NCBI RefSeq assembly: GCF_025869345.1
Contig: NZ_JAOZVW010000117.1
Location: 99,865 to 163,864, forward strand
DNA: 64,000 nt
DNA from: Sphingopyxis sp.
Lineage (GTDB): Bacteria; Pseudomonadota; Alphaproteobacteria; Sphingomonadales; Sphingomonadaceae
Direction: 5' to 3'
Below, piece after piece: positions 1 through 64,000 of the stretch. A model generated the notes under the pieces. That model had not been told where the DNA came from and made no database searches. It worked only from the letters and a program-made list of their open reading frames with translations. Both the position numbers and the translations under genes were made by a program. The stretch's first letter is position 1, and the number at the start of each line of letters is the position of its first letter.

Positions 1-2
1 GA

Positions 3-24
3 CCCCTCCCCTGAAGGGGAGGGG
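3..24. terminator. Hairpin after the YebC-family gene
   Basis: A 9-bp perfect stem (ccccTcccc paired with ggggAgggg) closes a tgaa loop just downstream of the stop codon of the minus-strand YebC-family gene. There is no clear U-run, so it may be a transcript-stabilising hairpin or a bidirectional terminator rather than a classical intrinsic terminator. Confidence 0.5.
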
Positions 25-33
25 AGGCCGTGG

Positions 34-780
34 TCACCCCAATTTCTCCATCACCGCGTCGGGGATTTCGTAATTGCCCCAGACGGTCTGGACGTCGTCG
101 TCGTCGTCGAGCGTGTCGATCAGCTTGAACAGGGTCTGCGCGACGCTTTCGTCGGCGATCTCGCTTTTCAGCGTCGGCTTCCACGCCAGCTTGACGCCTT
201 CGGCTTCGCCGAGCTTGGCTTCGAGCGCTTTCGCGACCTCGTGCAGGCTGTCGACGCTGGTCCAGATGTCGTGGCCGTCCTCGGACGATTCGACATCGTC
301 GGCGCCCGCGTCGAGCGCCGCCTCGAACACCGTGTCGGCGTCGCCGGCCTTCGCGGGATAGCTGATCAGGCCGAGGCGGTCGAAGCCGTGGCTGACGCTG
401 CCGCTGGTGCCGAGATTGCCGCCGTTCTTGGCGAAGGCGGTGCGGACGTTGGTCGCGGTGCGATTGCGGTTGTCGGTGAGCGCTTCGACGATCAGCGAGA
501 CGCCGCCGGGGCCATAGCCTTCGTAGCGGATTTCCTCGTAATTGTCGCCGTCGCCGCCCGCCGCCTTGTCGATCGCGCGCTGGATATTGTCCTTGGGCAT
601 CGACTGCGCCTTGGCCGCGTTGACGGCCGCACGAAGACGGGCATTCGCGTCGGGGTCGGGCAGGCCCATCTTCGCCGCGACGGTAACTTCGCGCGCGAGC
701 TTCGAGAAAAGGGCGCTGCGCTTCTTATCCTGCGCGCCCTTGCGGTGCATGATGTTCTTGAACTTGCTATGGCCGGCCAC
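34..780 (-). CDS. yebC: YebC/PmpR-family regulator or translation factor
   Basis: A 248-residue protein opening with the family signature [17 protein letters not shown]. It continues with the [15 protein letters not shown] and [13 protein letters not shown] blocks and ends with an acidic segment, so it covers the whole YebC fold (about 240 to 250 residues is usual). Members bind DNA as regulators (PmpR) or, as shown for several homologues, help ribosomes through polyproline stretches; which role applies here cannot be read from sequence. The start is taken as GTG at 780: the family normally begins M-AGHSK, and a GGAGGT Shine-Dalgarno lies four bases upstream. An ATG at 792 would swallow that ribosome-binding site, so it is unlikely. 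In many proteobacteria ruvC follows this gene, but that side is outside the window. Confidence 0.93.
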
Positions 781-836
781 AGCTACCTCCATCGGATGGA
801 AAAAATGTGGCGCTGCCCCTAGCGCGGAGCGGGCGA

Positions 837-1154
837 TCAGACAACCACGGCCGTTCCGCTGGCGGACACCATCAGCATCGAGCCGTTCTGGCCGAGTACT
901 TCATAGTCGAGATCGACGCCGATCACCGCATTGCCGCCGAGCTTCGCGGCCTCGGCCTCCATCTCGCCGAGCGCCTCCTTGCGCGCGCGGGCGAGGACGT
1001 CCTCATATTTGCCCGAGCGGCCGCCGACGATGTCGGTGATGCTGGCGAACAGGTCGCGGAACAGGTTGGCGCCGACGATCACTTCGCCGGTGACGATGCC
1101 CAGATATTCGCGGACCGGATGGCCTTCGATGCTGTTGGTCGTGGTGCTGAACAT
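837..1154 (-). CDS. YbjQ-family (UPF0145) protein
   Basis: A 105-residue protein with the UPF0145/YbjQ pattern: [16 protein letters not shown] near the N-terminus, a central [19 protein letters not shown] helix, and [16 protein letters not shown] near the C-terminus. The family forms small pentameric beta-barrels sometimes called heavy-metal-binding domains; the cellular function is unsettled. The start is ATG at 1154, because AGGAG sits seven bases upstream; the GTG at 1160 would be only one base from that motif. The gene is 15 to 25 bases from its minus-strand neighbours' ends, in a run of small unrelated housekeeping genes. No signal peptide is visible. Confidence 0.88.
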
Positions 1155-1175
1155 CGTCACTCTCCTGTTGGGGGC

Positions 1176-1418
1176 TCAGGCGATTCCGAGCGCCGATTTG
1201 TAAACGTCGAGGATCGCTTCCATTTCCTTGCGGTCGTGGACGGGCATTTTCCGGAGGCGCACGATCTGGCGCATGATCTTGGGGTCATAGCCCTGCGATT
1301 TCGATTCGAGATAGACGTCGCGGATATCGTCGGCGATGCCCTTTTTCTCTTCTTCCAGCCGCTCGATGCGCTCGATGAAAAGGCGCAGTTGTTCGTCGGA
1401 CACGGTGGCTTCGCTCAT
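1176..1418 (-). CDS. GapR-like DNA-binding protein (DUF2312)
   Basis: An 80-residue, highly charged helical protein. It contains the DUF2312 hallmarks: an N-terminal coiled coil ([26 protein letters not shown]), then the segment [18 protein letters not shown] and a C-terminal helix. In Caulobacter, GapR is a nucleoid-associated protein that clamps overtwisted DNA and supports replication and transcription; this is family knowledge, and this copy could be the sphingomonad counterpart or a paralogue. Start ATG at 1418 is chosen because GGAG lies about seven bases upstream and the family begins close to this point; upstream in-frame codons read as non-family sequence. It lies between the YbjQ-like and DUF1244 genes on the same strand. 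Confidence 0.85.
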
Positions 1419-1481
1419 TTTATACTCCGCTTGAGGTTTGGATGGGGTGGCGAGAATCGCCTCGGCGCTCACCTAGCGAGG

Positions 1482-1802
1482 TCAGGGATTCTTGGCCATG
1501 CTTTCTTCCATCCGCGCGAGCTGTTCGGGTGTCGCGGCGACGTGGAAGCGCGCTTTCCATTCCCCGGTGGGCATGCCGTGGACGATCGCGCGGCCGGTTT
1601 CCTTGTCCATCGCGCCGGCTTCGGCGATCCAGTCGCCGAGGCAGTTGCGGCAGAATCCGGCGAGGCCCATCAGGTCGATGTTCGCGGCGTCGCTGCGATG
1701 CCGGAGCAGGCGGACGAGGCGGCGGAAGGCCGCGGCGGCAACGGCGTCGTCGAGGCTGTCGAGCGCGTCGTTCGGGATGGTCTGGTCGTCGCTGCAGGAC
1801 AT
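1482..1802 (-). CDS. DUF1244 protein
   Basis: A 106-residue protein carrying the DUF1244 (SMc04008-like) core: AAFRRLVRLLRHRSDAANIDLM, GFCRNCLGDW and the GAMDKETGRAIVHGMPTGEWK block. The paired cysteines of CRNC are conserved in the family and could bind metal, but function is unknown. It is fully helical by appearance, with no signal peptide or membrane segment. ATG at 1802 is preferred over the in-frame ATG at 1832, because the extra ten residues (QRPRRRNFA) are not family-like. The gene diverges from pyruvate kinase, with about 107 bp of shared upstream region. Confidence 0.85.
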   Translation of the reverse strand: MSCSDDQTIPNDALDSLDDAVAAAAFRRLVRLLRHRSDAANIDLMGLAGFCRNCLGDWIAEAGAMDKETGRAIVHGMPTGEWKARFHVAATPEQLARMEESMAKNP

Positions 1803-1909
1803 GGCGAAATTCCTTCGTCTGGGGCGTTGCATAGCTATACGCGGCTTGCCTTCGCCGCGACAGAACGCCTAGGCAGGCGGCTATCATTTTTCCAGCCTGC
1901 GGAGCATCT

Positions 1910-3364
1910 GTGGTTCAGAGTTTCACCCCCCGCCAGCGCAAGGTCCGCATATTGGCGACGCTTGGCCCTGCGAGCGCGAATCCCGAGATGATCGCCGCGC
2001 TCCACCGCGCGGGCGCCGACGCCTTTCGCGTCAATATGAGCCACGGCGACCATGAAGGCCATGCCAAGGTTATCGCCGCAATCCGCGCGCTGGAGAAGGA
2101 TACCGGGCGGCCGACGACGATCCTCGTCGACCTGCAGGGGCCGAAGCTGCGCGTCGGCGCCTTCAAGGACGGGCCCGCCGAACTGGTGAAGGGCGAGCGC
2201 TTCGTGCTCGACACTGACGTTGCGCCGGGCGACGCGGGCCGCGTCCACCTGCCGCATCCCGAACTCTTCGCCGCGCTCGAGCCCGGTACGCGGCTACTCG
2301 TCGACGACGGCAAGCTGGTGCTGCGCGTGCAGGCCGTGTCGCCCCAGCGGATCGAGACGATTGTCGAGGTCGGCGGGCGGATTTCGGACCGCAAGGGCGT
2401 CAACGTCCCCGATGTCGTCGTGCCGCTCGCGGCGCTGACCGAAAAGGACCGCAAGGATCTGAGCTTCGCGCTCGAACAGCATGTCGACTGGATCGCGCTC
2501 TCCTTCGTCCAGCGCCCCGAGGACGTCGCCGAGGCGCGGCGGCTGATCGGCGGCAAGGCGGCATTGCTCGTCAAGTTCGAGAAGCCCGCGGGCGTGCAGC
2601 GGCTCGAGGAGATTTTAGAGATCGCCGACGCCGCGATGGTCGCGCGCGGCGACCTGGGGGTCGAACTGCCGCCCGAGGCGGTGCCCCCGCTCCAGAAGCG
2701 CATCGTCGCGACCGCGCGGGCGATGGGCAAGCCGGTGGTCGTCGCGACTCAGATGCTCGAATCGATGATCGTCTCGCCCTCGCCGACGCGCGCCGAAGTG
2801 TCCGACGTCGCGACCGCCATCTATGACGGCGCCGACGCGATCATGCTCTCGGCCGAGACCGCGGCGGGCGCCTGGCCGGTCGAGGCGGTGACGATGATGG
2901 ACAGCATCGCGCGCTCGGTCGAAAGCGATCCCGATTATTTCCGCCGCCTGCACTTCACCAAGACGCAGCCCGACGCGACCACCGCCGATGCGCTCGCGGA
3001 AGCGGCGGGGCGGATCATCCAGACGATCGCCGCCGATGCGATCATCTGTTTCACCGCTTCGGGCTCGACCGCGCGCCGCGTCGCGCGCGAGCGGCCGAAC
3101 GCGCCGCTGCTGGTGCTGACACCGAAGCGCGATGCGGCGCGGCGCATGGGGCTGCTGTGGGGCGCGCACGCGGTGCCGACCAAGGACATCGGCAGTTTCG
3201 AGGAGATGATCGCCAAGGGCAAGCGCATGGCGCTGCGCCATGGCATCGGCACCGCGGGGGCCAAGCTGGTGATGATGGCGGGAGTGCCGTTCGGCACGCC
3301 GGGGTCGACCAACGTGCTGCATGTGGCGACGCTGACCGGGGACGAACTGCGCGGCTATAGCTGA
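1910..3364 (+). CDS. pyk: Pyruvate kinase
   Basis: A 484-residue pyruvate kinase, converting phosphoenolpyruvate and ADP to pyruvate and ATP at the end of lower glycolysis or the Entner-Doudoroff route. Visible family blocks: FRVNMSHGDH (substrate and K+ region), LVKFEKPAG with the catalytic Lys, MVARGDLGVELP with the metal-binding residues, and the signature ATQMLESMI followed by PTRAEVSDVA. The C-terminal alpha/beta domain includes ITFTASG-like ICFTASGSTAR. Length is typical. The start is GTG at 1910, with GGAG six to nine bases upstream (1901-1904). A TATCAT motif at 1882-1887 could be a -10 element, but no convincing -35 is seen. A palindrome follows the stop and may end the transcript. 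Confidence 0.96.
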   Translation: MVQSFTPRQRKVRILATLGPASANPEMIAALHRAGADAFRVNMSHGDHEGHAKVIAAIRALEKDTGRPTTILVDLQGPKLRVGAFKDGPAELVKGERFVLDTDVAPGDAGRVHLPHPELFAALEPGTRLLVDDGKLVLRVQAVSPQRIETIVEVGGRISDRKGVNVPDVVVPLAALTEKDRKDLSFALEQHVDWIALSFVQRPEDVAEARRLIGGKAALLVKFEKPAGVQRLEEILEIADAAMVARGDLGVELPPEAVPPLQKRIVATARAMGKPVVVATQMLESMIVSPSPTRAEVSDVATAIYDGADAIMLSAETAAGAWPVEAVTMMDSIARSVESDPDYFRRLHFTKTQPDATTADALAEAAGRIIQTIAADAIICFTASGSTARRVARERPNAPLLVLTPKRDAARRMGLLWGAHAVPTKDIGSFEEMIAKGKRMALRHGIGTAGAKLVMMAGVPFGTPGSTNVLHVATLTGDELRGYS

Positions 3365-3376
3365 CGCCTATTTATT

Positions 3377-3406
3377 CCGTCATCCCGGCGAAGGCCGGGA
3401 TGACGG
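3377..3406. repeat. REP-like palindrome after pyk
   Basis: A 13-bp perfect inverted repeat (CCGTCATCCCGGC and its complement) around a gaag loop. The CGTCATCCC...GGGATGACG form is the common sphingomonad extragenic palindrome and may double as the pyk terminator. A related but longer version occurs at 4861-5004. Confidence 0.7.
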
Positions 3407-3416
3407 CTGGAGGGTT

Positions 3417-3483
3417 TTGATTCAATCCGGCACAAGAGTTAGCGCGCGATTCAGAAAATTTCGGAGTTGATTCAGTCCGGGAC
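3417..3483 (+). repeat. 17-bp direct repeat, 50-bp period
   Basis: TTGATTCAATCCGGCAC at 3417-3433 recurs as TTGATTCAGTCCGGGAC at 3467-3483, 15 of 17 bases identical and exactly 50 bp apart. It lies upstream of bpt in a relatively AT-rich patch. It could be a pair of regulator sites or a trace of a small duplication. Confidence 0.5.
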
Positions 3484-3600
3484 GGACAAAAATGGTAAAT
3501 GATGTTTGCACCATTGACGGCAGGCGGCATAGTCGGTGCAAGTCGCGTGTCGGAACCCGCGTGGGAAGGGTTCGCATCATCGTCCGGAGGTCTGTCTCGC

Positions 3601-4374
3601 GTGTCCGCACCGTTCCGTTTTCCGCGCTTCTTCGTCACCAGCCCCGCGCCTTGCCCCTATCTGGAGGGCAAGACAGAGCGCAAGGTCTTCACCGAGCTTA
3701 GCGGTCCCAATGCGAACGAACTGAACGACGCGCTCGGCCGCATCGGGTTCCGCCGCAGCCAGTCGGTCGCCTATCGCCCGAGCTGCGCCGACTGCACGGC
3801 CTGCGTGTCGGTGCGCGTCTGCGCCGCCGAGTTCGCGCCGAGCAACTCGCAGAAGCGCACGATCCGCCGCAACCGCGACCTCGTCGCCACCGCCTGCAAG
3901 TCCTGGGCGACCGAGGAGCAATATGCGTTGCTGCGTTCCTACCTGGGCTCGCGCCATCCCAACGGCGGCATGGCCGACATGGACGAGCAGGATTTTGCCG
4001 ACATGGTCGAGCAGACTCCGGTCGACAGCTATATGATCGAATATCGCGAACCGACCGCCGACGGCAGCCGCGGCCGCCTCGTCGGTTGCTGCCTGACCGA
4101 CCGGCAGGGCGACGGGCTGTCGATGATCTACAGCTTTTTCGATGCGGCCCATCCGCTGCGCGAAGGACTGGGCACCTATATCATCGCCGACCATGTGCTG
4201 CGCGCGGCGAAGGCCGGATTGCCTTACGTCTATCTCGGTTATTGGATCGAAGGGTCGGCGCGCATGGCGTATAAGGCGCGCTTCCGCCCGCTCGAAAAGC
4301 TCGGCCCCGATGGCTGGTCGCGCTTCGAACCGATCGCGTCCGACCGCATCGCCGCGATGTTCGAATTGGCCTGA
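3601..4374 (+). CDS. bpt: Aspartate/glutamate leucyltransferase (Bpt)
   Basis: A 257-residue bacterial protein transferase of the ATE1-like fold, which attaches leucine from Leu-tRNA to proteins with N-terminal Asp or Glu and so marks them for ClpAP through ClpS. Visible: [17 protein letters not shown] at the N-terminus with the family Cys, the SYRPSC-type motif [16 protein letters not shown] with its Cys cluster, RTIRRNRDL, and the C-terminal GNAT-like region with [22 protein letters not shown]. The start is GTG at 3601: the family begins [10 protein letters not shown], and GGAGG lies ten bases upstream. The upstream in-frame ATG at 3499 would add 34 residues unlike the family. Confidence 0.93.
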
Positions 4375-4456
4375 CGCTTGGCCCGTTGACGCGGGCCTCT
4401 TTCCATAGCATTGACGGGAAAGGGAATTTTCGAGGCGGGGAACGAAGGAGACGACC

Positions 4457-4846
4457 TTGTTCCGCTATCATGCCGCCGCGAAATATGTGCTTCCAGCTTT
4501 TGCCGCCAGCCTTGCCCTCGCCGCCACGCCGCTTGCCGCGCAGCGGAACAACGGCACCGGGACGCGTGACGGCGCAGCCGTCAGCGGAGTCGATCAGGCG
4601 CACCAGATCGACTGTGGCGGACAGCCCGCCGAGGTATCGGGTTCGGACAATCATATTGACTTCGTGGGCGATTGCCCCGGCCTGACCGTCAACGGCGTCG
4701 GCAACCAGATCAGCATCACCCTGCGCCCCGGCGCGCCGCTCACCGTGTCGGGTGTCGACAATGTCGTGACGTGGCGGATTGCTGGAAAGGGCAAGCCGCG
4801 CCTTGCGGTGAGCGGCGTCGACAATCAGGTGCGGCCGGGCCGATAG
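4457..4846 (+). CDS. Small secreted DUF3060 protein
   Basis: A 129-residue protein with a signal peptide (hydrophobic FAASLALAATPLA, then AQ, cleavage near residue 28) and a short beta-repeat body. The motif V(S/N)GV(D/G)N recurs at regular spacing (AVSGVDQ, EVSGSDN, TVNGVGN, TVSGVDN, AVSGVDN), which is the DUF3060 pattern and suggests a small beta-solenoid of about five rungs in the periplasm or on the surface. Function is unknown. Start TTG at 4457 follows GGAG at 4447-4450 with good spacing; no ATG gives this signal peptide in frame. The gene stands alone, followed by a nested palindrome. Confidence 0.75.
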   Translation: MFRYHAAAKYVLPAFAASLALAATPLAAQRNNGTGTRDGAAVSGVDQAHQIDCGGQPAEVSGSDNHIDFVGDCPGLTVNGVGNQISITLRPGAPLTVSGVDNVVTWRIAGKGKPRLAVSGVDNQVRPGR

Positions 4847-5258
4847 CTCTCCTCATCCTCATTCCTGCGAAGGCGGGAATCCAGCTTTTTCCTTCCCTCA
4901 CGCCTTTGCGCCTTTGCGTGAAATTCAACAAATCTCACGCAAAGGCGCAAAGGCGCGAAGAATAAAGGGGAAGAGGAAAGCTGGATTCCCGCCTTCACGG
5001 GAATGACAGCGGAAATGGATGGAGGATGGGGGGCGATTCCGCTTCGTATCCACTAGTTGCGAACGTCTCGCAGCAACCTCTCGCCGGTTGACCTTTTCCC
5101 GCTTTCAAGGGCATAGCTCTTCGTCCAGGACATAAGTCCGGGTCGCATCCATAGGTGGTCGCTCAGGGGTGGGCGATTTGGGGGATTGGGATGCCTGTTC
5201 GCGCTTTCGTCAGCTTCATCGCCGGACATGATCGCCTTCGCCGCGAGGATGCGCGCGC
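4847..5258. other. Intergenic region with nested palindrome
   Basis: This 412-bp gap holds the nested inverted repeat at 4861-5004 and then about 250 bp of ordinary sequence leading to the redox cluster. I see no credible gene, no CRP-type or FNR-type palindrome and no convincing -35/-10 pair here. A weak GAGGA ribosome-binding site lies just before the ATG at 5259. Confidence 0.6.
4861..5004. repeat. Nested two-level inverted repeat
   Basis: The outer arms (4861-4888 and 4977-5004) match at 26 of 28 positions and belong to the GCGAAGGCGGGAATCCAGC palindrome family. Inside them sits a perfect 21-bp inverted repeat, 4901-4921 and 4935-4955, made of cctttgcg-type units. Transcribed, it would fold into one long hairpin. 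This is a MITE- or REP-like arrangement without a coding sequence. Confidence 0.75.
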
Positions 5259-7694
5259 ATGAGCGACGTGGTGAAGGTCGCGATCATCGGATCGGGGCCC
5301 GCCGGGCTGAGCGCCGCGGCGCGCGCGGGGCAGCTCGGGATGAGCCATGTCCTGCTCGAAAAGACCGACCATCTCTCCGACACCATCTTCAAATATCAGA
5401 AGGGCAAGCGCGTCCTGGCGACGCCCGAGCGGCTCGACCTGCGCTCCGACTGCCGCTTTGCCGAGGGCGCGCGCGAATATATCCTCGGCAATTGGGACGA
5501 GGATGCCGCGAACAACAAGGTGAACGTCGTCAAGCACGCCGATGTCGCCGAAGTGACCGGCGAGAAGGGCGCGTTCGCGATTCGGACCGCGAAGGGCGAC
5601 GTCTATCACGCCGAGACGATCGTCCTCGCGATCGGGACGCAGGGCAATCCGAACCGGATGCGCTGCGGCGGCGCCGACCTGCCGCATATCATCTATCAGG
5701 TCGACGATCCCGAGGATTTCAAGGACAAGCATATCACCGTCGTCGGATCGGGCGACGCGGGGATCGAAAATGCGCTGGGCGTCGCCGAGGAGGCGCTGGA
5801 AAATACCGTCACCATCCTCAACCGATCGAAGGATTTCGCGCGCGCCAAGGCGAAGAACGTCTCCGACATGATGGAGGCGGGCGAGAACGGCTTTTTGTCG
5901 ATCCGCACCGAGACCCAACCCAAGCTGGTCGAACCCGGCTGGCTGACGCTCGAGACGCCGAACGGCGACGAGAAGATCGAGTGCGATGTCATCGTCGCGC
6001 GTCTGGGATCGGTCGCGCCGCGCGGCTTCGTCGAATCGATGGGAATCGAATTCACCGGACCCGATCGCGAAGCCTTTCCGAAACTGTCGCCGACCTTTGA
6101 ATCGACGGTGCCCGGCATTTTCGTGATCGGCGCGCTCGCGGGCTATCCGCTGATCAAGCATTGCATGAACCAGGGCTATGACGTCGTCGAGTTCATCAAC
6201 GGCAACACCAGCCTGACCCCGGCCGACGAAAAGGATCTGGCGGCGATCTTTGCCGGTCTGCCGCAGCAGAAATCGGTGACCGAATGGCTCGACTATCTGC
6301 GCGAACGGGTGCGCATCTTCGCCGACGTCTCGCCACTTCAGATGCGCGAGTTCATGCTCGATTCGAAGGTCGCCTTCTACCGCAAGGGCGAAGTGGTGTT
6401 CGAGAAGGGTGACCCCGGATCGTCGCTGTTCGCGATCGCCGACGGTCATGCCGAGGTCGAGGTTGCGCCGGGCGTCACTGTGCCGATCGAACAGGGATCG
6501 ATATTCGGCGAAGTCGGCCTGATCTCCGGCCGCAAGCGCGGCGCGACGATCCGCGCGGGCGCCGACAGCATCTTCGTCGAAGTGTCGCGCACCGCGGCGC
6601 TCAAGCTGATGGGGTCGGTTCCGGGCGCCAAGCGCGCGATCAACCGCATCTCGCTCGAACGCCAGTTGCTCCAGATCTTCAAGGGCGGGCTGACCGTCGA
6701 GGATCTGGGTCCCGTCGTCGATGTCGCCGAGGTCGAGCGCATCCCCGCGGGCAAGGTGGTGGTGGCCGAGGGCGAGCAGGGCGACGACGTCTATGTCATC
6801 CGCTCGGGTTCGATGGTGGTCGAGAAGGACATCGGCGGCAAGCCGATCTTCCTGCGCTATCTGCCCGCCGGCAGCTTCTTCGGCGAAATGGGCGTGCTGA
6901 GCGGCGCGCCGCGCAATGCGACGGTGAAGGCCGCGGTCGGCAGCGAGGTCATCAAGCTGACTGGCGAGAGCTTCCGCAAGATGCTCGCCGCGCGGCCGCA
7001 GGTGCGCGAAGCGACCGAGGCCGCGGTGGCCGAGCGCGCGCAGATGAACAGCTTCATCGAATCGCGCAAGGCGAGCTATTCGAGCGCGGTCGATCTTTAT
7101 TCCGACACCGCCGGCTTCATCATGAAGGAGGGGCTGGGCGAGGCGACCGACGCGCTGCTGATCGACGAAAATCTCTGCGTTGGCTGCGACAATTGCGAGA
7201 AGGCGTGCGCCGACAGCCACGAGGGCCTGTCGCGGCTCGACCGCGAGGCGGGCAAGACCTTTGCGCATCTGCATGTGCCGACGAGTTGCCGCCACTGCGA
7301 GCATCCGCACTGCATGGCCGACTGCCCGCCGAACGTGATCCACCGCGGCCCCGACGGCGAGGTGTTCATGGAGCCCGGCTGCATCGGCTGCGGCAATTGT
7401 ATGCGCAACTGCCCCTATGGCGTGATCCGCATGGAAGCCGCGCCGCCCGAGAAGCCCAGCCTGCTGCGCTGGCTGCTCACCGGCTTCGGTCCCGGCCCCG
7501 GCGAGCCGTCGCCCAAATGGACGAAGAAGAAACTGGGCGATGAAAAGCCCAAGAAGATCGCGGTCAAATGCGATATGTGCAAGGGCATCGCGGGCGGTCC
7601 TGCGTGCGTCCGCGCCTGCCCGACCGGCGCCGCGATCCGCGTGTCGCCCGAGGAATTCCTGTCGATCGCGCGGCTTCAGGAGGATGCGGGCTGA
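5259..7694 (+). CDS. Flavoprotein / double cNMP-binding / 4x[4Fe-4S] fusion
   Basis: An 811-residue cytosolic fusion. Residues 1-330 are a two-dinucleotide-fold FAD/NAD(P)H oxidoreductase resembling YpdA/TrxR flavoproteins (GSGPAG at 11-16, VGSGDAG near 165), but without the TrxR CxxC, so electrons probably leave elsewhere. Residues about 355-450 and 480-580 are two cyclic-nucleotide-binding domains with phosphate-binding cassettes FGEVGLISGRKRGAT and FGEMGVLSGAPRNAT; both keep the key Glu and Arg. Residues about 635-800 are a DmsB-like ferredoxin domain with four cysteine sets (CVGCDNCEKAC, CRHCEHPHCMADCP, CIGCGNCMRNCP, and CDMC...CVRACP), consistent with four [4Fe-4S] clusters. The stop overlaps the next ATG by one base. 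Likely role, inferred: cNMP-gated transfer from NAD(P)H to the membrane cytochrome. The direction and substrate are unknown. Confidence 0.88.
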   Translation: MSDVVKVAIIGSGPAGLSAAARAGQLGMSHVLLEKTDHLSDTIFKYQKGKRVLATPERLDLRSDCRFAEGAREYILGNWDEDAANNKVNVVKHADVAEVTGEKGAFAIRTAKGDVYHAETIVLAIGTQGNPNRMRCGGADLPHIIYQVDDPEDFKDKHITVVGSGDAGIENALGVAEEALENTVTILNRSKDFARAKAKNVSDMMEAGENGFLSIRTETQPKLVEPGWLTLETPNGDEKIECDVIVARLGSVAPRGFVESMGIEFTGPDREAFPKLSPTFESTVPGIFVIGALAGYPLIKHCMNQGYDVVEFINGNTSLTPADEKDLAAIFAGLPQQKSVTEWLDYLRERVRIFADVSPLQMREFMLDSKVAFYRKGEVVFEKGDPGSSLFAIADGHAEVEVAPGVTVPIEQGSIFGEVGLISGRKRGATIRAGADSIFVEVSRTAALKLMGSVPGAKRAINRISLERQLLQIFKGGLTVEDLGPVVDVAEVERIPAGKVVVAEGEQGDDVYVIRSGSMVVEKDIGGKPIFLRYLPAGSFFGEMGVLSGAPRNATVKAAVGSEVIKLTGESFRKMLAARPQVREATEAAVAERAQMNSFIESRKASYSSAVDLYSDTAGFIMKEGLGEATDALLIDENLCVGCDNCEKACADSHEGLSRLDREAGKTFAHLHVPTSCRHCEHPHCMADCPPNVIHRGPDGEVFMEPGCIGCGNCMRNCPYGVIRMEAAPPEKPSLLRWLLTGFGPGPGEPSPKWTKKKLGDEKPKKIAVKCDMCKGIAGGPACVRACPTGAAIRVSPEEFLSIARLQEDAG

Positions 7695-8575
7695 TGGCGT
7701 CGCTCTTTCAGCGGCGCCGCTCGAAGGCGACCCAGACCGAGCGCGTGCGCGAGCGGCGGCACGAAGGCTTCCTGCGCTACGCCAATTTCCGCTGGGCGAA
7801 GATTTCGGGTGGGCTCTGTCTGCTGATCATCGTCTCCTATGCGCTGATCGACGTCACGCCGCGGCCGAGCGGCGGCACCTGGTACGGCTATACGCTGGGG
7901 ACGATCGGCGCGCTGCTGATCCTGTGGCTGACCGCGCTCGGCTATCGCAAGCGCAAGATGACGAGCGATTACTGGTCCTTGAAGGCCTGGACATCGGCGC
8001 ATGTCTATCTGGGTTTGAGCCTGATCGTCATCGGGACGTGGCACACCGGCTTTCAGCTCGGCTGGAACGTCCACACGCTTGCCTGGGTGCTGATGATGCT
8101 GGTGATCCTGTCGGGGCTTTACGGCGTCACCGTCTATGCGACCTTGCCCGCCGCGCTGTCGAACAACCGCGACGAGATGACACAGATGCAGATGCTCGAG
8201 GCGATCCGCGCCTTCGACCGCCAGCTTCACGCCGCCGCGCAGCCGCTGACCCCCGAGGATACCGCGCCGGTGCTCGCCGCGCTCGACGAGGACCCGTTCG
8301 CGGGCGGGATCATGGCGCGCTTGTCGGGGCGCTATCCCCGCTGCGCGACCGCCGCCGCGCTCGGTGCGCTCCGCCTGTCGCGAAGCAGCGGCGCCGAGGC
8401 ACGCGAAAAGGTGGTCGGCCTGCTCTCGCAGAAGGAAGCGGCGCTCGCGCGGCTCCGCCAGCATCTGCGCATCCGCGCGCTGCTCGAAGTCTGGCTTTAC
8501 GTGCATGTGCCGCTGACCTTTGCGCTGATCGCGGCGCTGTCGGCGCACATCATCAGCGTTTTCTTCTACTGGTAA
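7694..8575 (+). CDS. Membrane cytochrome b-like subunit
   Basis: A 293-residue integral membrane protein with about five hydrophobic segments: GGLCLLIIVSYALI, LGTIGALLILWLTALGY, HVYLGLSLIVIGTWHTGF, LAWVLMMLVILSGLYGV and, after a soluble insert of roughly 110 residues, LTFALIAALSAHIISVFFYW at the C-terminus. Two His pairs spaced 14 residues apart (in the third and last segments) fit four ligands for two b-type hemes, as in cytochrome b561 and ferric-reductase folds. It starts at ATG 7694 inside the TGATG overlap with the fusion flavoprotein, so the two are translationally coupled. Inference: it passes electrons between the cytosolic Fe-S protein and the periplasmic multiheme protein encoded next. 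No named family is certain. Confidence 0.75.
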   Translation: MASLFQRRRSKATQTERVRERRHEGFLRYANFRWAKISGGLCLLIIVSYALIDVTPRPSGGTWYGYTLGTIGALLILWLTALGYRKRKMTSDYWSLKAWTSAHVYLGLSLIVIGTWHTGFQLGWNVHTLAWVLMMLVILSGLYGVTVYATLPAALSNNRDEMTQMQMLEAIRAFDRQLHAAAQPLTPEDTAPVLAALDEDPFAGGIMARLSGRYPRCATAAALGALRLSRSSGAEAREKVVGLLSQKEAALARLRQHLRIRALLEVWLYVHVPLTFALIAALSAHIISVFFYW

Positions 8576-8594
8576 GGCGAGGGAGAGGGGGACC

Positions 8595-10532
8595 ATGAGC
8601 TTCATCCTGCGCCGCATCTCGACGACGAAGACGGGCAAGCAGATCATCCGCGACCAGGCGCTGCCGGGCGATACGATCACGCTCGGCCGCGACGCGGGCA
8701 ATGTCATCCATATCGCCGATCTGGCCGTGAACCCGCAGCACGCGGCGATCACGAGCGCCGATGGCCGCCATGTCCGCGTCGCGGCGAGCGAAGGGCTGGG
8801 GTTCGACTTCAACGGCCGCACCGTCGATACCGCCGATATCGACAGCGCCGCGGGCGCCGAACTACGTTTCGGCGGTCACCGCCTGACCATCACGCGCGAA
8901 GGCGACGACATCATCCTGCTCGTCGAGCGGATCGACGAATTGTCGCAATCGTCGAAGGACGTCGATGAGGCGAAGGCCTTTTCGCTCGCCGGGGTGATGC
9001 CAGGCAAGCGCATGGGCGCCTGGACCTTCGGCATCGTCGTCCTGCTCGCTTTCCTGATCGGGCCGATCTGGGCCTGGCACAGCTTTCGCGGTGTCGATGA
9101 GCGGCCGCAGGGCTATCACGCCGACATGGCCTGGTCGTCGGGGCCGCTGTCGAGCGCCCACGCCAATCTGAAGGGCGACTGCCAGGCGTGCCACGTCGAG
9201 CCGTTCGTCGCGGTAACCGACAAGGCGTGCGTCGGCTGCCACACCGGGGAGCACAAGGCGATGAGCGCGGCGCACGCCAATGCCCCGACCGCCATGCTGC
9301 TCGCCGCGCGGCATCCGCCGGGGGTGGGCGAAAAGGTTCTCGCGGGGTTCGCCAAGGCGTTCAACCGCCCGCAGGGGCGCTGCGTCGAATGTCATACCGA
9401 GCATGAGGGCGCGGGGCCGATGCCCGCGACGCCGCAGAAATTCTGCGCCGACTGCCACGACGGGATGAAGGCGCGGCTGATTGATGCGGGATTCAAGCCG
9501 ACCGTCGCCGATGCCGCCGATTTCGGCACGCTGCATCCCGAGTTTCGCCCGTGGGTCCATGCCGCGCCGGGCGCGAAGCCGGTTCGCGCGTCGGGCAAGG
9601 CGCCGCTTGACTATAACGGCCTCAAATTCCCGCACGACATCCACTTGAGCGCAACCGGCGGCGTCGCTCGTATGGCGGCTAGCTTCCGCGGCCGCTATGA
9701 TTTCGGCAACAAGCTCGAATGCGAAAATTGCCATCGCCCCGAAAGCGACGGGGTGCGGATGAAGCCGGTCGAGATGGAGCGCGATTGCGCGATGTGCCAC
9801 AGCCTCGCGTTCGAGACGGTGGGCGGGGTGACCCGCACGCTGCGTCATGGCGAGCCCGATCAGGTCGTCGCCGATCTCTTCGCCTATTACCGGTCGACCC
9901 CGCCGACGCGGCCGCTGCAACTCGGCGGGATGGAACGGCGGCGGCCGGGCGCCTATGCCGAGGGACAGGTCTACAACATCTATTTCCGCGAAGTCGCGGT
10001 GCGGCCGAGCCGCGCCGAGGATGCGGTGCGCGCGGTCTTCTCGAAGGGCGGGGCCTGCTATGACTGCCACACGATCTTCGCGCCCGCGTCGGGCAACAGC
10101 TGGCGGGTCCAGAAGGTCGTCCAGTCGCCGCGCTTCCTGTCGAAGGGCTGGTTCGACCACGCCGACCCCGGCCACGCCAAGGTCGAGTGCGCGACCTGCC
10201 ATACCGAGGCGCCGCGCTCGAAGCGCTCCGAACAGCTTCTTGTTCCGGGGCTCGCGCCGTGCCGCACCTGCCATGTCGGCGAGACCGGCGCCACGGTCGC
10301 GGCGGTGAAGGAACCGACAAGATCCTCGTGCGCGATGTGCCATGAATATCACTCCGACGGCGGCAAACCGTGGGCGCCGCAGCGCGAGCGCCGGAAAAAG
10401 GTCGCGGCGGTTACCGATCGTCCACCCATGGGCGTCTATACTGTGACCGCGATCACAGGTCCGGCGCGCCGTCATCTTTATGATGTGACATGGCGCACAC
10501 CGGTGCTGGGATTCGCAAGACAGGGCGGATGA
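8595..10532 (+). CDS. FHA-TM-decaheme cytochrome c fusion
   Basis: A 645-residue protein with three parts. Residues 1-110 look like a forkhead-associated domain (TITLGRDAGNVIHI, NPQHAAITSADG, then a FNGRTVD turn); FHA domains bind phosphothreonine. One membrane helix follows at about 137-160 (WTFGIVVLLAFLIGPIWAWH). From about residue 195 to 583 there are ten CxxCH heme c motifs (CQACH, CVGCH, CVECH, CADCH, CENCH, CAMCH, CYDCH, CATCH, CRTCH, CAMCH). The layout places FHA in the cytosol and hemes in the periplasm, with the helix as signal anchor. The start follows GGAGAGGGGG at good spacing, 19 bp after the cytochrome b gene. Heme attachment would need the Ccm system; ccmA and ccmB lie at the far end of this window. 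The electron acceptor is unknown. Confidence 0.85.
   Translation: MSFILRRISTTKTGKQIIRDQALPGDTITLGRDAGNVIHIADLAVNPQHAAITSADGRHVRVAASEGLGFDFNGRTVDTADIDSAAGAELRFGGHRLTITREGDDIILLVERIDELSQSSKDVDEAKAFSLAGVMPGKRMGAWTFGIVVLLAFLIGPIWAWHSFRGVDERPQGYHADMAWSSGPLSSAHANLKGDCQACHVEPFVAVTDKACVGCHTGEHKAMSAAHANAPTAMLLAARHPPGVGEKVLAGFAKAFNRPQGRCVECHTEHEGAGPMPATPQKFCADCHDGMKARLIDAGFKPTVADAADFGTLHPEFRPWVHAAPGAKPVRASGKAPLDYNGLKFPHDIHLSATGGVARMAASFRGRYDFGNKLECENCHRPESDGVRMKPVEMERDCAMCHSLAFETVGGVTRTLRHGEPDQVVADLFAYYRSTPPTRPLQLGGMERRRPGAYAEGQVYNIYFREVAVRPSRAEDAVRAVFSKGGACYDCHTIFAPASGNSWRVQKVVQSPRFLSKGWFDHADPGHAKVECATCHTEAPRSKRSEQLLVPGLAPCRTCHVGETGATVAAVKEPTRSSCAMCHEYHSDGGKPWAPQRERRKKVAAVTDRPPMGVYTVTAITGPARRHLYDVTWRTPVLGFARQGG
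10442..10491 (+). promoter_or_regulatory. CRP-type site and class II promoter before the cpdA-like gene
   Basis: TGTGACCGCGATCACA at 10442-10457 is a perfect CRP consensus (TGTGA-N6-TCACA). A TATGAT hexamer lies at 10479-10484, which puts the predicted start at about 10491 and the CRP centre at -41.5, the classical class II activator position. The site is inside the last codons of the decaheme gene, 125 bp before the phosphodiesterase start. Use by a CRP homologue is inferred. Confidence 0.72.
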
Positions 10533-10581
10533 CGATGGGGCGGCCGCGACCAGGCGGCGGGAGCAGGGGCAAGGGACGGAC

Positions 10582-11430
10582 ATGCTGATCGCCCAGATCA
10601 CCGATATCCATATCGGTTTCGACCCCGACAACCCTGCGGAATATAACCGCAAGCGGCTCGACGACGTGCTCGACGTGCTGATCGAGGGGCCGAACCGTCC
10701 CGACCTGCTGCTCGCGACCGGCGATATCACCGATCGCGGCGATCCCGACAGCTACCGCCGGCTGGCGACCGCTTTCTCGCGCTGTCCCTTTCCGGTGTGG
10801 CCGAGCGTCGGCAATCATGATCTGCGCGACAATTTTCACACCCAGTTTCCCGGCTTCGACGACGGCAACGGTTTTGTCCAATATAGTGTCGAACTGCCCG
10901 AACTGCGGCTGGTCACGATCGACACGCTCGAGGAGGGGCGCCACGGCGGCGCCTTTTGCGACGCGCGTGCGGCGTGGCTCGACGCCGAACTGGCGAAGGA
11001 CAAAGCCAAGCCGGCCTATATCGTGATGCATCATCCGCCGGTCGAGAGCGGCATCGAATGGATGAATACGCACCCCGACGAGCCGTGGGTGCACCGTTTC
11101 ACCGATGTCGTCCGCCGCCACGATCAGGTGCGCGGCCTGATCTGCGGCCATCTCCACCGCGCCGTCACCGTCGCCTGGGAAGGGCGCACGATCGCGATCT
11201 GCTCGTCGACCGCGCCGCAGGTCTCGCTCGACCTCCGACCGATCGACGAGAACAAGCCCGACGACCGTCCGATGATCGTCGCCGAAGACCCCGCCTATGC
11301 GATCCACCGCTGGAACGGGCGCGAACTGGTCAGCTTCTACGACCATGCGGGGGCGCACACGATGCTCGCCAAATATGACGAGCGGCTCCAGCCGCTGGTG
11401 CGCGAGTTGAAGGCCGAGCGGCCGGTCTGA
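10582..11430 (+). CDS. cpdA: CpdA-like cyclic nucleotide phosphodiesterase
   Basis: A 282-residue calcineurin-like metallophosphoesterase of the class III cNMP phosphodiesterase group. All five metal-site motifs are present: D8-x-H10, GD48 in ATGDITDRGD, GNHD at 77-80, H150 in VMHHPP and GH190-x-H192 in GLICGHLHR. The family hydrolyses 3',5'-cAMP (CpdA) or, in relatives, other phosphodiesters, so the substrate is probable rather than proven. No signal peptide; cytosolic. It lies 49 bp after the decaheme gene on the same strand and has its own CRP-type promoter, which would make a negative feedback loop on cAMP. A weak purine-rich site (AAGGGACGG) precedes the ATG. A hairpin follows between it and the convergent dehydrogenase gene. 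Confidence 0.82.
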   Translation: MLIAQITDIHIGFDPDNPAEYNRKRLDDVLDVLIEGPNRPDLLLATGDITDRGDPDSYRRLATAFSRCPFPVWPSVGNHDLRDNFHTQFPGFDDGNGFVQYSVELPELRLVTIDTLEEGRHGGAFCDARAAWLDAELAKDKAKPAYIVMHHPPVESGIEWMNTHPDEPWVHRFTDVVRRHDQVRGLICGHLHRAVTVAWEGRTIAICSSTAPQVSLDLRPIDENKPDDRPMIVAEDPAYAIHRWNGRELVSFYDHAGAHTMLAKYDERLQPLVRELKAERPV

Positions 11431-11438
11431 GCGATCGT

Positions 11439-11460
11439 CGCCCCCGCGAAGGCGGGGGCG
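11439..11460. terminator. Bidirectional hairpin between convergent genes
   Basis: A 9-bp GC-rich stem (cgcccccgc paired with gcgggggcg) closed by a gaag loop sits between the converging phosphodiesterase and dehydrogenase genes. It lacks a U-run but its place fits a shared terminator. Confidence 0.55.
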
Positions 11461-11465
11461 GCAGG

Positions 11466-12410
11466 TCAGTATCCCAGCGTCAAATCCACCCGTGGTTCGA
11501 CCGGCTCGCCCTTGTGCCAGCGACCCAGATTATCGAGGAAGCGCTCGGCGGCGCGCATGAACATCTTGTCTTGCGCGCGGCCCGACAGGTGCATGGTAAC
11601 ATGCGCATTGTCGAGGCTCCACAGCACATCGTCGGCGGGAAGCGGTTCGGGGGTGGTGACGTCGAGAAAGGCCGCCGCGATCCGCTTCGCGTCGAGCGCG
11701 GCGACGAGTGCCTCCTGATCGACCACCGCGCCGCGCGCGATGTTGATCAGGGTTGCGGTCGGCTTCATCGCGGCGAGTTCGGCGGCGCCGATCATGCCAT
11801 CGGTCTCGGGGGTCGCCGGAACCGCGAGGATCACCCAGTCATAGTCGCCGAGCCGCGCGCGCCACTGGTCGGGGGTCAGCGTGCCCGCGCCCGCGGAACG
11901 CCGCACGACGGTGACGTCGACGGCAAAACCCTTCAGCCGCTCCTCGATCAGCTTGCCGATCGCGCCATAGCCGAGCAGCAGCGCCTTCGATCCGTAGAGT
12001 TCGACCTTGCCCGGCGATTCGATCAGCCACTCGCGCCGCTCCTGCGCGCGGACGACGTCGCGATAGCCCTTCGCGACCGTGAGCATCCCCATCACCACAT
12101 ATTCGGCGATGGTGATCGCGTTGATCCCCGCCCCGTTCGTCACCACCGTGCCGCGTTCCTTGAGCAGGTCGAGCGGCATCCCGTCGACCCCGGCATAGAT
12201 GGAATTGAGCCACTTCATTTTCGTCGCCGCGGTGATGGCGGCCGCCATGTCCTTCTTGTCGTACATGTCGAACCAGCCGATCCCGGCTTCGGGCGCGAGC
12301 GCCATCGCCTCTTCCTTGGACTGGAAGAAGCGCGGTTCGACCCAGCCGGGCAGGCGAGCCTCGACAAGCGGCCGGATCAGGCCAGACAGGACGGTGACGG
12401 TTTTGGTCAT
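11466..12410 (-). CDS. D-2-hydroxyacid dehydrogenase
   Basis: A 314-residue NAD(P)-dependent dehydrogenase of the D-isomer-specific 2-hydroxyacid family. The Rossmann motif is LLGYGAIGK (about 144-152). The catalytic set is visible: Arg in NIARGAVVDQEAL, Glu in DVTTPEPLPADD, and His in HVTMHLSG. Length is right for the family (about 310 to 330). It could be a glyoxylate/hydroxypyruvate reductase, but the substrate cannot be read. No membrane or export signal. It lies downstream of cysS on the same strand, separated by a 106-bp palindromic spacer, so co-transcription is possible but not clearly shown. Confidence 0.88.
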   Translation of the reverse strand: MTKTVTVLSGLIRPLVEARLPGWVEPRFFQSKEEAMALAPEAGIGWFDMYDKKDMAAAITAATKMKWLNSIYAGVDGMPLDLLKERGTVVTNGAGINAITIAEYVVMGMLTVAKGYRDVVRAQERREWLIESPGKVELYGSKALLLGYGAIGKLIEERLKGFAVDVTVVRRSAGAGTLTPDQWRARLGDYDWVILAVPATPETDGMIGAAELAAMKPTATLINIARGAVVDQEALVAALDAKRIAAAFLDVTTPEPLPADDVLWSLDNAHVTMHLSGRAQDKMFMRAAERFLDNLGRWHKGEPVEPRVDLTLGY

Positions 12411-12423
12411 ATTATCTCCCCTT

Positions 12424-12508
12424 CCGCTTGCGGGAGGAGCCGGGGGTGGGCCCGTCCTTGCGCGGCGGTGGAGCCTTCATGCCCACCCCTAACCCCTCCC
12501 GCAAGCGG
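12424..12508. repeat. Inverted repeat between cysS and dehydrogenase
   Basis: Arms at 12424-12451 and 12481-12508 are nearly complementary (a core of ccgcttgcgggagg, then gggtgggc) with a 29-bp loop. It fills most of the spacer and is a typical sphingomonad extragenic palindrome, possibly an intercistronic stabiliser. Confidence 0.65.
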
Positions 12509-12516
12509 GAGGGGGA

Positions 12517-13995
12517 TTAATTGTCCAGCCGCCAATCCCATCCCAGCGGGTCGCCGTCCATCACCTCGACCCCCGCGGCGATGAGTTCGTCGCGCAGCGC
12601 GTCGGAGGCGGCGAAGTCCTTTGCCGCGCGCGCGTCCCTGCGGCGGGCGAGAATGGTCTCGATTGCCGGTTCGTCGATCGTTGCGGTTTTGGGTCGGATG
12701 CGCAGATCCTCGCGCGACAGGGCCAGCAGTTGCAGGCCGAGCACGGCGTCCATCGCCGTCAGCGCGGCGCGTTTCTGGCTGGCGTCGACCTTTTTCATTG
12801 CCGCCGCCTCTTCGAGCAAGGTGAGCGCGACGGGGGTGTTGAGGTCGTCCGACATGGCGGCGTCGAATTTGGCGAGCAGGTCGGCAAGGCGACGGTCCGT
12901 GATCCCGGTTTCCGCGGCACCGCGCACCGACGCGGCCGCCATCACCAGCCGCTTCAGCCGCGTCAGCGTAGCGCCGAGGCCTTCCCACGAAAATTCCAGT
13001 TCCGACCGATAATGCGCCTGGAGGCACATCAGGCGATAGGCGAGGGGGTGGTAGCCCCGATCGACCAGCAGCTGCAGGCGCAGGAACTCGCCCGAACTCT
13101 TCGACATCTTGCCGCCGCGATCGATCAGGAAATTATTGTGCATCCACATCCGGGCGCCCGAATGCTCGGCGCAGTCGAGACTGCCGCAGCCGCGATAGGC
13201 CTGGTTCTGCGCGATTTCGTTCGGATGGTGGATCTCGCGGTGATCGATGCCGCCGGTGTGGATGTCGAAGGGCATTCCGAGCTCGGCCTCGCCCATCACC
13301 GAACATTCGAGGTGCCAGCCGGGCGCGCCGCGGCCCCAGGGTGAATCCCATTCCATTTGCCGCGTCTCGCCGGGCGGGGTCTTGCGCCAGATCGCGAAGT
13401 CGGCGGCGTGGCGCTTGCCCTCGACCTCCTCGATCCGCGCCTCTCCCTCGTCGGTCACCGCGCGTGCGAGGCGGCCGTAATCGGCGACGGTCGAGACGTC
13501 GAAATAAAGGCCGCTGCCCAGCTCGTAGCAATGCGCGTCGGCGATCCGCGTCGCGAAGGCGATCATGCGCGGGACATAATCGGTCGCGACCGTCCATTTG
13601 GCGGGGTCGCGGACGCCCAGCCAGCCGAGGTCGCGCTTGAATTCGGTGGTGTAGAAAGCCGCGATGTCCCAGGCCGATTTGCCCTGCGAGGCCGCGGCCT
13701 TTTCCATCTTGTCGTCGCCGGCATCGGCGTCGGACGTGAGGTGGCCGACGTCGGTGATGTTGATGATATGGCGGAGCGCATAGCCCTTGAACGACAGGGT
13801 GCGGCCGAGCGTGTCGGCAAAGACATAGGCGCGCATATTGCCGATATGCTGGTAATTATAGACCGTCGGCCCGCAGCTATAGACGCGCGCCTCGCCGGGA
13901 TGGACGGGTCGAAAGTCTTCCAGGCCGCGCGTCAGGCTGTTGAACAGCCGCAGAGGCGCGCCGGATTCCGCGAGCGGGGCAGGGGCATCGGTCAT
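12517..13995 (-). CDS. cysS: Cysteinyl-tRNA synthetase
   Basis: A 492-residue class I aminoacyl-tRNA synthetase that charges tRNA-Cys. Visible: zinc-site Cys41 in YSCGPTVYN, the HIGH-type motif HIGN at 50-53, WHLECSVMGEAELG with zinc ligands, DIHTGGIDHREIHHPNEIAQ, and the KMSKS loop at 296-300. The C-terminal anticodon-binding region ends in GWDWRLDN, a usual CysS ending. Length is slightly above the usual 460 because of an N-terminal extension of about 25 residues. The start ATG at 13995 follows AAGGG seven bases upstream. It begins 46 bp after the stop of the giant TpsA gene; whether it has its own promoter in that short gap is unclear. Confidence 0.96.
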   Translation of the reverse strand: MTDAPAPLAESGAPLRLFNSLTRGLEDFRPVHPGEARVYSCGPTVYNYQHIGNMRAYVFADTLGRTLSFKGYALRHIINITDVGHLTSDADAGDDKMEKAAASQGKSAWDIAAFYTTEFKRDLGWLGVRDPAKWTVATDYVPRMIAFATRIADAHCYELGSGLYFDVSTVADYGRLARAVTDEGEARIEEVEGKRHAADFAIWRKTPPGETRQMEWDSPWGRGAPGWHLECSVMGEAELGMPFDIHTGGIDHREIHHPNEIAQNQAYRGCGSLDCAEHSGARMWMHNNFLIDRGGKMSKSSGEFLRLQLLVDRGYHPLAYRLMCLQAHYRSELEFSWEGLGATLTRLKRLVMAAASVRGAAETGITDRRLADLLAKFDAAMSDDLNTPVALTLLEEAAAMKKVDASQKRAALTAMDAVLGLQLLALSREDLRIRPKTATIDEPAIETILARRRDARAAKDFAASDALRDELIAAGVEVMDGDPLGWDWRLDN

Positions 13996-14041
13996 CTTCG
14001 CGCCCTTGCCCCGCTCCGGGGTGCTCCGTCAACCGAAAGGC

Positions 14042-17000
14042 TCAGGGTTGCGTATCGGTCGTCGGGGTCCACAGATCGTCGTTGCCCGCGCCGGTCACCG
14101 GATCGTCGAGCAACGGCTCGCCGGTCAGCGGGTCGAGGGCGCGCATCGTGATCAGTGCGGTGGGCAGGCTGGTGCCGTCGCCGTTTTCGTCGTCGCTGTC
14201 GACTTCCTTCTCGATCACGTCCTGGACCGGGAAGTTCGATTCATAGTCGGGCTGCTCGGGCGGGACGAAGGAGCAGGCCGCGACATTGGCGATCAGGCAG
14301 CCGTTGAAGGTCGCCCGCGGATCGTAGAGATCGGACGGGACCACCACGCCGCCGCCGTTGATCGTCAGCAGCGGAATCGTGTCGAGCCCCGTCACCTGTC
14401 CGTCCGGTCCCAGATGCACCCCGTTGAGCACGATCTGCACATTTCCCTCGCTTGCGAGGTTGAGACCGCCCGCGCCGAAAGTCAGCCCGCGGCGCTGCGC
14501 ATAATCGGTGCCGCTGCCGCTGTTCTGGACATAGACATTGCCGTTGAAGGCCATGCCGCGCGCGAAGAGCGCCCCTTCGTCGAGAGTGATGCCATCGTTC
14601 TGCGCCAGCCGCGTTTCGATATCGTCGAGAGTGGTTGCATTGGCGACGTCGTCGATGGCCTCCGGCGTGGCGACGATGATATCGCGCGACCGCATGTTGA
14701 GCTGTCCGCCCGGCGCATCGTTCGCGCCGACCAACCGCACCGAGCCTTGACCCAACAGGACTTCGAGCGCCGTGTCGGCGCGCAGGTTGAGCGCGTTGGC
14801 GTCCGACAGTCCGGTCAGTTGGACATCGCCGAGAACGCGCATCTTGCCGGGCGTGCGGATCGTCAGCGACCCGTCGACGCCGATGTTCGATCCCGAGGCG
14901 CCGCCCGTCACGGTGAATCCGTCGACCACGACGTCGGGCGGTGCCGCGCCACCGACCGAGAAGTCACCGACGGTGCTCACCTCGGGCGCGAAGATCTGGA
15001 TATCGTGGCCGAAGACCCGCGTCAGTTCGTCGGCGTCGATATGATAGCCGTTTTTCGTGCCCGTGCCTCCGACGAAGGTCTGCTGCTCGTTGTCGCCGTT
15101 CTGGAACGACAGCCCCTGCGTCACGTCCGCGGTGCCCACACGCGCGGCGCTGCCGATTGTGATATCGGCGGATGCCAGCGCGATATTCTCGCCGGTCACG
15201 ACGCCGTCGATCAGCAGCGAACCGAAGGCGTTCACGTTGAGTGCGCCCGTTACCGTCACATTGTTCAGCGTGACGAAACCGTCCGTCGCCGTGATCGCGG
15301 CGCTGTCCGCGGTCAGCGTATCGATGCCGACGCGCTCGCCCCCGCCGCTCAGATCGGCGCGGCCGGCGACGTCGCCGTTGACGATGAACAACTCGCCGTT
15401 CGTCCGCACGGCGGCATCGCCGACATCGGTGACCAGATTGGCAAAGGTCAGGTCGCTGCCGTCGCCGATGAACAGACTGTCGCCGCTGGCATCGATGTTT
15501 CCGCCCGATGCCAGCGTGCCGAGGTTGATGAGGCCATCGCTGCTAGAGAGCGTGGTCGCGCCGTTGCTTTGGACCAGATCGGCGGCAACGCCCGTCGCGC
15601 CCGAGAGATTCATGTCCCCGCCGCCGATGACGCCGGTCACGGCAATCGCGCCGTCGGCGGTCAGCGTGACATTGCCTTGCCCGGTGAGGCTGCCGCCGTC
15701 GATGCCCGCGGACGAGGTGATGGCGATGTCGCGGCCCGCCGTGAGGGTCTGAAGCACGGCGCCGCTGGGAGTGGTCAGATCGGCGAGTTGGACGCTGGCG
15801 CCGCCGATCGCGATATCGCGGCCCGCCTGCACGGAGCCGGTGACATTGGCGGTCCCGGCCGCATCGACGACCACGTCGCTGAACGCGTCGAGCCCGGCCA
15901 GCGTCGTATCGCCGCCCGAGGTGCGGATGCTGCTGTCGCCGCCGGTGACGCCGAGGCCCAGCGTCTCCCCGCCGTTCAGCGCGATCGTGGTCGCGGCGGT
16001 CAGGAAGATGTCGTCGCCCGCCGACAGGCCGGTCGCGGCGATCGACACGCCCGACGAGCGCAGGTCGATGTCGGCGCCGTCGAGCGAGGTCGATCCTTCG
16101 CCCTGCCCGATGGTGAAGCCGCCGGTCGGGGAATAGGCCAGCAGGAAGCCGTCGGGGCCGAGGCCGGTCGCGCTCACGTCATTTGCAGTGATCGCGCCGG
16201 TCGCCCGCACGTCGAGGTCGTCGCCGACGCTGACCTCCGCAAGGGTCGCCGTGCCCTGCGCCAGGACGAGCATGTCCTCACCCGCCGACGCGTTGGTCAG
16301 CGCGACCGACCGGCCGTTGATGCCGAACATCCCGGCGGCGCTGCTGTCGGTCAGGGTGACGTTGCCGATCGCATCGACATAGACGTTGCCGGCGCTCGGC
16401 ACATCGGGGTTGGACGAATCGGGATAGCCGCCCGTCGCGCTGACCGACGCGACGACATTGCCGCCCGCGCTCAGCATCGCGTTGCCGCCGGCGTTGTAGG
16501 TGCCGCCGATGTCTCCGGCCGCCGAAACGCCGATGTTGCCGGTGATGACGGCGTTATCGATCGCGACCGCGCCGGTCGTGCCGGTCGCCGAAAGCGAAGT
16601 GGCGGCGATGACGCTGCCGACGTCGATGCTGCCGCCGGCCATATAGACGTCCGAGCCTGCAACGATCGACGTGCCCGCAATTGCTCCTGGATCGCCGGCC
16701 GATCCCGTCGTGTCGAGATCGACAAAGGCACCCGCGTCGAGCGCGCCGAAGCTGATCGATGCGCCATCGGCGTCGATATAGCCGCCCGCGGTCGCATTCG
16801 CCAGATTAGCCGCGCCCGCCGCGCTGACGATGAGATTGTCGCCGGCGGCAAGCGGCCCGGTCGCCGTGATCGCGCCGCCTGCAATCGCGGCCAGATTGTT
16901 AAAGGCATCGACATTGGCGGCGGTGATGCCCGTGCCTGCGGTCAGCGTGATGTTCGACAGATCGGCCGGCGTCGTCACGATCTGCAGGAAAGGTGTCGGC

Positions 17001-20000
17001 GATGAACTGCCTGCGACGTAGACGATGCTGCGATCGTCGCGCCCGGTTCCGGTCGTCGCGGCATTGGTGGCGCTGACCGCGCCGCCGGCCTGGACGGTCA
17101 GGTCATCGCCGGCGGTGACCCCCGAAAGCGTCGCGGTCGTCCCGGCGAGGACGAAGACATCCTCGCCCGCACTCGCGCCGGTCAGGCTGGCCGCGCCCCC
17201 CGCGCGGACGCCCAGCATCGTCGCGGCGCTGCTGTCCGTCAGGCTGACATCGCCGTCGGCATCGACGAAGACATAGCCTTCGGAAGGGGCGTTGGCCGAT
17301 GAATCGACATAGCCGCCCGTCGCATCGGCTTCGGCGGTCACATTGCCGTCAGCGCCGAGACGGACGTTGCCGCCCGCGCGATAGGTGCCCGAAAGATCGG
17401 TCACCGCGAAAGCCGCGATGTCGCCCGCGACATCGGCAAGACCGATCGCCGCATTGCCCGCGGTCGCGTTCACGAACAGCGATCCGCCGGACTGCACCGT
17501 CCCGTCGATGCCGATGCTGCGACCATTGATGCCGACGCTGCTGCCGGCGGTGATGCCGGTTCCGAAGATGCCGTCGGTCGCGCCCGTGCCCAGCGCCTGA
17601 AGCGACACGAAGCCGCCCGCATCCGCGTTGTCGAAAGCGATCGATTGTCCGGTGACGTCGATATAGCCGCCGGCGGTCGCATCCGCCAGATTGGCCGCGC
17701 CCCCGGCATCGACGAGCAGATTGCCGCCCGCGATGAGCGGTCCCGTCGCGGTGATCGCGCCGTTCGCGGTCGCGGTCAGATTGTTGAAGGCGTTGACATT
17801 GGCGGCGGCGAGACCCGTGCCCGCTGTCAGCGTGACGTTCGACAGGTCCGCTGGCGTCGTCGTGATCTGCAGGAAGGGGGTCGGCGACGAACTGCCTGCG
17901 ACGTAGACGATGCTGCGATCGTCGCGCCCGGTTCCGGTCGTCGCGGTATTGGTGACGCTGACCGCACCGTCGGCCTGGACGGTCAGGTCATCGCCGGCGG
18001 TGACGCCCGAAAGCGTCGCCGTCGTTCCGGCAAGGACGAAGACGTCCTCGCCCGCGCTCGCGCCCGTCAGGCTGGCCGCACCGTCCGCGTGGACGCCGAG
18101 CATCGTCGCGGCGCTGCTGTTCGTAAGGCTCACGTCGCCGTCGGCATCGACGAAGACATAGCCTTCGGAGGTGAAGCTGCCCGATGGGTCGACATAGCCG
18201 CCCGCGGCGTCGGCTTCGGCGGTCACATTGCCGCCGGCGCCGAGATTGACGTTGCCACCCGCGCGATAGGTGCCCGAAAGATCGGCCGCCGCGAAAGTCG
18301 CGATATCGCCCGCGACATCGGCAAGGCCGATCGCCGCATTGCCTGTGGTCGCGGTCGCGAACAGTGATCCGCCGGACTGGATCGTCCCGTCGATGCCGAT
18401 GCTGCGGCCGTCGATGCTGACACCGCCGCTGCCGGCGGTGATGTCGGTGCCGAAGACGCCGTCGGTGGCGCCCGTGCCCGACGCGCTGAGCGAGACGAAG
18501 GTGCCCGCGTTCGCGCTGTTGAAGGCGATCGATTGCGCGGTGACGGCGATATGGCCGCCCGCGGTCGAATTGCCGAGATCGGCGGTTGTCACCACATTGA
18601 TGTCGATATCGCCGTCGGCGATGATCGAATTGAGGCCGGTGCGGAAGCTGTATGTATTGGCCAGGAAGTCGTTCACCGCCTCGGCATGTTCGATGACGGC
18701 GAGGTCGTTGGCGGTGATGACGATGTCATTGCCCGCAATCCGATCCGCGATGACGCTGGAGACCGGGCCGATGCCCTGGAGCGTCAATGTGCCGTCGGCG
18801 CTCAGCAGCGTGCCGGGATCTGCGTTGATATTGAGTCCGCTCGATATCGACATATCGCCAGTGGCGGCGAGCGTCGCCGTCCCGCCGCGATTCGAATGCG
18901 TGACATGCACTGTATCGAAGGCATCGATCGTCAGATTGCCGCCGGCGCTCACCTGTCCGTCGCCCTCGGCATTGATGTCCACGCTGCCGTTGGTGCGCAG
19001 CGTCATGTCGCCCGCCGTGGCGATCGAGCCGCCGGGCATGGTCATGAAGATTCCCGGCGATGTCGCCGTGGTGTTGCCGTTGACCGGCTCCGCGAATCCC
19101 GACGCTTCGGCCGTCAGGCTGCTCATCGCGATCGTGCTGCCGGCGCGCAGTTCGATGCGTCCGGCAAGGGAGCCGTTCGCCTGGATGCTCGTGTCGCCGA
19201 GGCTGATCTGGCCCGTGCCGCCGGGGGTCGTGAAGGATTCGATGAGAACGCGGCCGCCCTGGTCGGCGAGCGTGCCGCCGAAATTGCCGTTGCTGCCCGA
19301 TCCGGTGCCGCCATTGCCGCCGGTCCCCGGCACGCCGTTGACGGTGATCGCGACGGGGGCGCCGTCCGATGTGATGGTGCCGCCATTGGCGAACAGGTGG
19401 ACGTTGCCGCCGGTCGCGCCGCCGCCGGTCCCGCCGTCGCCGCCAGCCAGCCCCTGGCTCACGTCGTCGGCCGTGTCGGGGATGCCGTCGGGGCCGGGCA
19501 GGGTGATCAAGTTCGGATTGTCGCCGCCGTTGCCGCCGGTGCCGCCGGTGCCGCTGCTGCTGAAATCGCCGCTGAGGCTGATCGTCGCGCCGTTGCTCGC
19601 GATGACCTCGAGCGTTCCGCCGGTGGCCGAGCCGCCGTTGCCGCCGCGCCCCGCGACGGCGGGGGTCGCGAAGAATCCGGTGGAAGCCGCGCCGCCGTTG
19701 CCGCCGGTCGCGCTGGTGTTGAAATTGGTCTGCGAGACGGTGGCCGCGCCACCATTGCCGTTCGCTGCGACGCGGGCGGTTCCGCCGAACGCATCGCCGC
19801 CGTTGCCGGCATTGCCGTCGATGCCGTCGCCACCGGTGCCGCCGAGTGCCGAAGCGTCGAGGTTCAGGCTTGATAGGTTGGCGCCATAATCGTCGATGGC
19901 TGCCTGAGCGACGCCGCCGCGTCCATTGCCTCCATTGGCGCCGTTCAAACCCGAACCGCCGTTGCCGCCGGTGCCGGTTGCCTGCGCGGAGAGGGTGCTG

Positions 20001-23000
20001 CTCACCAGTTCTGATGCGGTTCCGCTCAATCCGAGCGTTGCCGTGCCGCCCCGGCCTTCGCCGCCATTGCTGGCCACACCTGCGCCGATCGGGGCACCGC
20101 TGCTGTCGGACACGCCGCCGCCGCCGCCGCCGAAGCCGCTGGCATCCGCCATGACGAGGTTCGCGCTGAGCGTGCCCGCACCCAGATTGACCGTCGCTTC
20201 GCCGCCGGTTCCCGCGCCGCCGTCACCGCCAAAGCCGCCGGTGATATTCCCGTAACTGACGAGATTGCTGCCGTTGCCGCCGCTGCCGATCGCGCTGGCC
20301 GTGAGCTGTCCGACGGTGACGTTCGCGACGCCGTCGATCGTGATCGTCGCGTCGCCGCCCCGGCCTTCGCCGCCGCGGTCGCCATGATCGGAAGCATAAT
20401 CGTCGGCATAACCGCCGCTGGCGCCGGTGCCGTCGGCCGAAACCGTGACGTCGCCCGCGATGAAGGTGCCGCCGGTCAGGGTCAGCGTCGCGGTGCCGCC
20501 GGTGCCGGTGCCTGCCAGATCGGTCGCGCGGGTGCCGAAGCCGTTATTCGGCGCCTGCCCGCCATCACCGGCCGCGCTGATCGAAATGTCGCCGGACATC
20601 TCCACCGTGCCGCCGGATTGGGTGAAGGTGATGCGGCCGCCCTGGCCGTTGCCGCCGGTCCCGCCGGTTCCCGATGCCGCGAAGGACAGCGACGACGACT
20701 CCAGCCCCCCGCCCTGAACGTCGACGGTGACCGTGCCGCCGACGGCGTTTCCGGGGGTTTCGACGAAGCCGTCGTAATTCGCCCCGGTCGTCGCACTGGC
20801 GCTGGCGTCGAGGGTGATGGCGGAGATATAGCTGTCCGGGTCGGCGCTGACCTGGATCGATATGGTGCCGCCGGTCGCCAGCGAAGCGCTGCCCGCATCG
20901 CTGCCGCCTGATATCGCGTCGGCGTAGAAGGCGGTGTTGTCGAGTGCGATCGTCCCGCCGTCGGCGATGATCCCGACGGTGCCGCCGGTCGCCGTGCTGC
21001 CGTCGGCGCTGACCCCGTCGGCTGCGCGCGCTTCCAGCGTCGAAACGCCGTCCGACAGCGCGGCGATGCTGCCGCCGCCGCGCGCGATTATCGAGATATT
21101 GCCGCCCTGCGCGGCGCCGTTGTTGCCGTCGGTGTTGACGACGCTGCCGTTGGCGCTTGCCCCGTAGCCTTGGGAAGAGATGGTGCCGCCGGTGTCGGCG
21201 AGGACATCGATCGACCCGCCGGTGCCGGTGCCGGCGCTGAGCCGCGACGCGATACTCTCGCTGCCGCCGAAAGCATTGGCGAACAGGCCGGACGCGCCGC
21301 TGATCGTCCCATTGTTCGTTGCCGATACGCCGATCTGGCCGCCCGTGCCGCTCCCGACATTTTCCTGGCCGCCCGCTGCTGCGGTGCCGCTGGCGTCGAG
21401 GTTTATCGCGCCGCTTGCGAGCGTCAGGGCCGATCCGGCGCCGTCGGCGGAAATGTCGATCGTGCCGCCTTGCGCGTCGCCGCTTCGCGCGGTCGTGCCG
21501 CTGCCGCTGCGGGCGCCGCCGCTCTCGGCGGTCGCATCGACGGTGAGCGCCGTCATCTGGGCGGTCCCGCTCAGAACTTCGACCGTTGCGGTGCCGCCGG
21601 TCGCATCGCCGCCGGTCGCATTTTCGGGGCCGGGTGTGGAGAAATTCCCTGCCTCGCCGCCGGTGGCGGACACGTCGATGCTGGTGTTGCCGGTGTTGCG
21701 GGGCGAGGTGCCGGTGGCATTGAAGCGCAACGTCGCGGTGCCGCCGATGCCGTCGCCGGCATTGAGCGAGGTCAGCACGCCCGCCATGGGGTCGAACGCG
21801 ATGCCGCCGCCGCCGAGACCCGTCGCGGAGAGCGTGGTCGTGCCGGCTTGCAGCACCGTGTCGGCTCCGGTCGCCTCGACCAGCACGTCGCCGCCGTTCC
21901 CGCTGCCCGACTGAACGAGGCCGAAGCCGCCCTGGCCATCGGCGTGCGCGCTCAGCCCGGCGGTGGTGGAGAGGCTGGCGCCGTCCTGGACGCGGATCGT
22001 CGCATCGCCGCCGGTTCCCGCGCCGCCGGTATCGGGAATATCCGAGCCCGACGAAGGAAAGGCGCCAAAGCCGTTGGCGTGAATGCTGATATCGCCGCCG
22101 CTTAAGGAACTGCCCGCGCCTGCGACGCTGATCGTCGCCGAGCCGCCGGTGCCGTCGCCGCTCGCGAGCCCGCCGGCGTCGAAGCCGCCATAGGCATCGG
22201 CCGAAAGGGTGAGGCCGCCGCTGGCGATCATTTGTCCGCCGCTCGTGATGGACAGGCCGGCGCTGCCGCCCTGGGTATCGCCGGTCGCGGTGCCGAAGAA
22301 GCCCGGCGCCGAGATCGAGGTGAAACCCTGAACCGCGAGTTGGCCGCCAGTGACGTTGATCGCGGCATTGCCGGGCGTGGTTGCTGTCCCGCCCGATTGG
22401 ACGTTCAGATTGCCCGTCACGAAGCCCGCGCGGCCTGCGTTGATGGTCAACGTGGCGCTGGTATCGCCGATGAAGGTGCCGCTGCCCTGAATCGCGAAAC
22501 GGCCCTGTTGCGGCGGGGGAACGAAGGTGAAGGGGCCGCCCGTCGGGACGAGGCCGAACGGCTGGCCCAGAAAGGCGCCGCTGGCATGGGCCGTCACATC
22601 GCTGCGGAAAATAATGTCGTTGACGGTGATATCCGCCGCCGCGGCGCTGGTGGGGTTGGGAGCGAAATCAATGTCTCCGCCCGCCACATCATAGCCCGCC
22701 GACAGGATGACGCGGCCCGCCGAATCGGTTTGCGCCGACGTCGCCGAGTCCTGATAGCCGACCTGGCCCGACACCAGCATCGACACCGCCTGATTTTTCG
22801 CGATCGCAACCATGTAGATGCGCTGCGCCGGACCCGTTTGTTCGGGGCCGATGGTCCTGCCCGTATGGGTGATCGCCTGACCGCCCGCGGCGCCGACCCC
22901 GACATCGATGTCGAACAATCCGGCGTTGATGCGGATATCGGCGGCTTCGGCGGCGACATAGGCGGCCGAGCCATAGACGTCGACAAGCCCGGCCTGGGTG

Positions 23001-23671
23001 ATGCGCGGCGCGACGAGCGCGACATAGCTGCTTCCGGGGGTGAGCGCCTGATTCGCGTGAATCTCACCGTTGACGGTGACTCCGGCGAGGCTGCCTGGTG
23101 TCGCGGGCATGAAATGGATCGTGCCGTCGGTATCGAACAGATTGCCGCCCGTGAGGCCGATGTCGCTCGTCGTCAGCACCAGGCTGCCGACGTTGATCAT
23201 GCCGGTGCTGCCGATCAGGATACCGCCGGCATTGTAGAACCAGATGCTGCCGCCCTGCGCACCCGATGCGGCGGAGTTGCTGCTGTTGATTGCCCCGTTC
23301 AGTGCGATCTGGCGGCTGAGCGAGCCGCCCGCTCCGTTCACGAAGCGATTGAGGACGACATAATCGCCGGTGCCGTTGAAATTCCAGGTGCTGCCCACCG
23401 GCAGAAAATCGATGTCGCTGCCAGTTGTCGCCGTATCCGTCGGCACCCAGTTGATGATGGTCTGGGCGTCGGAAACGCTGACGTTGGTCTTATGCCCCAC
23501 TGGATCGCTACTGATCGATGCGGTGCTCGGCGGATTCAGCGCCGTCCCCGCGACCTGCGCCCGCGCCGGGCCGCCATAGGATAGCGCCATGATACCTGCG
23601 GCGATCGCGCAACTGCCGAGCAGGCGCCGCTTGCCGATGCGGACGGACGAGGGGGGGACGGTGGCACGCAT
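14042..23671 (-). CDS. Two-partner secretion exoprotein TpsA (filamentous haemagglutinin type)
   Basis: A 3209-residue secreted protein. After a basic N-terminus and signal peptide (LLGSCAIAAGIMALSYGGPARAQ) comes a TPS domain with DAQTIINW, SGDYVVLNRFV-like GTGDYVVLNRFV, GGSIWFYNAGGILIG and GSLVLTTSDI, the region recognised by the TpsB partner. The rest is beta-helix repeat: a very Gly/Ser/Thr-rich middle with GGTGGNGG runs, then large repeats of about 295 residues, then a C-terminal tail rich in Asp without a membrane anchor. Cysteines are nearly absent, as in FHA-type adhesins. ATG 23671 is chosen because AAGGA lies eight bases upstream; ATG 23698, just 3 bp from the tpsB stop, is the alternative. 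Likely a surface or released adhesin; the target is unknown. Confidence 0.85.
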   Translation of the reverse strand: MRATVPPSSVRIGKRRLLGSCAIAAGIMALSYGGPARAQVAGTALNPPSTASISSDPVGHKTNVSVSDAQTIINWVPTDTATTGSDIDFLPVGSTWNFNGTGDYVVLNRFVNGAGGSLSRQIALNGAINSSNSAASGAQGGSIWFYNAGGILIGSTGMINVGSLVLTTSDIGLTGGNLFDTDGTIHFMPATPGSLAGVTVNGEIHANQALTPGSSYVALVAPRITQAGLVDVYGSAAYVAAEAADIRINAGLFDIDVGVGAAGGQAITHTGRTIGPEQTGPAQRIYMVAIAKNQAVSMLVSGQVGYQDSATSAQTDSAGRVILSAGYDVAGGDIDFAPNPTSAAAADITVNDIIFRSDVTAHASGAFLGQPFGLVPTGGPFTFVPPPQQGRFAIQGSGTFIGDTSATLTINAGRAGFVTGNLNVQSGGTATTPGNAAINVTGGQLAVQGFTSISAPGFFGTATGDTQGGSAGLSITSGGQMIASGGLTLSADAYGGFDAGGLASGDGTGGSATISVAGAGSSLSGGDISIHANGFGAFPSSGSDIPDTGGAGTGGDATIRVQDGASLSTTAGLSAHADGQGGFGLVQSGSGNGGDVLVEATGADTVLQAGTTTLSATGLGGGGIAFDPMAGVLTSLNAGDGIGGTATLRFNATGTSPRNTGNTSIDVSATGGEAGNFSTPGPENATGGDATGGTATVEVLSGTAQMTALTVDATAESGGARSGSGTTARSGDAQGGTIDISADGAGSALTLASGAINLDASGTAAAGGQENVGSGTGGQIGVSATNNGTISGASGLFANAFGGSESIASRLSAGTGTGGSIDVLADTGGTISSQGYGASANGSVVNTDGNNGAAQGGNISIIARGGGSIAALSDGVSTLEARAADGVSADGSTATGGTVGIIADGGTIALDNTAFYADAISGGSDAGSASLATGGTISIQVSADPDSYISAITLDASASATTGANYDGFVETPGNAVGGTVTVDVQGGGLESSSLSFAASGTGGTGGNGQGGRITFTQSGGTVEMSGDISISAAGDGGQAPNNGFGTRATDLAGTGTGGTATLTLTGGTFIAGDVTVSADGTGASGGYADDYASDHGDRGGEGRGGDATITIDGVANVTVGQLTASAIGSGGNGSNLVSYGNITGGFGGDGGAGTGGEATVNLGAGTLSANLVMADASGFGGGGGGVSDSSGAPIGAGVASNGGEGRGGTATLGLSGTASELVSSTLSAQATGTGGNGGSGLNGANGGNGRGGVAQAAIDDYGANLSSLNLDASALGGTGGDGIDGNAGNGGDAFGGTARVAANGNGGAATVSQTNFNTSATGGNGGAASTGFFATPAVAGRGGNGGSATGGTLEVIASNGATISLSGDFSSSGTGGTGGNGGDNPNLITLPGPDGIPDTADDVSQGLAGGDGGTGGGATGGNVHLFANGGTITSDGAPVAITVNGVPGTGGNGGTGSGSNGNFGGTLADQGGRVLIESFTTPGGTGQISLGDTSIQANGSLAGRIELRAGSTIAMSSLTAEASGFAEPVNGNTTATSPGIFMTMPGGSIATAGDMTLRTNGSVDINAEGDGQVSAGGNLTIDAFDTVHVTHSNRGGTATLAATGDMSISSGLNINADPGTLLSADGTLTLQGIGPVSSVIADRIAGNDIVITANDLAVIEHAEAVNDFLANTYSFRTGLNSIIADGDIDINVVTTADLGNSTAGGHIAVTAQSIAFNSANAGTFVSLSASGTGATDGVFGTDITAGSGGVSIDGRSIGIDGTIQSGGSLFATATTGNAAIGLADVAGDIATFAAADLSGTYRAGGNVNLGAGGNVTAEADAAGGYVDPSGSFTSEGYVFVDADGDVSLTNSSAATMLGVHADGAASLTGASAGEDVFVLAGTTATLSGVTAGDDLTVQADGAVSVTNTATTGTGRDDRSIVYVAGSSSPTPFLQITTTPADLSNVTLTAGTGLAAANVNAFNNLTATANGAITATGPLIAGGNLLVDAGGAANLADATAGGYIDVTGQSIAFDNADAGGFVSLQALGTGATDGIFGTGITAGSSVGINGRSIGIDGTVQSGGSLFVNATAGNAAIGLADVAGDIAAFAVTDLSGTYRAGGNVRLGADGNVTAEADATGGYVDSSANAPSEGYVFVDADGDVSLTDSSAATMLGVRAGGAASLTGASAGEDVFVLAGTTATLSGVTAGDDLTVQAGGAVSATNAATTGTGRDDRSIVYVAGSSSPTPFLQIVTTPADLSNITLTAGTGITAANVDAFNNLAAIAGGAITATGPLAAGDNLIVSAAGAANLANATAGGYIDADGASISFGALDAGAFVDLDTTGSAGDPGAIAGTSIVAGSDVYMAGGSIDVGSVIAATSLSATGTTGAVAIDNAVITGNIGVSAAGDIGGTYNAGGNAMLSAGGNVVASVSATGGYPDSSNPDVPSAGNVYVDAIGNVTLTDSSAAGMFGINGRSVALTNASAGEDMLVLAQGTATLAEVSVGDDLDVRATGAITANDVSATGLGPDGFLLAYSPTGGFTIGQGEGSTSLDGADIDLRSSGVSIAATGLSAGDDIFLTAATTIALNGGETLGLGVTGGDSSIRTSGGDTTLAGLDAFSDVVVDAAGTANVTGSVQAGRDIAIGGASVQLADLTTPSGAVLQTLTAGRDIAITSSAGIDGGSLTGQGNVTLTADGAIAVTGVIGGGDMNLSGATGVAADLVQSNGATTLSSSDGLINLGTLASGGNIDASGDSLFIGDGSDLTFANLVTDVGDAAVRTNGELFIVNGDVAGRADLSGGGERVGIDTLTADSAAITATDGFVTLNNVTVTGALNVNAFGSLLIDGVVTGENIALASADITIGSAARVGTADVTQGLSFQNGDNEQQTFVGGTGTKNGYHIDADELTRVFGHDIQIFAPEVSTVGDFSVGGAAPPDVVVDGFTVTGGASGSNIGVDGSLTIRTPGKMRVLGDVQLTGLSDANALNLRADTALEVLLGQGSVRLVGANDAPGGQLNMRSRDIIVATPEAIDDVANATTLDDIETRLAQNDGITLDEGALFARGMAFNGNVYVQNSGSGTDYAQRRGLTFGAGGLNLASEGNVQIVLNGVHLGPDGQVTGLDTIPLLTINGGGVVVPSDLYDPRATFNGCLIANVAACSFVPPEQPDYESNFPVQDVIEKEVDSDDENGDGTSLPTALITMRALDPLTGEPLLDDPVTGAGNDDLWTPTTDTQP
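16200..18540 (-). repeat. 885-bp imperfect tandem repeat inside tpsA
   Basis: The same DNA recurs with a period of exactly 885 bp (295 codons); for example ctgcgacgtagacgatgctg starts at 17011 and again at 17896. Protein copies share AATMLGV, GASAGEDVFVLAGTTATLSG and VYVAGSSSPTPFLQI. Two copies are close and a third, upstream in coordinates, is diverged. Edges are approximate. Confidence 0.8.
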
Positions 23672-23701
23672 GGCGGTGGTCCTTGCTGCAAAGGTCATGG
23701 C

Positions 23702-25549
23702 TCAGCGCGCCTTCACGCCGAACTGGGTGGTGAGCGACACCAGGAAACGCGGATCGGGCCGCTCGGCCAGAAAGCCGCCCTTGTTGAGCGGCACGGCCAG
23801 CGTCATGTCGATGCGGCCGAGATTGCCATAGGCGACGCGCAGGCCGCCGCCGGCCGAATAGAGCTTTTGCGGATTGAGCCCGTTGAAGCTGCTGTCCTTG
23901 TTCCACACCCACGCCGCGTCGAAGAAGACGAAGGGCTGAAAGGCGAAACTTTTTGCATTCGCCGGAACGAACGAGCCGTAGCGCGCCTCGGCCGAAACCG
24001 CGACGCCGCTGTCGCCGATCACCGTGCCGGGATCGAAACCGCGCCCGACGGTGAAATTGCCGCCCGAAAACTCCTCATAGGCGACGAGCGGATCGCTCGC
24101 CCATTGCGCGCGCGGCGCGACCGCCAGCGTGAAGGATTTCGCCGGCCGCCATTCGGCCTGCGCGCTGGCGCGGACGAGGAAAGCGTCGGGTTTTGCCTCG
24201 ACGCGGCTCAGCGGGATCGCGCCGGGCAGGAAGCAGGCAGCGCCGCCGGGGCCGCAATCGTCGCTGGCGCCAAGGGCGTTCAGTCCCTGCCGCGCCTCGA
24301 GCGAGGCGCCCAGCGACCAGCGCGGCTCCGACGGGCTGTAGCCGTTCCTGCCCGCGATCGATGCCGGATCGATCCAGCCCGCGTCGGCGCGCAGGTTGAG
24401 CACCCGGACGCGGTCGCGGTTGAGCGGCAGCGGGCCGAGCTTGATGTCCTGATCGATGATGTCGAGCCCGCCGCCCAGCGTCACGCGCCGCGCCTGCGTC
24501 AGGACGAGCGGATAGGAAGCGAACAGGCTGACGATCTGGGTGTTCGACTTGACCGGAAAGCCGGTGATGTCGGGGCGGGTCCAGGCGTAGGTGTAGCTGG
24601 CGCCGAAGCGCAGCCCTTCGCCGCCGACGCGAAATTCGTGCGCGAGCTGGAGGACATTCTGTTCGTCGAAATCGGGCGTCGCATAGAAGCTGAGCGTGGT
24701 GAGGTCGCCCATACCGGTCAGGCCGGCGATGCGCGCGCGGGCGATCCCGCCCCAGCGGCCGACATCCTTCGACCCGAAATTCTGCGCGTTGAAGTCGAAG
24801 ACGGCGGGCGTGCGCGACACTGTGACTTCGCCCACGACCTCACCGGCGGCCGCGCCGGGGCGCAACGTCAGCCGGGCGTCCATGCCGGGAATGTCGCGGG
24901 CGAGGAGCAGATAGCGTTCGGCGTCGGAGATGTTGAACACCGGCTGATCGTCGAGCCGCGACAGGTAGCGCTGGAGCAGGCCCTCGTTGGCCCCCGCGTC
25001 GCCGCGCACCTCGACCCGCGTCATCCGCGCCGACAATATGTCGAGTTTGATGACGCCGTCGTCGATCGTCTGCGGCGGCACGCGCACCGCCGCGAGATAG
25101 CCTTTGGCGCGCAGCATCGTCGCGGCGCGGTCGCGGATGTCGCAGACTACCGCGACCGGCAGTTTCTGTCCGACCTTGTCGCGCCAGCTTTCGCCCAGCA
25201 TCGACGTGTCGATGCCTTCGCCGCCGGAGAATTGCACCTCGCGCACCGTCACCATGACGTCGGAAAATTCGGGATTGGCGAGCGGACAGGGCGCACGTTC
25301 GATGCTGTCGTCGGCCGCGATAACCCGTTCGCCCGGCGGCGTTGCGGGGGGCAGGGCGGGGCGCTGGATTTCCTCGCGCGTCGGCACCGACGATGCGGCC
25401 GGGGGCGCGACCTGGGCCTGCGCCGCCAGCGGCAAGCTCAGGGCCATCAATCCCGCCGAGCAGGCGCCGGCCTTGTAAATCGTCTTGCGGATTCGATCGT
25501 GCGCGGACCGCGCACTTCCGCCAAGCTCCAGAACCCCCATGCCCGTCAT
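23702..25549 (-). CDS. TpsB outer-membrane transporter (ShlB/FhaC/HecB family)
   Basis: A 615-residue Omp85-superfamily transporter that exports the TpsA encoded immediately downstream. Layout: signal peptide (ACSAGLMALSLPLAAQAQ), proline-rich linker, POTRA 2/ShlB-type domain around VREVQFSGG, and RAKGYLAAVRVPPQTIDDGVIKLDI, then a 16-strand barrel. Within the barrel, VGRGFDPGTVIGD is the conserved VRGF/Y-type loop motif that enters the pore, and the chain ends in LTTQFGVKAR. ATG 25549 is preferred over 25597 because AGGGG precedes it and the extra N-terminus is not signal-like; 25540 is also possible. It ends just before tpsA. A 181-bp gap with a hairpin separates it from the FecR-like gene upstream. 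Confidence 0.88.
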   Translation of the reverse strand: MTGMGVLELGGSARSAHDRIRKTIYKAGACSAGLMALSLPLAAQAQVAPPAASSVPTREEIQRPALPPATPPGERVIAADDSIERAPCPLANPEFSDVMVTVREVQFSGGEGIDTSMLGESWRDKVGQKLPVAVVCDIRDRAATMLRAKGYLAAVRVPPQTIDDGVIKLDILSARMTRVEVRGDAGANEGLLQRYLSRLDDQPVFNISDAERYLLLARDIPGMDARLTLRPGAAAGEVVGEVTVSRTPAVFDFNAQNFGSKDVGRWGGIARARIAGLTGMGDLTTLSFYATPDFDEQNVLQLAHEFRVGGEGLRFGASYTYAWTRPDITGFPVKSNTQIVSLFASYPLVLTQARRVTLGGGLDIIDQDIKLGPLPLNRDRVRVLNLRADAGWIDPASIAGRNGYSPSEPRWSLGASLEARQGLNALGASDDCGPGGAACFLPGAIPLSRVEAKPDAFLVRASAQAEWRPAKSFTLAVAPRAQWASDPLVAYEEFSGGNFTVGRGFDPGTVIGDSGVAVSAEARYGSFVPANAKSFAFQPFVFFDAAWVWNKDSSFNGLNPQKLYSAGGGLRVAYGNLGRIDMTLAVPLNKGGFLAERPDPRFLVSLTTQFGVKAR

Positions 25550-25701
25550 CCTCACCCCTTGCGTACCTCGTGCGCCCGCCATGCCGCGCGCACTCATAAC
25601 TCATGCCCCGCCGGTTGCCCGACAGTGCGAATTTTCGACCCAAGGAAAGGACTTTGCCGCTTTTCTTTATGGCAGCTTTTTCGCACTATTATCAGATGGG
25701 C

Positions 25702-25724
25702 AGGGCGGGTTCAATGCCCGCCCT
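25702..25724. terminator. Hairpin between FecR-like gene and tpsB
   Basis: An 8-bp perfect stem (agggcggg / cccgccct) lies just after the FecR-like stop on the minus strand and before tpsB. It may partly terminate the CHAT-cyclase-FecR transcript or protect it, so the TPS pair could be expressed at a different level. No U-run in the minus direction. Confidence 0.45.
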
Positions 25725-25730
25725 TTCGTA

Positions 25731-26495
25731 TCAGCCGCCCGTTGTTTCGCTGTCGGACATCGCGCTGACCAGCCGGTCGAGCTGCGGCGTGCAGCCCTTT
25801 GCCATCAGCATGTCGACCGAGCTTTCGGCGCTGTCGGGCAACGGTCCCATTGGCGTGAAGCGGATGGTGACCGGCTTCGCCAGACCCGCGCCGGAAAGGC
25901 GATAGTCGACGCCATATTGCAGGGGCATCGCCTCGGTCGGCCATTTGCGGAAATTCGCGCCGGCGACGATCGCGACCGTCTCTTCCTTGCCGTCCTGCTC
26001 GATCTTGAGCAGCTGATCGGTGTCCATGTTCGGCCGCCACAGCGTCAGCCGCGCGGGATCGGCGACGCAGAAGGTGCCGCCTTCGCGAAAATCGACCAGC
26101 CACAGGTTCGGTGCGCGGATATCGACCGGCGGTGCTTCCTCGGCCCCGCGCGAAAATCCGCCGCGCGAGCGCATCGTCGGGCCGGTCGACAGCATCCGCG
26201 TCACCGTCGCGCCCATCGACTGGCTGGCCTGGATCGTGCCGGTCGCGCCGAAGGTGCCGGGCCCCGACAGCGTCCGGGTCTTGCCCGCCTGCATCAGCAC
26301 GATCTTGTCGCCCGAGACGAGCGTCAGCCGGTCGGTCGATTTGAGCTTGGTTCCGGTCGGATATTTGCCGGCGGACGGTCCCGTCGATCGCACGACCATC
26401 GACTGCGCGGCGGCGGTGCCGGCAAAGGCGACCACCGCGATGGCGGCGGCGGCGGCCAGGCCGATGCGCCGCATCGGAACTTCAGGAAAGGACAT
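25731..26495 (-). CDS. FecR-like periplasmic protein
   Basis: A 254-residue exported protein. The N-terminus is a signal peptide (MRRIGLAAAAAIAVVAFAGTAAAQ; ATG 26474 gives a tighter one than 26495). Residues about 35-85 resemble the FecR fold: YPTGTKLKSTDRLTLVSGDKIVLMQ followed by GKTRTLSGPGTFGA. The remainder, with one Cys in GGTFCVADP and one near the end, is unassigned. FecR domains pass envelope signals in iron regulators, but no sigma factor is nearby, and this subgroup is usually found beside CHASE2 or CHAT genes (from memory). The start overlaps the end of the cyclase gene by 14 bp, so the two are co-translated. Confidence 0.65.
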   Translation of the reverse strand: MSFPEVPMRRIGLAAAAAIAVVAFAGTAAAQSMVVRSTGPSAGKYPTGTKLKSTDRLTLVSGDKIVLMQAGKTRTLSGPGTFGATGTIQASQSMGATVTRMLSTGPTMRSRGGFSRGAEEAPPVDIRAPNLWLVDFREGGTFCVADPARLTLWRPNMDTDQLLKIEQDGKEETVAIVAGANFRKWPTEAMPLQYGVDYRLSGAGLAKPVTIRFTPMGPLPDSAESSVDMLMAKGCTPQLDRLVSAMSDSETTGG

Positions 26496-28557
26496 AGCTT
26501 TCTCCCTTTTCGGTCTCGTTCAGTCGTTCGATCAGGAACATGATGGATAAATCCTTACCGAAGTCTTTTGCCAATGCTGTGGCGGCGATCACATGGGCCT
26601 GTTTATCGCCCGCCGCGTGGGCCGCGACAAGCGCCGCGATGCGCGCGCGCTGCTCGGGCGGCAGGTCGGGGCGCGGGGTCAGCACGTCGACCGGCTGCGC
26701 CCGGCCGCGCAGCGTGACGCGCCCCATCGGCACCAGGTCGTCGCGGCCCGAACGCTCGGCCGCCTCGGCCGAAATGAGCACGCCGGTCTTCAGGCTCTTG
26801 TTCGCCGATTCGAGCCGTGACGCGGTGTTCATGCTGTCGCCGAGCGCGGTATATTGGATGCGGCCCTCGCCGCCGAAATTGCCCACGATGGCATCGCCGA
26901 CGTGCAGCCCGACGCGCGTCATGCCGATCGGCGGAACATCCTCGCCGGCCAGGTCGACGCGGAAAGCCTCGCCCGCCTGATACATGGCGATCGCCGCCGC
27001 CGCGGCCTTTTCGCCATCGTCCGCCCGGCTGATCGGCGCGCCCCAGAAAGCGACGACGGCGTCGCCGACGAACTTGTCGATCGTCCCGCCATGGTCGAGC
27101 ACGATGTCGGACAGGCGGTCGAGATATTCGTTGAGCAGCCGCGCCACCGTTTCCGGGGTCGTCGCGTGGCTCAATTTGGTGAAGCCTTCGAGATCGGTGA
27201 AGATGCAATAGATGTTGCGCCGCTCGCCGTGGAGCGAGAGCTGGTCGGGATCGCGCATGATCTGCGCCGCGATGTCGGCGGGTAGATATTTGCCGAGCGC
27301 CGACTGCGCGAACGCGCGCTGGCGCGACCCGATGGTGCGCGCGGCGGTGCCGACCGCGGCATAGCCGAGCAGCCAGCCGATCGCCCAGCCGAAGGCGGGA
27401 AGCGTGGTGGTATCGACATGATGCCCCTGGAGCCAGAAGGGGAAAGCGGCGAAGAAGACCATTTGGCCGAGAAAGGCGAGCGCGACCCAGCGCGCGCGCA
27501 TGTCGATGAGGCTGGTGAGGCCGCCCGCGATCACCACCAGCGCCGCGAGCACCCAGAGCGCCGGACCGGGCACCGGACTGGACCAGTCCTTGTCGAGTTG
27601 CTGTGCCAGCATATGCGCGTGAACCTCGAGCCCGATCATGGTCTCGTGCAGTCCGGTGATCGGATCGGTGAAGCGGCTGAGCGGCGTGTTGAACTGGTCG
27701 TTGTCGATCACATTGCCGCCGATCAGCACATAGCGGCCCCGGATCATCTCAGAAAAGGCCGCGCGCGTATCGGCGTCCATCGGCGCGGCGAAGGTGTCGA
27801 TCGGAATCTTGGAAAAGACGGGCTCTTCCTGTCCCTTGGCGACGCGCGCGGGCACGAGAAAGCGGATATTGCCCTTGAAATTGGCGTGCGCGGGGTCGAC
27901 CGGAGCCAGCGCATTCGCCATCAGCGGCGGCAGATTTTTCGGCCGGTCGGGCCAGTTGCGGATCACACCGTCGCTGTCGGTCCGGAACAGCACGCTCGTC
28001 GGCCTGGTCCTGGCCGTCGTCACCTCGGCCAGATAGGATTCGAGATATTTCTGCTGTTCATAGAAAATGGTGTTCGGATTGCTCGCCTGCTCGGCATAGG
28101 CGAGCCATGTCGGCGTTTTCATCGCGCGAAGCTGCGCCTTCAGCAGGGCATCGTCGGGGCGCGGCGAGTCGAAGACGATATCGATGCCGATCGCTTTCGG
28201 ACCCATCTGATCGAGATTGGCGAGCGCGTTCGCCAGATAGGTGCGGTCGAGCGGCGAGCGGATGCCGGTGTTGAACAGCGTCTCGTCGTCATAGGTGACC
28301 ATGACGATGCGCTTGTCCTGCCCGACATGCGGCGCCATCAGCGTCGCGCGCGCATCGTAAAGCGCGCGTTCGGCGTCGCCGACGAGCGGCATCTGCCAGC
28401 TCAGCCGTGCGAACAGCGTCGCGATGATCAGGAACAGGATCGTCGCCGCCATGCGCGAGGGGCCAAGCTGCATCACCAGCCGGCGGATCTGCTTGCGCAG
28501 CGGAACGGCCGCGGGGCGCGTCTCCCCCGGCGCGGGATCGGTGGTCGCCGTTACCAT
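26482..28557 (-). CDS. CHASE2-domain adenylate cyclase
   Basis: A 691-residue membrane sensor enzyme. One helix near residue 38-55 (AATILFLIIATLFARLSW) leads to a periplasmic CHASE2 domain of about 270 residues (DKRIVMVTYDDETL, GPKAIGIDIVFD, RGRYVLIGGNVIDND). Three helices follow at about 330-405, then a class III cyclase domain: FTDLEGFTKLS with metal Asp455, DKFVGDAVVAF with Asp499, and YTALGDSMNTASRLE with the transition-state Asn and Arg. All catalytic residues are kept, so it should be active; the Thr in YTALGD fits the common bacterial adenylate cyclase type. The start lies 4 bp after the CHAT stop. Role: convert an envelope signal into cAMP. The signal is unknown. Confidence 0.88.
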   Translation of the reverse strand: MVTATTDPAPGETRPAAVPLRKQIRRLVMQLGPSRMAATILFLIIATLFARLSWQMPLVGDAERALYDARATLMAPHVGQDKRIVMVTYDDETLFNTGIRSPLDRTYLANALANLDQMGPKAIGIDIVFDSPRPDDALLKAQLRAMKTPTWLAYAEQASNPNTIFYEQQKYLESYLAEVTTARTRPTSVLFRTDSDGVIRNWPDRPKNLPPLMANALAPVDPAHANFKGNIRFLVPARVAKGQEEPVFSKIPIDTFAAPMDADTRAAFSEMIRGRYVLIGGNVIDNDQFNTPLSRFTDPITGLHETMIGLEVHAHMLAQQLDKDWSSPVPGPALWVLAALVVIAGGLTSLIDMRARWVALAFLGQMVFFAAFPFWLQGHHVDTTTLPAFGWAIGWLLGYAAVGTAARTIGSRQRAFAQSALGKYLPADIAAQIMRDPDQLSLHGERRNIYCIFTDLEGFTKLSHATTPETVARLLNEYLDRLSDIVLDHGGTIDKFVGDAVVAFWGAPISRADDGEKAAAAAIAMYQAGEAFRVDLAGEDVPPIGMTRVGLHVGDAIVGNFGGEGRIQYTALGDSMNTASRLESANKSLKTGVLISAEAAERSGRDDLVPMGRVTLRGRAQPVDVLTPRPDLPPEQRARIAALVAAHAAGDKQAHVIAATALAKDFGKDLSIMFLIERLNETEKGESYVLS

Positions 28558-28561
28558 CGGA

Positions 28562-31500
28562 TCAGAGAGCCGAGCGGCCCGCGGCCCCTTCCGTTCGCGC
28601 TGTGGCCGTTTGCGCCGCGGCGGGGGCGCCGTGGAGCAGCGGCTGGCCGCCGTCGCCGATGATCGCGAAGCCCGCCCAATAATAGGGGTGCGAGGTGCGC
28701 TTGTCGTCCATGAGCTGCATCTCGCTCGTCCACAGCGCGTCGGCGATGCTTTCGCCCTGCCGCGCCGCGAACAGGCCGCCGATCAGCCGCTTGGTCGCGT
28801 CGAAATCGTCGGGCGCGGGCCAGTGGCTGGCGATCACCGAACGTCCGCCGGCACCGATGAAGCTGCGCACCAGCCCGTCGAGCGCGTTGCCGCCGCCGCT
28901 CGCCACGCCCGCCTCGCGCGTCGCCGCGACGGTCGCGGCGCCCGCGGTGTCGCACGCCGACAGGATGACGAGGTCGGCGTTGATCTTGAGATCGAAAATC
29001 TCCTGAAAGGTCAGCAGGCCGTCCGAATCCTGGTCGCCGAACGAGGTGACGAGCGCGGGCCGGGCGGGGCAGGAGGGGCGCGGCGCGGTGACCAGACCAT
29101 GCGTCGCGAAGTGGATGATGCGATAATCGGACAGGTCGCTGCGGTTCTTGACCGCCGTGTCGGTGAAGGCGCCGCCGGTGAGCAGCGTCGCGGCGCCGCG
29201 GTCCATCGTGCCGCTTGCGGTGACGAGTTCGGCGGCGGAGATCGGCCGGCTCCACTGGCTGACGTCCCACTGGCAGCTTCCGTCGATGCCGCCGCCGGCC
29301 GCCCCGCGGGTGCCCAGCGACGGCAGGACGCCGCCCCGCACCGGCAGATTTTCGCCGAGGCCGAAATATTCGTGCTTCGCGTCGGAGGGCGCCGTCTGCC
29401 GCGCGTTGCGGAACGACAGCGCCGACACCGCGGTGCTCGGCCGCGTCGACCGGCCGAGCCAGGCGATGCCCCGCATGTCGAACGCGTCGGCATTTGGGTC
29501 GGCCAGCCGCTGTTCATAGGCCGCGAGCCCGGTGTCCGAGGTGATCAGCAGGTTGACCGGCAGCCGCAGCATCGCGCCGTCGGGTTCGAAGATCAGGTGC
29601 GGCACCGCCGGCAGCCGGTCGGCGACCGGGCCAAAGAGCTGGGTATAGAGTTTGCGCGCGGTGACCGCGTCGAAGGGATAGGTGACGCGCTTGCCGTTCT
29701 CGACGATCGAGATCGTCGAGCGGATCGTGTCGACCGCGTTTTCGAGCCCCTCCGCGCTGATGTCGCTGCGCCACAGGGTCGCGTCGCCCTGGCCGATCAG
29801 CATCGCATAGACCGCATCGCCGACGACGAGCATCTTCAGATAGGCCTCGTCGGGGCGCAGCACCTGTTGCAGTTCGGCGAGGTCGAGCTTGCCCGGCGCG
29901 ACGACGCGATATTGCGGATAGGCGGCGAGCTTGGTGACCGTTTCCGCCTGCTGGAACGACAGATTGTCGAGCTGGGTCTTGAGGTCGGCGCGCATCGCAT
30001 TGACCTCGGCCGTCGCGGGCATCTGCGCGAGCCGCGCATCCTCGATCCGCGCGCGCTCGACATCGCGGTTCAGCGTCGTCGCCTGCCGGAACAGGCGCGC
30101 GCCGTCGTCGCTGCCCGCCGACAATTCGCGCGCGAGAAGCGCCTGCGTATCGGCGACGCCGGGACGGACCTGAAGCTGGCTGGCGACGAAGAAATCGCCC
30201 GCGGCCTTGGGATCGGTCGCGGCGCGGCTGGCGAGCAGGCGGTAATAGGGCGCCATCATGTTCGCCATGCCCGCGGTCGAGCGCTGCGAGGCGGCGAGGG
30301 CGCCGACGACGTCGTGATAGATGGTGAGCGCCTTGTCGTCCTCGCCGTGCCGGGTGAGGAAGGCGGCGTAGCGCGCGCGCGCCGAAGCGAGTGCGTTGGT
30401 TTCGGGATATTCGACCGCGAGCGCGCCGATCGATTCCTGAAAGCGCGCGTCGGCGGCGCTGTTGTCGCCGAGCGCCTCTTCGCTGAGCGCCAGTTCGCCG
30501 AGCATCTGCGAACGCAGGCGGACGATCGAGGTCACGCGCCCTTCGCGCACCGCCAGCGCGTCGGCGAGCCCCTTGAGCTGCGCCGCTTTCGCCGCCTTCG
30601 CGTCGCCGCGCAGCCGGTCGACCGTGCCGAGCAGATGGACCGCCTGCGCGTCGATGATCTGCGCGCGTTCGGTCGGCGTCAGCCGTTCGCGGTCGCCCGC
30701 CTGGCGCACCGCGCGCGCATTGGCGCCGCTGTTGACCCCAGCGACGATCTCGGGCGTCAGTGTCACCGCGCCGCCCTCTACCTCGACCTCGTTGGTGAGC
30801 GGCGGGATCGGGGTTTCGAGCAGCGCCGCGGCGCCGTCGTAATCGCGCTGGTTGAGCGCGTGGATCGCGCGGAAGTTGCGGCGCAGGCGAAGCTGCACCG
30901 GGTCGCTGGTCGGGATCGCCTCGACCTCCCCGAACAGGCGGTCGGCCTCGGCAAATTCGCCGAGGTTCGAGCGCTGGAGCGCGCGGTTGAGCGTGAATTC
31001 GGTCGGATCGATGCCGGCCGCCGCCTGTTCGCCCTCGGTGCGGAGCGACAGCGCCTCGAAAAATTCGGCGGCCTCGGCATAGTCGCCGCTGTGGTTGCGG
31101 CGATATCCCTCGGCCAGCGCCTTGTCGACGTCGATCGTCCCCGCGAGCGTCCGCGCGAAACCGTCGCCGCCGCCGACCGACGTCGTCGCGACCTTGATCT
31201 GCCCCGATGCGATCTTCCTGTGCCGGATCGATTCGAGGGCGAGGTTCAGCGCGTCGCCATAGGCGGCGAAACCCTCGACCGTATAGGCGGTGTTGCCGTC
31301 GGCTTCGATCCGCGTCGCCCAGGCGACATTGCTGTCCTTGACCGTGCAGGCGCCGTCGGCGGCGCAGGCGATGGTTCCGGCGCGGCCGGCATCGATGCGG
31401 GCGCGGGCCTCGTCGGCGCCGGCGCGCAACATGCGGACATAGCCGACGGGCTGGCTGGCGTCGCGGCAGACGATCACCCAGGCGCGGTCGAACATGCCCT

Positions 31501-31672
31501 TGATCACCGAATCGCGCACCGTCGCCTGCACCTCGCAGAGCGCGCCGCCCTGATCGCCGATCGAGAAACTGTCGCGCAGGGTCGGGTCGTCGGGCTGCGC
31601 CAGCGCGGGTGCCGATACGCCCGTGGCGAGCGCAGCCAGAATCGGCACGAAAAACGGACGTCGAACGGTCAT
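28562..31672 (-). CDS. Exported TPR-CHAT protein (caspase-like)
   Basis: A 1036-residue protein with a signal peptide (FFVPILAALATGVSAPALAQ), a long helical TPR-like region (about 190-600), and a C-terminal CHAT domain (about 700-1020). The CHAT catalytic pair is intact: His858 in IIHFATHG and Cys907 in LVILSACDTAG, with GNALDGLVRSFIGAGGRSVIASHW after it. CHAT domains are caspase-fold Cys proteases in several defence and surface systems, but many homologues are untested. Most studied CHAT proteases are cytosolic; this one is predicted to be exported. ATG 31672 is chosen over TTG 31678 because GGGGGA lies upstream. It heads the run CHAT, cyclase, FecR-like, TpsB, TpsA. Processing of TpsA or sensing the envelope are possible roles, inferred only. 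Confidence 0.85.
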   Translation of the reverse strand: MTVRRPFFVPILAALATGVSAPALAQPDDPTLRDSFSIGDQGGALCEVQATVRDSVIKGMFDRAWVIVCRDASQPVGYVRMLRAGADEARARIDAGRAGTIACAADGACTVKDSNVAWATRIEADGNTAYTVEGFAAYGDALNLALESIRHRKIASGQIKVATTSVGGGDGFARTLAGTIDVDKALAEGYRRNHSGDYAEAAEFFEALSLRTEGEQAAAGIDPTEFTLNRALQRSNLGEFAEADRLFGEVEAIPTSDPVQLRLRRNFRAIHALNQRDYDGAAALLETPIPPLTNEVEVEGGAVTLTPEIVAGVNSGANARAVRQAGDRERLTPTERAQIIDAQAVHLLGTVDRLRGDAKAAKAAQLKGLADALAVREGRVTSIVRLRSQMLGELALSEEALGDNSAADARFQESIGALAVEYPETNALASARARYAAFLTRHGEDDKALTIYHDVVGALAASQRSTAGMANMMAPYYRLLASRAATDPKAAGDFFVASQLQVRPGVADTQALLARELSAGSDDGARLFRQATTLNRDVERARIEDARLAQMPATAEVNAMRADLKTQLDNLSFQQAETVTKLAAYPQYRVVAPGKLDLAELQQVLRPDEAYLKMLVVGDAVYAMLIGQGDATLWRSDISAEGLENAVDTIRSTISIVENGKRVTYPFDAVTARKLYTQLFGPVADRLPAVPHLIFEPDGAMLRLPVNLLITSDTGLAAYEQRLADPNADAFDMRGIAWLGRSTRPSTAVSALSFRNARQTAPSDAKHEYFGLGENLPVRGGVLPSLGTRGAAGGGIDGSCQWDVSQWSRPISAAELVTASGTMDRGAATLLTGGAFTDTAVKNRSDLSDYRIIHFATHGLVTAPRPSCPARPALVTSFGDQDSDGLLTFQEIFDLKINADLVILSACDTAGAATVAATREAGVASGGGNALDGLVRSFIGAGGRSVIASHWPAPDDFDATKRLIGGLFAARQGESIADALWTSEMQLMDDKRTSHPYYWAGFAIIGDGGQPLLHGAPAAAQTATARTEGAAGRSAL

Positions 31673-31700
31673 CACCAATCCCCCAAAGACGAGCTTCGAC

Positions 31701-31732
31701 GCGCCATGCCTGCGATGTCGGGGGCATGGCGC
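31701..31732. promoter_or_regulatory. Palindrome in the divergent CHAT/DUF1476 region
   Basis: GCGCCATGCC at 31701-31710 is perfectly mirrored at 31723-31732, with a 12-bp spacer. It lies 28 bp before the CHAT start codon on the minus strand, so it could be an operator or a 5' leader hairpin of that operon. A TATAGA-like -10 for the minus strand is nearby, but no clear -35. Confidence 0.4.
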
Positions 31733-31822
31733 AGTCTATACGCTGCGGTACGACCCATTCCCGTCGCCGCGGACCCTAAACCCTTCGCCTGCAAAAGGGA
31801 AGTGATCTGCCGCACAGCCGTC

Positions 31823-31858
31823 TTGCGTGCCGGGGCGGGGCAACCTATCTGCAAGGGA
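31823..31858 (+). promoter_or_regulatory. Putative promoter of the DUF1476-bolA-grxD group
   Basis: TTGCGT at 31823-31828 and TATCTG at 31846-31851 are separated by 17 bp, giving a predicted start at about 31858, 25 bases before the ATG of the ATPase inhibitor gene. Confidence 0.4.
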
Positions 31859-31882
31859 CAGTTTCATTTCGGCGAGGACAAG

Positions 31883-32209
31883 ATGACCGCATTTGACGAT
31901 CGCAAACGGGCCCAGGAAGCGAAATTCGCCCGCGACCAGGACGTGCAGTTCCGCATCACCGCGCGCCGCAACCGGCTGATCGGCGAATGGGCCGCCGAAC
32001 GCATGAGCCTGACCCCCGAAGAGACCGACGCGTATGCGAAGGCGGTAGTGCAGGCCGATTTCGAGGAAGCGGGCGACGAGGATGTGATCCGCAAGCTGGC
32101 GGGCGACCTGACCGCCGCGCAGGTCGAGATCAGCGACGCCGAAATCCGCGCCGCGCTCAACGACAAGGCCGCCGAGGCGCGCCGCCAGTTTATCGACAGC
32201 GAGAATTGA
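31883..32209 (+). CDS. F1-ATPase inhibitor zeta subunit (DUF1476)
   Basis: A 108-residue, charged helical protein matching DUF1476: MTAFDDRKRAQEAKFARDQ at the N-terminus (the inhibitory helix), FRITARRNRLIGEWAAE, and a C-terminal DAEIRAALNDKAAEARRQF. In Paracoccus the zeta subunit binds F1 and blocks ATP hydrolysis; in other alphaproteobacteria the effect is weaker. Start ATG 31883 follows GAGGA at a good distance. It sits 10 bp before the BolA gene and probably shares a transcript with BolA and the glutaredoxin, although the link is not known to be functional. Confidence 0.9.
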   Translation: MTAFDDRKRAQEAKFARDQDVQFRITARRNRLIGEWAAERMSLTPEETDAYAKAVVQADFEEAGDEDVIRKLAGDLTAAQVEISDAEIRAALNDKAAEARRQFIDSEN

Positions 32210-32219
32210 GGCTGGTCCG

Positions 32220-32453
32220 ATGGGCATGCGCGAAGATGATCTGAAGGCGATGATCGCGGCGGCGCTTCCGGGCGCGGAGGTGACGATTACCGATCTGGCG
32301 GGCGACAACGAGCATTATTCGGCGCATGTCGTCAGCGAATCCTTTCGCGGGCTGACCCGCGTCGCGCAGCACAAGGCGGTCTATGCCGCGCTCGGCGGAC
32401 GCATGGGCGGCGAACTTCATGCCTTGCAATTGACCACCGCCGTTCCTTCATAG
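32220..32453 (+). CDS. BolA-family protein
   Basis: A 77-residue BolA-fold protein (VTITDLAGDNEHYSAHVVSESFRGLTRVAQHKAVYAAL), closer to the short BolA/IbaG type. The conserved His in the C-terminal half (VAQHKAVY) is the usual ligand for the [2Fe-2S] cluster shared with monothiol glutaredoxins. The very next gene on the strand, 51 bp away, is such a glutaredoxin; adjacent BolA and Grx genes are common and the proteins form a complex in iron-sulfur handling. ATG 32220 or 32226 could be the start; neither has a strong Shine-Dalgarno. Confidence 0.9.
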   Translation: MGMREDDLKAMIAAALPGAEVTITDLAGDNEHYSAHVVSESFRGLTRVAQHKAVYAALGGRMGGELHALQLTTAVPS

Positions 32454-32504
32454 GGGCGAGACGCGAACCCTTTTTCGGCGCACTCGCGCCACCGGAGACT
32501 TGAT

Positions 32505-32837
32505 ATGAGCGACCCCGCCACGCACGACCGCATTGCCAAGCTGGTCGCGGACCATCCCGTGCTGCTGTTCATGAAGGGCACGCCGCTGTTCCCCCAGTGC
32601 GGCTTTTCGTCGCGCGCGATCGCGATGCTCGACCGGCTCGGCATCGAATATGACACGGTCGACGTGCTTCAGGACATGGAGGTCCGTCAGGGGATCAAGG
32701 AATTTTCCGACTGGCCGACGATCCCCCAGCTTTATGTGAAGGGCGAATTCATCGGCGGCAGCGACATCATGATGGAGATGTGGGAAGCCGGCGAACTGCA
32801 CCAGCTGATGGACGGCGTTCCGACGCGGGCGGAGTAG
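32505..32837 (+). CDS. grxD: Monothiol glutaredoxin Grx4/GrxD
   Basis: A 110-residue monothiol glutaredoxin with the CGFS active site (Cys32 in FPQCGFSSRA), preceded by VLLFMKGTP, and with the glutathione-binding WPTIPQLYV and GGSDIMMEM motifs. Such proteins carry a bridging [2Fe-2S] cluster, pass it to client proteins and pair with BolA, whose gene is directly upstream. Length is typical. GGAG lies nine bases before the ATG. Confidence 0.95.
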   Translation: MSDPATHDRIAKLVADHPVLLFMKGTPLFPQCGFSSRAIAMLDRLGIEYDTVDVLQDMEVRQGIKEFSDWPTIPQLYVKGEFIGGSDIMMEMWEAGELHQLMDGVPTRAE

Positions 32838-33174
32838 AACTCATCCCGTCGCCCCCGCCCTTCGACGCCGCCTGCGGCGGCGCTCAGGATAAACTTCCGC
32901 CAAAGGCGGAAGGCGGAGGCCGCTGAAAGTCTTAGCCAACCTTCGTCATTGCGAGCGAAGCGAAGCAATCCAGAGCGGTTTATGCACACTCTGGATTGCT
33001 TCGCTGCGCTCGCAATGACGATTCCAAAATGGGCGGCGCCATGCCGCCAGCGGCCCCCGCCTTCGCGGGGGCGGTGATAATGGGGTTGCGGCGACGCGCT
33101 CCGCTGTAACATCTCGACGCCCGGCTTCGTATCTGGAACATATCTCTCCGGTCGAAGCATGTGAGGCGTAGCGC
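32838..33174. other. Intergenic region with palindromes
   Basis: No gene is visible. It holds a long REP-type palindrome (32944-33020) and shorter GC-rich hairpins such as cgccgcctgcggcggcg near 32867 and cccccgccttcgcgggggcgg near 33055. The repeats follow grxD and could end its transcript. Confidence 0.6.
32944..33020. repeat. REP-type palindrome, copy 1
   Basis: Arms begin CGTCATTGCGAGCGAAGCGA and end with the complement GCTCGCAATGACG, around a unique centre cggtttatgcaca. The same element occurs at 49029-49111; both are followed by gattccaa. Confidence 0.8.
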
Positions 33175-34899
33175 GTGATCCTTTTCCTACTGGCCTATCT
33201 CGGCGGGGCGCTGACCATCGTCAGCCCGTGCATCCTGCCCGTGCTGCCCTTCGTCTTCGCGCGCGCCGATCAGCCGTTCGTTCGCAGCGGCTTGCCTCTC
33301 CTGATCGGGATGGCGATCACCTTCGCGGGGGTCGCGACGCTGGCGGTGGTGGGGGGCGGCTGGGTCGTGCAGGCGAATGCATACGGGCGCATCGCCGCGC
33401 TCGTCGTCCTCGGCCTGTTCGGGCTGCTGCTGCTCTTTCCGTCGCTCGCCGATCGCGCGACGCGGCCGCTGGTCGCATTGGGCGCCCGGTTGTCGCAGAA
33501 TGCCGCGGGCCCCTTGCGCTCGACCTTTCTTTCCTCGCTGCTGCTCGGGGTCGCGACCGGGCTGCTGTGGGCGCCGTGCGCGGGGCCGGTGCTGGGGCTG
33601 TTGCTGACCGGCGCCGCGCTGAACGGCGCGAGCGCAGCGACGTCGCTGCTGCTGCTCGCCTATGCGCTTGGTGCGGCGACCTCGCTCGCGCTGGCGCTGC
33701 TCGTCGGCGGGCGGGTGTTCGCGGCGATGAAACGCTCGATCCGCGCCGGCGAATGGCTGCGCCGGGGGCTGGGCGCGGCGGTGCTGGCGGGAGTGATCGC
33801 GATCGGGCTCGGCCTCGATACCGGATTGCTCACGCGCCTGTCGCTATCGAGCACCGCGCGCGTCGAGCAGTCGCTGCTCGACCGGCTGCACCCCGGCGGC
33901 GCGATGCCGAAGGCGATGCCGGGCGGCGATATGTTGGCCGACAGGGGGCCGTTCCCGTCGCTCGCGGGCGCGACCGGCTGGCTCAACGCGCCGCCGCTCA
34001 CCGCCGAGGGGCTGCGCGGCAAGGTCGTGCTGATCGATTTCTGGACCTATTCGTGCATCAACTGCCTGCGGACGCTGCCCTATGTGAAGGCGTGGGACGC
34101 GAAATATCGCGACAAGGGGCTGGTGGTGATCGGGGTGCATACGCCCGAATTCGCGTTCGAGCGCGATCCCGCCAATGTGCGCAAGGCGATCGCCGATCTC
34201 GGCATCACCTATCCCGTCGCGCTCGACAATCGCTATGCGATCTGGCGCGGCTTCGACAATAAATATTGGCCCGCGCATTATTTCATCGACGCGAAGGGGC
34301 GCATCCGCGCGGCGCGCTTCGGCGAGGGCCATTATGCCGAGTCCGAACGGATCATCCAGCGGCTGATCGCCGAAAACGGCGGCGCGGTCGGCACGATGGA
34401 CGCGGTCGAGGTCGCCGCGACCGGCGTCGGCGAGGCCGAAAGCTCGCGCAAGGACCGCTCGCCCGAAACCTATGTCGGCTACGCCCGCGCCGCGAATTTC
34501 GTTTCGCCGGGCGGGTTCGTGCGCGATGCGCGGCACGATTATGCGCTGCCGACGCTCGCGGCGCGCAACGACTGGGCGCTCGGCGGCGCGTGGATCGTCG
34601 GGGGCGAACATGCGGTGTCGGCGGCGCCCGGCGCGCGCATCGCCTTCCGCTTTCGCGGCCGCGACCTGCATCTGGTCCTCGGCGCCGCCGATGCGAAGAC
34701 GCCGGTGCGGTTCCGGGTGACGATCGACGGCAAGGTGCCGGGCGCCGACCATGGACTCGATACCGACGCGCAGGGGAATGGCGTGGTGACGGGGCAGCGG
34801 CTCTATCAGCTCGTGCGCCAGCAGGCGCCGCGGGACCGGACCTTCCAGATCGAATTTCTGGACCCCGGCGTTCAGGCCTTCGCCTTCACCTTTGGTTGA
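33175..34899 (+). CDS. DipZ-like CcdA-thioredoxin fusion
   Basis: A 574-residue inner-membrane thiol-disulfide protein. Residues 1-230 form a CcdA/DsbD-beta membrane domain of about six helices, with the two conserved Cys in TIVSPCILPVLPF (Cys19) and LLWAPCAGPVLGLLL. Residues about 265-395 are a TlpA-like thioredoxin domain with WTYSCINCLRTLPY (Cys294 and Cys297). The C-terminal 150 residues (AFRFRGRDLHLVLG and ITIDGKVPG-like pieces) resemble the beta-sandwich of mycobacterial DipZ. This order matches DipZ. It would move reducing power from cytosolic thioredoxin to periplasmic targets. The start is GTG at 33175 with a weak upstream site; the first residues (ILFLLAYLGGALTIVSPC) fit the family start. 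Confidence 0.88.
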   Translation: MILFLLAYLGGALTIVSPCILPVLPFVFARADQPFVRSGLPLLIGMAITFAGVATLAVVGGGWVVQANAYGRIAALVVLGLFGLLLLFPSLADRATRPLVALGARLSQNAAGPLRSTFLSSLLLGVATGLLWAPCAGPVLGLLLTGAALNGASAATSLLLLAYALGAATSLALALLVGGRVFAAMKRSIRAGEWLRRGLGAAVLAGVIAIGLGLDTGLLTRLSLSSTARVEQSLLDRLHPGGAMPKAMPGGDMLADRGPFPSLAGATGWLNAPPLTAEGLRGKVVLIDFWTYSCINCLRTLPYVKAWDAKYRDKGLVVIGVHTPEFAFERDPANVRKAIADLGITYPVALDNRYAIWRGFDNKYWPAHYFIDAKGRIRAARFGEGHYAESERIIQRLIAENGGAVGTMDAVEVAATGVGEAESSRKDRSPETYVGYARAANFVSPGGFVRDARHDYALPTLAARNDWALGGAWIVGGEHAVSAAPGARIAFRFRGRDLHLVLGAADAKTPVRFRVTIDGKVPGADHGLDTDAQGNGVVTGQRLYQLVRQQAPRDRTFQIEFLDPGVQAFAFTFG

Positions 34900-34927
34900 T
34901 ATCGGCGGCTGATTGGGAAAAGCGTCC

Positions 34928-34960
34928 GGGGGGCGGGGCCTGATGGCCGCTCCGCCCCCC
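34928..34960 (+). terminator. Hairpin after the DipZ-like gene
   Basis: GGGGGGCGG pairs with CCGCCCCCC, with an inner ggcc-tgat-ggcc extension, 28 bp after the stop codon. No U-run follows. Confidence 0.5.
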
Positions 34961-35209
34961 GTCTGCTTCGGGGGTAAGTGGGGTTGTCCCGGTGGGGGCA
35001 GGGGGCATCAGGGACCAGACCGATGCCCCCCACCGCTCCATTGAGCGGAACACTCGGGAACATCCGATACCATACAAGCGTCGTGCCAATTCGCCGCCTT
35101 CGCGGTTTCGGGCGCGAGACGCTGGTTAGCGATATCTTACCGATGGATGGGGGTGTCAAAAATCCCGACACATAAGCAACCGCTTCGTTCAGCCGGCGTT
35201 CAGCCGAAT

Positions 35210-35225
35210 GACTACACTTGTAGTC
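35210..35225 (+). promoter_or_regulatory. BlaI/MecI-type operator
   Basis: GACTACACTTGTAGTC has perfect 7-bp arms around a 2-bp centre and contains the TACA-N2-TGTA core bound by BlaI, MecI and CopY repressors. It lies 38 bp before the repressor ATG, so autoregulation of the blaI-M56 pair is likely. This core is known for the family; binding here is inferred. Confidence 0.7.
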
Positions 35226-35263
35226 GTATTGCGAACAGGCGCCAGCAAGGGAGGGGTTCCGAT

Positions 35264-35632
35264 ATGGCGGAGCGAGCAAGCGAGTCGGAGATGCAGGTGC
35301 TGTCGGCGCTGTGGGACGAGGCCCCGCAGACCGCCGCCGACCTGACCCGGCGGATCGGTAAGATCAACGGATGGACGCAGGCGACGGTGAAGACCTTGCT
35401 CGCGCGGCTCGTCCAGAAAGGGGCGGTGACGGCCGAGGCCGACGGGCGCCGTTATCTCTACCGCCCCGCGATCGACCGCGCCGAAGCGGTCGGCGAGGAA
35501 TCGCAGCGCTTCGTCGACCGCCTGTTCGGCGGCCGCGTCAGCCCGCTGATCGCGCATCTCGCCGAACGCGAGGCCTTGTCGGACACCGACATCGCCGAAA
35601 TCGAGGCCTTGCTGCGGACGCTCAAGTCATGA
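35264..35632 (+). CDS. BlaI/MecI/CopY-family repressor
   Basis: A 122-residue winged-helix repressor. The N-terminal half has the family helices (SESEMQVLSALWDEAPQTAADLTRRI and GWTQATVKTLLARLVQKGAV) and the wing ADGRRYLYRPAI; the C-terminal helices mediate dimerisation. Repressors of this kind are inactivated by cleavage from a partner M56 peptidase, which is encoded next with an ATGA overlap. ATG 35264 follows AGGGAGGGG and is downstream of the operator; an in-frame ATG at 35147 lies upstream of the operator and is not used in this reading. Regulation: probably by its own protein at 35210-35225. Confidence 0.92.
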   Translation: MAERASESEMQVLSALWDEAPQTAADLTRRIGKINGWTQATVKTLLARLVQKGAVTAEADGRRYLYRPAIDRAEAVGEESQRFVDRLFGGRVSPLIAHLAEREALSDTDIAEIEALLRTLKS

Positions 35633-37311
35633 GCGGCGCGATGATCCTTCAGGCGTGGGGCGACACGATGGTCGCCACCGCGCTGCTCGTCCTGGCGGTG
35701 CTGCTGATCCGCAAGCCCTTTGCGCGCCATTTCGGGCCGCACCTCACCTATGCGCTCTGGCTCGTGCCGGCGCTGCGGCTGATCCTGCCGCCGCTGCCTA
35801 TCGCCGATCCGGTCGCGGTCCCGGCGGCCTCGACCGACGCCGCCTTGCTGGTCGAAGTCGCCGCCGCGCGAGCCGTGAACACGCCCGTAGCGGTCGTCGC
35901 CCCGGCGTGGAGCTTTGCCGACGCGCTGCCCTTGCTGTTCGCCTTGTGGGCGGCCGGCGCTCTCTTCGTGCTGATTTCGGCCTGGGCGGCGCATCGGCGC
36001 TTTCGGGACGCGGTGCTGGACGGCGCAGTCGAACTTGAACCGCTCGGCAAGATCCGCCTGATCATGACCGGCGCGGTCGACGGTCCGGTCGCCTTTGGCC
36101 TGTGGCGGCGCTTCGTCGCGGTGCCGCAGGATTTCTTCGCGCGCTATGTCGCCGAGGAGCGGGCGCTGGCGATCGATCACGAGCTGGCGCACCATCGCCA
36201 CGGCGACCTCTGGGCCAATGCCGCGGCGCTGCTGCTGCTCGCGGCGCAATGGTTCAATCCCCTGGCGTGGCGGGCGATCCGCGCTTTCCGCTTCGATCAG
36301 GAAGCGGCGTGCGACGCGCGCGTGCTGACGATGGCGGACGACGCTTCCCGGGGCCTTCGTACCGCCCGCTACGCGACCGCGATCGCCAAGGCGGCGGTCG
36401 GCTCGCGGCTGTCGCTCGCGGCGCCGATGGCGGTTCACGACAATTTGCAGGAGAGGCTGACGATGCTCACGAGAGACGATATTTCGAAAAAGCGCGGCCT
36501 GATCGGCAAGCTGCTGGTCGGCGGCGCGGCGCTGGGCGTGCTTGCCGCGACCGCGACGCTGGTGCCGGCGAGCGCCGCCAGCGGCGGAGCGCAGGATCTG
36601 GACATTCCCGCGCCGCCGGAGCCGCCTGCCCCGCCCGAAGCCCCGCTGCCGCCGGCAGCGCCGTTGCCGCCCGAAGCGCCCGCCGTGCCCGAGGGGCATG
36701 GCGTGATGATCTTCACCTCACAGCAGGATGGGCAGGACGGAGCCGCCAGCGACGGCAAGAAGCGCGAGGTGCATCGCGTCGTGATCCGCGAGCGCAGCGA
36801 AACGAGCGACGGCACGGCGCCCAGCGCGCGCCGCGTGGAATTTTCGATGCCGGGCAGCCTGTCGCGCGAGGACGTCATCGCGACGCTGAAAGAACAGGGG
36901 GTCACCGGCGCGCAGGCCGATGCGATCGCCGACAGGCTCGAGGCGAAGCGCAAGGCGCGCTTCACGACCGCCTTTGCGCTGCCGCCGATGCCGCCCATGC
37001 CCCCGATGCCCGCGGGCAATTGGACCGCAAGCGACGGCCGGGCGCTGGCCGTCGCGCATTGCGGCAACGGCGCGGACGTGGCGCCGATCGTCAACCGCGA
37101 CGAGACGGACGGCGGCAAGCACAGCCGCGTAGTCATGATCCGCTGCGGCGATACGGCGGAGAGCCGGGCAGCGCGGCTGTCGGCGCTCCGCAAAGCGCGC
37201 GACAGTTTCGCGCGCGGCGAGGCGGCGCGGTCGCTTTCCGAGACTATGCGCGCCAAGGTCGCCGCTGATCTCGACCGGGCAATCGCCGAGACGGAGAAAG
37301 CGGACCATTAA
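35629..37311 (+). CDS. BlaR1-like M56 membrane metallopeptidase
   Basis: A 560-residue membrane protein of the M56 family. The N-terminus carries several helices (MVATALLVLAVLLI, LPLLFALWAAGALFVLISAW), then the zinc site HELAHH (His184, Glu185, His188) and FDQEAACDARVL with the third ligand region. A helix near residue 300 (LLVGGAALGVLAATATLVPASA) is followed by a periplasmic proline-rich linker (PPEPPAPPEAPLPP) and a region of unknown fold. The BlaR1 penicillin-sensor domain is absent, so a beta-lactam signal is unlikely from sequence alone. It should cleave the adjacent BlaI-type repressor on receiving an envelope signal. It overlaps blaI by 4 bp. The gene is followed by a strong terminator. 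Confidence 0.85.
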   Translation: MSGAMILQAWGDTMVATALLVLAVLLIRKPFARHFGPHLTYALWLVPALRLILPPLPIADPVAVPAASTDAALLVEVAAARAVNTPVAVVAPAWSFADALPLLFALWAAGALFVLISAWAAHRRFRDAVLDGAVELEPLGKIRLIMTGAVDGPVAFGLWRRFVAVPQDFFARYVAEERALAIDHELAHHRHGDLWANAAALLLLAAQWFNPLAWRAIRAFRFDQEAACDARVLTMADDASRGLRTARYATAIAKAAVGSRLSLAAPMAVHDNLQERLTMLTRDDISKKRGLIGKLLVGGAALGVLAATATLVPASAASGGAQDLDIPAPPEPPAPPEAPLPPAAPLPPEAPAVPEGHGVMIFTSQQDGQDGAASDGKKREVHRVVIRERSETSDGTAPSARRVEFSMPGSLSREDVIATLKEQGVTGAQADAIADRLEAKRKARFTTAFALPPMPPMPPMPAGNWTASDGRALAVAHCGNGADVAPIVNRDETDGGKHSRVVMIRCGDTAESRAARLSALRKARDSFARGEAARSLSETMRAKVAADLDRAIAETEKADH

Positions 37312-37395
37312 GGAATCGGGCCGCGAGACAGCGCTTGCGGCCCGCCAGCTTCGCCGCAGACCCTCGTCCCCGGTAGGGTCGCGGCAGGGGCGGGG

Positions 37396-37435
37396 AAAGG
37401 GAGCGGGACCGACCGCTCCCTTTCTCTCGTCCATT
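37396..37435 (+). terminator. Terminator after the M56 gene
   Basis: An 11-bp perfect stem (aaagggagcgg / ccgctcccttt) with a 6-base loop, followed by a pyrimidine run (ctctcgtccatttt). The best intrinsic-like terminator of this part of the window. Confidence 0.7.
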
Positions 37436-37470
37436 TTTCGCCCCTTTTACTTTGACGGGGCCGATGCCAC

Positions 37471-38397
37471 ATGGGACGGATGAGCGAAGACAAGCCCTGG
37501 CCCGACACGATCCGCGCCGGCGAGTGCGAGCAGCACGAACCGCTGGTGCGTCGCGTGCTCGCGCCCAATCCGTCGCCCTATACTTTCACCGGCACTCAGA
37601 CCTGGATCGTCGGTGTGGGCCGCGACGTCGCGGTGATCGATCCCGGCCCGACGGGGTCGGGGATGAGCATCGGCGATCCGCCCGACGCCAACGGCGCGGG
37701 GCATGTCGACGCGATCCTGCGCGCCACCAAGGGGCAGCGCATCGCCGCGATCCTCTGCACCCACACCCACCGCGACCATAGCCCCGCCGCCGCGCCGCTC
37801 AAGGAAGCGACCGGGGCGCCGATCGTCGGCTGCGCGCCGCTCGCGCTTGCGGACGACGGCCCGCGCGCCGATTCCGCCTTCGATCCGAATTATGCCCCCG
37901 ACCGCGTGCTCGCCGACGGCGAGCGGGTGTCCGGCGACGGCTGGACGCTCGAAGCGGTCGCGACCCCGGGGCACACATCGAACCATCTCTGCTTCGCGCT
38001 GGTCGAGAGCGGCGCGCTGTTCACCGGCGACCATGTCATGGCCTGGTCGACCAGCGTCGTCAGCCCGCCCGATGGCGACATGGCGGCCTATATGGCGAGC
38101 CTGCAAAAGCTCTACGACCGCGACGACCGCGTCTATTATCCTGCGCACGGCCCCGCGGTGACCAAGCCCCGGCAGCTCGTGCGCGGGATGCTGGGCCATC
38201 GCCGCCAGCGCGAGCGGCAGATCCTGCGCGAGCTCGAAAAAGGGGCGGCTGTGATCCCGGTCATGGTCAGCCATATGTACAAGGGGCTTGATCCGCGCCT
38301 GACGGGTGCGGCCGGCCGTTCGGTGCTGGCGCACCTGCTCGACCTGAAGGCGCGGGGAATCGTCCGCGCCCGCGAAGAGCAATGGGAGCTGGCATGA
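37471..38397 (+). CDS. MBL-fold hydrolase, LACTB2-like
   Basis: A 308-residue metallo-beta-lactamase-fold hydrolase. Zinc motif THTHRDHS (HxHxDH), further ligands in ATPGHTSNHL and LFTGDHVM, and a PAHGP segment; the C-terminal 80 residues form a winged-helix-like end (SVLAHLLDLKARGIVR), as in the LACTB2 group, whose human member is an RNA endonuclease. In bacteria the substrate is unknown. ATG 37471 is used; ATG 37480 is equally likely since GGGACGG precedes it. The stop overlaps the next start (ATGA), so it heads a three-gene coupled set with the following two unknowns. Confidence 0.85.
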   Translation: MGRMSEDKPWPDTIRAGECEQHEPLVRRVLAPNPSPYTFTGTQTWIVGVGRDVAVIDPGPTGSGMSIGDPPDANGAGHVDAILRATKGQRIAAILCTHTHRDHSPAAAPLKEATGAPIVGCAPLALADDGPRADSAFDPNYAPDRVLADGERVSGDGWTLEAVATPGHTSNHLCFALVESGALFTGDHVMAWSTSVVSPPDGDMAAYMASLQKLYDRDDRVYYPAHGPAVTKPRQLVRGMLGHRRQRERQILRELEKGAAVIPVMVSHMYKGLDPRLTGAAGRSVLAHLLDLKARGIVRAREEQWELA

Positions 38398-39161
38398 TAT
38401 TTTCGCTGATTCTGGCCGCCGCCGCGGGAACGGCCGCGCCCGCGCCCGGTCCCGTCATCGCGTTGGTGGCGGGCGAGGGGGCGAGCCAATGCCTGCCCGA
38501 CCATAGCCTGTGTCTGGAGGTCCCTCCGGTCGAGGACGGCGATGCGAGCGAGGCCGTGCTGCGCGTCACATCGGCCGGTTCCGCACCGGCTTCGCTGCCG
38601 CTGCCCGCATTTGCCGCGGCGGAGACGGTGGCGCTTTGGCCGACGCTGATCCGGGGCAAGGACGAAGGCGGCGCGCCGCGCTATCTTGTCGGTGTTCTCA
38701 GCGGCCAGACGAGTATGTATTCGGGCGGCGGCGGCTCGGCGTCGCAGCTTCACCTGCTCGAACTTCGCGCGGCGCCCGGCGCGGCGCGGTTGGGCGGCGA
38801 GGCGATCGAACTGCCGTGGGACGGCTCGCTGATGATCCGCGCCTGCTTTTCCGAAGCCGATATGAAGGATCGGATGGAGGCCTGCCACGACGAATATGAA
38901 TATGGCGCCGGGTTGACCGCCGCCGCTTCGTCCGGCGACGCGGTCTTTCCCACGCTGGCCTATCGCGCCGTCGCCACCGCCTTTCCGCGCACCTCGCGCC
39001 GGTCGGACGATAATAGCGGCACCAGGCTGAAGCGCGCCGACCTTGTGCGCGCGGAGGACCCCGCCTGCTCCTATGACCGGGTGCTGCGCTACGACGCCGC
39101 GACCGCGCATTATGAACTCGACCAGCCCTTGCCCGATTGTTCGGATTACACCGTCCCATGA
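38394..39161 (+). CDS. Secreted protein of unknown function
   Basis: A 255-residue exported protein that I do not recognise. The N-terminus is a signal peptide (MIFSLILAAAAGTAAPAPG). The body has four to six cysteines (for example CLPDHSLCLEV, IRACF, ACHDEYEY and two near the end), which suggests disulfides in the periplasm, and a glycine run (SGGGGSA). No catalytic motif is clear. Start ATG 38394 overlaps the MBL stop by 4 bp and its stop overlaps the DUF4230 start by 4 bp, so the three genes are a tight translationally coupled unit. Confidence 0.75.
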   Translation: MIFSLILAAAAGTAAPAPGPVIALVAGEGASQCLPDHSLCLEVPPVEDGDASEAVLRVTSAGSAPASLPLPAFAAAETVALWPTLIRGKDEGGAPRYLVGVLSGQTSMYSGGGGSASQLHLLELRAAPGAARLGGEAIELPWDGSLMIRACFSEADMKDRMEACHDEYEYGAGLTAAASSGDAVFPTLAYRAVATAFPRTSRRSDDNSGTRLKRADLVRAEDPACSYDRVLRYDAATAHYELDQPLPDCSDYTVP

Positions 39162-39781
39162 CCCAGACGTCTCCCCGCCTTCTTCCACGCCTGATCCTGC
39201 TCGCCGCCGCGGCGCTGTTCGCGCTCGCGGCGTGGTGGGCGGTGTCCGCCTGGCGCGACTGGCAACGCGGCTATGATCCCGAAACCGTGGTCGCGGCCAG
39301 CCTGCAGGGGCTGCGCGAGCAGAATGTCCTGGTGCCCTTCACCGCGCGCTATGTCGCGGTGGTGACCTCGACGCAGTCGCGGCTGGGGCTGGAGGCGAAG
39401 AAGACGCTGATCATGCCGGGCACCGTTCGCTACGAACTCGACCTCGGCCGCCTCGCGCAGTCCGACCTCGATTGGGACGGCAATGCGAACGCGCTGACCG
39501 TGACGCTGCCGCCGCTGCGCCTCGCGGGGCCCGAGATCGACATCGACGCGATCAGCGAATATCGTGACGGCGTGATCCTGCTGACGCTCACCGACGCCGA
39601 AAAGACGCTCGACGCCGCGAACCGCAAGGCGGCGCAGGAGGAGCTGATCCGGCAGGCCAAGGGCGCGACGCCGATGCGGCTCGCGCAGAATGCCGCGCGC
39701 GCCGCGGTCGAACAGAGCTTCGCCATGCCGCTGAAAGCCGCGGGGATCGATGCCAAAGTGACCGCGCGCTTCGCCCAATGA
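39158..39781 (+). CDS. DUF4230 membrane-anchored protein
   Basis: A 207-residue protein with an N-terminal membrane anchor (LILLAAAALFALAAWWAV) and a DUF4230 body: QNVLVPFTARYVAVVTST, then LIMPGTVRYELDLGRL, ending in a helical region (AAQEELIRQAKGATPMRLAQNAARAAVEQSFAMPL). The body faces the periplasm. DUF4230 function is unknown. The ATG overlaps the previous stop (ATGA). No clear promoter or terminator separates it from the start of nadA, 71 bp further on. Confidence 0.85.
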   Translation: MTQTSPRLLPRLILLAAAALFALAAWWAVSAWRDWQRGYDPETVVAASLQGLREQNVLVPFTARYVAVVTSTQSRLGLEAKKTLIMPGTVRYELDLGRLAQSDLDWDGNANALTVTLPPLRLAGPEIDIDAISEYRDGVILLTLTDAEKTLDAANRKAAQEELIRQAKGATPMRLAQNAARAAVEQSFAMPLKAAGIDAKVTARFAQ

Positions 39782-39852
39782 CGCGGTGAATTGCCCTGCC
39801 GCCGGTCGCGGTGTAGGGCGACGCCACGGCAAGGACCATATAAGGAAAAGCC

Positions 39853-40842
39853 ATGACTGCTCCCATCCGCGAGAATCTCTCGGGCCTCGACCTGCGCGCC
39901 GAAATCGACCGCCTCCGCAAGGAGCGCAACGCCGTCATCCTCGCGCATTATTATCAGAAGCCCGAAATCCAGGACCTCGCCGATTTCGTCGGCGACTCGC
40001 TGGAGCTGTCGCGCAAGGCGGCGGACACCGACGCCGACGTCATCGCCTTTTGCGGCGTCAAGTTCATGGCCGAGACCGCGAAGATATTGTCGCCGGAAAA
40101 GATCGTCGTGCTGCCCGACATGGACGCGGGATGCAGCCTCGAGGACAGCTGCCCGCCCGAACAGTTCAAGCGCTTCCGCGCCGCGCACCCCGACCATATC
40201 GCGCTGACATACATCAACTGTTCGGCGGCGGTGAAGGCGCTGAGCGACGTCATCGTCACCTCGTCGAGCGCGGAAACGATCATCAGCCAGATCCCGCCCG
40301 AGCAGAAGATCATCTTCGGCCCCGACCGTCACCTCGGCGGCTATCTCAACCGCAAGTTCGGGCGCGAGATGCTGCTCTGGCCCGGCGTCTGCATCGTCCA
40401 CGAGGCGTTCAGCGAGACCGAACTGCTGAAGCTCAAGACGCAGCATCCGGACGCGCCGGTCGCCGCGCACCCCGAATGCCCGCCGCACATCATCGACCAT
40501 GCCGACTATGTCGGGTCGACGAGCGGCATTCTGCAATTCGCGAAGAGCTTTCCCGGCGACACGCTGATCGTCGCGACCGAGCCGCACATCATCCACCAGA
40601 TGGAACTGGCGCTGCCCGAAAAGACCTTCATCGGCGCGCCGGGCGCGGACGGCAACTGCAACTGCAACATCTGCCCCTATATGGCGCTCAACACGATGGA
40701 AAAACTCTACCTCGCGCTGCGTGACCTCCAGCCGCGGATCGAGATGGACGAGGACCTCCGCGTCGCCGCGAAAAAGAGCCTCGACCGGATGCTCGAGATG
40801 GCGTCGGGGACGGTCGGCAAGGGCGATCTGGGCCGCGCCTGA
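39853..40842 (+). CDS. nadA: Quinolinate synthase A
   Basis: A 329-residue NadA, which condenses iminoaspartate with dihydroxyacetone phosphate to quinolinate in de novo NAD synthesis, using a [4Fe-4S] cluster. Visible motifs: ILAHYYQKPEIQDLADFVGDSLELS, FCGVKFMAETAKIL, PDMDAGCSLEDSCPP, TYINCSAAVKA, HPECPP and NCNCNICPYM. The cluster ligands are Cys in these blocks. Length is typical. AAGGAA precedes the ATG. nadB and nadC are not in the window. A hairpin follows the stop. Confidence 0.96.
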   Translation: MTAPIRENLSGLDLRAEIDRLRKERNAVILAHYYQKPEIQDLADFVGDSLELSRKAADTDADVIAFCGVKFMAETAKILSPEKIVVLPDMDAGCSLEDSCPPEQFKRFRAAHPDHIALTYINCSAAVKALSDVIVTSSSAETIISQIPPEQKIIFGPDRHLGGYLNRKFGREMLLWPGVCIVHEAFSETELLKLKTQHPDAPVAAHPECPPHIIDHADYVGSTSGILQFAKSFPGDTLIVATEPHIIHQMELALPEKTFIGAPGADGNCNCNICPYMALNTMEKLYLALRDLQPRIEMDEDLRVAAKKSLDRMLEMASGTVGKGDLGRA

Positions 40843-40924
40843 GTCGGTCCGCGCGACTCGCCTGTCCGATCGAATGGACGAGTCGCGGCGCCAATTCGCA
40901 TGGTGCGATGCAGCAATTGAATCC

Positions 40925-40957
40925 AAAAATGCTGCGGTGCTGTTACAAAAATGCTGC
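40925..40957 (+). repeat. AAAAATGCTGC direct repeat
   Basis: AAAAATGCTGC occurs at 40925-40935 and 40947-40957, two helical turns apart, downstream of nadA. The spacing suits a tandem-binding regulator, but the partner is unknown. Confidence 0.4.
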
Positions 40958-41300
40958 AGCGAATCCGCTTGTTGCTAATGCCGGACTTATCCACAAGTGC
41001 GGAGGGTTTGCGGGGCTTTTGCGCGCTTTTTCTGTTGGCGGCCCGGCCGGTTCGTGACAGCTTCCAATCATCGGGCGGCAGAGACGTCGGATCGCCGGGA
41101 CCCAAAGGGTGGTTGCAAGACCAGCCGGACGGAAACGGGCAGAACCGACGAGGACATCGACCGATACCCGGTCACGGAACGCAGCGATTCCCACGAGTTG
41201 AGGCGGACCCGATCGGACGGAAATGCAGTCCATCGCTTCGGAAGAGCGACTGCTTCGGCAGAGGCTCGGACAAGATGATGAAGAGCTTTCCAGGTGAGGC

Positions 41301-41463
41301 CGGCCCCCGAAAGGGGGCCGACCGAACCATCGCCGGATCGGTTCGGTGCCGGTTGCGCTGCTTCGTTGTGATCGCTGGTCGAAAGATTGGCGGAACGCCA
41401 TGATGCGGAGCGCGGTGCAGGAACGAAAACGGATAGTGGGGGTTGGCAGCGATGCCGACCCCC
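41301..41463 (+). ncRNA. Candidate structured RNA (three hairpins)
   Basis: Three stable stems follow each other: CGGCCCCC-gaaa-GGGGGCCG (41301-41320, with a GNRA tetraloop), ACCGAACC / GGTTCGGT (41321-41347), and a 10-bp stem with one G-U pair at 41438-41463 (gggggttggc / gccgaccccc). There is no protein-coding signal. The strand cannot be decided, but the G-U pair and the gaaa loop read better on the plus strand. Could be an sRNA or part of a leader; no known family is recognised. Confidence 0.35.
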
Positions 41464-41648
41464 ATTTCGCATGCGCGTCGCGTGGAGCGCAGTCTTCCGG
41501 CGGGCGTAATGACGAGGCCGGGAAAATCGCGAACTGTCGGCGCTGCATTTGCAAACGCCATAATCGCCAACGACGAAGGGGTGCGATCTCGTGCTAGCCT
41601 GTTCCGGCATCCGTTCGCGACACCTCGCCCGCTAAAATTTCCTTCCTG

Positions 41649-41698
41649 TGATGCGGATCACATCGCGGTCGGCGAGCGCTGTCTATCGCAGTCGTTGC
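41649..41698 (+). promoter_or_regulatory. CRP-type site before the GlsB-like genes
   Basis: TGTGATGCGGATCACA (41649-41664) is a perfect TGTGA-N6-TCACA palindrome. TATCGC at 41686-41691 gives a predicted start near 41698, again placing the site at -41.5, the same layout as at 10442. The leader to the ATG at 41847 would be about 150 bases with two hairpins. Confidence 0.6.
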
Positions 41699-41748
41699 GA
41701 CCCGGACCAGTTCCCCGACCGGAACTGATCCTCCTGTCCCGGCCGCGT

Positions 41749-41777
41749 CTTTCGGGGCGCGGCCGGGAACCTTTCGC
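41749..41777 (+). promoter_or_regulatory. Leader hairpin of the GlsB-like gene
   Basis: A 10-bp perfect stem (cccggccgcg / cgcggccggg) with a tctttcgggg loop sits in the predicted leader, 70 bp before the start codon. It could be an attenuator or a stabiliser. A 7-bp stem (cagttcc / ggaactg) precedes it at 41709-41729. Confidence 0.4.
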
Positions 41778-41846
41778 CCCCTGCACGATTATGTCCTCAC
41801 CACTGATGGCAGGCGTCGTCCGGCCGGTTCGGGAGGGAGGAGGATC

Positions 41847-42113
41847 ATGGGAGGACTCATCATCGCCCTGATCGTCGGCGGCATCATCGGCTGGCTGGCG
41901 AGCATCGTCATGCGCACCGACGCGCAGCAGGGCATCGTCCTCAACATCATCGTCGGCGTTGCGGGCGCCTTCCTCGGCAGTTTTCTCGGCAATATCTTCG
42001 GCATGGGAGCGAGCCTCGCGAGCTTCGAGACGATCGGGCTGCTCTGGGCCTTCGCCGGCGCGCTCGTGCTGCTCGCGATCGTCAATCTGATCCGGCGCGG
42101 GCGCATTCGATGA
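41847..42113 (+). CDS. GlsB/YeaQ/YmgE small membrane protein 1
   Basis: An 88-residue protein of three hydrophobic segments, with the family hallmark GGIIGWLASIVMRTDAQQGIVLNIIVGVAGAFLG. It belongs to the transglycosylase-associated (GlsB, YeaQ, YmgE) group, which is linked to stress responses, although no enzymatic activity is established. GGAGGGAGGAGG gives a strong ribosome-binding site. A close paralogue follows 116 bp downstream, so the pair arose by tandem duplication. A CRP-type palindrome lies 185 bp upstream. Confidence 0.9.
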   Translation: MGGLIIALIVGGIIGWLASIVMRTDAQQGIVLNIIVGVAGAFLGSFLGNIFGMGASLASFETIGLLWAFAGALVLLAIVNLIRRGRIR

Positions 42114-42229
42114 GTCCGCCGACACCCGCCGCGCGCTCGCCGCCATTTCGCTAGGCGATTGCAGATATTTAGGTTAGCATCGACCCGCCTGTTCCATCAG
42201 GCGTCATAATGATCGTAGGGGGTCAGAAT

Positions 42230-42511
42230 ATGATTGATTTCATTATCGCACTCGTCATGGGCGGCATCATCGGCTGGCTCGCCAGCATCGTGATGCGCAC
42301 CGACGCGCAGCAAGGCATCTTCCTCAACATCATCGTCGGCTGTATCGGCTCGATCCTCGGCCGGTGGCTGCTCAGCGATATCCTTGGCGTCTTTGGCGGC
42401 GGCCATCTGCGCGGCGACGCCTTCGATTGGCGAACGCTGGTGACGGCTTTCATCGGCGCGATCATCCTGCTCGCCATCATCAACCTGTTCCGGCGCGGCC
42501 GGGTGCGCTGA
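42230..42511 (+). CDS. GlsB/YeaQ/YmgE small membrane protein 2
   Basis: A 93-residue paralogue of the preceding gene, with nearly the same core (GGIIGWLASIVMRTDAQQGIFLNIIVGCIGSILG) and the same RRGRVR-type end. It carries an insert between the second and third segment (GGGHLRGDAFDWRTLV). ATG 42230 is chosen over 42209 because the AGGGGG site lies in between. A strong hairpin terminator follows 56 bp after the stop. Confidence 0.88.
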   Translation: MIDFIIALVMGGIIGWLASIVMRTDAQQGIFLNIIVGCIGSILGRWLLSDILGVFGGGHLRGDAFDWRTLVTAFIGAIILLAIINLFRRGRVR

Positions 42512-42566
42512 GGCAAGACGCACGCCGACGCAAAGCCGGCGGTCCGGATCGGATCGCGGCCGGATG

Positions 42567-42605
42567 AAATGGGGGCGGTCGACCTGGGTCGACCGCCCCC
42601 ATTTT
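42567..42605. terminator. 18-bp stem terminator
   Basis: AAATGGGGGCGGTCGACC is perfectly mirrored after a 2-base centre and followed by T residues on the plus strand (A residues before it serve the other direction). The strongest palindrome in the window outside the REP elements. Confidence 0.75.
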
Positions 42606-42714
42606 CGTCGACGCAAGCACTGGAAATCACGGGCCGACTTCCCTATGGCATTCGTCCCTTGGGGACGGGGGCGCTGCTCCCGGGGGAAGCGGAGAAGCGG
42701 CGATCTTTGGCCCC

Positions 42715-42761
42715 TTGCACGCGGTGATTTAATAGGATAATACACCTTCAAAGCATATCCT
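42715..42761 (+). promoter_or_regulatory. Promoter of the RND efflux operon
   Basis: TTGCAC (42715-42720) and TAATAC (42738-42743) with an exact 17-bp spacer make a good housekeeping-sigma promoter, start near 42750. An inverted repeat AGGATA / TATCCT (42734-42739 and 42756-42761) straddles the -10 and start site and could be a repressor operator. No regulator gene is adjacent. Confidence 0.6.
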
Positions 42762-42834
42762 GTCCCTGCGGGCCGGGCGCTTTGCCGACGGCGAGGCGCG
42801 ATCGGCGGCCGCGGGCTGCGGGAGGGGACATGGC

Positions 42835-44040
42835 GTGAACTACGAACGGAAAGTGGATTCGATGGACAGCCTGGCGGGGACGCAAAGCTATTACGAAGAG
42901 GCGGACAACCGCCGCAAGCGGACCCGGCTGATCGTCGGCGTCGTGCTCATCGTGCTCGCGCTCGCCGCGGCCTGGTTCGCCTTTTCGAGCGCGAAGGGCG
43001 ACGGCGCGGCTTCGGCGGATGGCGCCGGCGGAACCGGCGCGCAGGCGATCCCCAATGTGACGGTCGTCGTCCCGGGCCGCGTCTCGGTGGTTGCGGCGAT
43101 TTCGGTGAACGGCACGATCGCGGCGCGGCGCGAGATGCCGGTCGGTGTCGCCGGCGAAGGCGGGCAGGTGGCGCGCGTGCTCGTCGAGCCCGGCCAGTGG
43201 GTCGGCGCTGGACAGACGCTCGCCGTCATCGATCGGTCGGTGCAGACGCAGCAGGCGGCAGGCTTGGCCGCCTCGATCAAAGTCGCCCAGGCCGATGCCG
43301 ATCTTGCCCAGTCCGAACTGGAGCGCGCGCAGGCGCTGGTCGGCCGCGGCTTTATCTCCAAGGCCGACCTCGACCGCAAGCGCGCGACCCGCGATTCCGC
43401 CAACGCGCGCGTTCGCGTCGCACAGGCGCAATATCAGGAAGCCGTCGCGCGCAACGGCCGGCTCGATATCGTCGCCCCGGCGGCGGGGCTGGTGCTGACG
43501 CGCCAGGTCGAACCCGGCCAGGTCGTCGGCGCCGGCAGCGGCGTCCTGTTCCGCATGGCAAAGGGCGGCGAGATGGAAATGCTCGCGCAGCTAGCCGAAG
43601 CCGATCTGCAGCGCGTCAAGGTCGGCACCCGCGCGACGGTGACTCCCGTCGGCACCGATCTGAAGATCGCGGGCCAGGTCTGGCAGGTCTCGCCGATCGT
43701 CAGCATGGACACGCGGCAGGGCACGGTGCGTATCGCCATTCCCTATAGCAGCGCGCTGCGCCCCGGCGGCTTTGCCGATGCGCGGCTGGTGGCGGGCAGC
43801 GGAGAGGCGCCGCTGCTTCCCGAAAGCGCGGTGCAGAGCGGCCCCGAAGGCAATTTCGTGCTGATCGTCGATGGCAAGAACCAGATCCAGCGCCGTCCGG
43901 TCAAGGTCGGCACGGTCACCGACGGCGGCGTGTCGATCGCTTCGGGCCTGACCGGCACCGAAAAGGTCGTCGTGCTGGCGGGCGCCTTCCTCAACCCCGG
44001 CGACAAGGTCAAGCCGGTGGTGCAGAAATCGTCGCAATAA
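42835..44040 (+). CDS. RND efflux periplasmic adaptor (MFP)
   Basis: A 401-residue membrane fusion protein. An N-terminal anchor (LIVGVVLIVLALAAAWFAF) is followed by the lipoyl halves (VSVNGTIAARREMPVGVAGEGGQVARVLVEPGQWV and DIVAPAAGLVLTRQVEPGQVV), a helical hairpin between them (AASIKVAQADADLAQSELERAQALV), then barrel and membrane-proximal domains. It bridges the RND pump to an outer-membrane channel, which is not encoded here. Start GTG 42835 with GGAGGGG seven bases upstream. The pump gene follows 43 bp on. Confidence 0.92.
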   Translation: MNYERKVDSMDSLAGTQSYYEEADNRRKRTRLIVGVVLIVLALAAAWFAFSSAKGDGAASADGAGGTGAQAIPNVTVVVPGRVSVVAAISVNGTIAARREMPVGVAGEGGQVARVLVEPGQWVGAGQTLAVIDRSVQTQQAAGLAASIKVAQADADLAQSELERAQALVGRGFISKADLDRKRATRDSANARVRVAQAQYQEAVARNGRLDIVAPAAGLVLTRQVEPGQVVGAGSGVLFRMAKGGEMEMLAQLAEADLQRVKVGTRATVTPVGTDLKIAGQVWQVSPIVSMDTRQGTVRIAIPYSSALRPGGFADARLVAGSGEAPLLPESAVQSGPEGNFVLIVDGKNQIQRRPVKVGTVTDGGVSIASGLTGTEKVVVLAGAFLNPGDKVKPVVQKSSQ

Positions 44041-44083
44041 CATCGATCGCGTCCGGACAGCGCGCGCAAAAGGCGTTTGAATT

Positions 44084-47000
44084 ATGAGCTTTCGCAACAT
44101 TTCCGCCTGGTGCATCCGCAATCCGGTGCCGCCGGTCGTGCTGTTCATCCTGCTGCTGCTCGCGGGGATCGTCAGCTTCAACCGGATGGACGTGAACCAG
44201 CAGCCCGACGTCGAATTTCCGGCGGTGCAGGTGATCGTCGTGCAGCCGGGCGCGGCACCGTCGGAGCTGGAAACGCAAGTAACGCAGCGCGTCGAGGCGG
44301 CGATCCGCGGGGTCAGCGGCGTCGATGAAATGTCGTCCTATGTCAGCGAGGGCAACAGCCGCACCTTCGTCCAGTTCGCGATCGGCACGCCGATCGACCG
44401 CGCCTATAACGACGTCAATCAGGCCGTTCAGCAGATCCGCAGCGACCTGCCCGACGGCATATTGGAACCGCAGGTCGTGCGCGTCGACGTCGCGGGCGGG
44501 CCGATTACCTATTTCGCGGTCGAGGCGACCGACATGACGCTCGAACAGCTCAGCTGGTTCGTCGACAACACGGTCGCCAAGGACCTGCTGTCGATCTCCG
44601 GCATGGCGAAGGTCAGCCGGTCGGGCGGCGTCGATCGCGAAATCCGCGTCATCCTCGATCCCGCGCGGATGCAGAGCTATGGCCTGACCGCCAGCCAGGT
44701 GAACCAGCAGCTTCGCCAGGTGAACGTCAACGCCGCCGGCGGCCGCACCGAGATTGCGGGGGCCGAGCAGGCGATCCGCGTGCTCGGCAACGCCGCGAAC
44801 GCCTTTCAGCTCGGCGAAACGCGCATCTCGATCGGCAACGGGCGGACGATCCGGCTGGCCGACGTCGCCAAGGTGACCGACGGCTATGCCGAGCAGCGCA
44901 ACCTCGCCAAGATTCGCGACAAGCAGGTTCTGGCCTTCTCGATCGAAAAGGCGAAGGGCGCGTCGGACGTCACCGTCCACGACGCGGCGGTCAAGAAGCT
45001 GGCGGAGATCAAGAAGAACAACCCCAAGGTCAGCTTCAACGTCCTTTTCACGCGCACCGAAGACACGAAGGAACAATATCGCAGCTCGATGGCCGCGATG
45101 ATCGAGGGCGCGGTGCTGGCCGTCGTCGTCGTCTTCCTGTTCCTGCGCGACTGGCGCGCGACACTGATCAGCGCGCTGGCGATCCCGCTGTCGGCGATCC
45201 CGACCTTCTGGTTCATGGACCTGATGGGCTTTTCGCTGAACGGCCTATCCTTGTTGGCGCTCAGTCTGGTCGCGGGGGTGCTGGTCGACGACGCGATCGT
45301 CGAGATCGAGAATATCGTCAGACATATGCGCATGGGCAAGACCGCCTATCAGGCGGCGATCGACGCCGCCGACGAGATCGGCCTGGCGGTCGTCGCGACG
45401 ACGATGTCGATCGTCTCGGTCTTTCTGCCGGTCGCGCTGATGCCCGGTGTTTCGGGCCAGTTCTTCATCCAGTTCGGCCTGACCGTCGTCTTCGCGGTGC
45501 TGGTCAGCCTGGCGGTCGCGCGCATGATCACGCCGATGATCGCCGCCTATTTCCTGTCGGCGCAGGGTGCGGCCGAACACGCGGGGGGGCCATGGGTCGA
45601 CCGCTATGAGCGCATCCTCGCCTGGACGCTCGATCATTCGAAGCATCGCGCGGTGCGCGCGCGCTACGAAGCGGAGCCGACGCGGCTGGTTTTCCTGTCG
45701 GCGCCATTGGCGGCGGCGGCGCTTGCGGGCCTGGCGATGGTCGTGAGCTATTTCCAGCCGGTTCCGGTGGGACAGGACGGCCCCAATGCGGCGCTGCATT
45801 TCCTGCTGCAGACGCCGCTTGCGATCGTCATGACCTTCCTGCTCGTCGGGCTGCTCCAGATCATCGTGGGCGGCATCGCCTATGCGATGGGGATGCGTCA
45901 GTGGGCCTTTACCCGCTGGACAGCCTTCATGGCCCGGCGCGCCCGGGCGCGGCTTTCCGACCATCGCGTGTGGATCGTCGGTATCGGCTTCGCGGCCTTC
46001 GCGGCGAGCATCATTCTGTTCGCGACCTTGCCGCAGCAGTTCCAGCCGACGACGAACAGCGATTTCAGCCAGGTGAAATATGAGCTGCCCCCGGGCTCGA
46101 CGCTGGCGCAGAGCGAGCATATCGCAAGCCAGATCGGGAAGATTCTCGACAATAATCCGGTGGTCGAAAAGGCCTTTTACGATGTCGAGGTGGGCGGCGG
46201 CAATGCGTTCATCACGCTCAAGAAGGACCGCGAAGTCAGTAGCGTCGATTGGGAGCGCGGGCTGCAGCCCAAGCTGGCCGCCATTCCCGACGCGCGCGTG
46301 ACCTTCCAGAGCCAGTCGGGCGGCTTTTCGGGCCGCGACATCACGATGGTGATCGGCGGCGACGACCCGGCGCTGCTCGAAAAGCACGCGCTGAAGATCG
46401 TGGCGGAAATGAGCAAGCTCAAGGAAATCCGCGCGCCGCGCATCGAGGGCGATATTCCGCGGCCCGAGATTATCATCAATCCGCGCATGGACCTGGCCGC
46501 CGAACTCGGCGTCACCACCGCGGCGCTCAGCCAGACGATCCGCATCGCGACGCTGGGCGACATCGACCAGAATGTCGCCAAATTCTCGCTTTCCGACCGT
46601 CAGATCCCGATCCGCGTGCTGCTGTCCGAGGATTCGCGCCGCAGCCTTGCGACGATCGAGAATCTGCCCGTGCCGACGTCGAGCGGCGCCACCGTCCCGC
46701 TCAAATCGGTGGCGCAAATCGGCTTTGGCGCCGGTCCGACCGAACTGCGGCGCTATAATCAGACGCGGCGCATCGTGATCGGCGCCGACCTGGCGCCCGG
46801 CCTCGTCACCGGCGACGCGCAGAAGAAGATCGACGCGCTGCCCGCGGTCAAGACCATGCCGCAAGGAGTGCGCAAGATCCTGCAGGGCGACGCGAAGATG
46901 CAGCAGGAACTCACCACCAACTTCATGATCGCGGTGGTGTCGGGGCTGCTGCTCGTCTTCTCGACGCTGGTGCTGCTCTATCGCCGTTTCCTGTCGCCGC

Positions 47001-47500
47001 TGGTCAACATGTCGTCGCTGCTGCTCGCGCCGCTCGGCGGCCTGCTCGGCCTGCTGATCACCGGCATGGAAATCTCCATGCCCGTCTATATCGGCCTGCT
47101 GATGCTGCTCGGGATCGTCGCGAAAAACTCGATCCTGCTCGTCGATTTCGCGATCGAGGAAATGGACAAGGGCATCGAAAAGACCGAGGCGCTGCTCGAC
47201 GCGGGCCGCAAGCGCGCGCAGCCGATCGTGATGACCACGGTCGCGATGGTCGCGGGCATGGTGCCGACCGCGCTGTCGCTGTCGGGCGACGGTGCATGGC
47301 GCGCGCCGATGGGCGTCGTGGTGATCGGCGGCCTGACGCTGTCGACGCTGCTGACGCTGCTGATCGTCCCCGCGGGCTTCAGCCTGGCCGACAGCATCGA
47401 AAAGCGCCTCGGCCGCTTCTTCTCGAGCAATCTCCTGACCTACAGGAAGGGCGACGATACGAAGCCGCACGCCGCGTCTGCGCCGCACGCGGCGGAGTGA
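44084..47500 (+). CDS. RND efflux permease with extra helices
   Basis: A 1138-residue inner-membrane pump of the HAE1/AcrB type. The N-terminal anchor ([36 protein letters not shown]), porter domain and TM4 proton-relay pair (Asp402-Asp403 in [13 protein letters not shown]) are in place, and the C-terminal half has the usual TM10 to TM12 ([16 protein letters not shown]-like, [20 protein letters not shown]). AcrB is about 1050 residues; here the central cytoplasmic linker before TM7 is enlarged by about 100 residues containing two extra hydrophobic segments ([22 protein letters not shown] and [22 protein letters not shown]). Start ATG 44084; no strong ribosome-binding site. Substrates are unknown. 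Confidence 0.92.
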
Positions 47501-47559
47501 GGGGAGACCGGAATCGGCAGGGCTCATGTCGAGCCGCATGAAATCTGAACCCTCCGATT

Positions 47560-47656
47560 CCCCGAGCGAAGCCGAGGGGCCATGCCGAGCGCAGTCGAGG
47601 CTGCTACGGTGCACGTTCTCGCTTCGCTCGAAAATGCCCCTCGGCTTCGCTCGGGG
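47560..47656. repeat. 21-bp inverted repeat before DUF445
   Basis: CCCCGAGCGAAGCCGAGGGGC at 47560-47580 is perfectly mirrored at 47636-47656, enclosing 55 bp. An open frame in phase with the DUF445 gene runs through it, but the encoded residues are not family-like, so it is treated as noncoding. Confidence 0.75.
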
Positions 47657-47728
47657 AAGCGGAGTTCATGGAGTGCGCCGGGTGTCGGAACCGCGCCGGT
47701 TGCAACCTTCGGCGCGTTTCGCCATTTG

Positions 47729-49000
47729 ATGAAGATGACCGACCGCGCTTCCCCCCGGCCGATGGGCGTTGCCGTTCCGACCGGCGGGCTCAATATCCGT
47801 ATCGTCGCGACCGGGCTGCTGATCGTGATGGCGGCGATCTTCGTGACCGCCAAATATTATCAGGACGTCCATCCCGCGGTCGGCTTCGTCCGCGCCTTTG
47901 CCGAGGCGGCAATGGTCGGCGGGCTCGCCGACTGGTTCGCGGTGACCGCGCTGTTCCGTCATCCGATGGGCCTGCCGATCCCGCACACCGCGATCGTGCC
48001 GCGCAACAAGAACCGCATCGGCGACACGCTCGCGCGCTTCCTGCTCACCAATTTCCTGCTGCCGCGGCTGATCGCGCGCAAGATGCAGACGCTCGACGTC
48101 GCTGGCGCGGTCGGCAAATTCCTGTCGCAGCCCGCCGAGGGCGGCGGGCGGCTCAAGCTCGGCGCGTCGCGAATCATCGCCGACGCGCTGGGCGCGCTCG
48201 ACCAGCAGCGGCTGGGCGGCATGGTCAAGTCGGCGATCGCCGATCGCCTGCGCGAACTCGACGTCGCGCCGCTGCTCGGCCAGGCGATGCAGGCGGCGCT
48301 TGCCGAGGGGCGGCACCAGCCCCTGCTCGACGCGATGGTCAAATGGGGGTCGAAGACGCTCGAGCTCAACGAGCATCTGATCCACCAGATGGTGCACGAC
48401 AACAGCAATGCGATCGTGCGCTTCACCGGGCTCGACGAAAGCATCTCGAACCGCATCGTCGCGGGGCTGTCGAAGCTGCTCGCCGAAATGGCGGTCGACG
48501 AGACGCACCCGCTGCGCCTCCGCGTCGAGGAAGGACTCGCCAAGATGGCGCTCGACCTCCAGCACGATCCCGAGGTCAAGGCGAAGGTCGCGCATGTCCG
48601 CGACGAATTGCTCGAGAACAAGGCGGTCAAGCGCTGGCTCGACGGCCTCTGGGAACAGGGGCGCGGCGCGCTGCTCAAGGCCGCGCGCGACCCCGAAACG
48701 ATGCTCGCGGGGCGCATCGGCGAACTCGTCACCCAGTTCGGCGCGATGCTGGGCGAGGACGAGGCGATCAAGCGCACGCTCAACCGCTACGCGCGCCGCG
48801 CGGTCGTCGGCATGGTCGACAGCTATGGCGAGACGGCGCTGAAACTCGTGTCGGACACGATCCGCGGCTGGGACGCCCAGACGATCACCGACCGGCTGGA
48901 AAATGCGGTCGGCGACGATCTGCAATATATCCGCATCAACGGCACGCTGGTCGGCGGGCTGGTGGGCGTGGCGATCCACGCGGTGGATGTGCTGCTCTAG
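47729..49000 (+). CDS. DUF445 membrane protein
   Basis: A protein of about 423 residues in the DUF445 family. After the hydrophobic segment IRIVATGLLIVMAAIFVTAKYY comes the family block FAEAAMVGGLADWFAVTALFRHPMGLPIPHTAIVPRNKNRIGDTLARFL, then long amphipathic helices (LHQMVHDNSNAIV-like, coiled) and a C-terminal hydrophobic end (RINGTLVGGLVGVAIHAVDVLL). Function unknown; YjiN is a homologue. The start is uncertain: ATG 47729 or 47735 lie downstream of the palindrome and are preferred over the ATG at 47582 inside it; no clear Shine-Dalgarno is seen for any. Confidence 0.85.
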   Translation: MKMTDRASPRPMGVAVPTGGLNIRIVATGLLIVMAAIFVTAKYYQDVHPAVGFVRAFAEAAMVGGLADWFAVTALFRHPMGLPIPHTAIVPRNKNRIGDTLARFLLTNFLLPRLIARKMQTLDVAGAVGKFLSQPAEGGGRLKLGASRIIADALGALDQQRLGGMVKSAIADRLRELDVAPLLGQAMQAALAEGRHQPLLDAMVKWGSKTLELNEHLIHQMVHDNSNAIVRFTGLDESISNRIVAGLSKLLAEMAVDETHPLRLRVEEGLAKMALDLQHDPEVKAKVAHVRDELLENKAVKRWLDGLWEQGRGALLKAARDPETMLAGRIGELVTQFGAMLGEDEAIKRTLNRYARRAVVGMVDSYGETALKLVSDTIRGWDAQTITDRLENAVGDDLQYIRINGTLVGGLVGVAIHAVDVLL

Positions 49001-49028
49001 AGTCTGATGACGTTACATTAACCCACTA

Positions 49029-49111
49029 CGTCATTGCGAGCGAAGCGAAGCAATCCAGGGCGGTTTACGCCTGCTCTGGATTGCCGCGTCGCTTCGCTCC
49101 TCGCAATGACG
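49029..49111. repeat. REP-type palindrome, copy 2
   Basis: The second copy of the element at 32944-33020, with the same CGTCATTGCGAGCGAAGCGA arm and cggttta centre start. Outer flanks (ctctagagtctgatgac before and gtcatcacgctctag after) are also partly palindromic. It lies between DUF445 and the convergent AraC gene. Confidence 0.8.
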
Positions 49112-49134
49112 ATTCCAACTGATGTCATCACGCT

Positions 49135-50112
49135 CTAGAAATCCCGTTCCGCGGCCCTTCGCCAATCGCGCGGGGTCATGCCGAAGCGGCGGCGGAACGC
49201 CTTGCCGAAGGCGGACAGGTCCTCATAGCCGCAGCGCAGGGCGATGTCCCCGATGCCGAGCCGCGGATCGCGGAGCAGAGCGCGGCTGTGGTTGAGCCGG
49301 ACCGCGCGAATATGATCCGCAACCGAAAGGCCGCGTTGTTCGAACAGGCGATACAGGCTGGCGCGCGAGCAGCCGATCGCCCGTGCGATGGCATCGGCGG
49401 TCAGGCCCGCGTCTTCGCGCCGCGCCTCGATCAGCCGGCAGGCGCTGGCGAAATGCGTGTCGCCGATGCGCCGTCCATCCTCCTTGGCGGCGGGGCCGAA
49501 CCCTTCGAGGTAGGTGAGGGCAAGGCCGCTGAGCAATTTCATCGCCGCCGCCGCTTCGGCGGCGCTCATGTTGGGGCCGTGGCGGGCAAGCGCGCCGAGT
49601 TGATCCTTGAGCAGCAAGGCGAGCGGCGTGTCGGGCAAGGTGCGCAGCGCCCCGGTTCCCGCGATCGGATCGCCGCCCATCGCGCGATAGACCGCGGCGC
49701 GCGGCAGCGTGATATGATAGGCGCGATAGCTGGTTTCGGAATGCGTCTGCGCCGCGCGATGGCAATCGAGCAGTTGCAGCCCGGCGCCCGGGCCGAGCCA
49801 CAGGCGTTCGTCCTGCCCATGGGTGACGCCGAACTGGCCCGCCGCGACGACGCAAAGCTGCATATGGTCGAGCCGTCCGTCGTGGAACCGCGACGCGGTG
49901 GGGGCGCAGACCAGGTCGGTGAAGGCGATGCCGTCGTCGCCGGCACAGGCGAGCGCCGCGGCGCGATAGCCCCCGTCGTCGGTGGTGCGCCGCATGTCGA
50001 TTTGAGGAAAGAGGGCGTGCCAGAAATCGAACCGCTCCGTCATCGGCGCGGCGTCGGTGGAGACGCCGGTGAACCGCGCGTCCTGCCAGTGCGAGCGATG
50101 GTCCTGCCCCAC
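49135..50112 (-). CDS. AraC-family regulator
   Basis: A 325-residue AraC/XylS-type regulator. The C-terminal 100 residues hold two helix-turn-helix units (LTADAIARAIGCSRASLYRLFEQRGLSVADHIRAVRLNHSR and GIGDIALRCGYEDLSAFGKAFRRRFGMTPRDWRR). The N-terminal 200 residues resemble the AraC-binding-like/cupin-type sensor (GLQLLDCHRA, SYRAYHITLPRAAVYRAMGG). GTG 50112 is the start, with GGGGGATCGGGA upstream. It is divergent from the second tps operon, whose 161-bp shared region carries a 21-bp-spaced direct repeat, so this protein is the likely regulator of that operon. The inducer is unknown. Confidence 0.9.
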   Translation of the reverse strand: MGQDHRSHWQDARFTGVSTDAAPMTERFDFWHALFPQIDMRRTTDDGGYRAAALACAGDDGIAFTDLVCAPTASRFHDGRLDHMQLCVVAAGQFGVTHGQDERLWLGPGAGLQLLDCHRAAQTHSETSYRAYHITLPRAAVYRAMGGDPIAGTGALRTLPDTPLALLLKDQLGALARHGPNMSAAEAAAAMKLLSGLALTYLEGFGPAAKEDGRRIGDTHFASACRLIEARREDAGLTADAIARAIGCSRASLYRLFEQRGLSVADHIRAVRLNHSRALLRDPRLGIGDIALRCGYEDLSAFGKAFRRRFGMTPRDWRRAAERDF

Positions 50113-50169
50113 TCCCGATCCCCCCTCGGTCCGGAAAACTAATGGGGTTCGCTCGATGGGTCAATCGAT

Positions 50170-50206
50170 GGTGAGACGCCCGGCCCAATCGGTGAGACTG
50201 CCGGCC
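50170..50206 (+). promoter_or_regulatory. Direct-repeat operator candidate for the AraC protein
   Basis: ggtgagacgcccggcc at 50170-50185 recurs as ggtgagactgccggcc at 50191-50206, 14 of 16 identical, with a 21-bp period (two helical turns), each preceded by caatcg. This is the usual arrangement of AraC half-sites. A CCGGCCTA / TAGGCCGG inverted repeat overlaps the second copy (50201-50208 and 50231-50238). Confidence 0.55.
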
Positions 50207-50273
50207 TAACGCTTCCCTTCGGCGCGATGATAGGCCGGTACCGGCGGGAGCGCGGACAGAAGGGGGCGACACC

Positions 50274-52019
50274 ATGGGCCGGCAGCACGGATGCGACCGC
50301 GAGGCGGCAGCGCGGAGATGGGCGGGGCCGCTTGCGTTCGCCGTGCTGGCCGCCGCGATGCCGCAGGGAGCCCGCGCGCAAACGGCGAGTCAGGTGACGC
50401 CGCCGACCTATGCGCCGCCGACGGCGCGGCCCGGCGAGCCGATCATCCTGCCCGAAGGACCGGGGGTGACCGCGCCGCCGGGCGCCGAGACCCTGGAGGT
50501 GACGCTGGGCGGCATCGCCGTCGAGGGCGAGGACGATCCGCAGACGGCGGCGGCGCTGCGCGCGCAGCTCGTCGGTCATCCGATCAAGGTTGCGGAGATA
50601 TTTGCCGCCGCGCGCGCGATGGAGGCGCACGCGGCGCGCGCCGGCCATTTGCTGACCCGCGTGCTGGTGCCGGCGCAGGAACTGCGCGACGGCGCGACGC
50701 TGCGGCTCGTGATCGTCCAGGGGTTCATCGAGCGCGTCGATACCGATGGGGTGCCGCCGCTGGTGCGGCGGCGCGTGGCGGCGGTGCTTGCGCCGCTGGT
50801 CGGGCGGGCGGACGTGACTTTGCCGATGGTCGAGCGGCGGTTGCTGCTGGCCGGCGACACGCCGGGGGTGACGCTGCATTCGGCGTTGGCCGCGGGCGAA
50901 AAGCGCGGCGGGACCGTGCTGGTGATCGAGGCGCGGCATCGCGCCGTCACCGGCTTCGCGACCGTCGACAACAGCCTGCCGTCGTCGCTCGGGCGTTATG
51001 CGGCCGGTCTGGGGCTCGACCTCAACAGCGCGCTCGGTCTGGGCGAGACCATCTATCTGCGCGCGAGTGGTTTTCCCAATGGGGGGCGCAAGACCAGCAT
51101 CCTCGACCCGACCCCGCGCAACCGCGCGCTCGCGGGCGGTGTGGTGCTGCCGATCGGCCACGATGGGCTGACGCTTAACCTGGAGGCCGTCGATGCGCGC
51201 ACCGCGCCGCGTCATCGAGGCTTTCTGCTGGGAACCGGCAGCCGGTTCAATCGGGTCAGCGCGCGGATCGCCTATCCCTTTGTGCGGACGCGCGCGCTGA
51301 CGCTGAGTGGCGGATTGTCCTTCGACGCGCAGCGCGAGCGCGTGTCGGTGATCGATCCGCTGCCCCTGCCGCTGTCGTTCGACGAGCTGCGCATCCTGCG
51401 GGTGGACGGCTCGCTGATCGCGGCGACTCCGGGCAGCGGCAGGCTGGCGGTGCGAGGGGAGGTTTCGGTCGGGATCGACGGGCTGGGCGCGCGGTCGCGC
51501 GCCGATGCAACCGCGCTGCTCCCCCTGTCGCGCCAGGGCGCGGACGCGGACTTCCAAAAGCTGGCGGTCGAGGCGACGCTGGTCCAGCCGGTCGGGGCCG
51601 GCGTGCAGATGATGCTCGCCGCGCGCGCCCAGACCGCGTTCGGCAAACCGCTGGTCAATGCCGAACAGATCGGCATTGCCGCGGTCGATGGCCTGTCCTC
51701 GCTGCCGTCGAGCCGTTTGCAGGGCGATGCGGGTTATGTCGTGCGCGCCGAGATCGCCCGTCCGTTTGCCTTGGCCGGAGCGCGGTTCAGCATCGCCCCC
51801 TATCTGTTCGGGGCGGCGGGGAGCGTGCGTTACGAACGGCCGACCGCGCTCGAACGGCGCGAGACCGGAGCGAGTGATTTCGGCGCCGGATTACGCCTTG
51901 CGGGCGCGGTGCGCGACGGCTCGGCGGGCGTCTCGATCGGCCTCGAATGGGGCCGCGCGCATATCGAGGGGGCGGGCCGCAGCGACCGCTTCAACATCAC
52001 CATCGTCACCCGTTTCTGA
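50274..52019 (+). CDS. TpsB transporter of the second TPS locus
   Basis: A 581-residue ShlB/FhaC/HecB-family outer-membrane transporter. Signal peptide (GPLAFAVLAAAMPQGARAQ), a proline-rich stretch, a POTRA pair (EVTLGGIAVEGED and AGHLLTRVLVPAQELRDGATLRLVIVQGFIERV), then a barrel ending in FNITIVTRF with terminal Phe, as for outer-membrane proteins. It has little visible similarity to the first TpsB beyond the family features, so the two loci are separate systems. AAGGGGG lies eight bases before the ATG. The stop is 17 bp before the tpsA start. Confidence 0.88.
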   Translation: MGRQHGCDREAAARRWAGPLAFAVLAAAMPQGARAQTASQVTPPTYAPPTARPGEPIILPEGPGVTAPPGAETLEVTLGGIAVEGEDDPQTAAALRAQLVGHPIKVAEIFAAARAMEAHAARAGHLLTRVLVPAQELRDGATLRLVIVQGFIERVDTDGVPPLVRRRVAAVLAPLVGRADVTLPMVERRLLLAGDTPGVTLHSALAAGEKRGGTVLVIEARHRAVTGFATVDNSLPSSLGRYAAGLGLDLNSALGLGETIYLRASGFPNGGRKTSILDPTPRNRALAGGVVLPIGHDGLTLNLEAVDARTAPRHRGFLLGTGSRFNRVSARIAYPFVRTRALTLSGGLSFDAQRERVSVIDPLPLPLSFDELRILRVDGSLIAATPGSGRLAVRGEVSVGIDGLGARSRADATALLPLSRQGADADFQKLAVEATLVQPVGAGVQMMLAARAQTAFGKPLVNAEQIGIAAVDGLSSLPSSRLQGDAGYVVRAEIARPFALAGARFSIAPYLFGAAGSVRYERPTALERRETGASDFGAGLRLAGAVRDGSAGVSIGLEWGRAHIEGAGRSDRFNITIVTRF

Positions 52020-52036
52020 TCGCAAGGAGCATCGCC

Positions 52037-55000
52037 ATGATCCGTCCTGCCGTCCGTCCCCTCGTTTTTCTCCTGCTCGCGTCGAGCGCGCTGATCCCCG
52101 CCGCGGTGCAGGCGCAGGCCCTGCCGACCGGCGGCAGCGTGGCGCGCGGCGGCGCGACGATCGGCGCCCCTGCCGACGGGGCGATGACGATCACCCAGGC
52201 GAGCGACCGCGCCGTCATCAACTGGCAAAGCTTTTCGATCGGCGAAGGCAATCGCGTCGATATCCGCCAGCCCGAGGCGCGCTCGGTCCTGCTCAACCGG
52301 GTGGCGGGCGATGCGACCTCGACCATCGCGGGGTCGCTGAATGCCAATGGACAGGTCTTTCTGATCAACCCCAACGGTATCCAGATCACAGCGACCGGCA
52401 CCGTTCGGGCGGCGGGGTTCGTCGCCTCGACGCTCGATATCGGCGACGATGATTTCATGAAGGGCGACATCGTCGTCACCGGGCGCGGCGGGCGCGTCGC
52501 CAATGCCGGGACGATCGCGGTCGTCCGCGGCGGCTATGCCGCGCTGATCGGCGGCCAGGTCGACAACAACGGGCTGATCCACGCGCCGCTGGGCCGGGTG
52601 GCGCTCGGCGCAGGGACACGCGCCACGCTCGACCTCGCGGGCGACGGCTTTCTCCAGGTCGCGCTGCCGACGGCGGCCGAGGGCGGGGTCGCGATGTCCG
52701 GGCGGATCAGCGCCGACGGCGGCAGCGTGATACTGTCGGCGGCGAGCGCGGTCGACGCCGCGCGGCACATCGTCAACCTGACCGGCGTGATCGAGGCGCG
52801 CGGGGTCGGCGGCACCGACGGCGCGGTGACTCTGACCGGCGGCGACATAAGGTTGGCCGGTGCCGCCATCGACGTGTCGGGGGCGGGCGGCGGCGGCGGC
52901 GTCCGCATCGGCGGCGACCGGCAGGGCCGGGGCGCGCTGGCCCATGCGCAGACGGTCGATATCGACGCCGCGAGCACCATCCGTGCCGACGCGACCGGTA
53001 GCGGCGGCGGCGGCGATATCACCATCTGGTCGGACGAAGCGACGCGCTTCGCGGGCGCGATCTCGGCCAGGGGTGCCGGGGCGGGACGCGGCGGCGAGGC
53101 GGAGGTGTCGTCGGCGGGCCGGCTCGACTATCGCGGCACCGCCGACCTGACCGGCCACGCGTTCGGCACGCTGCTGCTCGATCCCTACGACATCACCATC
53201 TCCAGCGGCGCCGACAGCAACGCGAGCGGCTTCACCGCGACCGGCGCCGACAGCGTCATCAATGTCGCGACGCTGACGAACGCGCTCGCGCTCGCCAACG
53301 TCACCGTCTCGACCGGGCCGGCGGGCGCGCAGGCGGGCGACATCACGCTCGCCGCGCCGCTTCGCTGGACGTCGAGCGCGACGCTGACGCTGCAAGCTGC
53401 CGGCGATATCTCGCTGAACGGCGCGATCGACGCCGCGGCGGGCGGGCTGACGCTCGACGCCGGGGGCGCGATTGCCGACAGCGCCGCGCTGTCGGTCGCG
53501 CGCTTCCGCCTCGCCGCCGGCGACTGGTCGCAGGTCGGCGCGACGCTCCCCGCCTTCGCCGCGGGCGATTTCAGCATCGCGACCGACGGCGGCGCGACCT
53601 TCCTGCGCGCCGCCGGCGGCACGGGCGTCGCCGCCGACCCCTATCTGCTCGCTGACATATACGGCGTGCAGGGGGTCAACGGCTTTCTGACCAACAGCTT
53701 CGCGCTGGGCGCCGACATTGACGCCACCGGCACCGCATATTGGAACGGCGGCGCGGGGTTCGTGCCGCTGGGGACCGATGGCAGCGGCATTTATGACGGC
53801 AGGCTCAACGGCGGCAACGGCTTCACCGGCAATTTCGACGGCCAAGGGCATGTGATCGCCGATCTCGCGATCGACCGGCCCGCGGCCTATCTTGTCGGCC
53901 TGTTCGGCTATCAGGGCGGTGGCTCGATCAGCCGGATCGGCATGGTCGGAGGCAGTATCAGCGGCGGCAGCATTGTCGGTGGGTTGGTGGGGTATCAAAT
54001 CGGCGATATCCGTCGGAGCTATACCACCGGCAGCGTCAACGGCAGCGTCAACGGCAGCGGCGATATTGGCGGGCTGGTGGGGTTTCAGGAAAGCGGCAGC
54101 ACCGTGCAGAGCTATGCCACCGGCCGCATCACCGGCAGCGGTGCTGGCGGACTGGTGGGGTTTCAGTTCGGCGGCAGCATCACCCAGAGCTATGCCACCG
54201 GCAGCGTCAGCGGCGACCTCTATATCGGCGGACTGGTGGGGCTGACCGATGGCGACATCACCCAGAGTTATGCGACCGGCAGCGTCAGCGGTGACAAAGG
54301 CGTTGGCGGGCTGGTGGGGTATCAGCGGCAGGGAACCAGCACCATCACCCAAAGCTATGCGACTGGCAGCGTCAACGGCAGCATCGATGTCGGCGGGCTG
54401 GTGGGACGTCAATACAACGGCAGCGTCACAGACAGCTATTGGGACAGCTATACCACCGGGCAATCGGCCGGGTTCGGAACTCAAATTGGCACCGCCGCCA
54501 ATGTGTCGGGGGTGACCAGCGATCCGGCGCAGAGCGGCGCCGCCAACTATGCCTTTGCCAAGGACGCCTATGCGGGTTTCACCTTCGCGGCGGGGCCGGT
54601 GACGAGCGCGGGAGCGGACGGCTGGGTGTGGGCGGGGACCGGCACGCGGCCGTTCCTCGCCTGGGACGTGCCGACCGCGCCCGCCGGTGGCGGGCCGGCG
54701 GTGATCCGCAACGCCCACCAGTTGCAACTGATCAATGCCGGCGACCTGGGCGGCAATTATGTGCTGGCGAACGACATCGACCTGACCGCCGACCTGGCCG
54801 CGGTGGGGGGCAAATATCCCGGTATGTGGTCGGAAGCGGGGTTCGTGCCGCTGGGGACCGACGGGGATAGCAACCGGCTCAACGCCAACCGCGGCTTCGC
54901 CGGCAATTTTGATGGCCAGGGACACGTCATCGTCGGACTCGCCATCGATCGGCCCGCGGCCTCTTTTGTCGGCCTGTTCGGCTGGCAGAACAGCGGCTCG

Positions 55001-58000
55001 ATCAGGCGCGTCGGCCTGGTGGGCGGCCGCGTCAACGGTCGCAGCTCCGTCGGCGGGCTGGTGGGATATCAAAGCGGCGGCAGCATCGCCCAAAGCTATG
55101 CCACCGGCAGCGTCAGCGGCGGCGCGAACTATATCGGCGGGCTGGTGGGGCAGAACGGCGGCAGCATCACTCAAAGCTATGCGACCGGCAGCGTCAGCGG
55201 CAACACCAATGTCGGCGGACTGGTGGGATATCGGGTCGATGGCAGTATCGCCCAAAGCTATGCGACCGGCAGCGTCAGCGGTATCGCCACTGTCGGCGGG
55301 CTGGTGGGGTTAGAGGGCCACCACGGCGGCAGCATCACCGCGAGCTATTGGGACAGCTATACGACCGGGCAATCAGCGGCGATCGGCAATTCCGCCATTG
55401 CTGCGGGCGTGGCGGAAGTGACCAGCGATCCGGCGCAGAGCGGCGCCGCCAACTATGCCTTTGCCAAGGACGCCTATGCGGGTTTCACCTTCGCGGCGGG
55501 GCCGGTGACGAGTGCGGGAGCGGCGGGCTGGGTGTGGGCGGGGGCCGGCACGCGGCCGTTCCTTGCCTGGGAAGTGCCGACCGCGCCCGCTGCCGGCGGG
55601 CCGGCGGTGATCCGCAACGCCCACCAGTTGCAACTGATCAACGCCGGCGATCTGGGCGGCAACTATGTGCTGGCAAACGGCATCGACCTGACCGCCGACC
55701 TCGCTGCGGTGGGGGGCAAATATCCCGGCATGTGGTCGGGCGCGGGCTTCGTTCCGCTGGGGACCGATGGGGATGGTAACAGGTTCAACGGCTTAAACGG
55801 GTTCGCTGGCAATTTCGACGGCTGGGGGCATGAGATCGCCGGGCTGTTCATTAACCGGCGCTCGACCGATTTTGTTGGTCTGTTCGGCTATCAGGGCGGT
55901 GGCACGATCGGACGCGTCGGCCTGGTCGGCGGCAGCGTCAGCGGTCAAGACGCTGTCGGCGAATTGGTGGGGCAACAGTTCAGCGGCCGTATCGTCCAGA
56001 GCTATGCAACCGGCAGCGTCAGCGGCAACAGCTCCGTCGGTGGGCTGGTGGGGTTTCAGTACAACGACGGCAGCATCGTCCAGAGTTACGCAACCGGCAA
56101 CGTCAGCGCCGCCAGCGGCGGTGTCGGCGGGCTGGTGGGGGTTCAGTACGTCGGCAGCATCGCCCAGAGCTATGCAACCGGCAGCGTCAACGGTGATATC
56201 GATGTCGGGGGGCTGGTGGGGCTTCAGGGCGGCGGCAGCATTGCCCATAGCTATGCGGCCGGCAGCGTCAGCGGCGACGCCAATGTTGGCGGACTGGTGG
56301 GGTCTTTTGGCGGCAGCGTCACCAGCAGCTATTGGGACACGACAGCCACAGGGCAAGAGCACGGCTGGGCTGGCGGCGATCTTGCAGGCGCGAGCGGCCT
56401 CACCACCGCCCAAATGCAGGATCTTTCGAATTTCGCCGCCACCTATGCCGGCTGGGACTTCACCGCGGTCTGGTCGCCGCCCAATCAGGCCGGACAGAAT
56501 GGCGGATCGGCGGCGGCCTATTATCCAGAGCTTTACGCGCTGAGTTCTGTGGTCGCGGTTGCGCCCAACGATGCCGTCACCGTCTATGGCGCCCCCGCGC
56601 AAACCCCGATCGCGCAATATTACGGGCTGCACGCGGGCGATTCCATCACCGCGCCCGCGACCATCGCCGGCGCATCGGCGGCCAGCGACGCCGGCAGCTA
56701 TGCGCTGACCGCGAGCGGTGCGCGGGCCAGCGATCCCGCCTATCGCTTCGTCTATCAACCGGCGACGCTGTCCGTCACCCCCGCACCGCTCACCGTCACC
56801 GCGAACGACCTGACCCGCGTCTATGACGGCACCGCCTTCACCGGCAACGGCGTCACTTACAGCGGGTTCGTGAACGGCGAGGGCGAATCGGTGCTGGGCG
56901 GCAGCCTGCTCTATGGCGGAAACGCGCTGGGCGCCGTCGATGCGGGCGCCTATACGATCGCGGTTAGCGGATTGTCGTCGAGCAATTACGCGATCTCCTA
57001 TGGCGATGGCGCGCTCACGATCACGCCGCGCGCGCTGACGGTGACCGCCGACGCCATGCAGCGCATCTATGGCGACGCCAATCCGGCGCCGACCTATGCG
57101 ATTACCGCGGGGACGCTCGTTAGCGGCGACGGGCTGACCGGCACGCTCGCGACCAGTGCGACGACCGCCAGCAACGTCGGCGCCTATGCGATCACGCAGG
57201 GCAGCCTCGCGGCGTCGCCCAACTATGCGCTGACCTATCAGGCCGCGGACCTGACCATCACGCCGGCCGACCTGACCGTGACCTATGCGGCGACGCCGGT
57301 ATCGAGCCTCTATGGCGATACTCCGCTGCTGACCGGCATGGCGAGCGCCGTGGGGTTGAAGAACGGCGAGACGCTGACAGCGGTGACCAGCGGCACGGTG
57401 GCATGGACCAGCCCCGGCGATGCGACCTCCGACGTCGGCCGCTATGCGGTGACCGGCAGCGGGCTTGTTCCCGACAGCAGCAATTACCGCTTCGCTTTCG
57501 TGCAGGATGCGGCCAATGCGACCGCGCTCACCATCACCCCGCGCGCGCTGACGGTGACCGCCGATGCGCAGAGCCGCATTTATGGCGATGCCAATCCGGC
57601 ACTGACGTATCGGGTCGGCGGGTTGGGGCTGGTCAACGGTGACACGCTGACCGGCGGGCTTGCGACGAGCGCCGCTGCGGCCAGCGGCATCGGCGCATAT
57701 GCGATCGGGCAAGGCAGTCTGGCGGCGTCATCCAACTATTCGCTGACCTATCGGGGCGGGAACCTGGTCATCACGCCGCGGGCGCTGACGGTGGCCGCCG
57801 ATGCGCTGAGCCGCATCTATGGCGATGCCAATTCGGCGCTGACTTATGCGATCACCGAGGGGAGGCTCGTCAACGGCGATATATTGTCGGGCGATCTGAC
57901 GACCGCCGCGACGGCCGCCAGCGACATCGGCGCCTATGCGATCACACAGGGCAGTTTGGCGGCATCGTCCAACTATGCGCTGACCTATCGTGGCGCGGAC

Positions 58001-59428
58001 CTGACCGTCACGCCGCGGGCGCTGACCGTGACGGCAGACGCGCTCAGTCGCGTCTATGGTGACGCCGATCCGGCCTTGACGTATCGGATCGGCGGGTTGG
58101 GGTTGGTCAACGGCGATACGCTGACCGGCGGGCTTGCGACGAGCGCCGCTGCTGCCAGCGGCATCGGCGCATATGCGATCACACAGGGCAGTTTGGCGGC
58201 ATCGCCGAACTATGCGCTGACCTATCGAGGCGCGGACCTCACCATCACGCCGCGGGCGTTGACGATCACGGCGGACGCGCTGAGCCGCATCTATGGCGAT
58301 GCCAATCCGGCGTTGACGTATCGGGTCGGCGGGTTGGGGCTGGTCAACGGCGATACGCTGACCGGCGGGCTTGCGACGAGCGCCGCTGCGGCCAGCGGCA
58401 TCGGCGCATATGCGATCGGGCAAGGCAGTCTGGCGGCATCGCCGAACTATGCGCTGACCTATCGAGGCGCGGACCTCACCATCACGCCGCGGGCGTTGAC
58501 GGTCACGGCGGACGCGCTGAGCCGCATCTATGGTGCCGTCAATCCCGCACTGACCTATCGGGTCGGCGGTCTCGGACTGGTCAATGGTGACGTGTTGACA
58601 GGGGGGCTGACGACCGATGCGACGTCGGCCAGCGACGTCGGGAGCTATGCGATCACGCGGGGCAGTCTGGCGGTATCGTCCAACTATACGCTGACCTATC
58701 GGGGCGCGGATCTGAGCATCACGCCGCGCGCGCTGACGGTGACCGCCGATGCATTGAGCCGGATTTACGGCGATGCCAATCCTGCGCTCACTTATACGGT
58801 CGGCGGTCTGGGGCTGGTCAACGGCGACACGCTGTCGGGCGCACTGGCGACCGGAGCGATTGCCGCCAGCAATGTCGGCAGCTATGCGATCGTGCTGGGC
58901 AGTCTGGCGGCGTCGCCCAATTATGCGCTGACCTATCGGGGCGCGGATCTCACCATCGCGCCGCGGGCGCTGACGGTGACTGCCGATGCGTTGAGTCGCC
59001 TCTATGGCGACATCAATCCGGCGCTGACCTATCGGATTGGCGGTCTGGGACTGGTCAATGGTGACACGCTGACCGGCGCGTTAGCGACGCGTGCGATCCA
59101 GTCCAGCATTCCCGGTCGTTATGGGATCACCCAAGGCACGCTGGGGGCATCGGCAAATTATGTGCTTCGGTTCGCGCCGGGCGTTTTGACGATTCAGGGC
59201 ATCGATCCGGTGTCGCCGGCGGTGATGGCCGGCAGCTCGGTTCGCGATGCGTTCGCGACGACCGTCGATCCCCTGGCCGGGCTGGACAGCGTATCGCCCA
59301 TCGCTGGCTTGTTTCCAGCATCGGGTGACGGTGCGAGCGGGGACGCCGGGGTCGGGATGGAGGGTGCCGCCGCCATCGATTGCCTGCGCAAGCGGCCGTG
59401 TCCGGCACCGCGAAGCGCCGCGCAATGA
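52037..59428 (+). CDS. TpsA exoprotein with GLUG and MBG repeats
   Basis: A 2463-residue secreted protein. Signal peptide (LVFLLLASSALIPAAVQAQ) and a TPS domain (AVINWQSFSIGEGNRVDIRQP, SVLLNRVAGDATSTIAG, GQVFLINPNGIQI) lead into beta-helix. Residues about 560-1470 form three modules opened by GFVPLGTDG...GNFDGQGH and filled with GLUG repeats (GGLVGYQ...SYATGSVSG, over 15 copies). About 1560-2390 is a tandem of MBG-type domains (LTVTADALSRIYGDANPALTY), units of 79 residues. The C-terminus has no anchor and ends in a short Cys-containing tail (CLRKRPCPAP). AAGGAG gives a good site for ATG 52037. Repeats of this kind occur in adhesins; the ligand is unknown. Confidence 0.88.
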   Translation: MIRPAVRPLVFLLLASSALIPAAVQAQALPTGGSVARGGATIGAPADGAMTITQASDRAVINWQSFSIGEGNRVDIRQPEARSVLLNRVAGDATSTIAGSLNANGQVFLINPNGIQITATGTVRAAGFVASTLDIGDDDFMKGDIVVTGRGGRVANAGTIAVVRGGYAALIGGQVDNNGLIHAPLGRVALGAGTRATLDLAGDGFLQVALPTAAEGGVAMSGRISADGGSVILSAASAVDAARHIVNLTGVIEARGVGGTDGAVTLTGGDIRLAGAAIDVSGAGGGGGVRIGGDRQGRGALAHAQTVDIDAASTIRADATGSGGGGDITIWSDEATRFAGAISARGAGAGRGGEAEVSSAGRLDYRGTADLTGHAFGTLLLDPYDITISSGADSNASGFTATGADSVINVATLTNALALANVTVSTGPAGAQAGDITLAAPLRWTSSATLTLQAAGDISLNGAIDAAAGGLTLDAGGAIADSAALSVARFRLAAGDWSQVGATLPAFAAGDFSIATDGGATFLRAAGGTGVAADPYLLADIYGVQGVNGFLTNSFALGADIDATGTAYWNGGAGFVPLGTDGSGIYDGRLNGGNGFTGNFDGQGHVIADLAIDRPAAYLVGLFGYQGGGSISRIGMVGGSISGGSIVGGLVGYQIGDIRRSYTTGSVNGSVNGSGDIGGLVGFQESGSTVQSYATGRITGSGAGGLVGFQFGGSITQSYATGSVSGDLYIGGLVGLTDGDITQSYATGSVSGDKGVGGLVGYQRQGTSTITQSYATGSVNGSIDVGGLVGRQYNGSVTDSYWDSYTTGQSAGFGTQIGTAANVSGVTSDPAQSGAANYAFAKDAYAGFTFAAGPVTSAGADGWVWAGTGTRPFLAWDVPTAPAGGGPAVIRNAHQLQLINAGDLGGNYVLANDIDLTADLAAVGGKYPGMWSEAGFVPLGTDGDSNRLNANRGFAGNFDGQGHVIVGLAIDRPAASFVGLFGWQNSGSIRRVGLVGGRVNGRSSVGGLVGYQSGGSIAQSYATGSVSGGANYIGGLVGQNGGSITQSYATGSVSGNTNVGGLVGYRVDGSIAQSYATGSVSGIATVGGLVGLEGHHGGSITASYWDSYTTGQSAAIGNSAIAAGVAEVTSDPAQSGAANYAFAKDAYAGFTFAAGPVTSAGAAGWVWAGAGTRPFLAWEVPTAPAAGGPAVIRNAHQLQLINAGDLGGNYVLANGIDLTADLAAVGGKYPGMWSGAGFVPLGTDGDGNRFNGLNGFAGNFDGWGHEIAGLFINRRSTDFVGLFGYQGGGTIGRVGLVGGSVSGQDAVGELVGQQFSGRIVQSYATGSVSGNSSVGGLVGFQYNDGSIVQSYATGNVSAASGGVGGLVGVQYVGSIAQSYATGSVNGDIDVGGLVGLQGGGSIAHSYAAGSVSGDANVGGLVGSFGGSVTSSYWDTTATGQEHGWAGGDLAGASGLTTAQMQDLSNFAATYAGWDFTAVWSPPNQAGQNGGSAAAYYPELYALSSVVAVAPNDAVTVYGAPAQTPIAQYYGLHAGDSITAPATIAGASAASDAGSYALTASGARASDPAYRFVYQPATLSVTPAPLTVTANDLTRVYDGTAFTGNGVTYSGFVNGEGESVLGGSLLYGGNALGAVDAGAYTIAVSGLSSSNYAISYGDGALTITPRALTVTADAMQRIYGDANPAPTYAITAGTLVSGDGLTGTLATSATTASNVGAYAITQGSLAASPNYALTYQAADLTITPADLTVTYAATPVSSLYGDTPLLTGMASAVGLKNGETLTAVTSGTVAWTSPGDATSDVGRYAVTGSGLVPDSSNYRFAFVQDAANATALTITPRALTVTADAQSRIYGDANPALTYRVGGLGLVNGDTLTGGLATSAAAASGIGAYAIGQGSLAASSNYSLTYRGGNLVITPRALTVAADALSRIYGDANSALTYAITEGRLVNGDILSGDLTTAATAASDIGAYAITQGSLAASSNYALTYRGADLTVTPRALTVTADALSRVYGDADPALTYRIGGLGLVNGDTLTGGLATSAAAASGIGAYAITQGSLAASPNYALTYRGADLTITPRALTITADALSRIYGDANPALTYRVGGLGLVNGDTLTGGLATSAAAASGIGAYAIGQGSLAASPNYALTYRGADLTITPRALTVTADALSRIYGAVNPALTYRVGGLGLVNGDVLTGGLTTDATSASDVGSYAITRGSLAVSSNYTLTYRGADLSITPRALTVTADALSRIYGDANPALTYTVGGLGLVNGDTLSGALATGAIAASNVGSYAIVLGSLAASPNYALTYRGADLTIAPRALTVTADALSRLYGDINPALTYRIGGLGLVNGDTLTGALATRAIQSSIPGRYGITQGTLGASANYVLRFAPGVLTIQGIDPVSPAVMAGSSVRDAFATTVDPLAGLDSVSPIAGLFPASGDGASGDAGVGMEGAAAIDCLRKRPCPAPRSAAQ
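54521..55790 (+). repeat. 906-bp duplicated module in the second tpsA
   Basis: The block starting gatccggcgcagagcggcgcc at 54521 recurs nearly unchanged at 55427, a period of 906 bp (302 codons), covering about 360 bp of very high identity and then more diverged GLUG repeats. Confidence 0.8.
57030..59190 (+). repeat. MBG tandem repeat array in the second tpsA
   Basis: At least seven units of about 237 bp start near 57542, 57779, 58016, 58253, 58493, 58730 and 58967, after one more diverged pair from about 57030. Neighbouring units are so alike at the DNA level (for example ctgacctatcgaggcgcggacctcaccatc-type stretches) that recent copying is likely. Confidence 0.85.
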
Positions 59429-59449
59429 ATGCGGCGCCGGGCGGGCGGC

Positions 59450-60241
59450 TCAAACGAGGCTCCTCAGCCCCTCGCGAAACGTCGGATAGCGCGGCGCCCA
59501 CCCCAGCAGCCGCTTCGCTTTGCCGTTCGCGATGCGGCGATTTTCGGCATAAAAGGCCCGCGCAGCGGGTGACAGCCCCGCTTCGCCCAGCGTCTGGAGC
59601 GGCGGCACCGGCGCGCCGAGCATAGCGCAGCCCCATTCGACGAGCCGGTTCTGGTGACACGGCTCGTCGTCGGCGAGATTGTAGATGCCCGGCGGTCCCG
59701 CGAACGACGCGATGACGCCGCCCGCGATGTCGTCGACATGGATGCGGCTGAACAGCTGCTCGGGCAGGTCGATCCGGTGCGCGCGGCCTTCGCCGATACG
59801 GTCGAGGATTGAGCGGCCGGGGCCATAGATGCCGGGAAGGCGGAACAGGCGCATGTCGCCGCGCAGCGCGGCCCAGGCGGCATCGGCGGCATTGCGATCG
59901 GCGCGGCGGCCCTTGATAGGCGCGCTTTCGTCGACCCACGCGCCGCCGGTATCGCCATAGACTCCGGTCGAGGACAGATAGCCGACCCATGTCGCGGGCG
60001 CGACGGCAATGGCCTCGCCATAGCGCGCGAGCACCGGATCGCCGCCATCGGCCGGCGGCACCGACGAGAGAATGTGCGTCGCCGAGCGCAGCGCGCCGCG
60101 CACCGCAGCCTCGTCGGCAAAGGCCAGGCTGTCCGCGCGGCCATCGCGTGTCGTGCCCGCGACCTCCCAGCCGCGCGCGCCGAGCCGCCCGGCAAGATGT
60201 CCCGCCGCATAGCCCATCCCGAAAATCAGCATCTTCGCCAT
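59450..60241 (-). CDS. NAD(P)-binding epimerase-like protein (YeeZ-type)
   Basis: A 263-residue extended SDR-fold protein. Nucleotide motif GMGYAAG at residues 8-14, SSVPPADGG, the segment YLSSTGVYGDTGG (Ser-Thr-Tyr as in SDR active sites, but the YxxxK lysine is not seen), RLPGIYGPGRS, HVDDIAGG and NLADDEP. It resembles YeeZ-like proteins of unknown substrate. Start ATG 60241, with AAGG six bases upstream; the GTG at 60247 is too near that motif. Convergent with tpsA (21-bp gap) and divergent from pepN (47 bp). Confidence 0.85.
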   Translation of the reverse strand: MAKMLIFGMGYAAGHLAGRLGARGWEVAGTTRDGRADSLAFADEAAVRGALRSATHILSSVPPADGGDPVLARYGEAIAVAPATWVGYLSSTGVYGDTGGAWVDESAPIKGRRADRNAADAAWAALRGDMRLFRLPGIYGPGRSILDRIGEGRAHRIDLPEQLFSRIHVDDIAGGVIASFAGPPGIYNLADDEPCHQNRLVEWGCAMLGAPVPPLQTLGEAGLSPAARAFYAENRRIANGKAKRLLGWAPRYPTFREGLRSLV

Positions 60242-60288
60242 CCCCACCCTTATTGCGCACGCGCCGCCCCGCGCCTAGACCTTCGCGC

Positions 60289-62883
60289 ATGACCGACGCT
60301 TCTTCCGCTCCCGCCGTTCCCGTCACCATCCATCGCGGCGACTATCGCCCGCCCGAATGGCAGATCCCCGACATCGCGCTCGATTTCGCGCTCGGCATCG
60401 ACGAAACGCGGGTGAGCAGCGCGCTGTCGGTCGTCCGCCACGCCGATGCGCCGGTGCCGCTGACGCTGCGCGGCGACGGGCTGACGCCGCGGGACGTTCG
60501 CGTCGACGGCGAAAGCTGGAACGGCTGGCGCATGGAAGGGCCCGACCTGATCGTCGACCTGGGTGATCGCGCCGCGGCGACGGTCGAGGTCGACACCGTC
60601 ATCGACCCGGCGGCGAACACCCAGCTCATGGGGCTCTATGCCTCGAACGCCATGCTCTGCACCCAGTGCGAGGCCGAGGGTTTCCGCCGCATCACCTTCC
60701 ACCCCGACCGCCCCGACGTCCTGAGCCGCTACAAGGTGCGGATGGAGGGCGACAAGGCGCTTTTCCCGATCCTGCTCTCGAACGGCAATTGCGTCGCCTC
60801 GGGCGAGGGCGAAGCGGGGAAGCATTGGGCACTGTGGGAAGATCCGTGGCCGAAGCCTTCCTATCTCTTCGCGCTCGTCGCGGGCGATCTCGTCGTCAAC
60901 CGCGACCATTTCACCACCCTGTCGGGCCGCAGGGTCGAACTCGGCATCTGGGTGCGCGAGGGCGACGCCCCCCGCACCCATCATGCGATGCAGGCGCTCA
61001 AGGCCAGCATGGCGTGGGACGAGCGCGTCTATGGCCGCGAATATGACCTCGACCTGTTCAACATCGTCGCGGTCAGCGATTTCAACATGGGAGCGATGGA
61101 GAATAAGGGGCTCAATGTCTTCAACACCCGCTACATCCTCGCCGATCCCGACACCGCGACCGACGTCGATTATGACGGGATCGAGGGTGTCGTCGCGCAC
61201 GAATATTTCCACAACTGGTCGGGCAACCGCGTCACCTGCCGCGACTGGTTCCAATTGAGCCTGAAGGAAGGCTTCACCGTCTTTCGCGACCAGAGCTTTT
61301 CGGCCGCCATGGGCTCGCCCGCGGTCAAGCGGATCGAGGATGTCCGGCTGCTCCGCGCCGCGCAATTCCCCGAGGATGCGGGGCCGCTCGCGCACCCGAT
61401 CCGCCCCGACTCCTATCAGGAAATCTCGAACTTCTACACCGCGACCGTCTATAACAAGGGCGCCGAGATCATCCGCATGATGGCGACGCTGATGGGGCCG
61501 GAGCGCTTCCGCAAGGGCACCGACCTCTATTTCGCGCGCCACGACGGCGAGGCCGCGACCTGCGAGGATTTCGTGCGCGCGATGGAGGAGGGCGGGGACA
61601 TCGACCTGACCCGGTTCCGCCGCTGGTACGAACAGGCGGGAACGCCGCGGCTGGGGCTGGTGCTGGTCGAGGAGGATGGCAACTGGTTCCTCGACGTGAC
61701 GCAGACGGTTCCGCCGACGCCGGGCCAGCCCGACAAGGCGCCGGCGATGATGCCGCTGCGCATCGCCGCCTTTGCGATGGATGGCAGCGGCGCCGCGCTG
61801 CCCGACACGCTCGTCACGCTGACCGATGCCGCGCAGCGTATCGCGCTCGGCGCCTTCGCGGCGCGCCCGGCGCTTTCGGTCAATCGCGGTTTCTCGGCGC
61901 CCGTGATCGTCGATTTCGAGCGCGCGCCGGGCGAACTCGCCTGGCTCGCGGCGCACGACGACGATCCCTTCGCGCGTTACGAGGCGTTGCAGCAATTGAT
62001 GCTCGACACGCTCGTCGCGGTGGTGTCGGGCGAGAAGGCCGACGCCCGGGCGGTGATCGATGCGGTGGCGACGACGCTTGCCGGGCGCGCCGCCGACCCC
62101 GCCTTCGTCGCCGAAGCGGTGCTGCTGCCCAGCGAGGCCTTCATCGGCGACCAGATGGTGACCGTCGATCCCGACGCGATCCGGCGCGAGCGGCTTGCGC
62201 TGCAGGCGGTGATCGGCGACGCGCTCGAAAGCGACTGGCGCGAGATACTGGCCGAGGCGGCGCCGCCAGCGACCGACCTCACGCCCGCCGCCAAGGGCCG
62301 CCGCCGGCTGCGCGGCGTCGCGCTCGCCTATCTCGCCGCGACCGGCCGCGCCGACGTCGCGGCGCTGGCGTTCGGCGTCTTCTCGGCCGCCGACGGCATG
62401 ACCGAGCGGCAGGCGGCGCTCGCGACACTGGCGCATGGCGACAGCGACGAACGCACCCACGCGCTCGACATCTTCTACCAGCGCTATCGCGACAATCCGC
62501 TGGTGCTCGACAAATGGTTTCAGGCGCAGGCCTGGTCGATGCGCCCCGACACGGTCGCCGCGGTGAAGGCGCTGGCGGAACATCCCGATTTCACGCTCGC
62601 CAACCCCAATCGCGTGCGCGCGCTCTATGGCGCGTTCACCGGCAATCAGGCGGCGTTCCACCAGGCCGACGGCGCGGGCTACCGGCTGATCGCCGACCTC
62701 GTCATCGCTCTCGATCCCCGGAACCCGCAGACCGCGGCCAAGATGATCCCTCCGCTCGGCCGCTGGCGCCGCTTCGACGAAGCGCGCGCGGCGATGATGA
62801 GGGCGGAACTGGAACGCATCCTGGCGCAGCCGGGCCTGTCGCGCGATACGACCGAGCAGGCGAGCAAGAGCTTGATGGGGTAG
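60289..62883 (+). CDS. pepN: Aminopeptidase N
   Basis: An 864-residue M1-family zinc aminopeptidase. The exopeptidase motif GAMEN is at 268-272 and the zinc site HEYFH at 304-308 with the third ligand Glu327, exactly 18 residues on (HExxH-x18-E). The C-terminal half is the helical PepN-type domain. It removes N-terminal residues from peptides in the cytosol; no signal peptide. Length is right for proteobacterial PepN (about 870). ATG 60289 is the first family-like start (TDASSAPAVPVTIHRGDYRPP); no good Shine-Dalgarno is seen. Upstream open frame continues but reads as noncoding. Confidence 0.95.
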   Translation: MTDASSAPAVPVTIHRGDYRPPEWQIPDIALDFALGIDETRVSSALSVVRHADAPVPLTLRGDGLTPRDVRVDGESWNGWRMEGPDLIVDLGDRAAATVEVDTVIDPAANTQLMGLYASNAMLCTQCEAEGFRRITFHPDRPDVLSRYKVRMEGDKALFPILLSNGNCVASGEGEAGKHWALWEDPWPKPSYLFALVAGDLVVNRDHFTTLSGRRVELGIWVREGDAPRTHHAMQALKASMAWDERVYGREYDLDLFNIVAVSDFNMGAMENKGLNVFNTRYILADPDTATDVDYDGIEGVVAHEYFHNWSGNRVTCRDWFQLSLKEGFTVFRDQSFSAAMGSPAVKRIEDVRLLRAAQFPEDAGPLAHPIRPDSYQEISNFYTATVYNKGAEIIRMMATLMGPERFRKGTDLYFARHDGEAATCEDFVRAMEEGGDIDLTRFRRWYEQAGTPRLGLVLVEEDGNWFLDVTQTVPPTPGQPDKAPAMMPLRIAAFAMDGSGAALPDTLVTLTDAAQRIALGAFAARPALSVNRGFSAPVIVDFERAPGELAWLAAHDDDPFARYEALQQLMLDTLVAVVSGEKADARAVIDAVATTLAGRAADPAFVAEAVLLPSEAFIGDQMVTVDPDAIRRERLALQAVIGDALESDWREILAEAAPPATDLTPAAKGRRRLRGVALAYLAATGRADVAALAFGVFSAADGMTERQAALATLAHGDSDERTHALDIFYQRYRDNPLVLDKWFQAQAWSMRPDTVAAVKALAEHPDFTLANPNRVRALYGAFTGNQAAFHQADGAGYRLIADLVIALDPRNPQTAAKMIPPLGRWRRFDEARAAMMRAELERILAQPGLSRDTTEQASKSLMG

Positions 62884-62903
62884 GCGGTATTGGGAGGCGG
62901 CGG

Positions 62904-63551
62904 CTATTCCCTCAATCCTCGCAGCGCAGCGCCCGCGGCGAATGGCCCGATCACCGTCAGCAGCAGGCTCGCCGCGCCGAGCAGCTTCACCGCGCCGCGC
63001 CCCGACGGGTCGAGCATCCCGGCACCGAAGATCAGCAGCGGCACCGCGAGCGGCAGGACGAGCAGCCCGCCGATCGCACTCCCGCCCTTGAGGTTCGCAG
63101 TCAATGCCGCGCTCAGCACCGCGAGCGAGGCGAGGGCGGGGATTGCGATCAGCAGTCCGGCCGCGAGCGTTTCGACCCGCGCCGCATCCTGCGCGAGCAG
63201 CGCGGCGGCGGGGAGCAGCGCGATCAGCAGCGGCAGGCCGAAACCGATGGCGTGCGCGGCGATTTTGATCGCGGCGATCGCTTCGTCGGCGAAGCCGCGC
63301 ACCGCGAGCTGATCGAGCACCCCCGCCTCGCGGTCGGGGCGGACGAGGCGGTCGATCGGCAGCAGCGCCGCGAGCAGCGCCGCGACCCAAATCATCCCGC
63401 CGCCGGTGCGCGCGAGCAAGGGGGCGTCGGGACCGACCGCAAAGGGAAAGGCGGTTGCGACGAGCAGGAAGAAGACGACCGGCAGCCACAGCGCCCCGCT
63501 GCCCCACGCGCGCCGGAGGTCGCGCCAGAAGAGGGCGAGAAGGGCGGTCAC
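62904..63551 (-). CDS. ccmB: Heme exporter protein CcmB
   Basis: A 215-residue membrane protein of the cytochrome c maturation system I, with six helices, opening LLALFWRDLRRAWG and containing FFLLVATAFPFAVGPD and the SGSLDQL-like REAGVLDQLAVRG segment. With CcmA and CcmC/D it loads heme for attachment to apocytochromes. The start is GTG at 63551 overlapping the ccmA stop (GTGA). System I would be needed for the ten-heme protein of the redox cluster. Confidence 0.92.
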   Translation of the reverse strand: MTALLALFWRDLRRAWGSGALWLPVVFFLLVATAFPFAVGPDAPLLARTGGGMIWVAALLAALLPIDRLVRPDREAGVLDQLAVRGFADEAIAAIKIAAHAIGFGLPLLIALLPAAALLAQDAARVETLAAGLLIAIPALASLAVLSAALTANLKGGSAIGGLLVLPLAVPLLIFGAGMLDPSGRGAVKLLGAASLLLTVIGPFAAGAALRGLRE

Positions 63552-64000
63552 GCCAGCGCCCCCATGTCCAGTTCGGCGAGGTCGGGCACGCCAAGCGCAA
63601 AATGCGAGGCCAGCAGCACCGCGCCGCCGTTCGCGCGATGCCTTGCGATCGCACCGACCAGCCGCGCCTGCGCCGCGTCGTCCATGCCGTTCGCGGGCTC
63701 GTCGAGCAGCCAGATCGGCGCGCCGCTGGCGATCACGCGCGCCATCGCGGCGCGCTTGCGCTGGCCGGTCGAGAGCATCGAGACGGGCACATCCGAAAGC
63801 GGCGCCAGCGCCATGTCGGCCACCGCGCGGTCCACCGCATGGCCGTCGACGGTGTCGACCCGCGCCCAGAAATCGAGCGCGCGGCGCAGCGGAAGTTCGG
63901 GGTCGAGCGCCGCCGCCTCGTCGATCAGCGCGATGCGCTCGCGGCGCGTGACCGTGCCGGCGGCGGGGCGGAGCAGTCCGGCCGCAAGCCGGATCAGGCT
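63548..64000 (-). CDS. ccmA: Heme exporter ATPase CcmA (partial)
   Basis: The 3' 150 codons of ccmA; the 5' end, including the Walker A motif, lies past the window edge at 64000. Reading from the edge in frame: SLIRLAAGLLRPAAGTV, RERIALIDE, then the ABC signature LSTGQRKRAAMARV, Walker B IWLLDEPANGMDD and the switch His in LLASHF. The stop overlaps the ccmB GTG. The internal ATG at 63835 is not the start. Confidence 0.92.
   Translation of the reverse strand, partial: SLIRLAAGLLRPAAGTVTRRERIALIDEAAALDPELPLRRALDFWARVDTVDGHAVDRAVADMALAPLSDVPVSMLSTGQRKRAAMARVIASGAPIWLLDEPANGMDDAAQARLVGAIARHRANGGAVLLASHFALGVPDLAELDMGALA

Follow-up and report, generated by a model that had tools for sequence, protein, structure and literature searches.

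Analysis of a Sphingopyxis gene cluster with features of an NAD(P)H-linked trans-envelope electron chain

The known conduits of Gram-negative bacteria, the MtrCAB and porin-cytochrome systems of Shewanella and Geobacter, take their electrons from quinol and are familiar chiefly from anaerobic growth. Like them, the gene set examined here has a predicted inner-membrane donor, a periplasmic multiheme cytochrome, an outer-membrane barrel and a second decaheme cytochrome. Part of it lies in the window, by which we mean the whole stretch of 64,000 nucleotides of Sphingopyxis DNA that was analysed. The coordinates confirmed the arrangement given in a preliminary description, namely four genes on the same strand (FE, CYTB, FHAC and PDE), with the start ATG of CYTB overlapping the FE stop codon (TGATG) and gaps of 19 bp between CYTB and FHAC and 49 bp between FHAC and PDE. 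We consider it likely, with a probability of about 0.7, that FE, CYTB and FHAC make up that half of a trans-envelope electron chain which lies in the cytosol and inner membrane, with the outer half encoded on another contig (C36) of the same genome. The basis for this is the domain content of the proteins, the co-occurrence of FE, FHAC, an outer-membrane-type barrel and an LVIVD cytochrome, and the fusion of FE to CYTB in some relatives. The preliminary description knew of no system with the full set, and in the open-access literature (titles and abstract starts, among the matches listed) we likewise found neither a description of such a system nor its assignment to a known complex.

Domain content of the core proteins

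FE (5259..7694, + strand; 811 aa) carries an NAD(P)H/FAD domain, two cNMP-binding domains (CNBs) and a ferredoxin-like part with four [4Fe-4S] motifs, as had been proposed; the Pfam matches were to Pyr_redox_3 (E 7e-30), to cNMP_binding over two stretches (E 1e-32) and to Fer4 families. Its FAD/NAD(P) domain (5274..6176, residues 6-306) has the two-Rossmann FAD/NAD(P)H fold of YpdA/Bdr and the TrxR-like ferredoxin-NADP reductases (PDB 7a7b, E 4e-17). Unlike these enzymes, FE is fused to CNBs and FeS clusters and lacks CxxC, which was sought in residues 1-330 and was not present. Membership of the YpdA family was rejected, as the score against TIGR04018 (E 7e-36, 123.7 bits) lies under the curated cutoff of 339.9. 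An NRSK motif past the second Rossmann site suggests NADPH as the substrate. The FeS part (7158..7661, residues 634-801), with 4-Cys motifs beginning at residues 640, 677, 708 and 771, resembles the four-cluster HycB/DmsB/FdnH subunits of systems such as formate dehydrogenase-N and FHL (7z0s_B, E 6e-20), and as in those of these systems that have b-type anchors it adjoins a His-paired membrane protein, CYTB. In contrast to those subunits, it shares one polypeptide with an NAD(P)H flavoprotein and the pair of CNBs, and no molybdopterin or hydrogenase partner was found among the neighbours scanned. An apparent FE-tetraheme fusion (L182, a frame of 1144 aa) was rejected as an over-extended start in another frame.

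CYTB (7694..8575, + strand; 293 aa) is a polytopic membrane protein with hydropathy windows at residues 37-55, 65-83, 129-147 and 266-290. Two candidate heme-b His pairs, 103/117 and 271/285, are each 14 residues apart, in agreement with the preliminary description, and the helix bearing the first pair falls under the hydropathy cut-off used. In the homologue alignment, His103 and His117 were kept in 106/106 sequences and His271 and His285 in 104/106, the remaining 2 being gaps; His127 was also invariant. Membership of PF01292 (cytochrome b561 / Ni-hydrogenase cytochrome b) was rejected, since its 21 bits (E 3e-4) are under the gathering cutoff of 30.1; the paired His residues are conserved. 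CYTB had no match among PDB sequences at E<=1 (phmmer/hmmsearch). It is probably a di-heme cytochrome b. FE and CYTB are fused into one protein at two loci (L103 and L105) from two genomes of one genus.

FHAC (8595..10532, + strand; 645 aa) was said to carry ten hemes, and ten CXXCH motifs were found across residues 196-579; the same number occurs in 101/103 homologues. One TM-like window (9012..9068, residues 140-158) is placed before the heme motifs, which would put the FHA-like part in the cytosol and the hemes in the periplasm. The FHA domain itself (8595..8930, approximately residues 1-112) is under the cutoff in Pfam (E 0.086). When the AlphaFold model was searched with Foldseek, its beta-sandwich (residues 3-112) clearly corresponded to the solved FHA domains topping the list, and the 37 solved chains at E<=0.001 were FHA domains or, by title or known content, FHA-containing proteins or complexes. 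The Gly-Arg of the fold is present in 103/103 homologues; judged from the model, the FHA fold is real. In canonical FHA domains, one Ser contacts phosphothreonine. This position is Asn in the window protein, with Ser in 4/103 and Thr in 4/103 homologues. Canonical phospho-gating was therefore rejected, the Ser being missing in 99/103, so that of the earlier proposal of an FHA signal input the fold stands and the phospho-gating does not. FHAC was also rejected as an OmcA/MtrC-family cytochrome (TIGR03507, 26 bits, cutoff 209), and no known catalytic domain was found in it with Pfam at the thresholds used. All residue-conservation counts leave out a truncated FE (L068), three CYTB fragments and a short FHAC frame (L136, 499 aa, 7 CXXCH).

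Conservation of the neighbourhood and the outer half

Genome comparison bore out the proposal of a single electron-transfer cluster. The order FE-CYTB-FHAC was found in 39/40 fetched loci and in 63 of the best 80 loci from the collection scan, three of which duplicate DNA of the first set and were retained in the counts; recurrence in dozens of genomes argues against chance. Neighbour counts rest on tblastn because the gene caller was unreliable on these GC-rich loci. On contigs long enough, the same strand downstream of FE-CYTB-FHAC carried an HbpS-like protein (cl3) in 52/59 loci, an outer-membrane-type beta-barrel (cl4) in 47/54 and a 10-heme LVIVD protein (cl7) in 39/49, leaving 7 to 10 eligible scan loci without the respective gene. 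A glutamate dehydrogenase gene lies near the cluster in 5/120 loci and at the genome's own C36 locus, which is too rare to build on.

In the genome under study, the tetraheme cytochrome, the HbpS-like protein with a lipobox, the barrel and the 10-heme LVIVD protein are encoded in tandem on C36, apart from the window. The preliminary description, limited to the window, covered the inner half, and the system as a whole extends beyond it. Ten CXXCH motifs were present in 21/21 LVIVD-protein genes that the gene caller recovered whole, and the one such protein scanned matched the Pfam families LVIVD and Cytochrome_C554; the one HbpS-like protein scanned contained HbpS-like domains. The barrel model has 18-19 strands (mean pLDDT 73) and resembles a polysaccharide exporter, its best structural match being AlgE (E 5e-17, 12-14% identity). 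No Pfam family matched at E<=0.01 in the two barrels scanned (L096 and L145), and assignment to the MtrB/PioB family was rejected, given this lack of a Pfam match and AlgE as nearest fold. One LVIVD protein and the barrel profile found nothing among PDB sequences at E<=1 (phmmer/hmmsearch).

The two halves also occur together across genomes. With cut-offs of E<=1e-10 for FHAC, 1e-80 for FE and 1e-30 for the barrel and LVIVD protein, FE and FHAC were present in an identical 52/149 family genomes and an identical 20/240 class genomes, and the barrel and LVIVD protein in an identical 53/149 and 15/240, counts that ignore kinship. The FE/FHAC genomes include all 15 of the latter class genomes and 52 of the 53 family genomes, the 53rd being 67% complete. 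Among the 52 family genomes, FHAC and the LVIVD protein lie within 15 kb in 26, farther apart on the same contig in 15 and on separate contigs in 11; with half of the pairs unlinked, linkage alone does not explain the co-occurrence. Two decaheme cytochromes, FHAC and the LVIVD protein, were thus found together with an outer-membrane-type barrel, and the route to an outside acceptor first suggested for the cluster now appears likely.

The association has exceptions. FE and FHAC occur without the barrel and LVIVD protein in 5/20 class genomes, of which two have another barrel-type/cytochrome module (L094 and L099), and one has a locus that ends early; the remaining two include G120, in which FE and a weak FHAC match (E 2e-12) are on different contigs. 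Alternative cytochrome modules beside FE-CYTB-FHAC were seen at L131, L153 and L163 as well. FE stands without CYTB at 12 of the best 80 loci, 8 of which have at least 3.9 kb behind FE; in most of these it instead follows barrel, LVIVD-protein and tetraheme genes, and at two Thiotrichales-type loci (L133 and L137) no partner was seen. CYTB and FHAC may therefore be dispensable, or encoded elsewhere, in these genomes, and FE alone was rejected as a marker of the full chain. Records whose titles name Sphingobium, Tahibacter, Dokdonella and Alcanivorax contained the cluster. On plasmid pMSHV of Sphingobium herbicidovorans, FE-CYTB-FHAC-PDE faces the LVIVD-protein, barrel and HbpS-like genes. Carriage on plasmids as a general rule was rejected, as 12 of 72,556 PLSDB records held the cluster at the limits used, all of them Sphingobium replicons. 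Carriage by viruses was rejected too, since none of the 20 pattern matches in viral_contigs encoded a relative.

Cyclic-nucleotide input, electron route and alternatives

The key residues of the CNB phosphate-binding cassette are Glu and Arg. Both are intact in CNB1 (6369..6623, about residues 371-455, bounds estimated; cassette FGEVGLISGRKRGAT) and CNB2 (6735..6989, residues 493-577; cassette FGEMGVLSGAPRNAT), and together with the cassette Gly they are kept in both domains of 119/119 FE sequences, so that the cyclic-nucleotide input claimed earlier is upheld at the level of the domains and control of FE by it is plausible. PDE (10582..11430, + strand; 282 aa) carries the metal-binding motifs of class III metallophosphoesterases. 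These it shares with CpdA and SpdA, its best NCBIfam matches; unlike their members, it scores well under both curated cutoffs (SpdA, named 2',3'-cyclic nucleotide phosphodiesterase: E 3e-41, 141.7 bits, cutoff 400; CpdA: E 2e-22, 80.2 bits, cutoff 225). It is nearer SpdA, and was rejected as a member of either family. What had been called a probable cAMP phosphodiesterase is thus a metallophosphoesterase by its motifs, and possibly a cAMP phosphodiesterase. Nor is it a general part of the cluster: PDE was found at 20/20 family loci, at 1/20 others (4.8 kb away) and at 0 of the best 80 scan loci, and by these neighbourhoods it belongs mainly to the sphingomonad version. A CHASE2 and class III adenylate/guanylate cyclase gene (26482..28557, - strand), a possible cNMP source whose tie to FE is conjectural, lies 15 kb from the cluster. 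A nearby cyclase was seen by tblastn in 8/120 loci, with a Pfam check that covered L101, L137, L170 and the window; this neighbour, too, is too infrequent to build on.

The cluster is best read as an NAD(P)H-linked conduit that works like a porin-cytochrome system, with an AlgE-like barrel and a flavin, FeS and cytochrome b input. NAD(P)H, probably NADPH, would reduce the FAD of FE, from which electrons would pass through the four [4Fe-4S] clusters to the b hemes of CYTB. Having crossed the inner membrane, they would reach the decaheme domain of FHAC in the periplasm, and tetraheme or lipoprotein carriers would take them on to the decaheme-LVIVD protein at the outer-membrane barrel and to an outside partner. 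The two cyclic-nucleotide sites would switch electron entry, with the adjacent phosphodiesterase and a cyclase setting the cNMP level in sphingomonads, and the FHA-fold domain may dock FE onto the membrane cytochrome rather than read phosphothreonine. More tentatively, the chain could be a cNMP-switched respiratory export line from cytosolic NADPH to the cell surface through both membranes, bypassing the quinone pool and widespread in presumed aerobes (sphingomonads, Lysobacterales, Alcanivorax and others), with exchangeable inner and outer modules, FE-CYTB-FHAC being paired with two or more distinct cytochrome modules.

Outward flow would be the thermodynamically easy direction, and uptake is conceivable. 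An outside reduced compound or mineral could feed the LVIVD protein, FHAC and CYTB, and FE would then make NAD(P)H or buffer the pool in lithotrophic or mixotrophic growth. Every part is reversible in principle, and Sphingobium, Tahibacter, Dokdonella and Alcanivorax are regarded as aerobes, to which extra electrons would be useful; against this, NAD(P)+ reduction from c hemes of usual potential has to be powered, and the proteins scanned included no ion-driven subunit. We hold such use to be improbable. We also hold it rather doubtful that the LVIVD protein, HbpS-like protein and barrel form a dedicated reductase complex of the periplasm or outer membrane, an enzyme with its porin acting on a single soluble substrate such as heme, a nitrogen oxide or some organic molecule, reduced at the expense of FE-CYTB-FHAC with no extracellular transfer. 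The HbpS-like domains, the AlgE-type barrel and the alternative cytochrome modules at five loci would suit such a reductase, whereas no known catalytic domain was found in FHAC, one LVIVD protein or one barrel (Pfam at the thresholds used; PDB sequences for the latter two). That the cNMP domains are remnants or have a structural role, PDE an unrelated neighbour and the chain free of cyclic-nucleotide regulation seems unlikely. The absence of PDE from the best 80 scan loci, its closeness to SpdA and the scarcity of nearby cyclases fit this view, yet the cassette residues are invariant despite FE identities down to 42% (in a subset of 39 sequences), and at L101, at a distance of 4.8 kb from the core, a gap of 3 bp separates a PDE homologue from a CHASE2 cyclase; the window, too, contains a CHASE2 cyclase.

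Comparison with known conduits

If the conduit reading is true, many presumed aerobes, soil degraders like Sphingobium herbicidovorans among them, would own an overlooked electron exchange with the outside that is coupled to the NAD(P)H pool as well as to a signalling nucleotide. The gene set also offers a candidate pathway for proteins that at present carry the labels 'hypothetical', 'cytochrome c3 family', 'heme-binding' and 'metallophosphoesterase'. Compared with AlgE, the alginate exporter with the closest solved fold, the partner barrel differs in co-occurring with decaheme cytochromes. Compared with MtrCAB, FHAC and the LVIVD protein give the same 10+10 hemes as MtrA and MtrC, whereas the proposed input is NAD(P)H via FAD, FeS clusters and cytochrome b instead of quinol via CymA, the barrel is AlgE-like with 18-19 strands and no Pfam match, the outer decaheme cytochrome bears LVIVD repeats, and the input enzyme carries cNMP domains.

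Layout and predicted products of the cluster

The four same-strand genes at positions 5259-11430 were found where the preliminary description had placed them, with the same overlap and gaps. The first, FE (811 aa), consists of an FAD/NAD(P)H domain of the two-Rossmann type, two cyclic-nucleotide-binding (CNB) domains and a HycB/DmsB-like part that carries four 4-Cys cluster motifs. When its flavin part was searched for CxxC none was seen, so a role as a thioredoxin reductase-type disulfide reductase is unlikely. The polytopic CYTB (293 aa) has two His pairs, 103/117 and 271/285, and FHAC (645 aa) combines an FHA-fold domain with a single membrane helix and ten CXXCH motifs. A model of FHAC from 44 sequences (mean pLDDT 72, pTM 0.51) was built without hemes, and its heme part was left uninterpreted; its N-terminal beta-sandwich was the counterpart of the FHA domains topping the Foldseek list (MU2 FHA, E 5.5e-5). 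The fourth gene encodes a metallophosphoesterase (10582..11430, plus strand) closer to SpdA than to CpdA, with a score under both cutoffs. Upstream of FE, at about 4850-5015, lies an inverted pair, GGCGGGAATCCAGCTTT / AAAGCTGGATTCCCGCC, which looks like a short repeat element. The minus strand of the window also encodes a repetitive 3218-aa protein without a Pfam match (14042-23698) and, adjoining it, a ShlB/FhaC-type two-partner secretion transporter (23702-25597); Sphingobium herbicidovorans plasmid pMSHV has a ShlB/FhaC gene too, about 3 kb from FE.

Conservation of the cluster and its proposed outer half

FHAC was present in 52/149 genomes of the same family, 20/240 of the class and 9/299 of the phylum (four of these nine belong to the same family), and FE was present in the identical 52 family and 20 class genomes, one of the latter (G120) being weak, with an FHAC match of E 2e-12 on a different contig from FE. 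The neighbourhood, for which a check in other genomes had been proposed, was conserved: the order FE, CYTB, FHAC was found in 39/40 loci fetched from FHAC genomes, including one (L068) in which the contig start cuts FE. In the 40th (L098, genome G178) FE sits on a separate contig behind cl7, a decaheme-LVIVD protein, and the contigs break within the barrel gene, which makes a permuted order probable. Scanning the collection with an alignment of 19 sequences gave at least 583 relatives among at least 591 candidate stretches; of the best 80, which were kept and include three duplicating DNA of the first fetched set, 63 had all three genes, five had the FE-CYTB pair at the end of a contig, and in the other 12 FE was seen without CYTB. 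All 12 relatives found on plasmids were from Sphingobium, which suggests a sphingomonad host for the window. Four records of the scan (L159, L175, L179, L184) bear the title Klebsiella pneumoniae or Bordetella parapertussis and are metagenome bins; the titles are probably wrong and uninformative about those pathogens.

In two genomes of a single genus FE and CYTB form one frame of 1123 aa (L103, 3052-6423) and 1118 aa (L105, 3850-7206), which supports a predicted physical complex of the two. The FHACs of these loci have 9 CXXCH motifs versus the usual 10.

Three further genes recurred on the same strand 3' of FHAC among the best 80 scan loci, counting those with a long enough contig: the HbpS-like cl3 (52/59), the outer-membrane-type barrel cl4 (47/54) and cl7 (39/49). 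The cl7 proteins are about 1300 aa long with ten CXXCH; one scanned member each revealed two HbpS-like stretches in cl3 and LVIVD repeats in cl7. Of 59 long cl3 frames of uncertain start site, 32 had a lipobox-like Cys near the N-terminal end. The cl4 barrel had no Pfam match; a model of the L145 member (28-sequence alignment, mean pLDDT 73) had 18-19 strands and matched AlgE best (E 5e-17, 12-14% identity). In 8/20 family loci cl7 lies on the opposite strand behind the phosphodiesterase gene, as it does on pMSHV, where cl7 matches a gene annotated as multiheme c-type cytochrome (77% identity), cl4 one annotated as hypothetical protein (73%) and cl3 one annotated as heme-binding protein (73%).

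In the window's own genome the outer half was found on another contig, C36, where genes for a tetraheme cytochrome (25945-27381), cl3 (23950-25938), cl4 (22009-23949) and cl7 (17683-22005) follow on the minus strand with called gaps of 6, 0 and 3 bp. A CcmH/CycH-type TPR gene lies about 1.6 kb beyond them, and such a gene is upstream of FE in 17/20 family loci (at up to about 0.6 kb in 15 and about 3.6 kb in two); the two loci of this genome therefore appear to be fragments of a single ancestral neighbourhood. A glutamate dehydrogenase gene also recurs near FE or the outer-half genes (L085, L101, L124, L125, L129; C36 27429-28784), possibly a link to NAD(P)H or chance.

The two halves also co-occur. 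Both cl7 and cl4 were found in an identical 53/149 family genomes, namely the 52 with FE/FHAC and G261, which is 67% complete, and in an identical 15/240 class genomes, all within the 20 with FE/FHAC. FHAC and cl7 were within 15 kb in 26 of the 52 family genomes; 15 had them on one contig but at least 15 kb apart, and 11 on separate contigs. Fisher's test gave 1e-39, a statistic that ignores kinship. Five class genomes had FE/FHAC without cl7 (G025, G052, G060, G105, G120); in G025 the contig stops 1.9 kb past FHAC, and G060 and G105 carry an alternative module (L094, L099) in which cl20 is a multiheme cytochrome, cl21 a protein with no Pfam match and cl8 of tetraheme type. This module stood beside FE-CYTB(-FHAC) in L131, L152, L153, L159 and L163 as well, L152 and L159 stopping within CYTB. 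In six loci, four titled Betaproteobacteria (L154, L172, L177, L182, L183, L184), barrel, decaheme-LVIVD and tetraheme genes lie directly 5' of FE, with an HbpS-like gene in all except L182; no CYTB or FHAC was seen in these stretches, and FE may have a different inner partner there. FE was intact with none of the partner genes in L133 and L137 (titled Thiomargarita and Thiotrichales); upstream in L137 are a gene for a class III cyclase and one for a histidine kinase. The alternative modules and FE-only loci show that the parts can be recombined.

Signal inputs

Of the two built-in signal inputs claimed for the cluster, the cyclic nucleotide one was supported by the comparison and the phospho one was not. 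The cassette Gly, Glu and Arg were invariant in both CNB domains of 119 FE sequences, making cNMP sensing likely. The FHA Gly-Arg was invariant in 103 FHAC sequences and the phosphothreonine-Ser position was Ser in 4/103 and Thr in 4/103, a rarity of Ser that makes phosphothreonine sensing unlikely. The phosphodiesterase gene followed FHAC in 20/20 family loci; it was found in 1/20 other fetched loci (L101, where it is 4.8 kb off and has a CHASE2 cyclase gene at 3 bp) and in none of the best 80 of at least 583 scan relatives. The window encodes a CHASE2 sensor with a class III nucleotidyl cyclase (26482-28557, minus strand), about 15 kb from the phosphodiesterase. With tblastn matches to similar cyclases near FE in just 8/120 relative loci, its link to the FE system is weak.

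Proposed electron path and relation to known systems

Domains and topology suggest a cofactor order. In the simplest reading electrons would enter from NAD(P)H through FAD and four FeS clusters to b hemes and leave through decaheme FHAC to the decaheme-LVIVD/barrel set, with cyclic nucleotide switching the chain. The direction of flow, any involvement of quinone and the partner outside are presumed in this scheme; the same FE-CYTB-FHAC/cl7 chain may serve electron uptake, or the set may be a dedicated outer-membrane reductase.

The individual parts are members of known superfamilies. The full set had been put forward as lacking a described counterpart, and among the matches listed from the open-access literature searched, titles and abstract starts described no such combination. 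One study reports many multiheme cytochromes with no known role, also from organisms that are not known as electroactive (PMC11475568), which fits the present system. The set is classed here as working like porin-cytochrome systems, but not as a member of the Mtr family.
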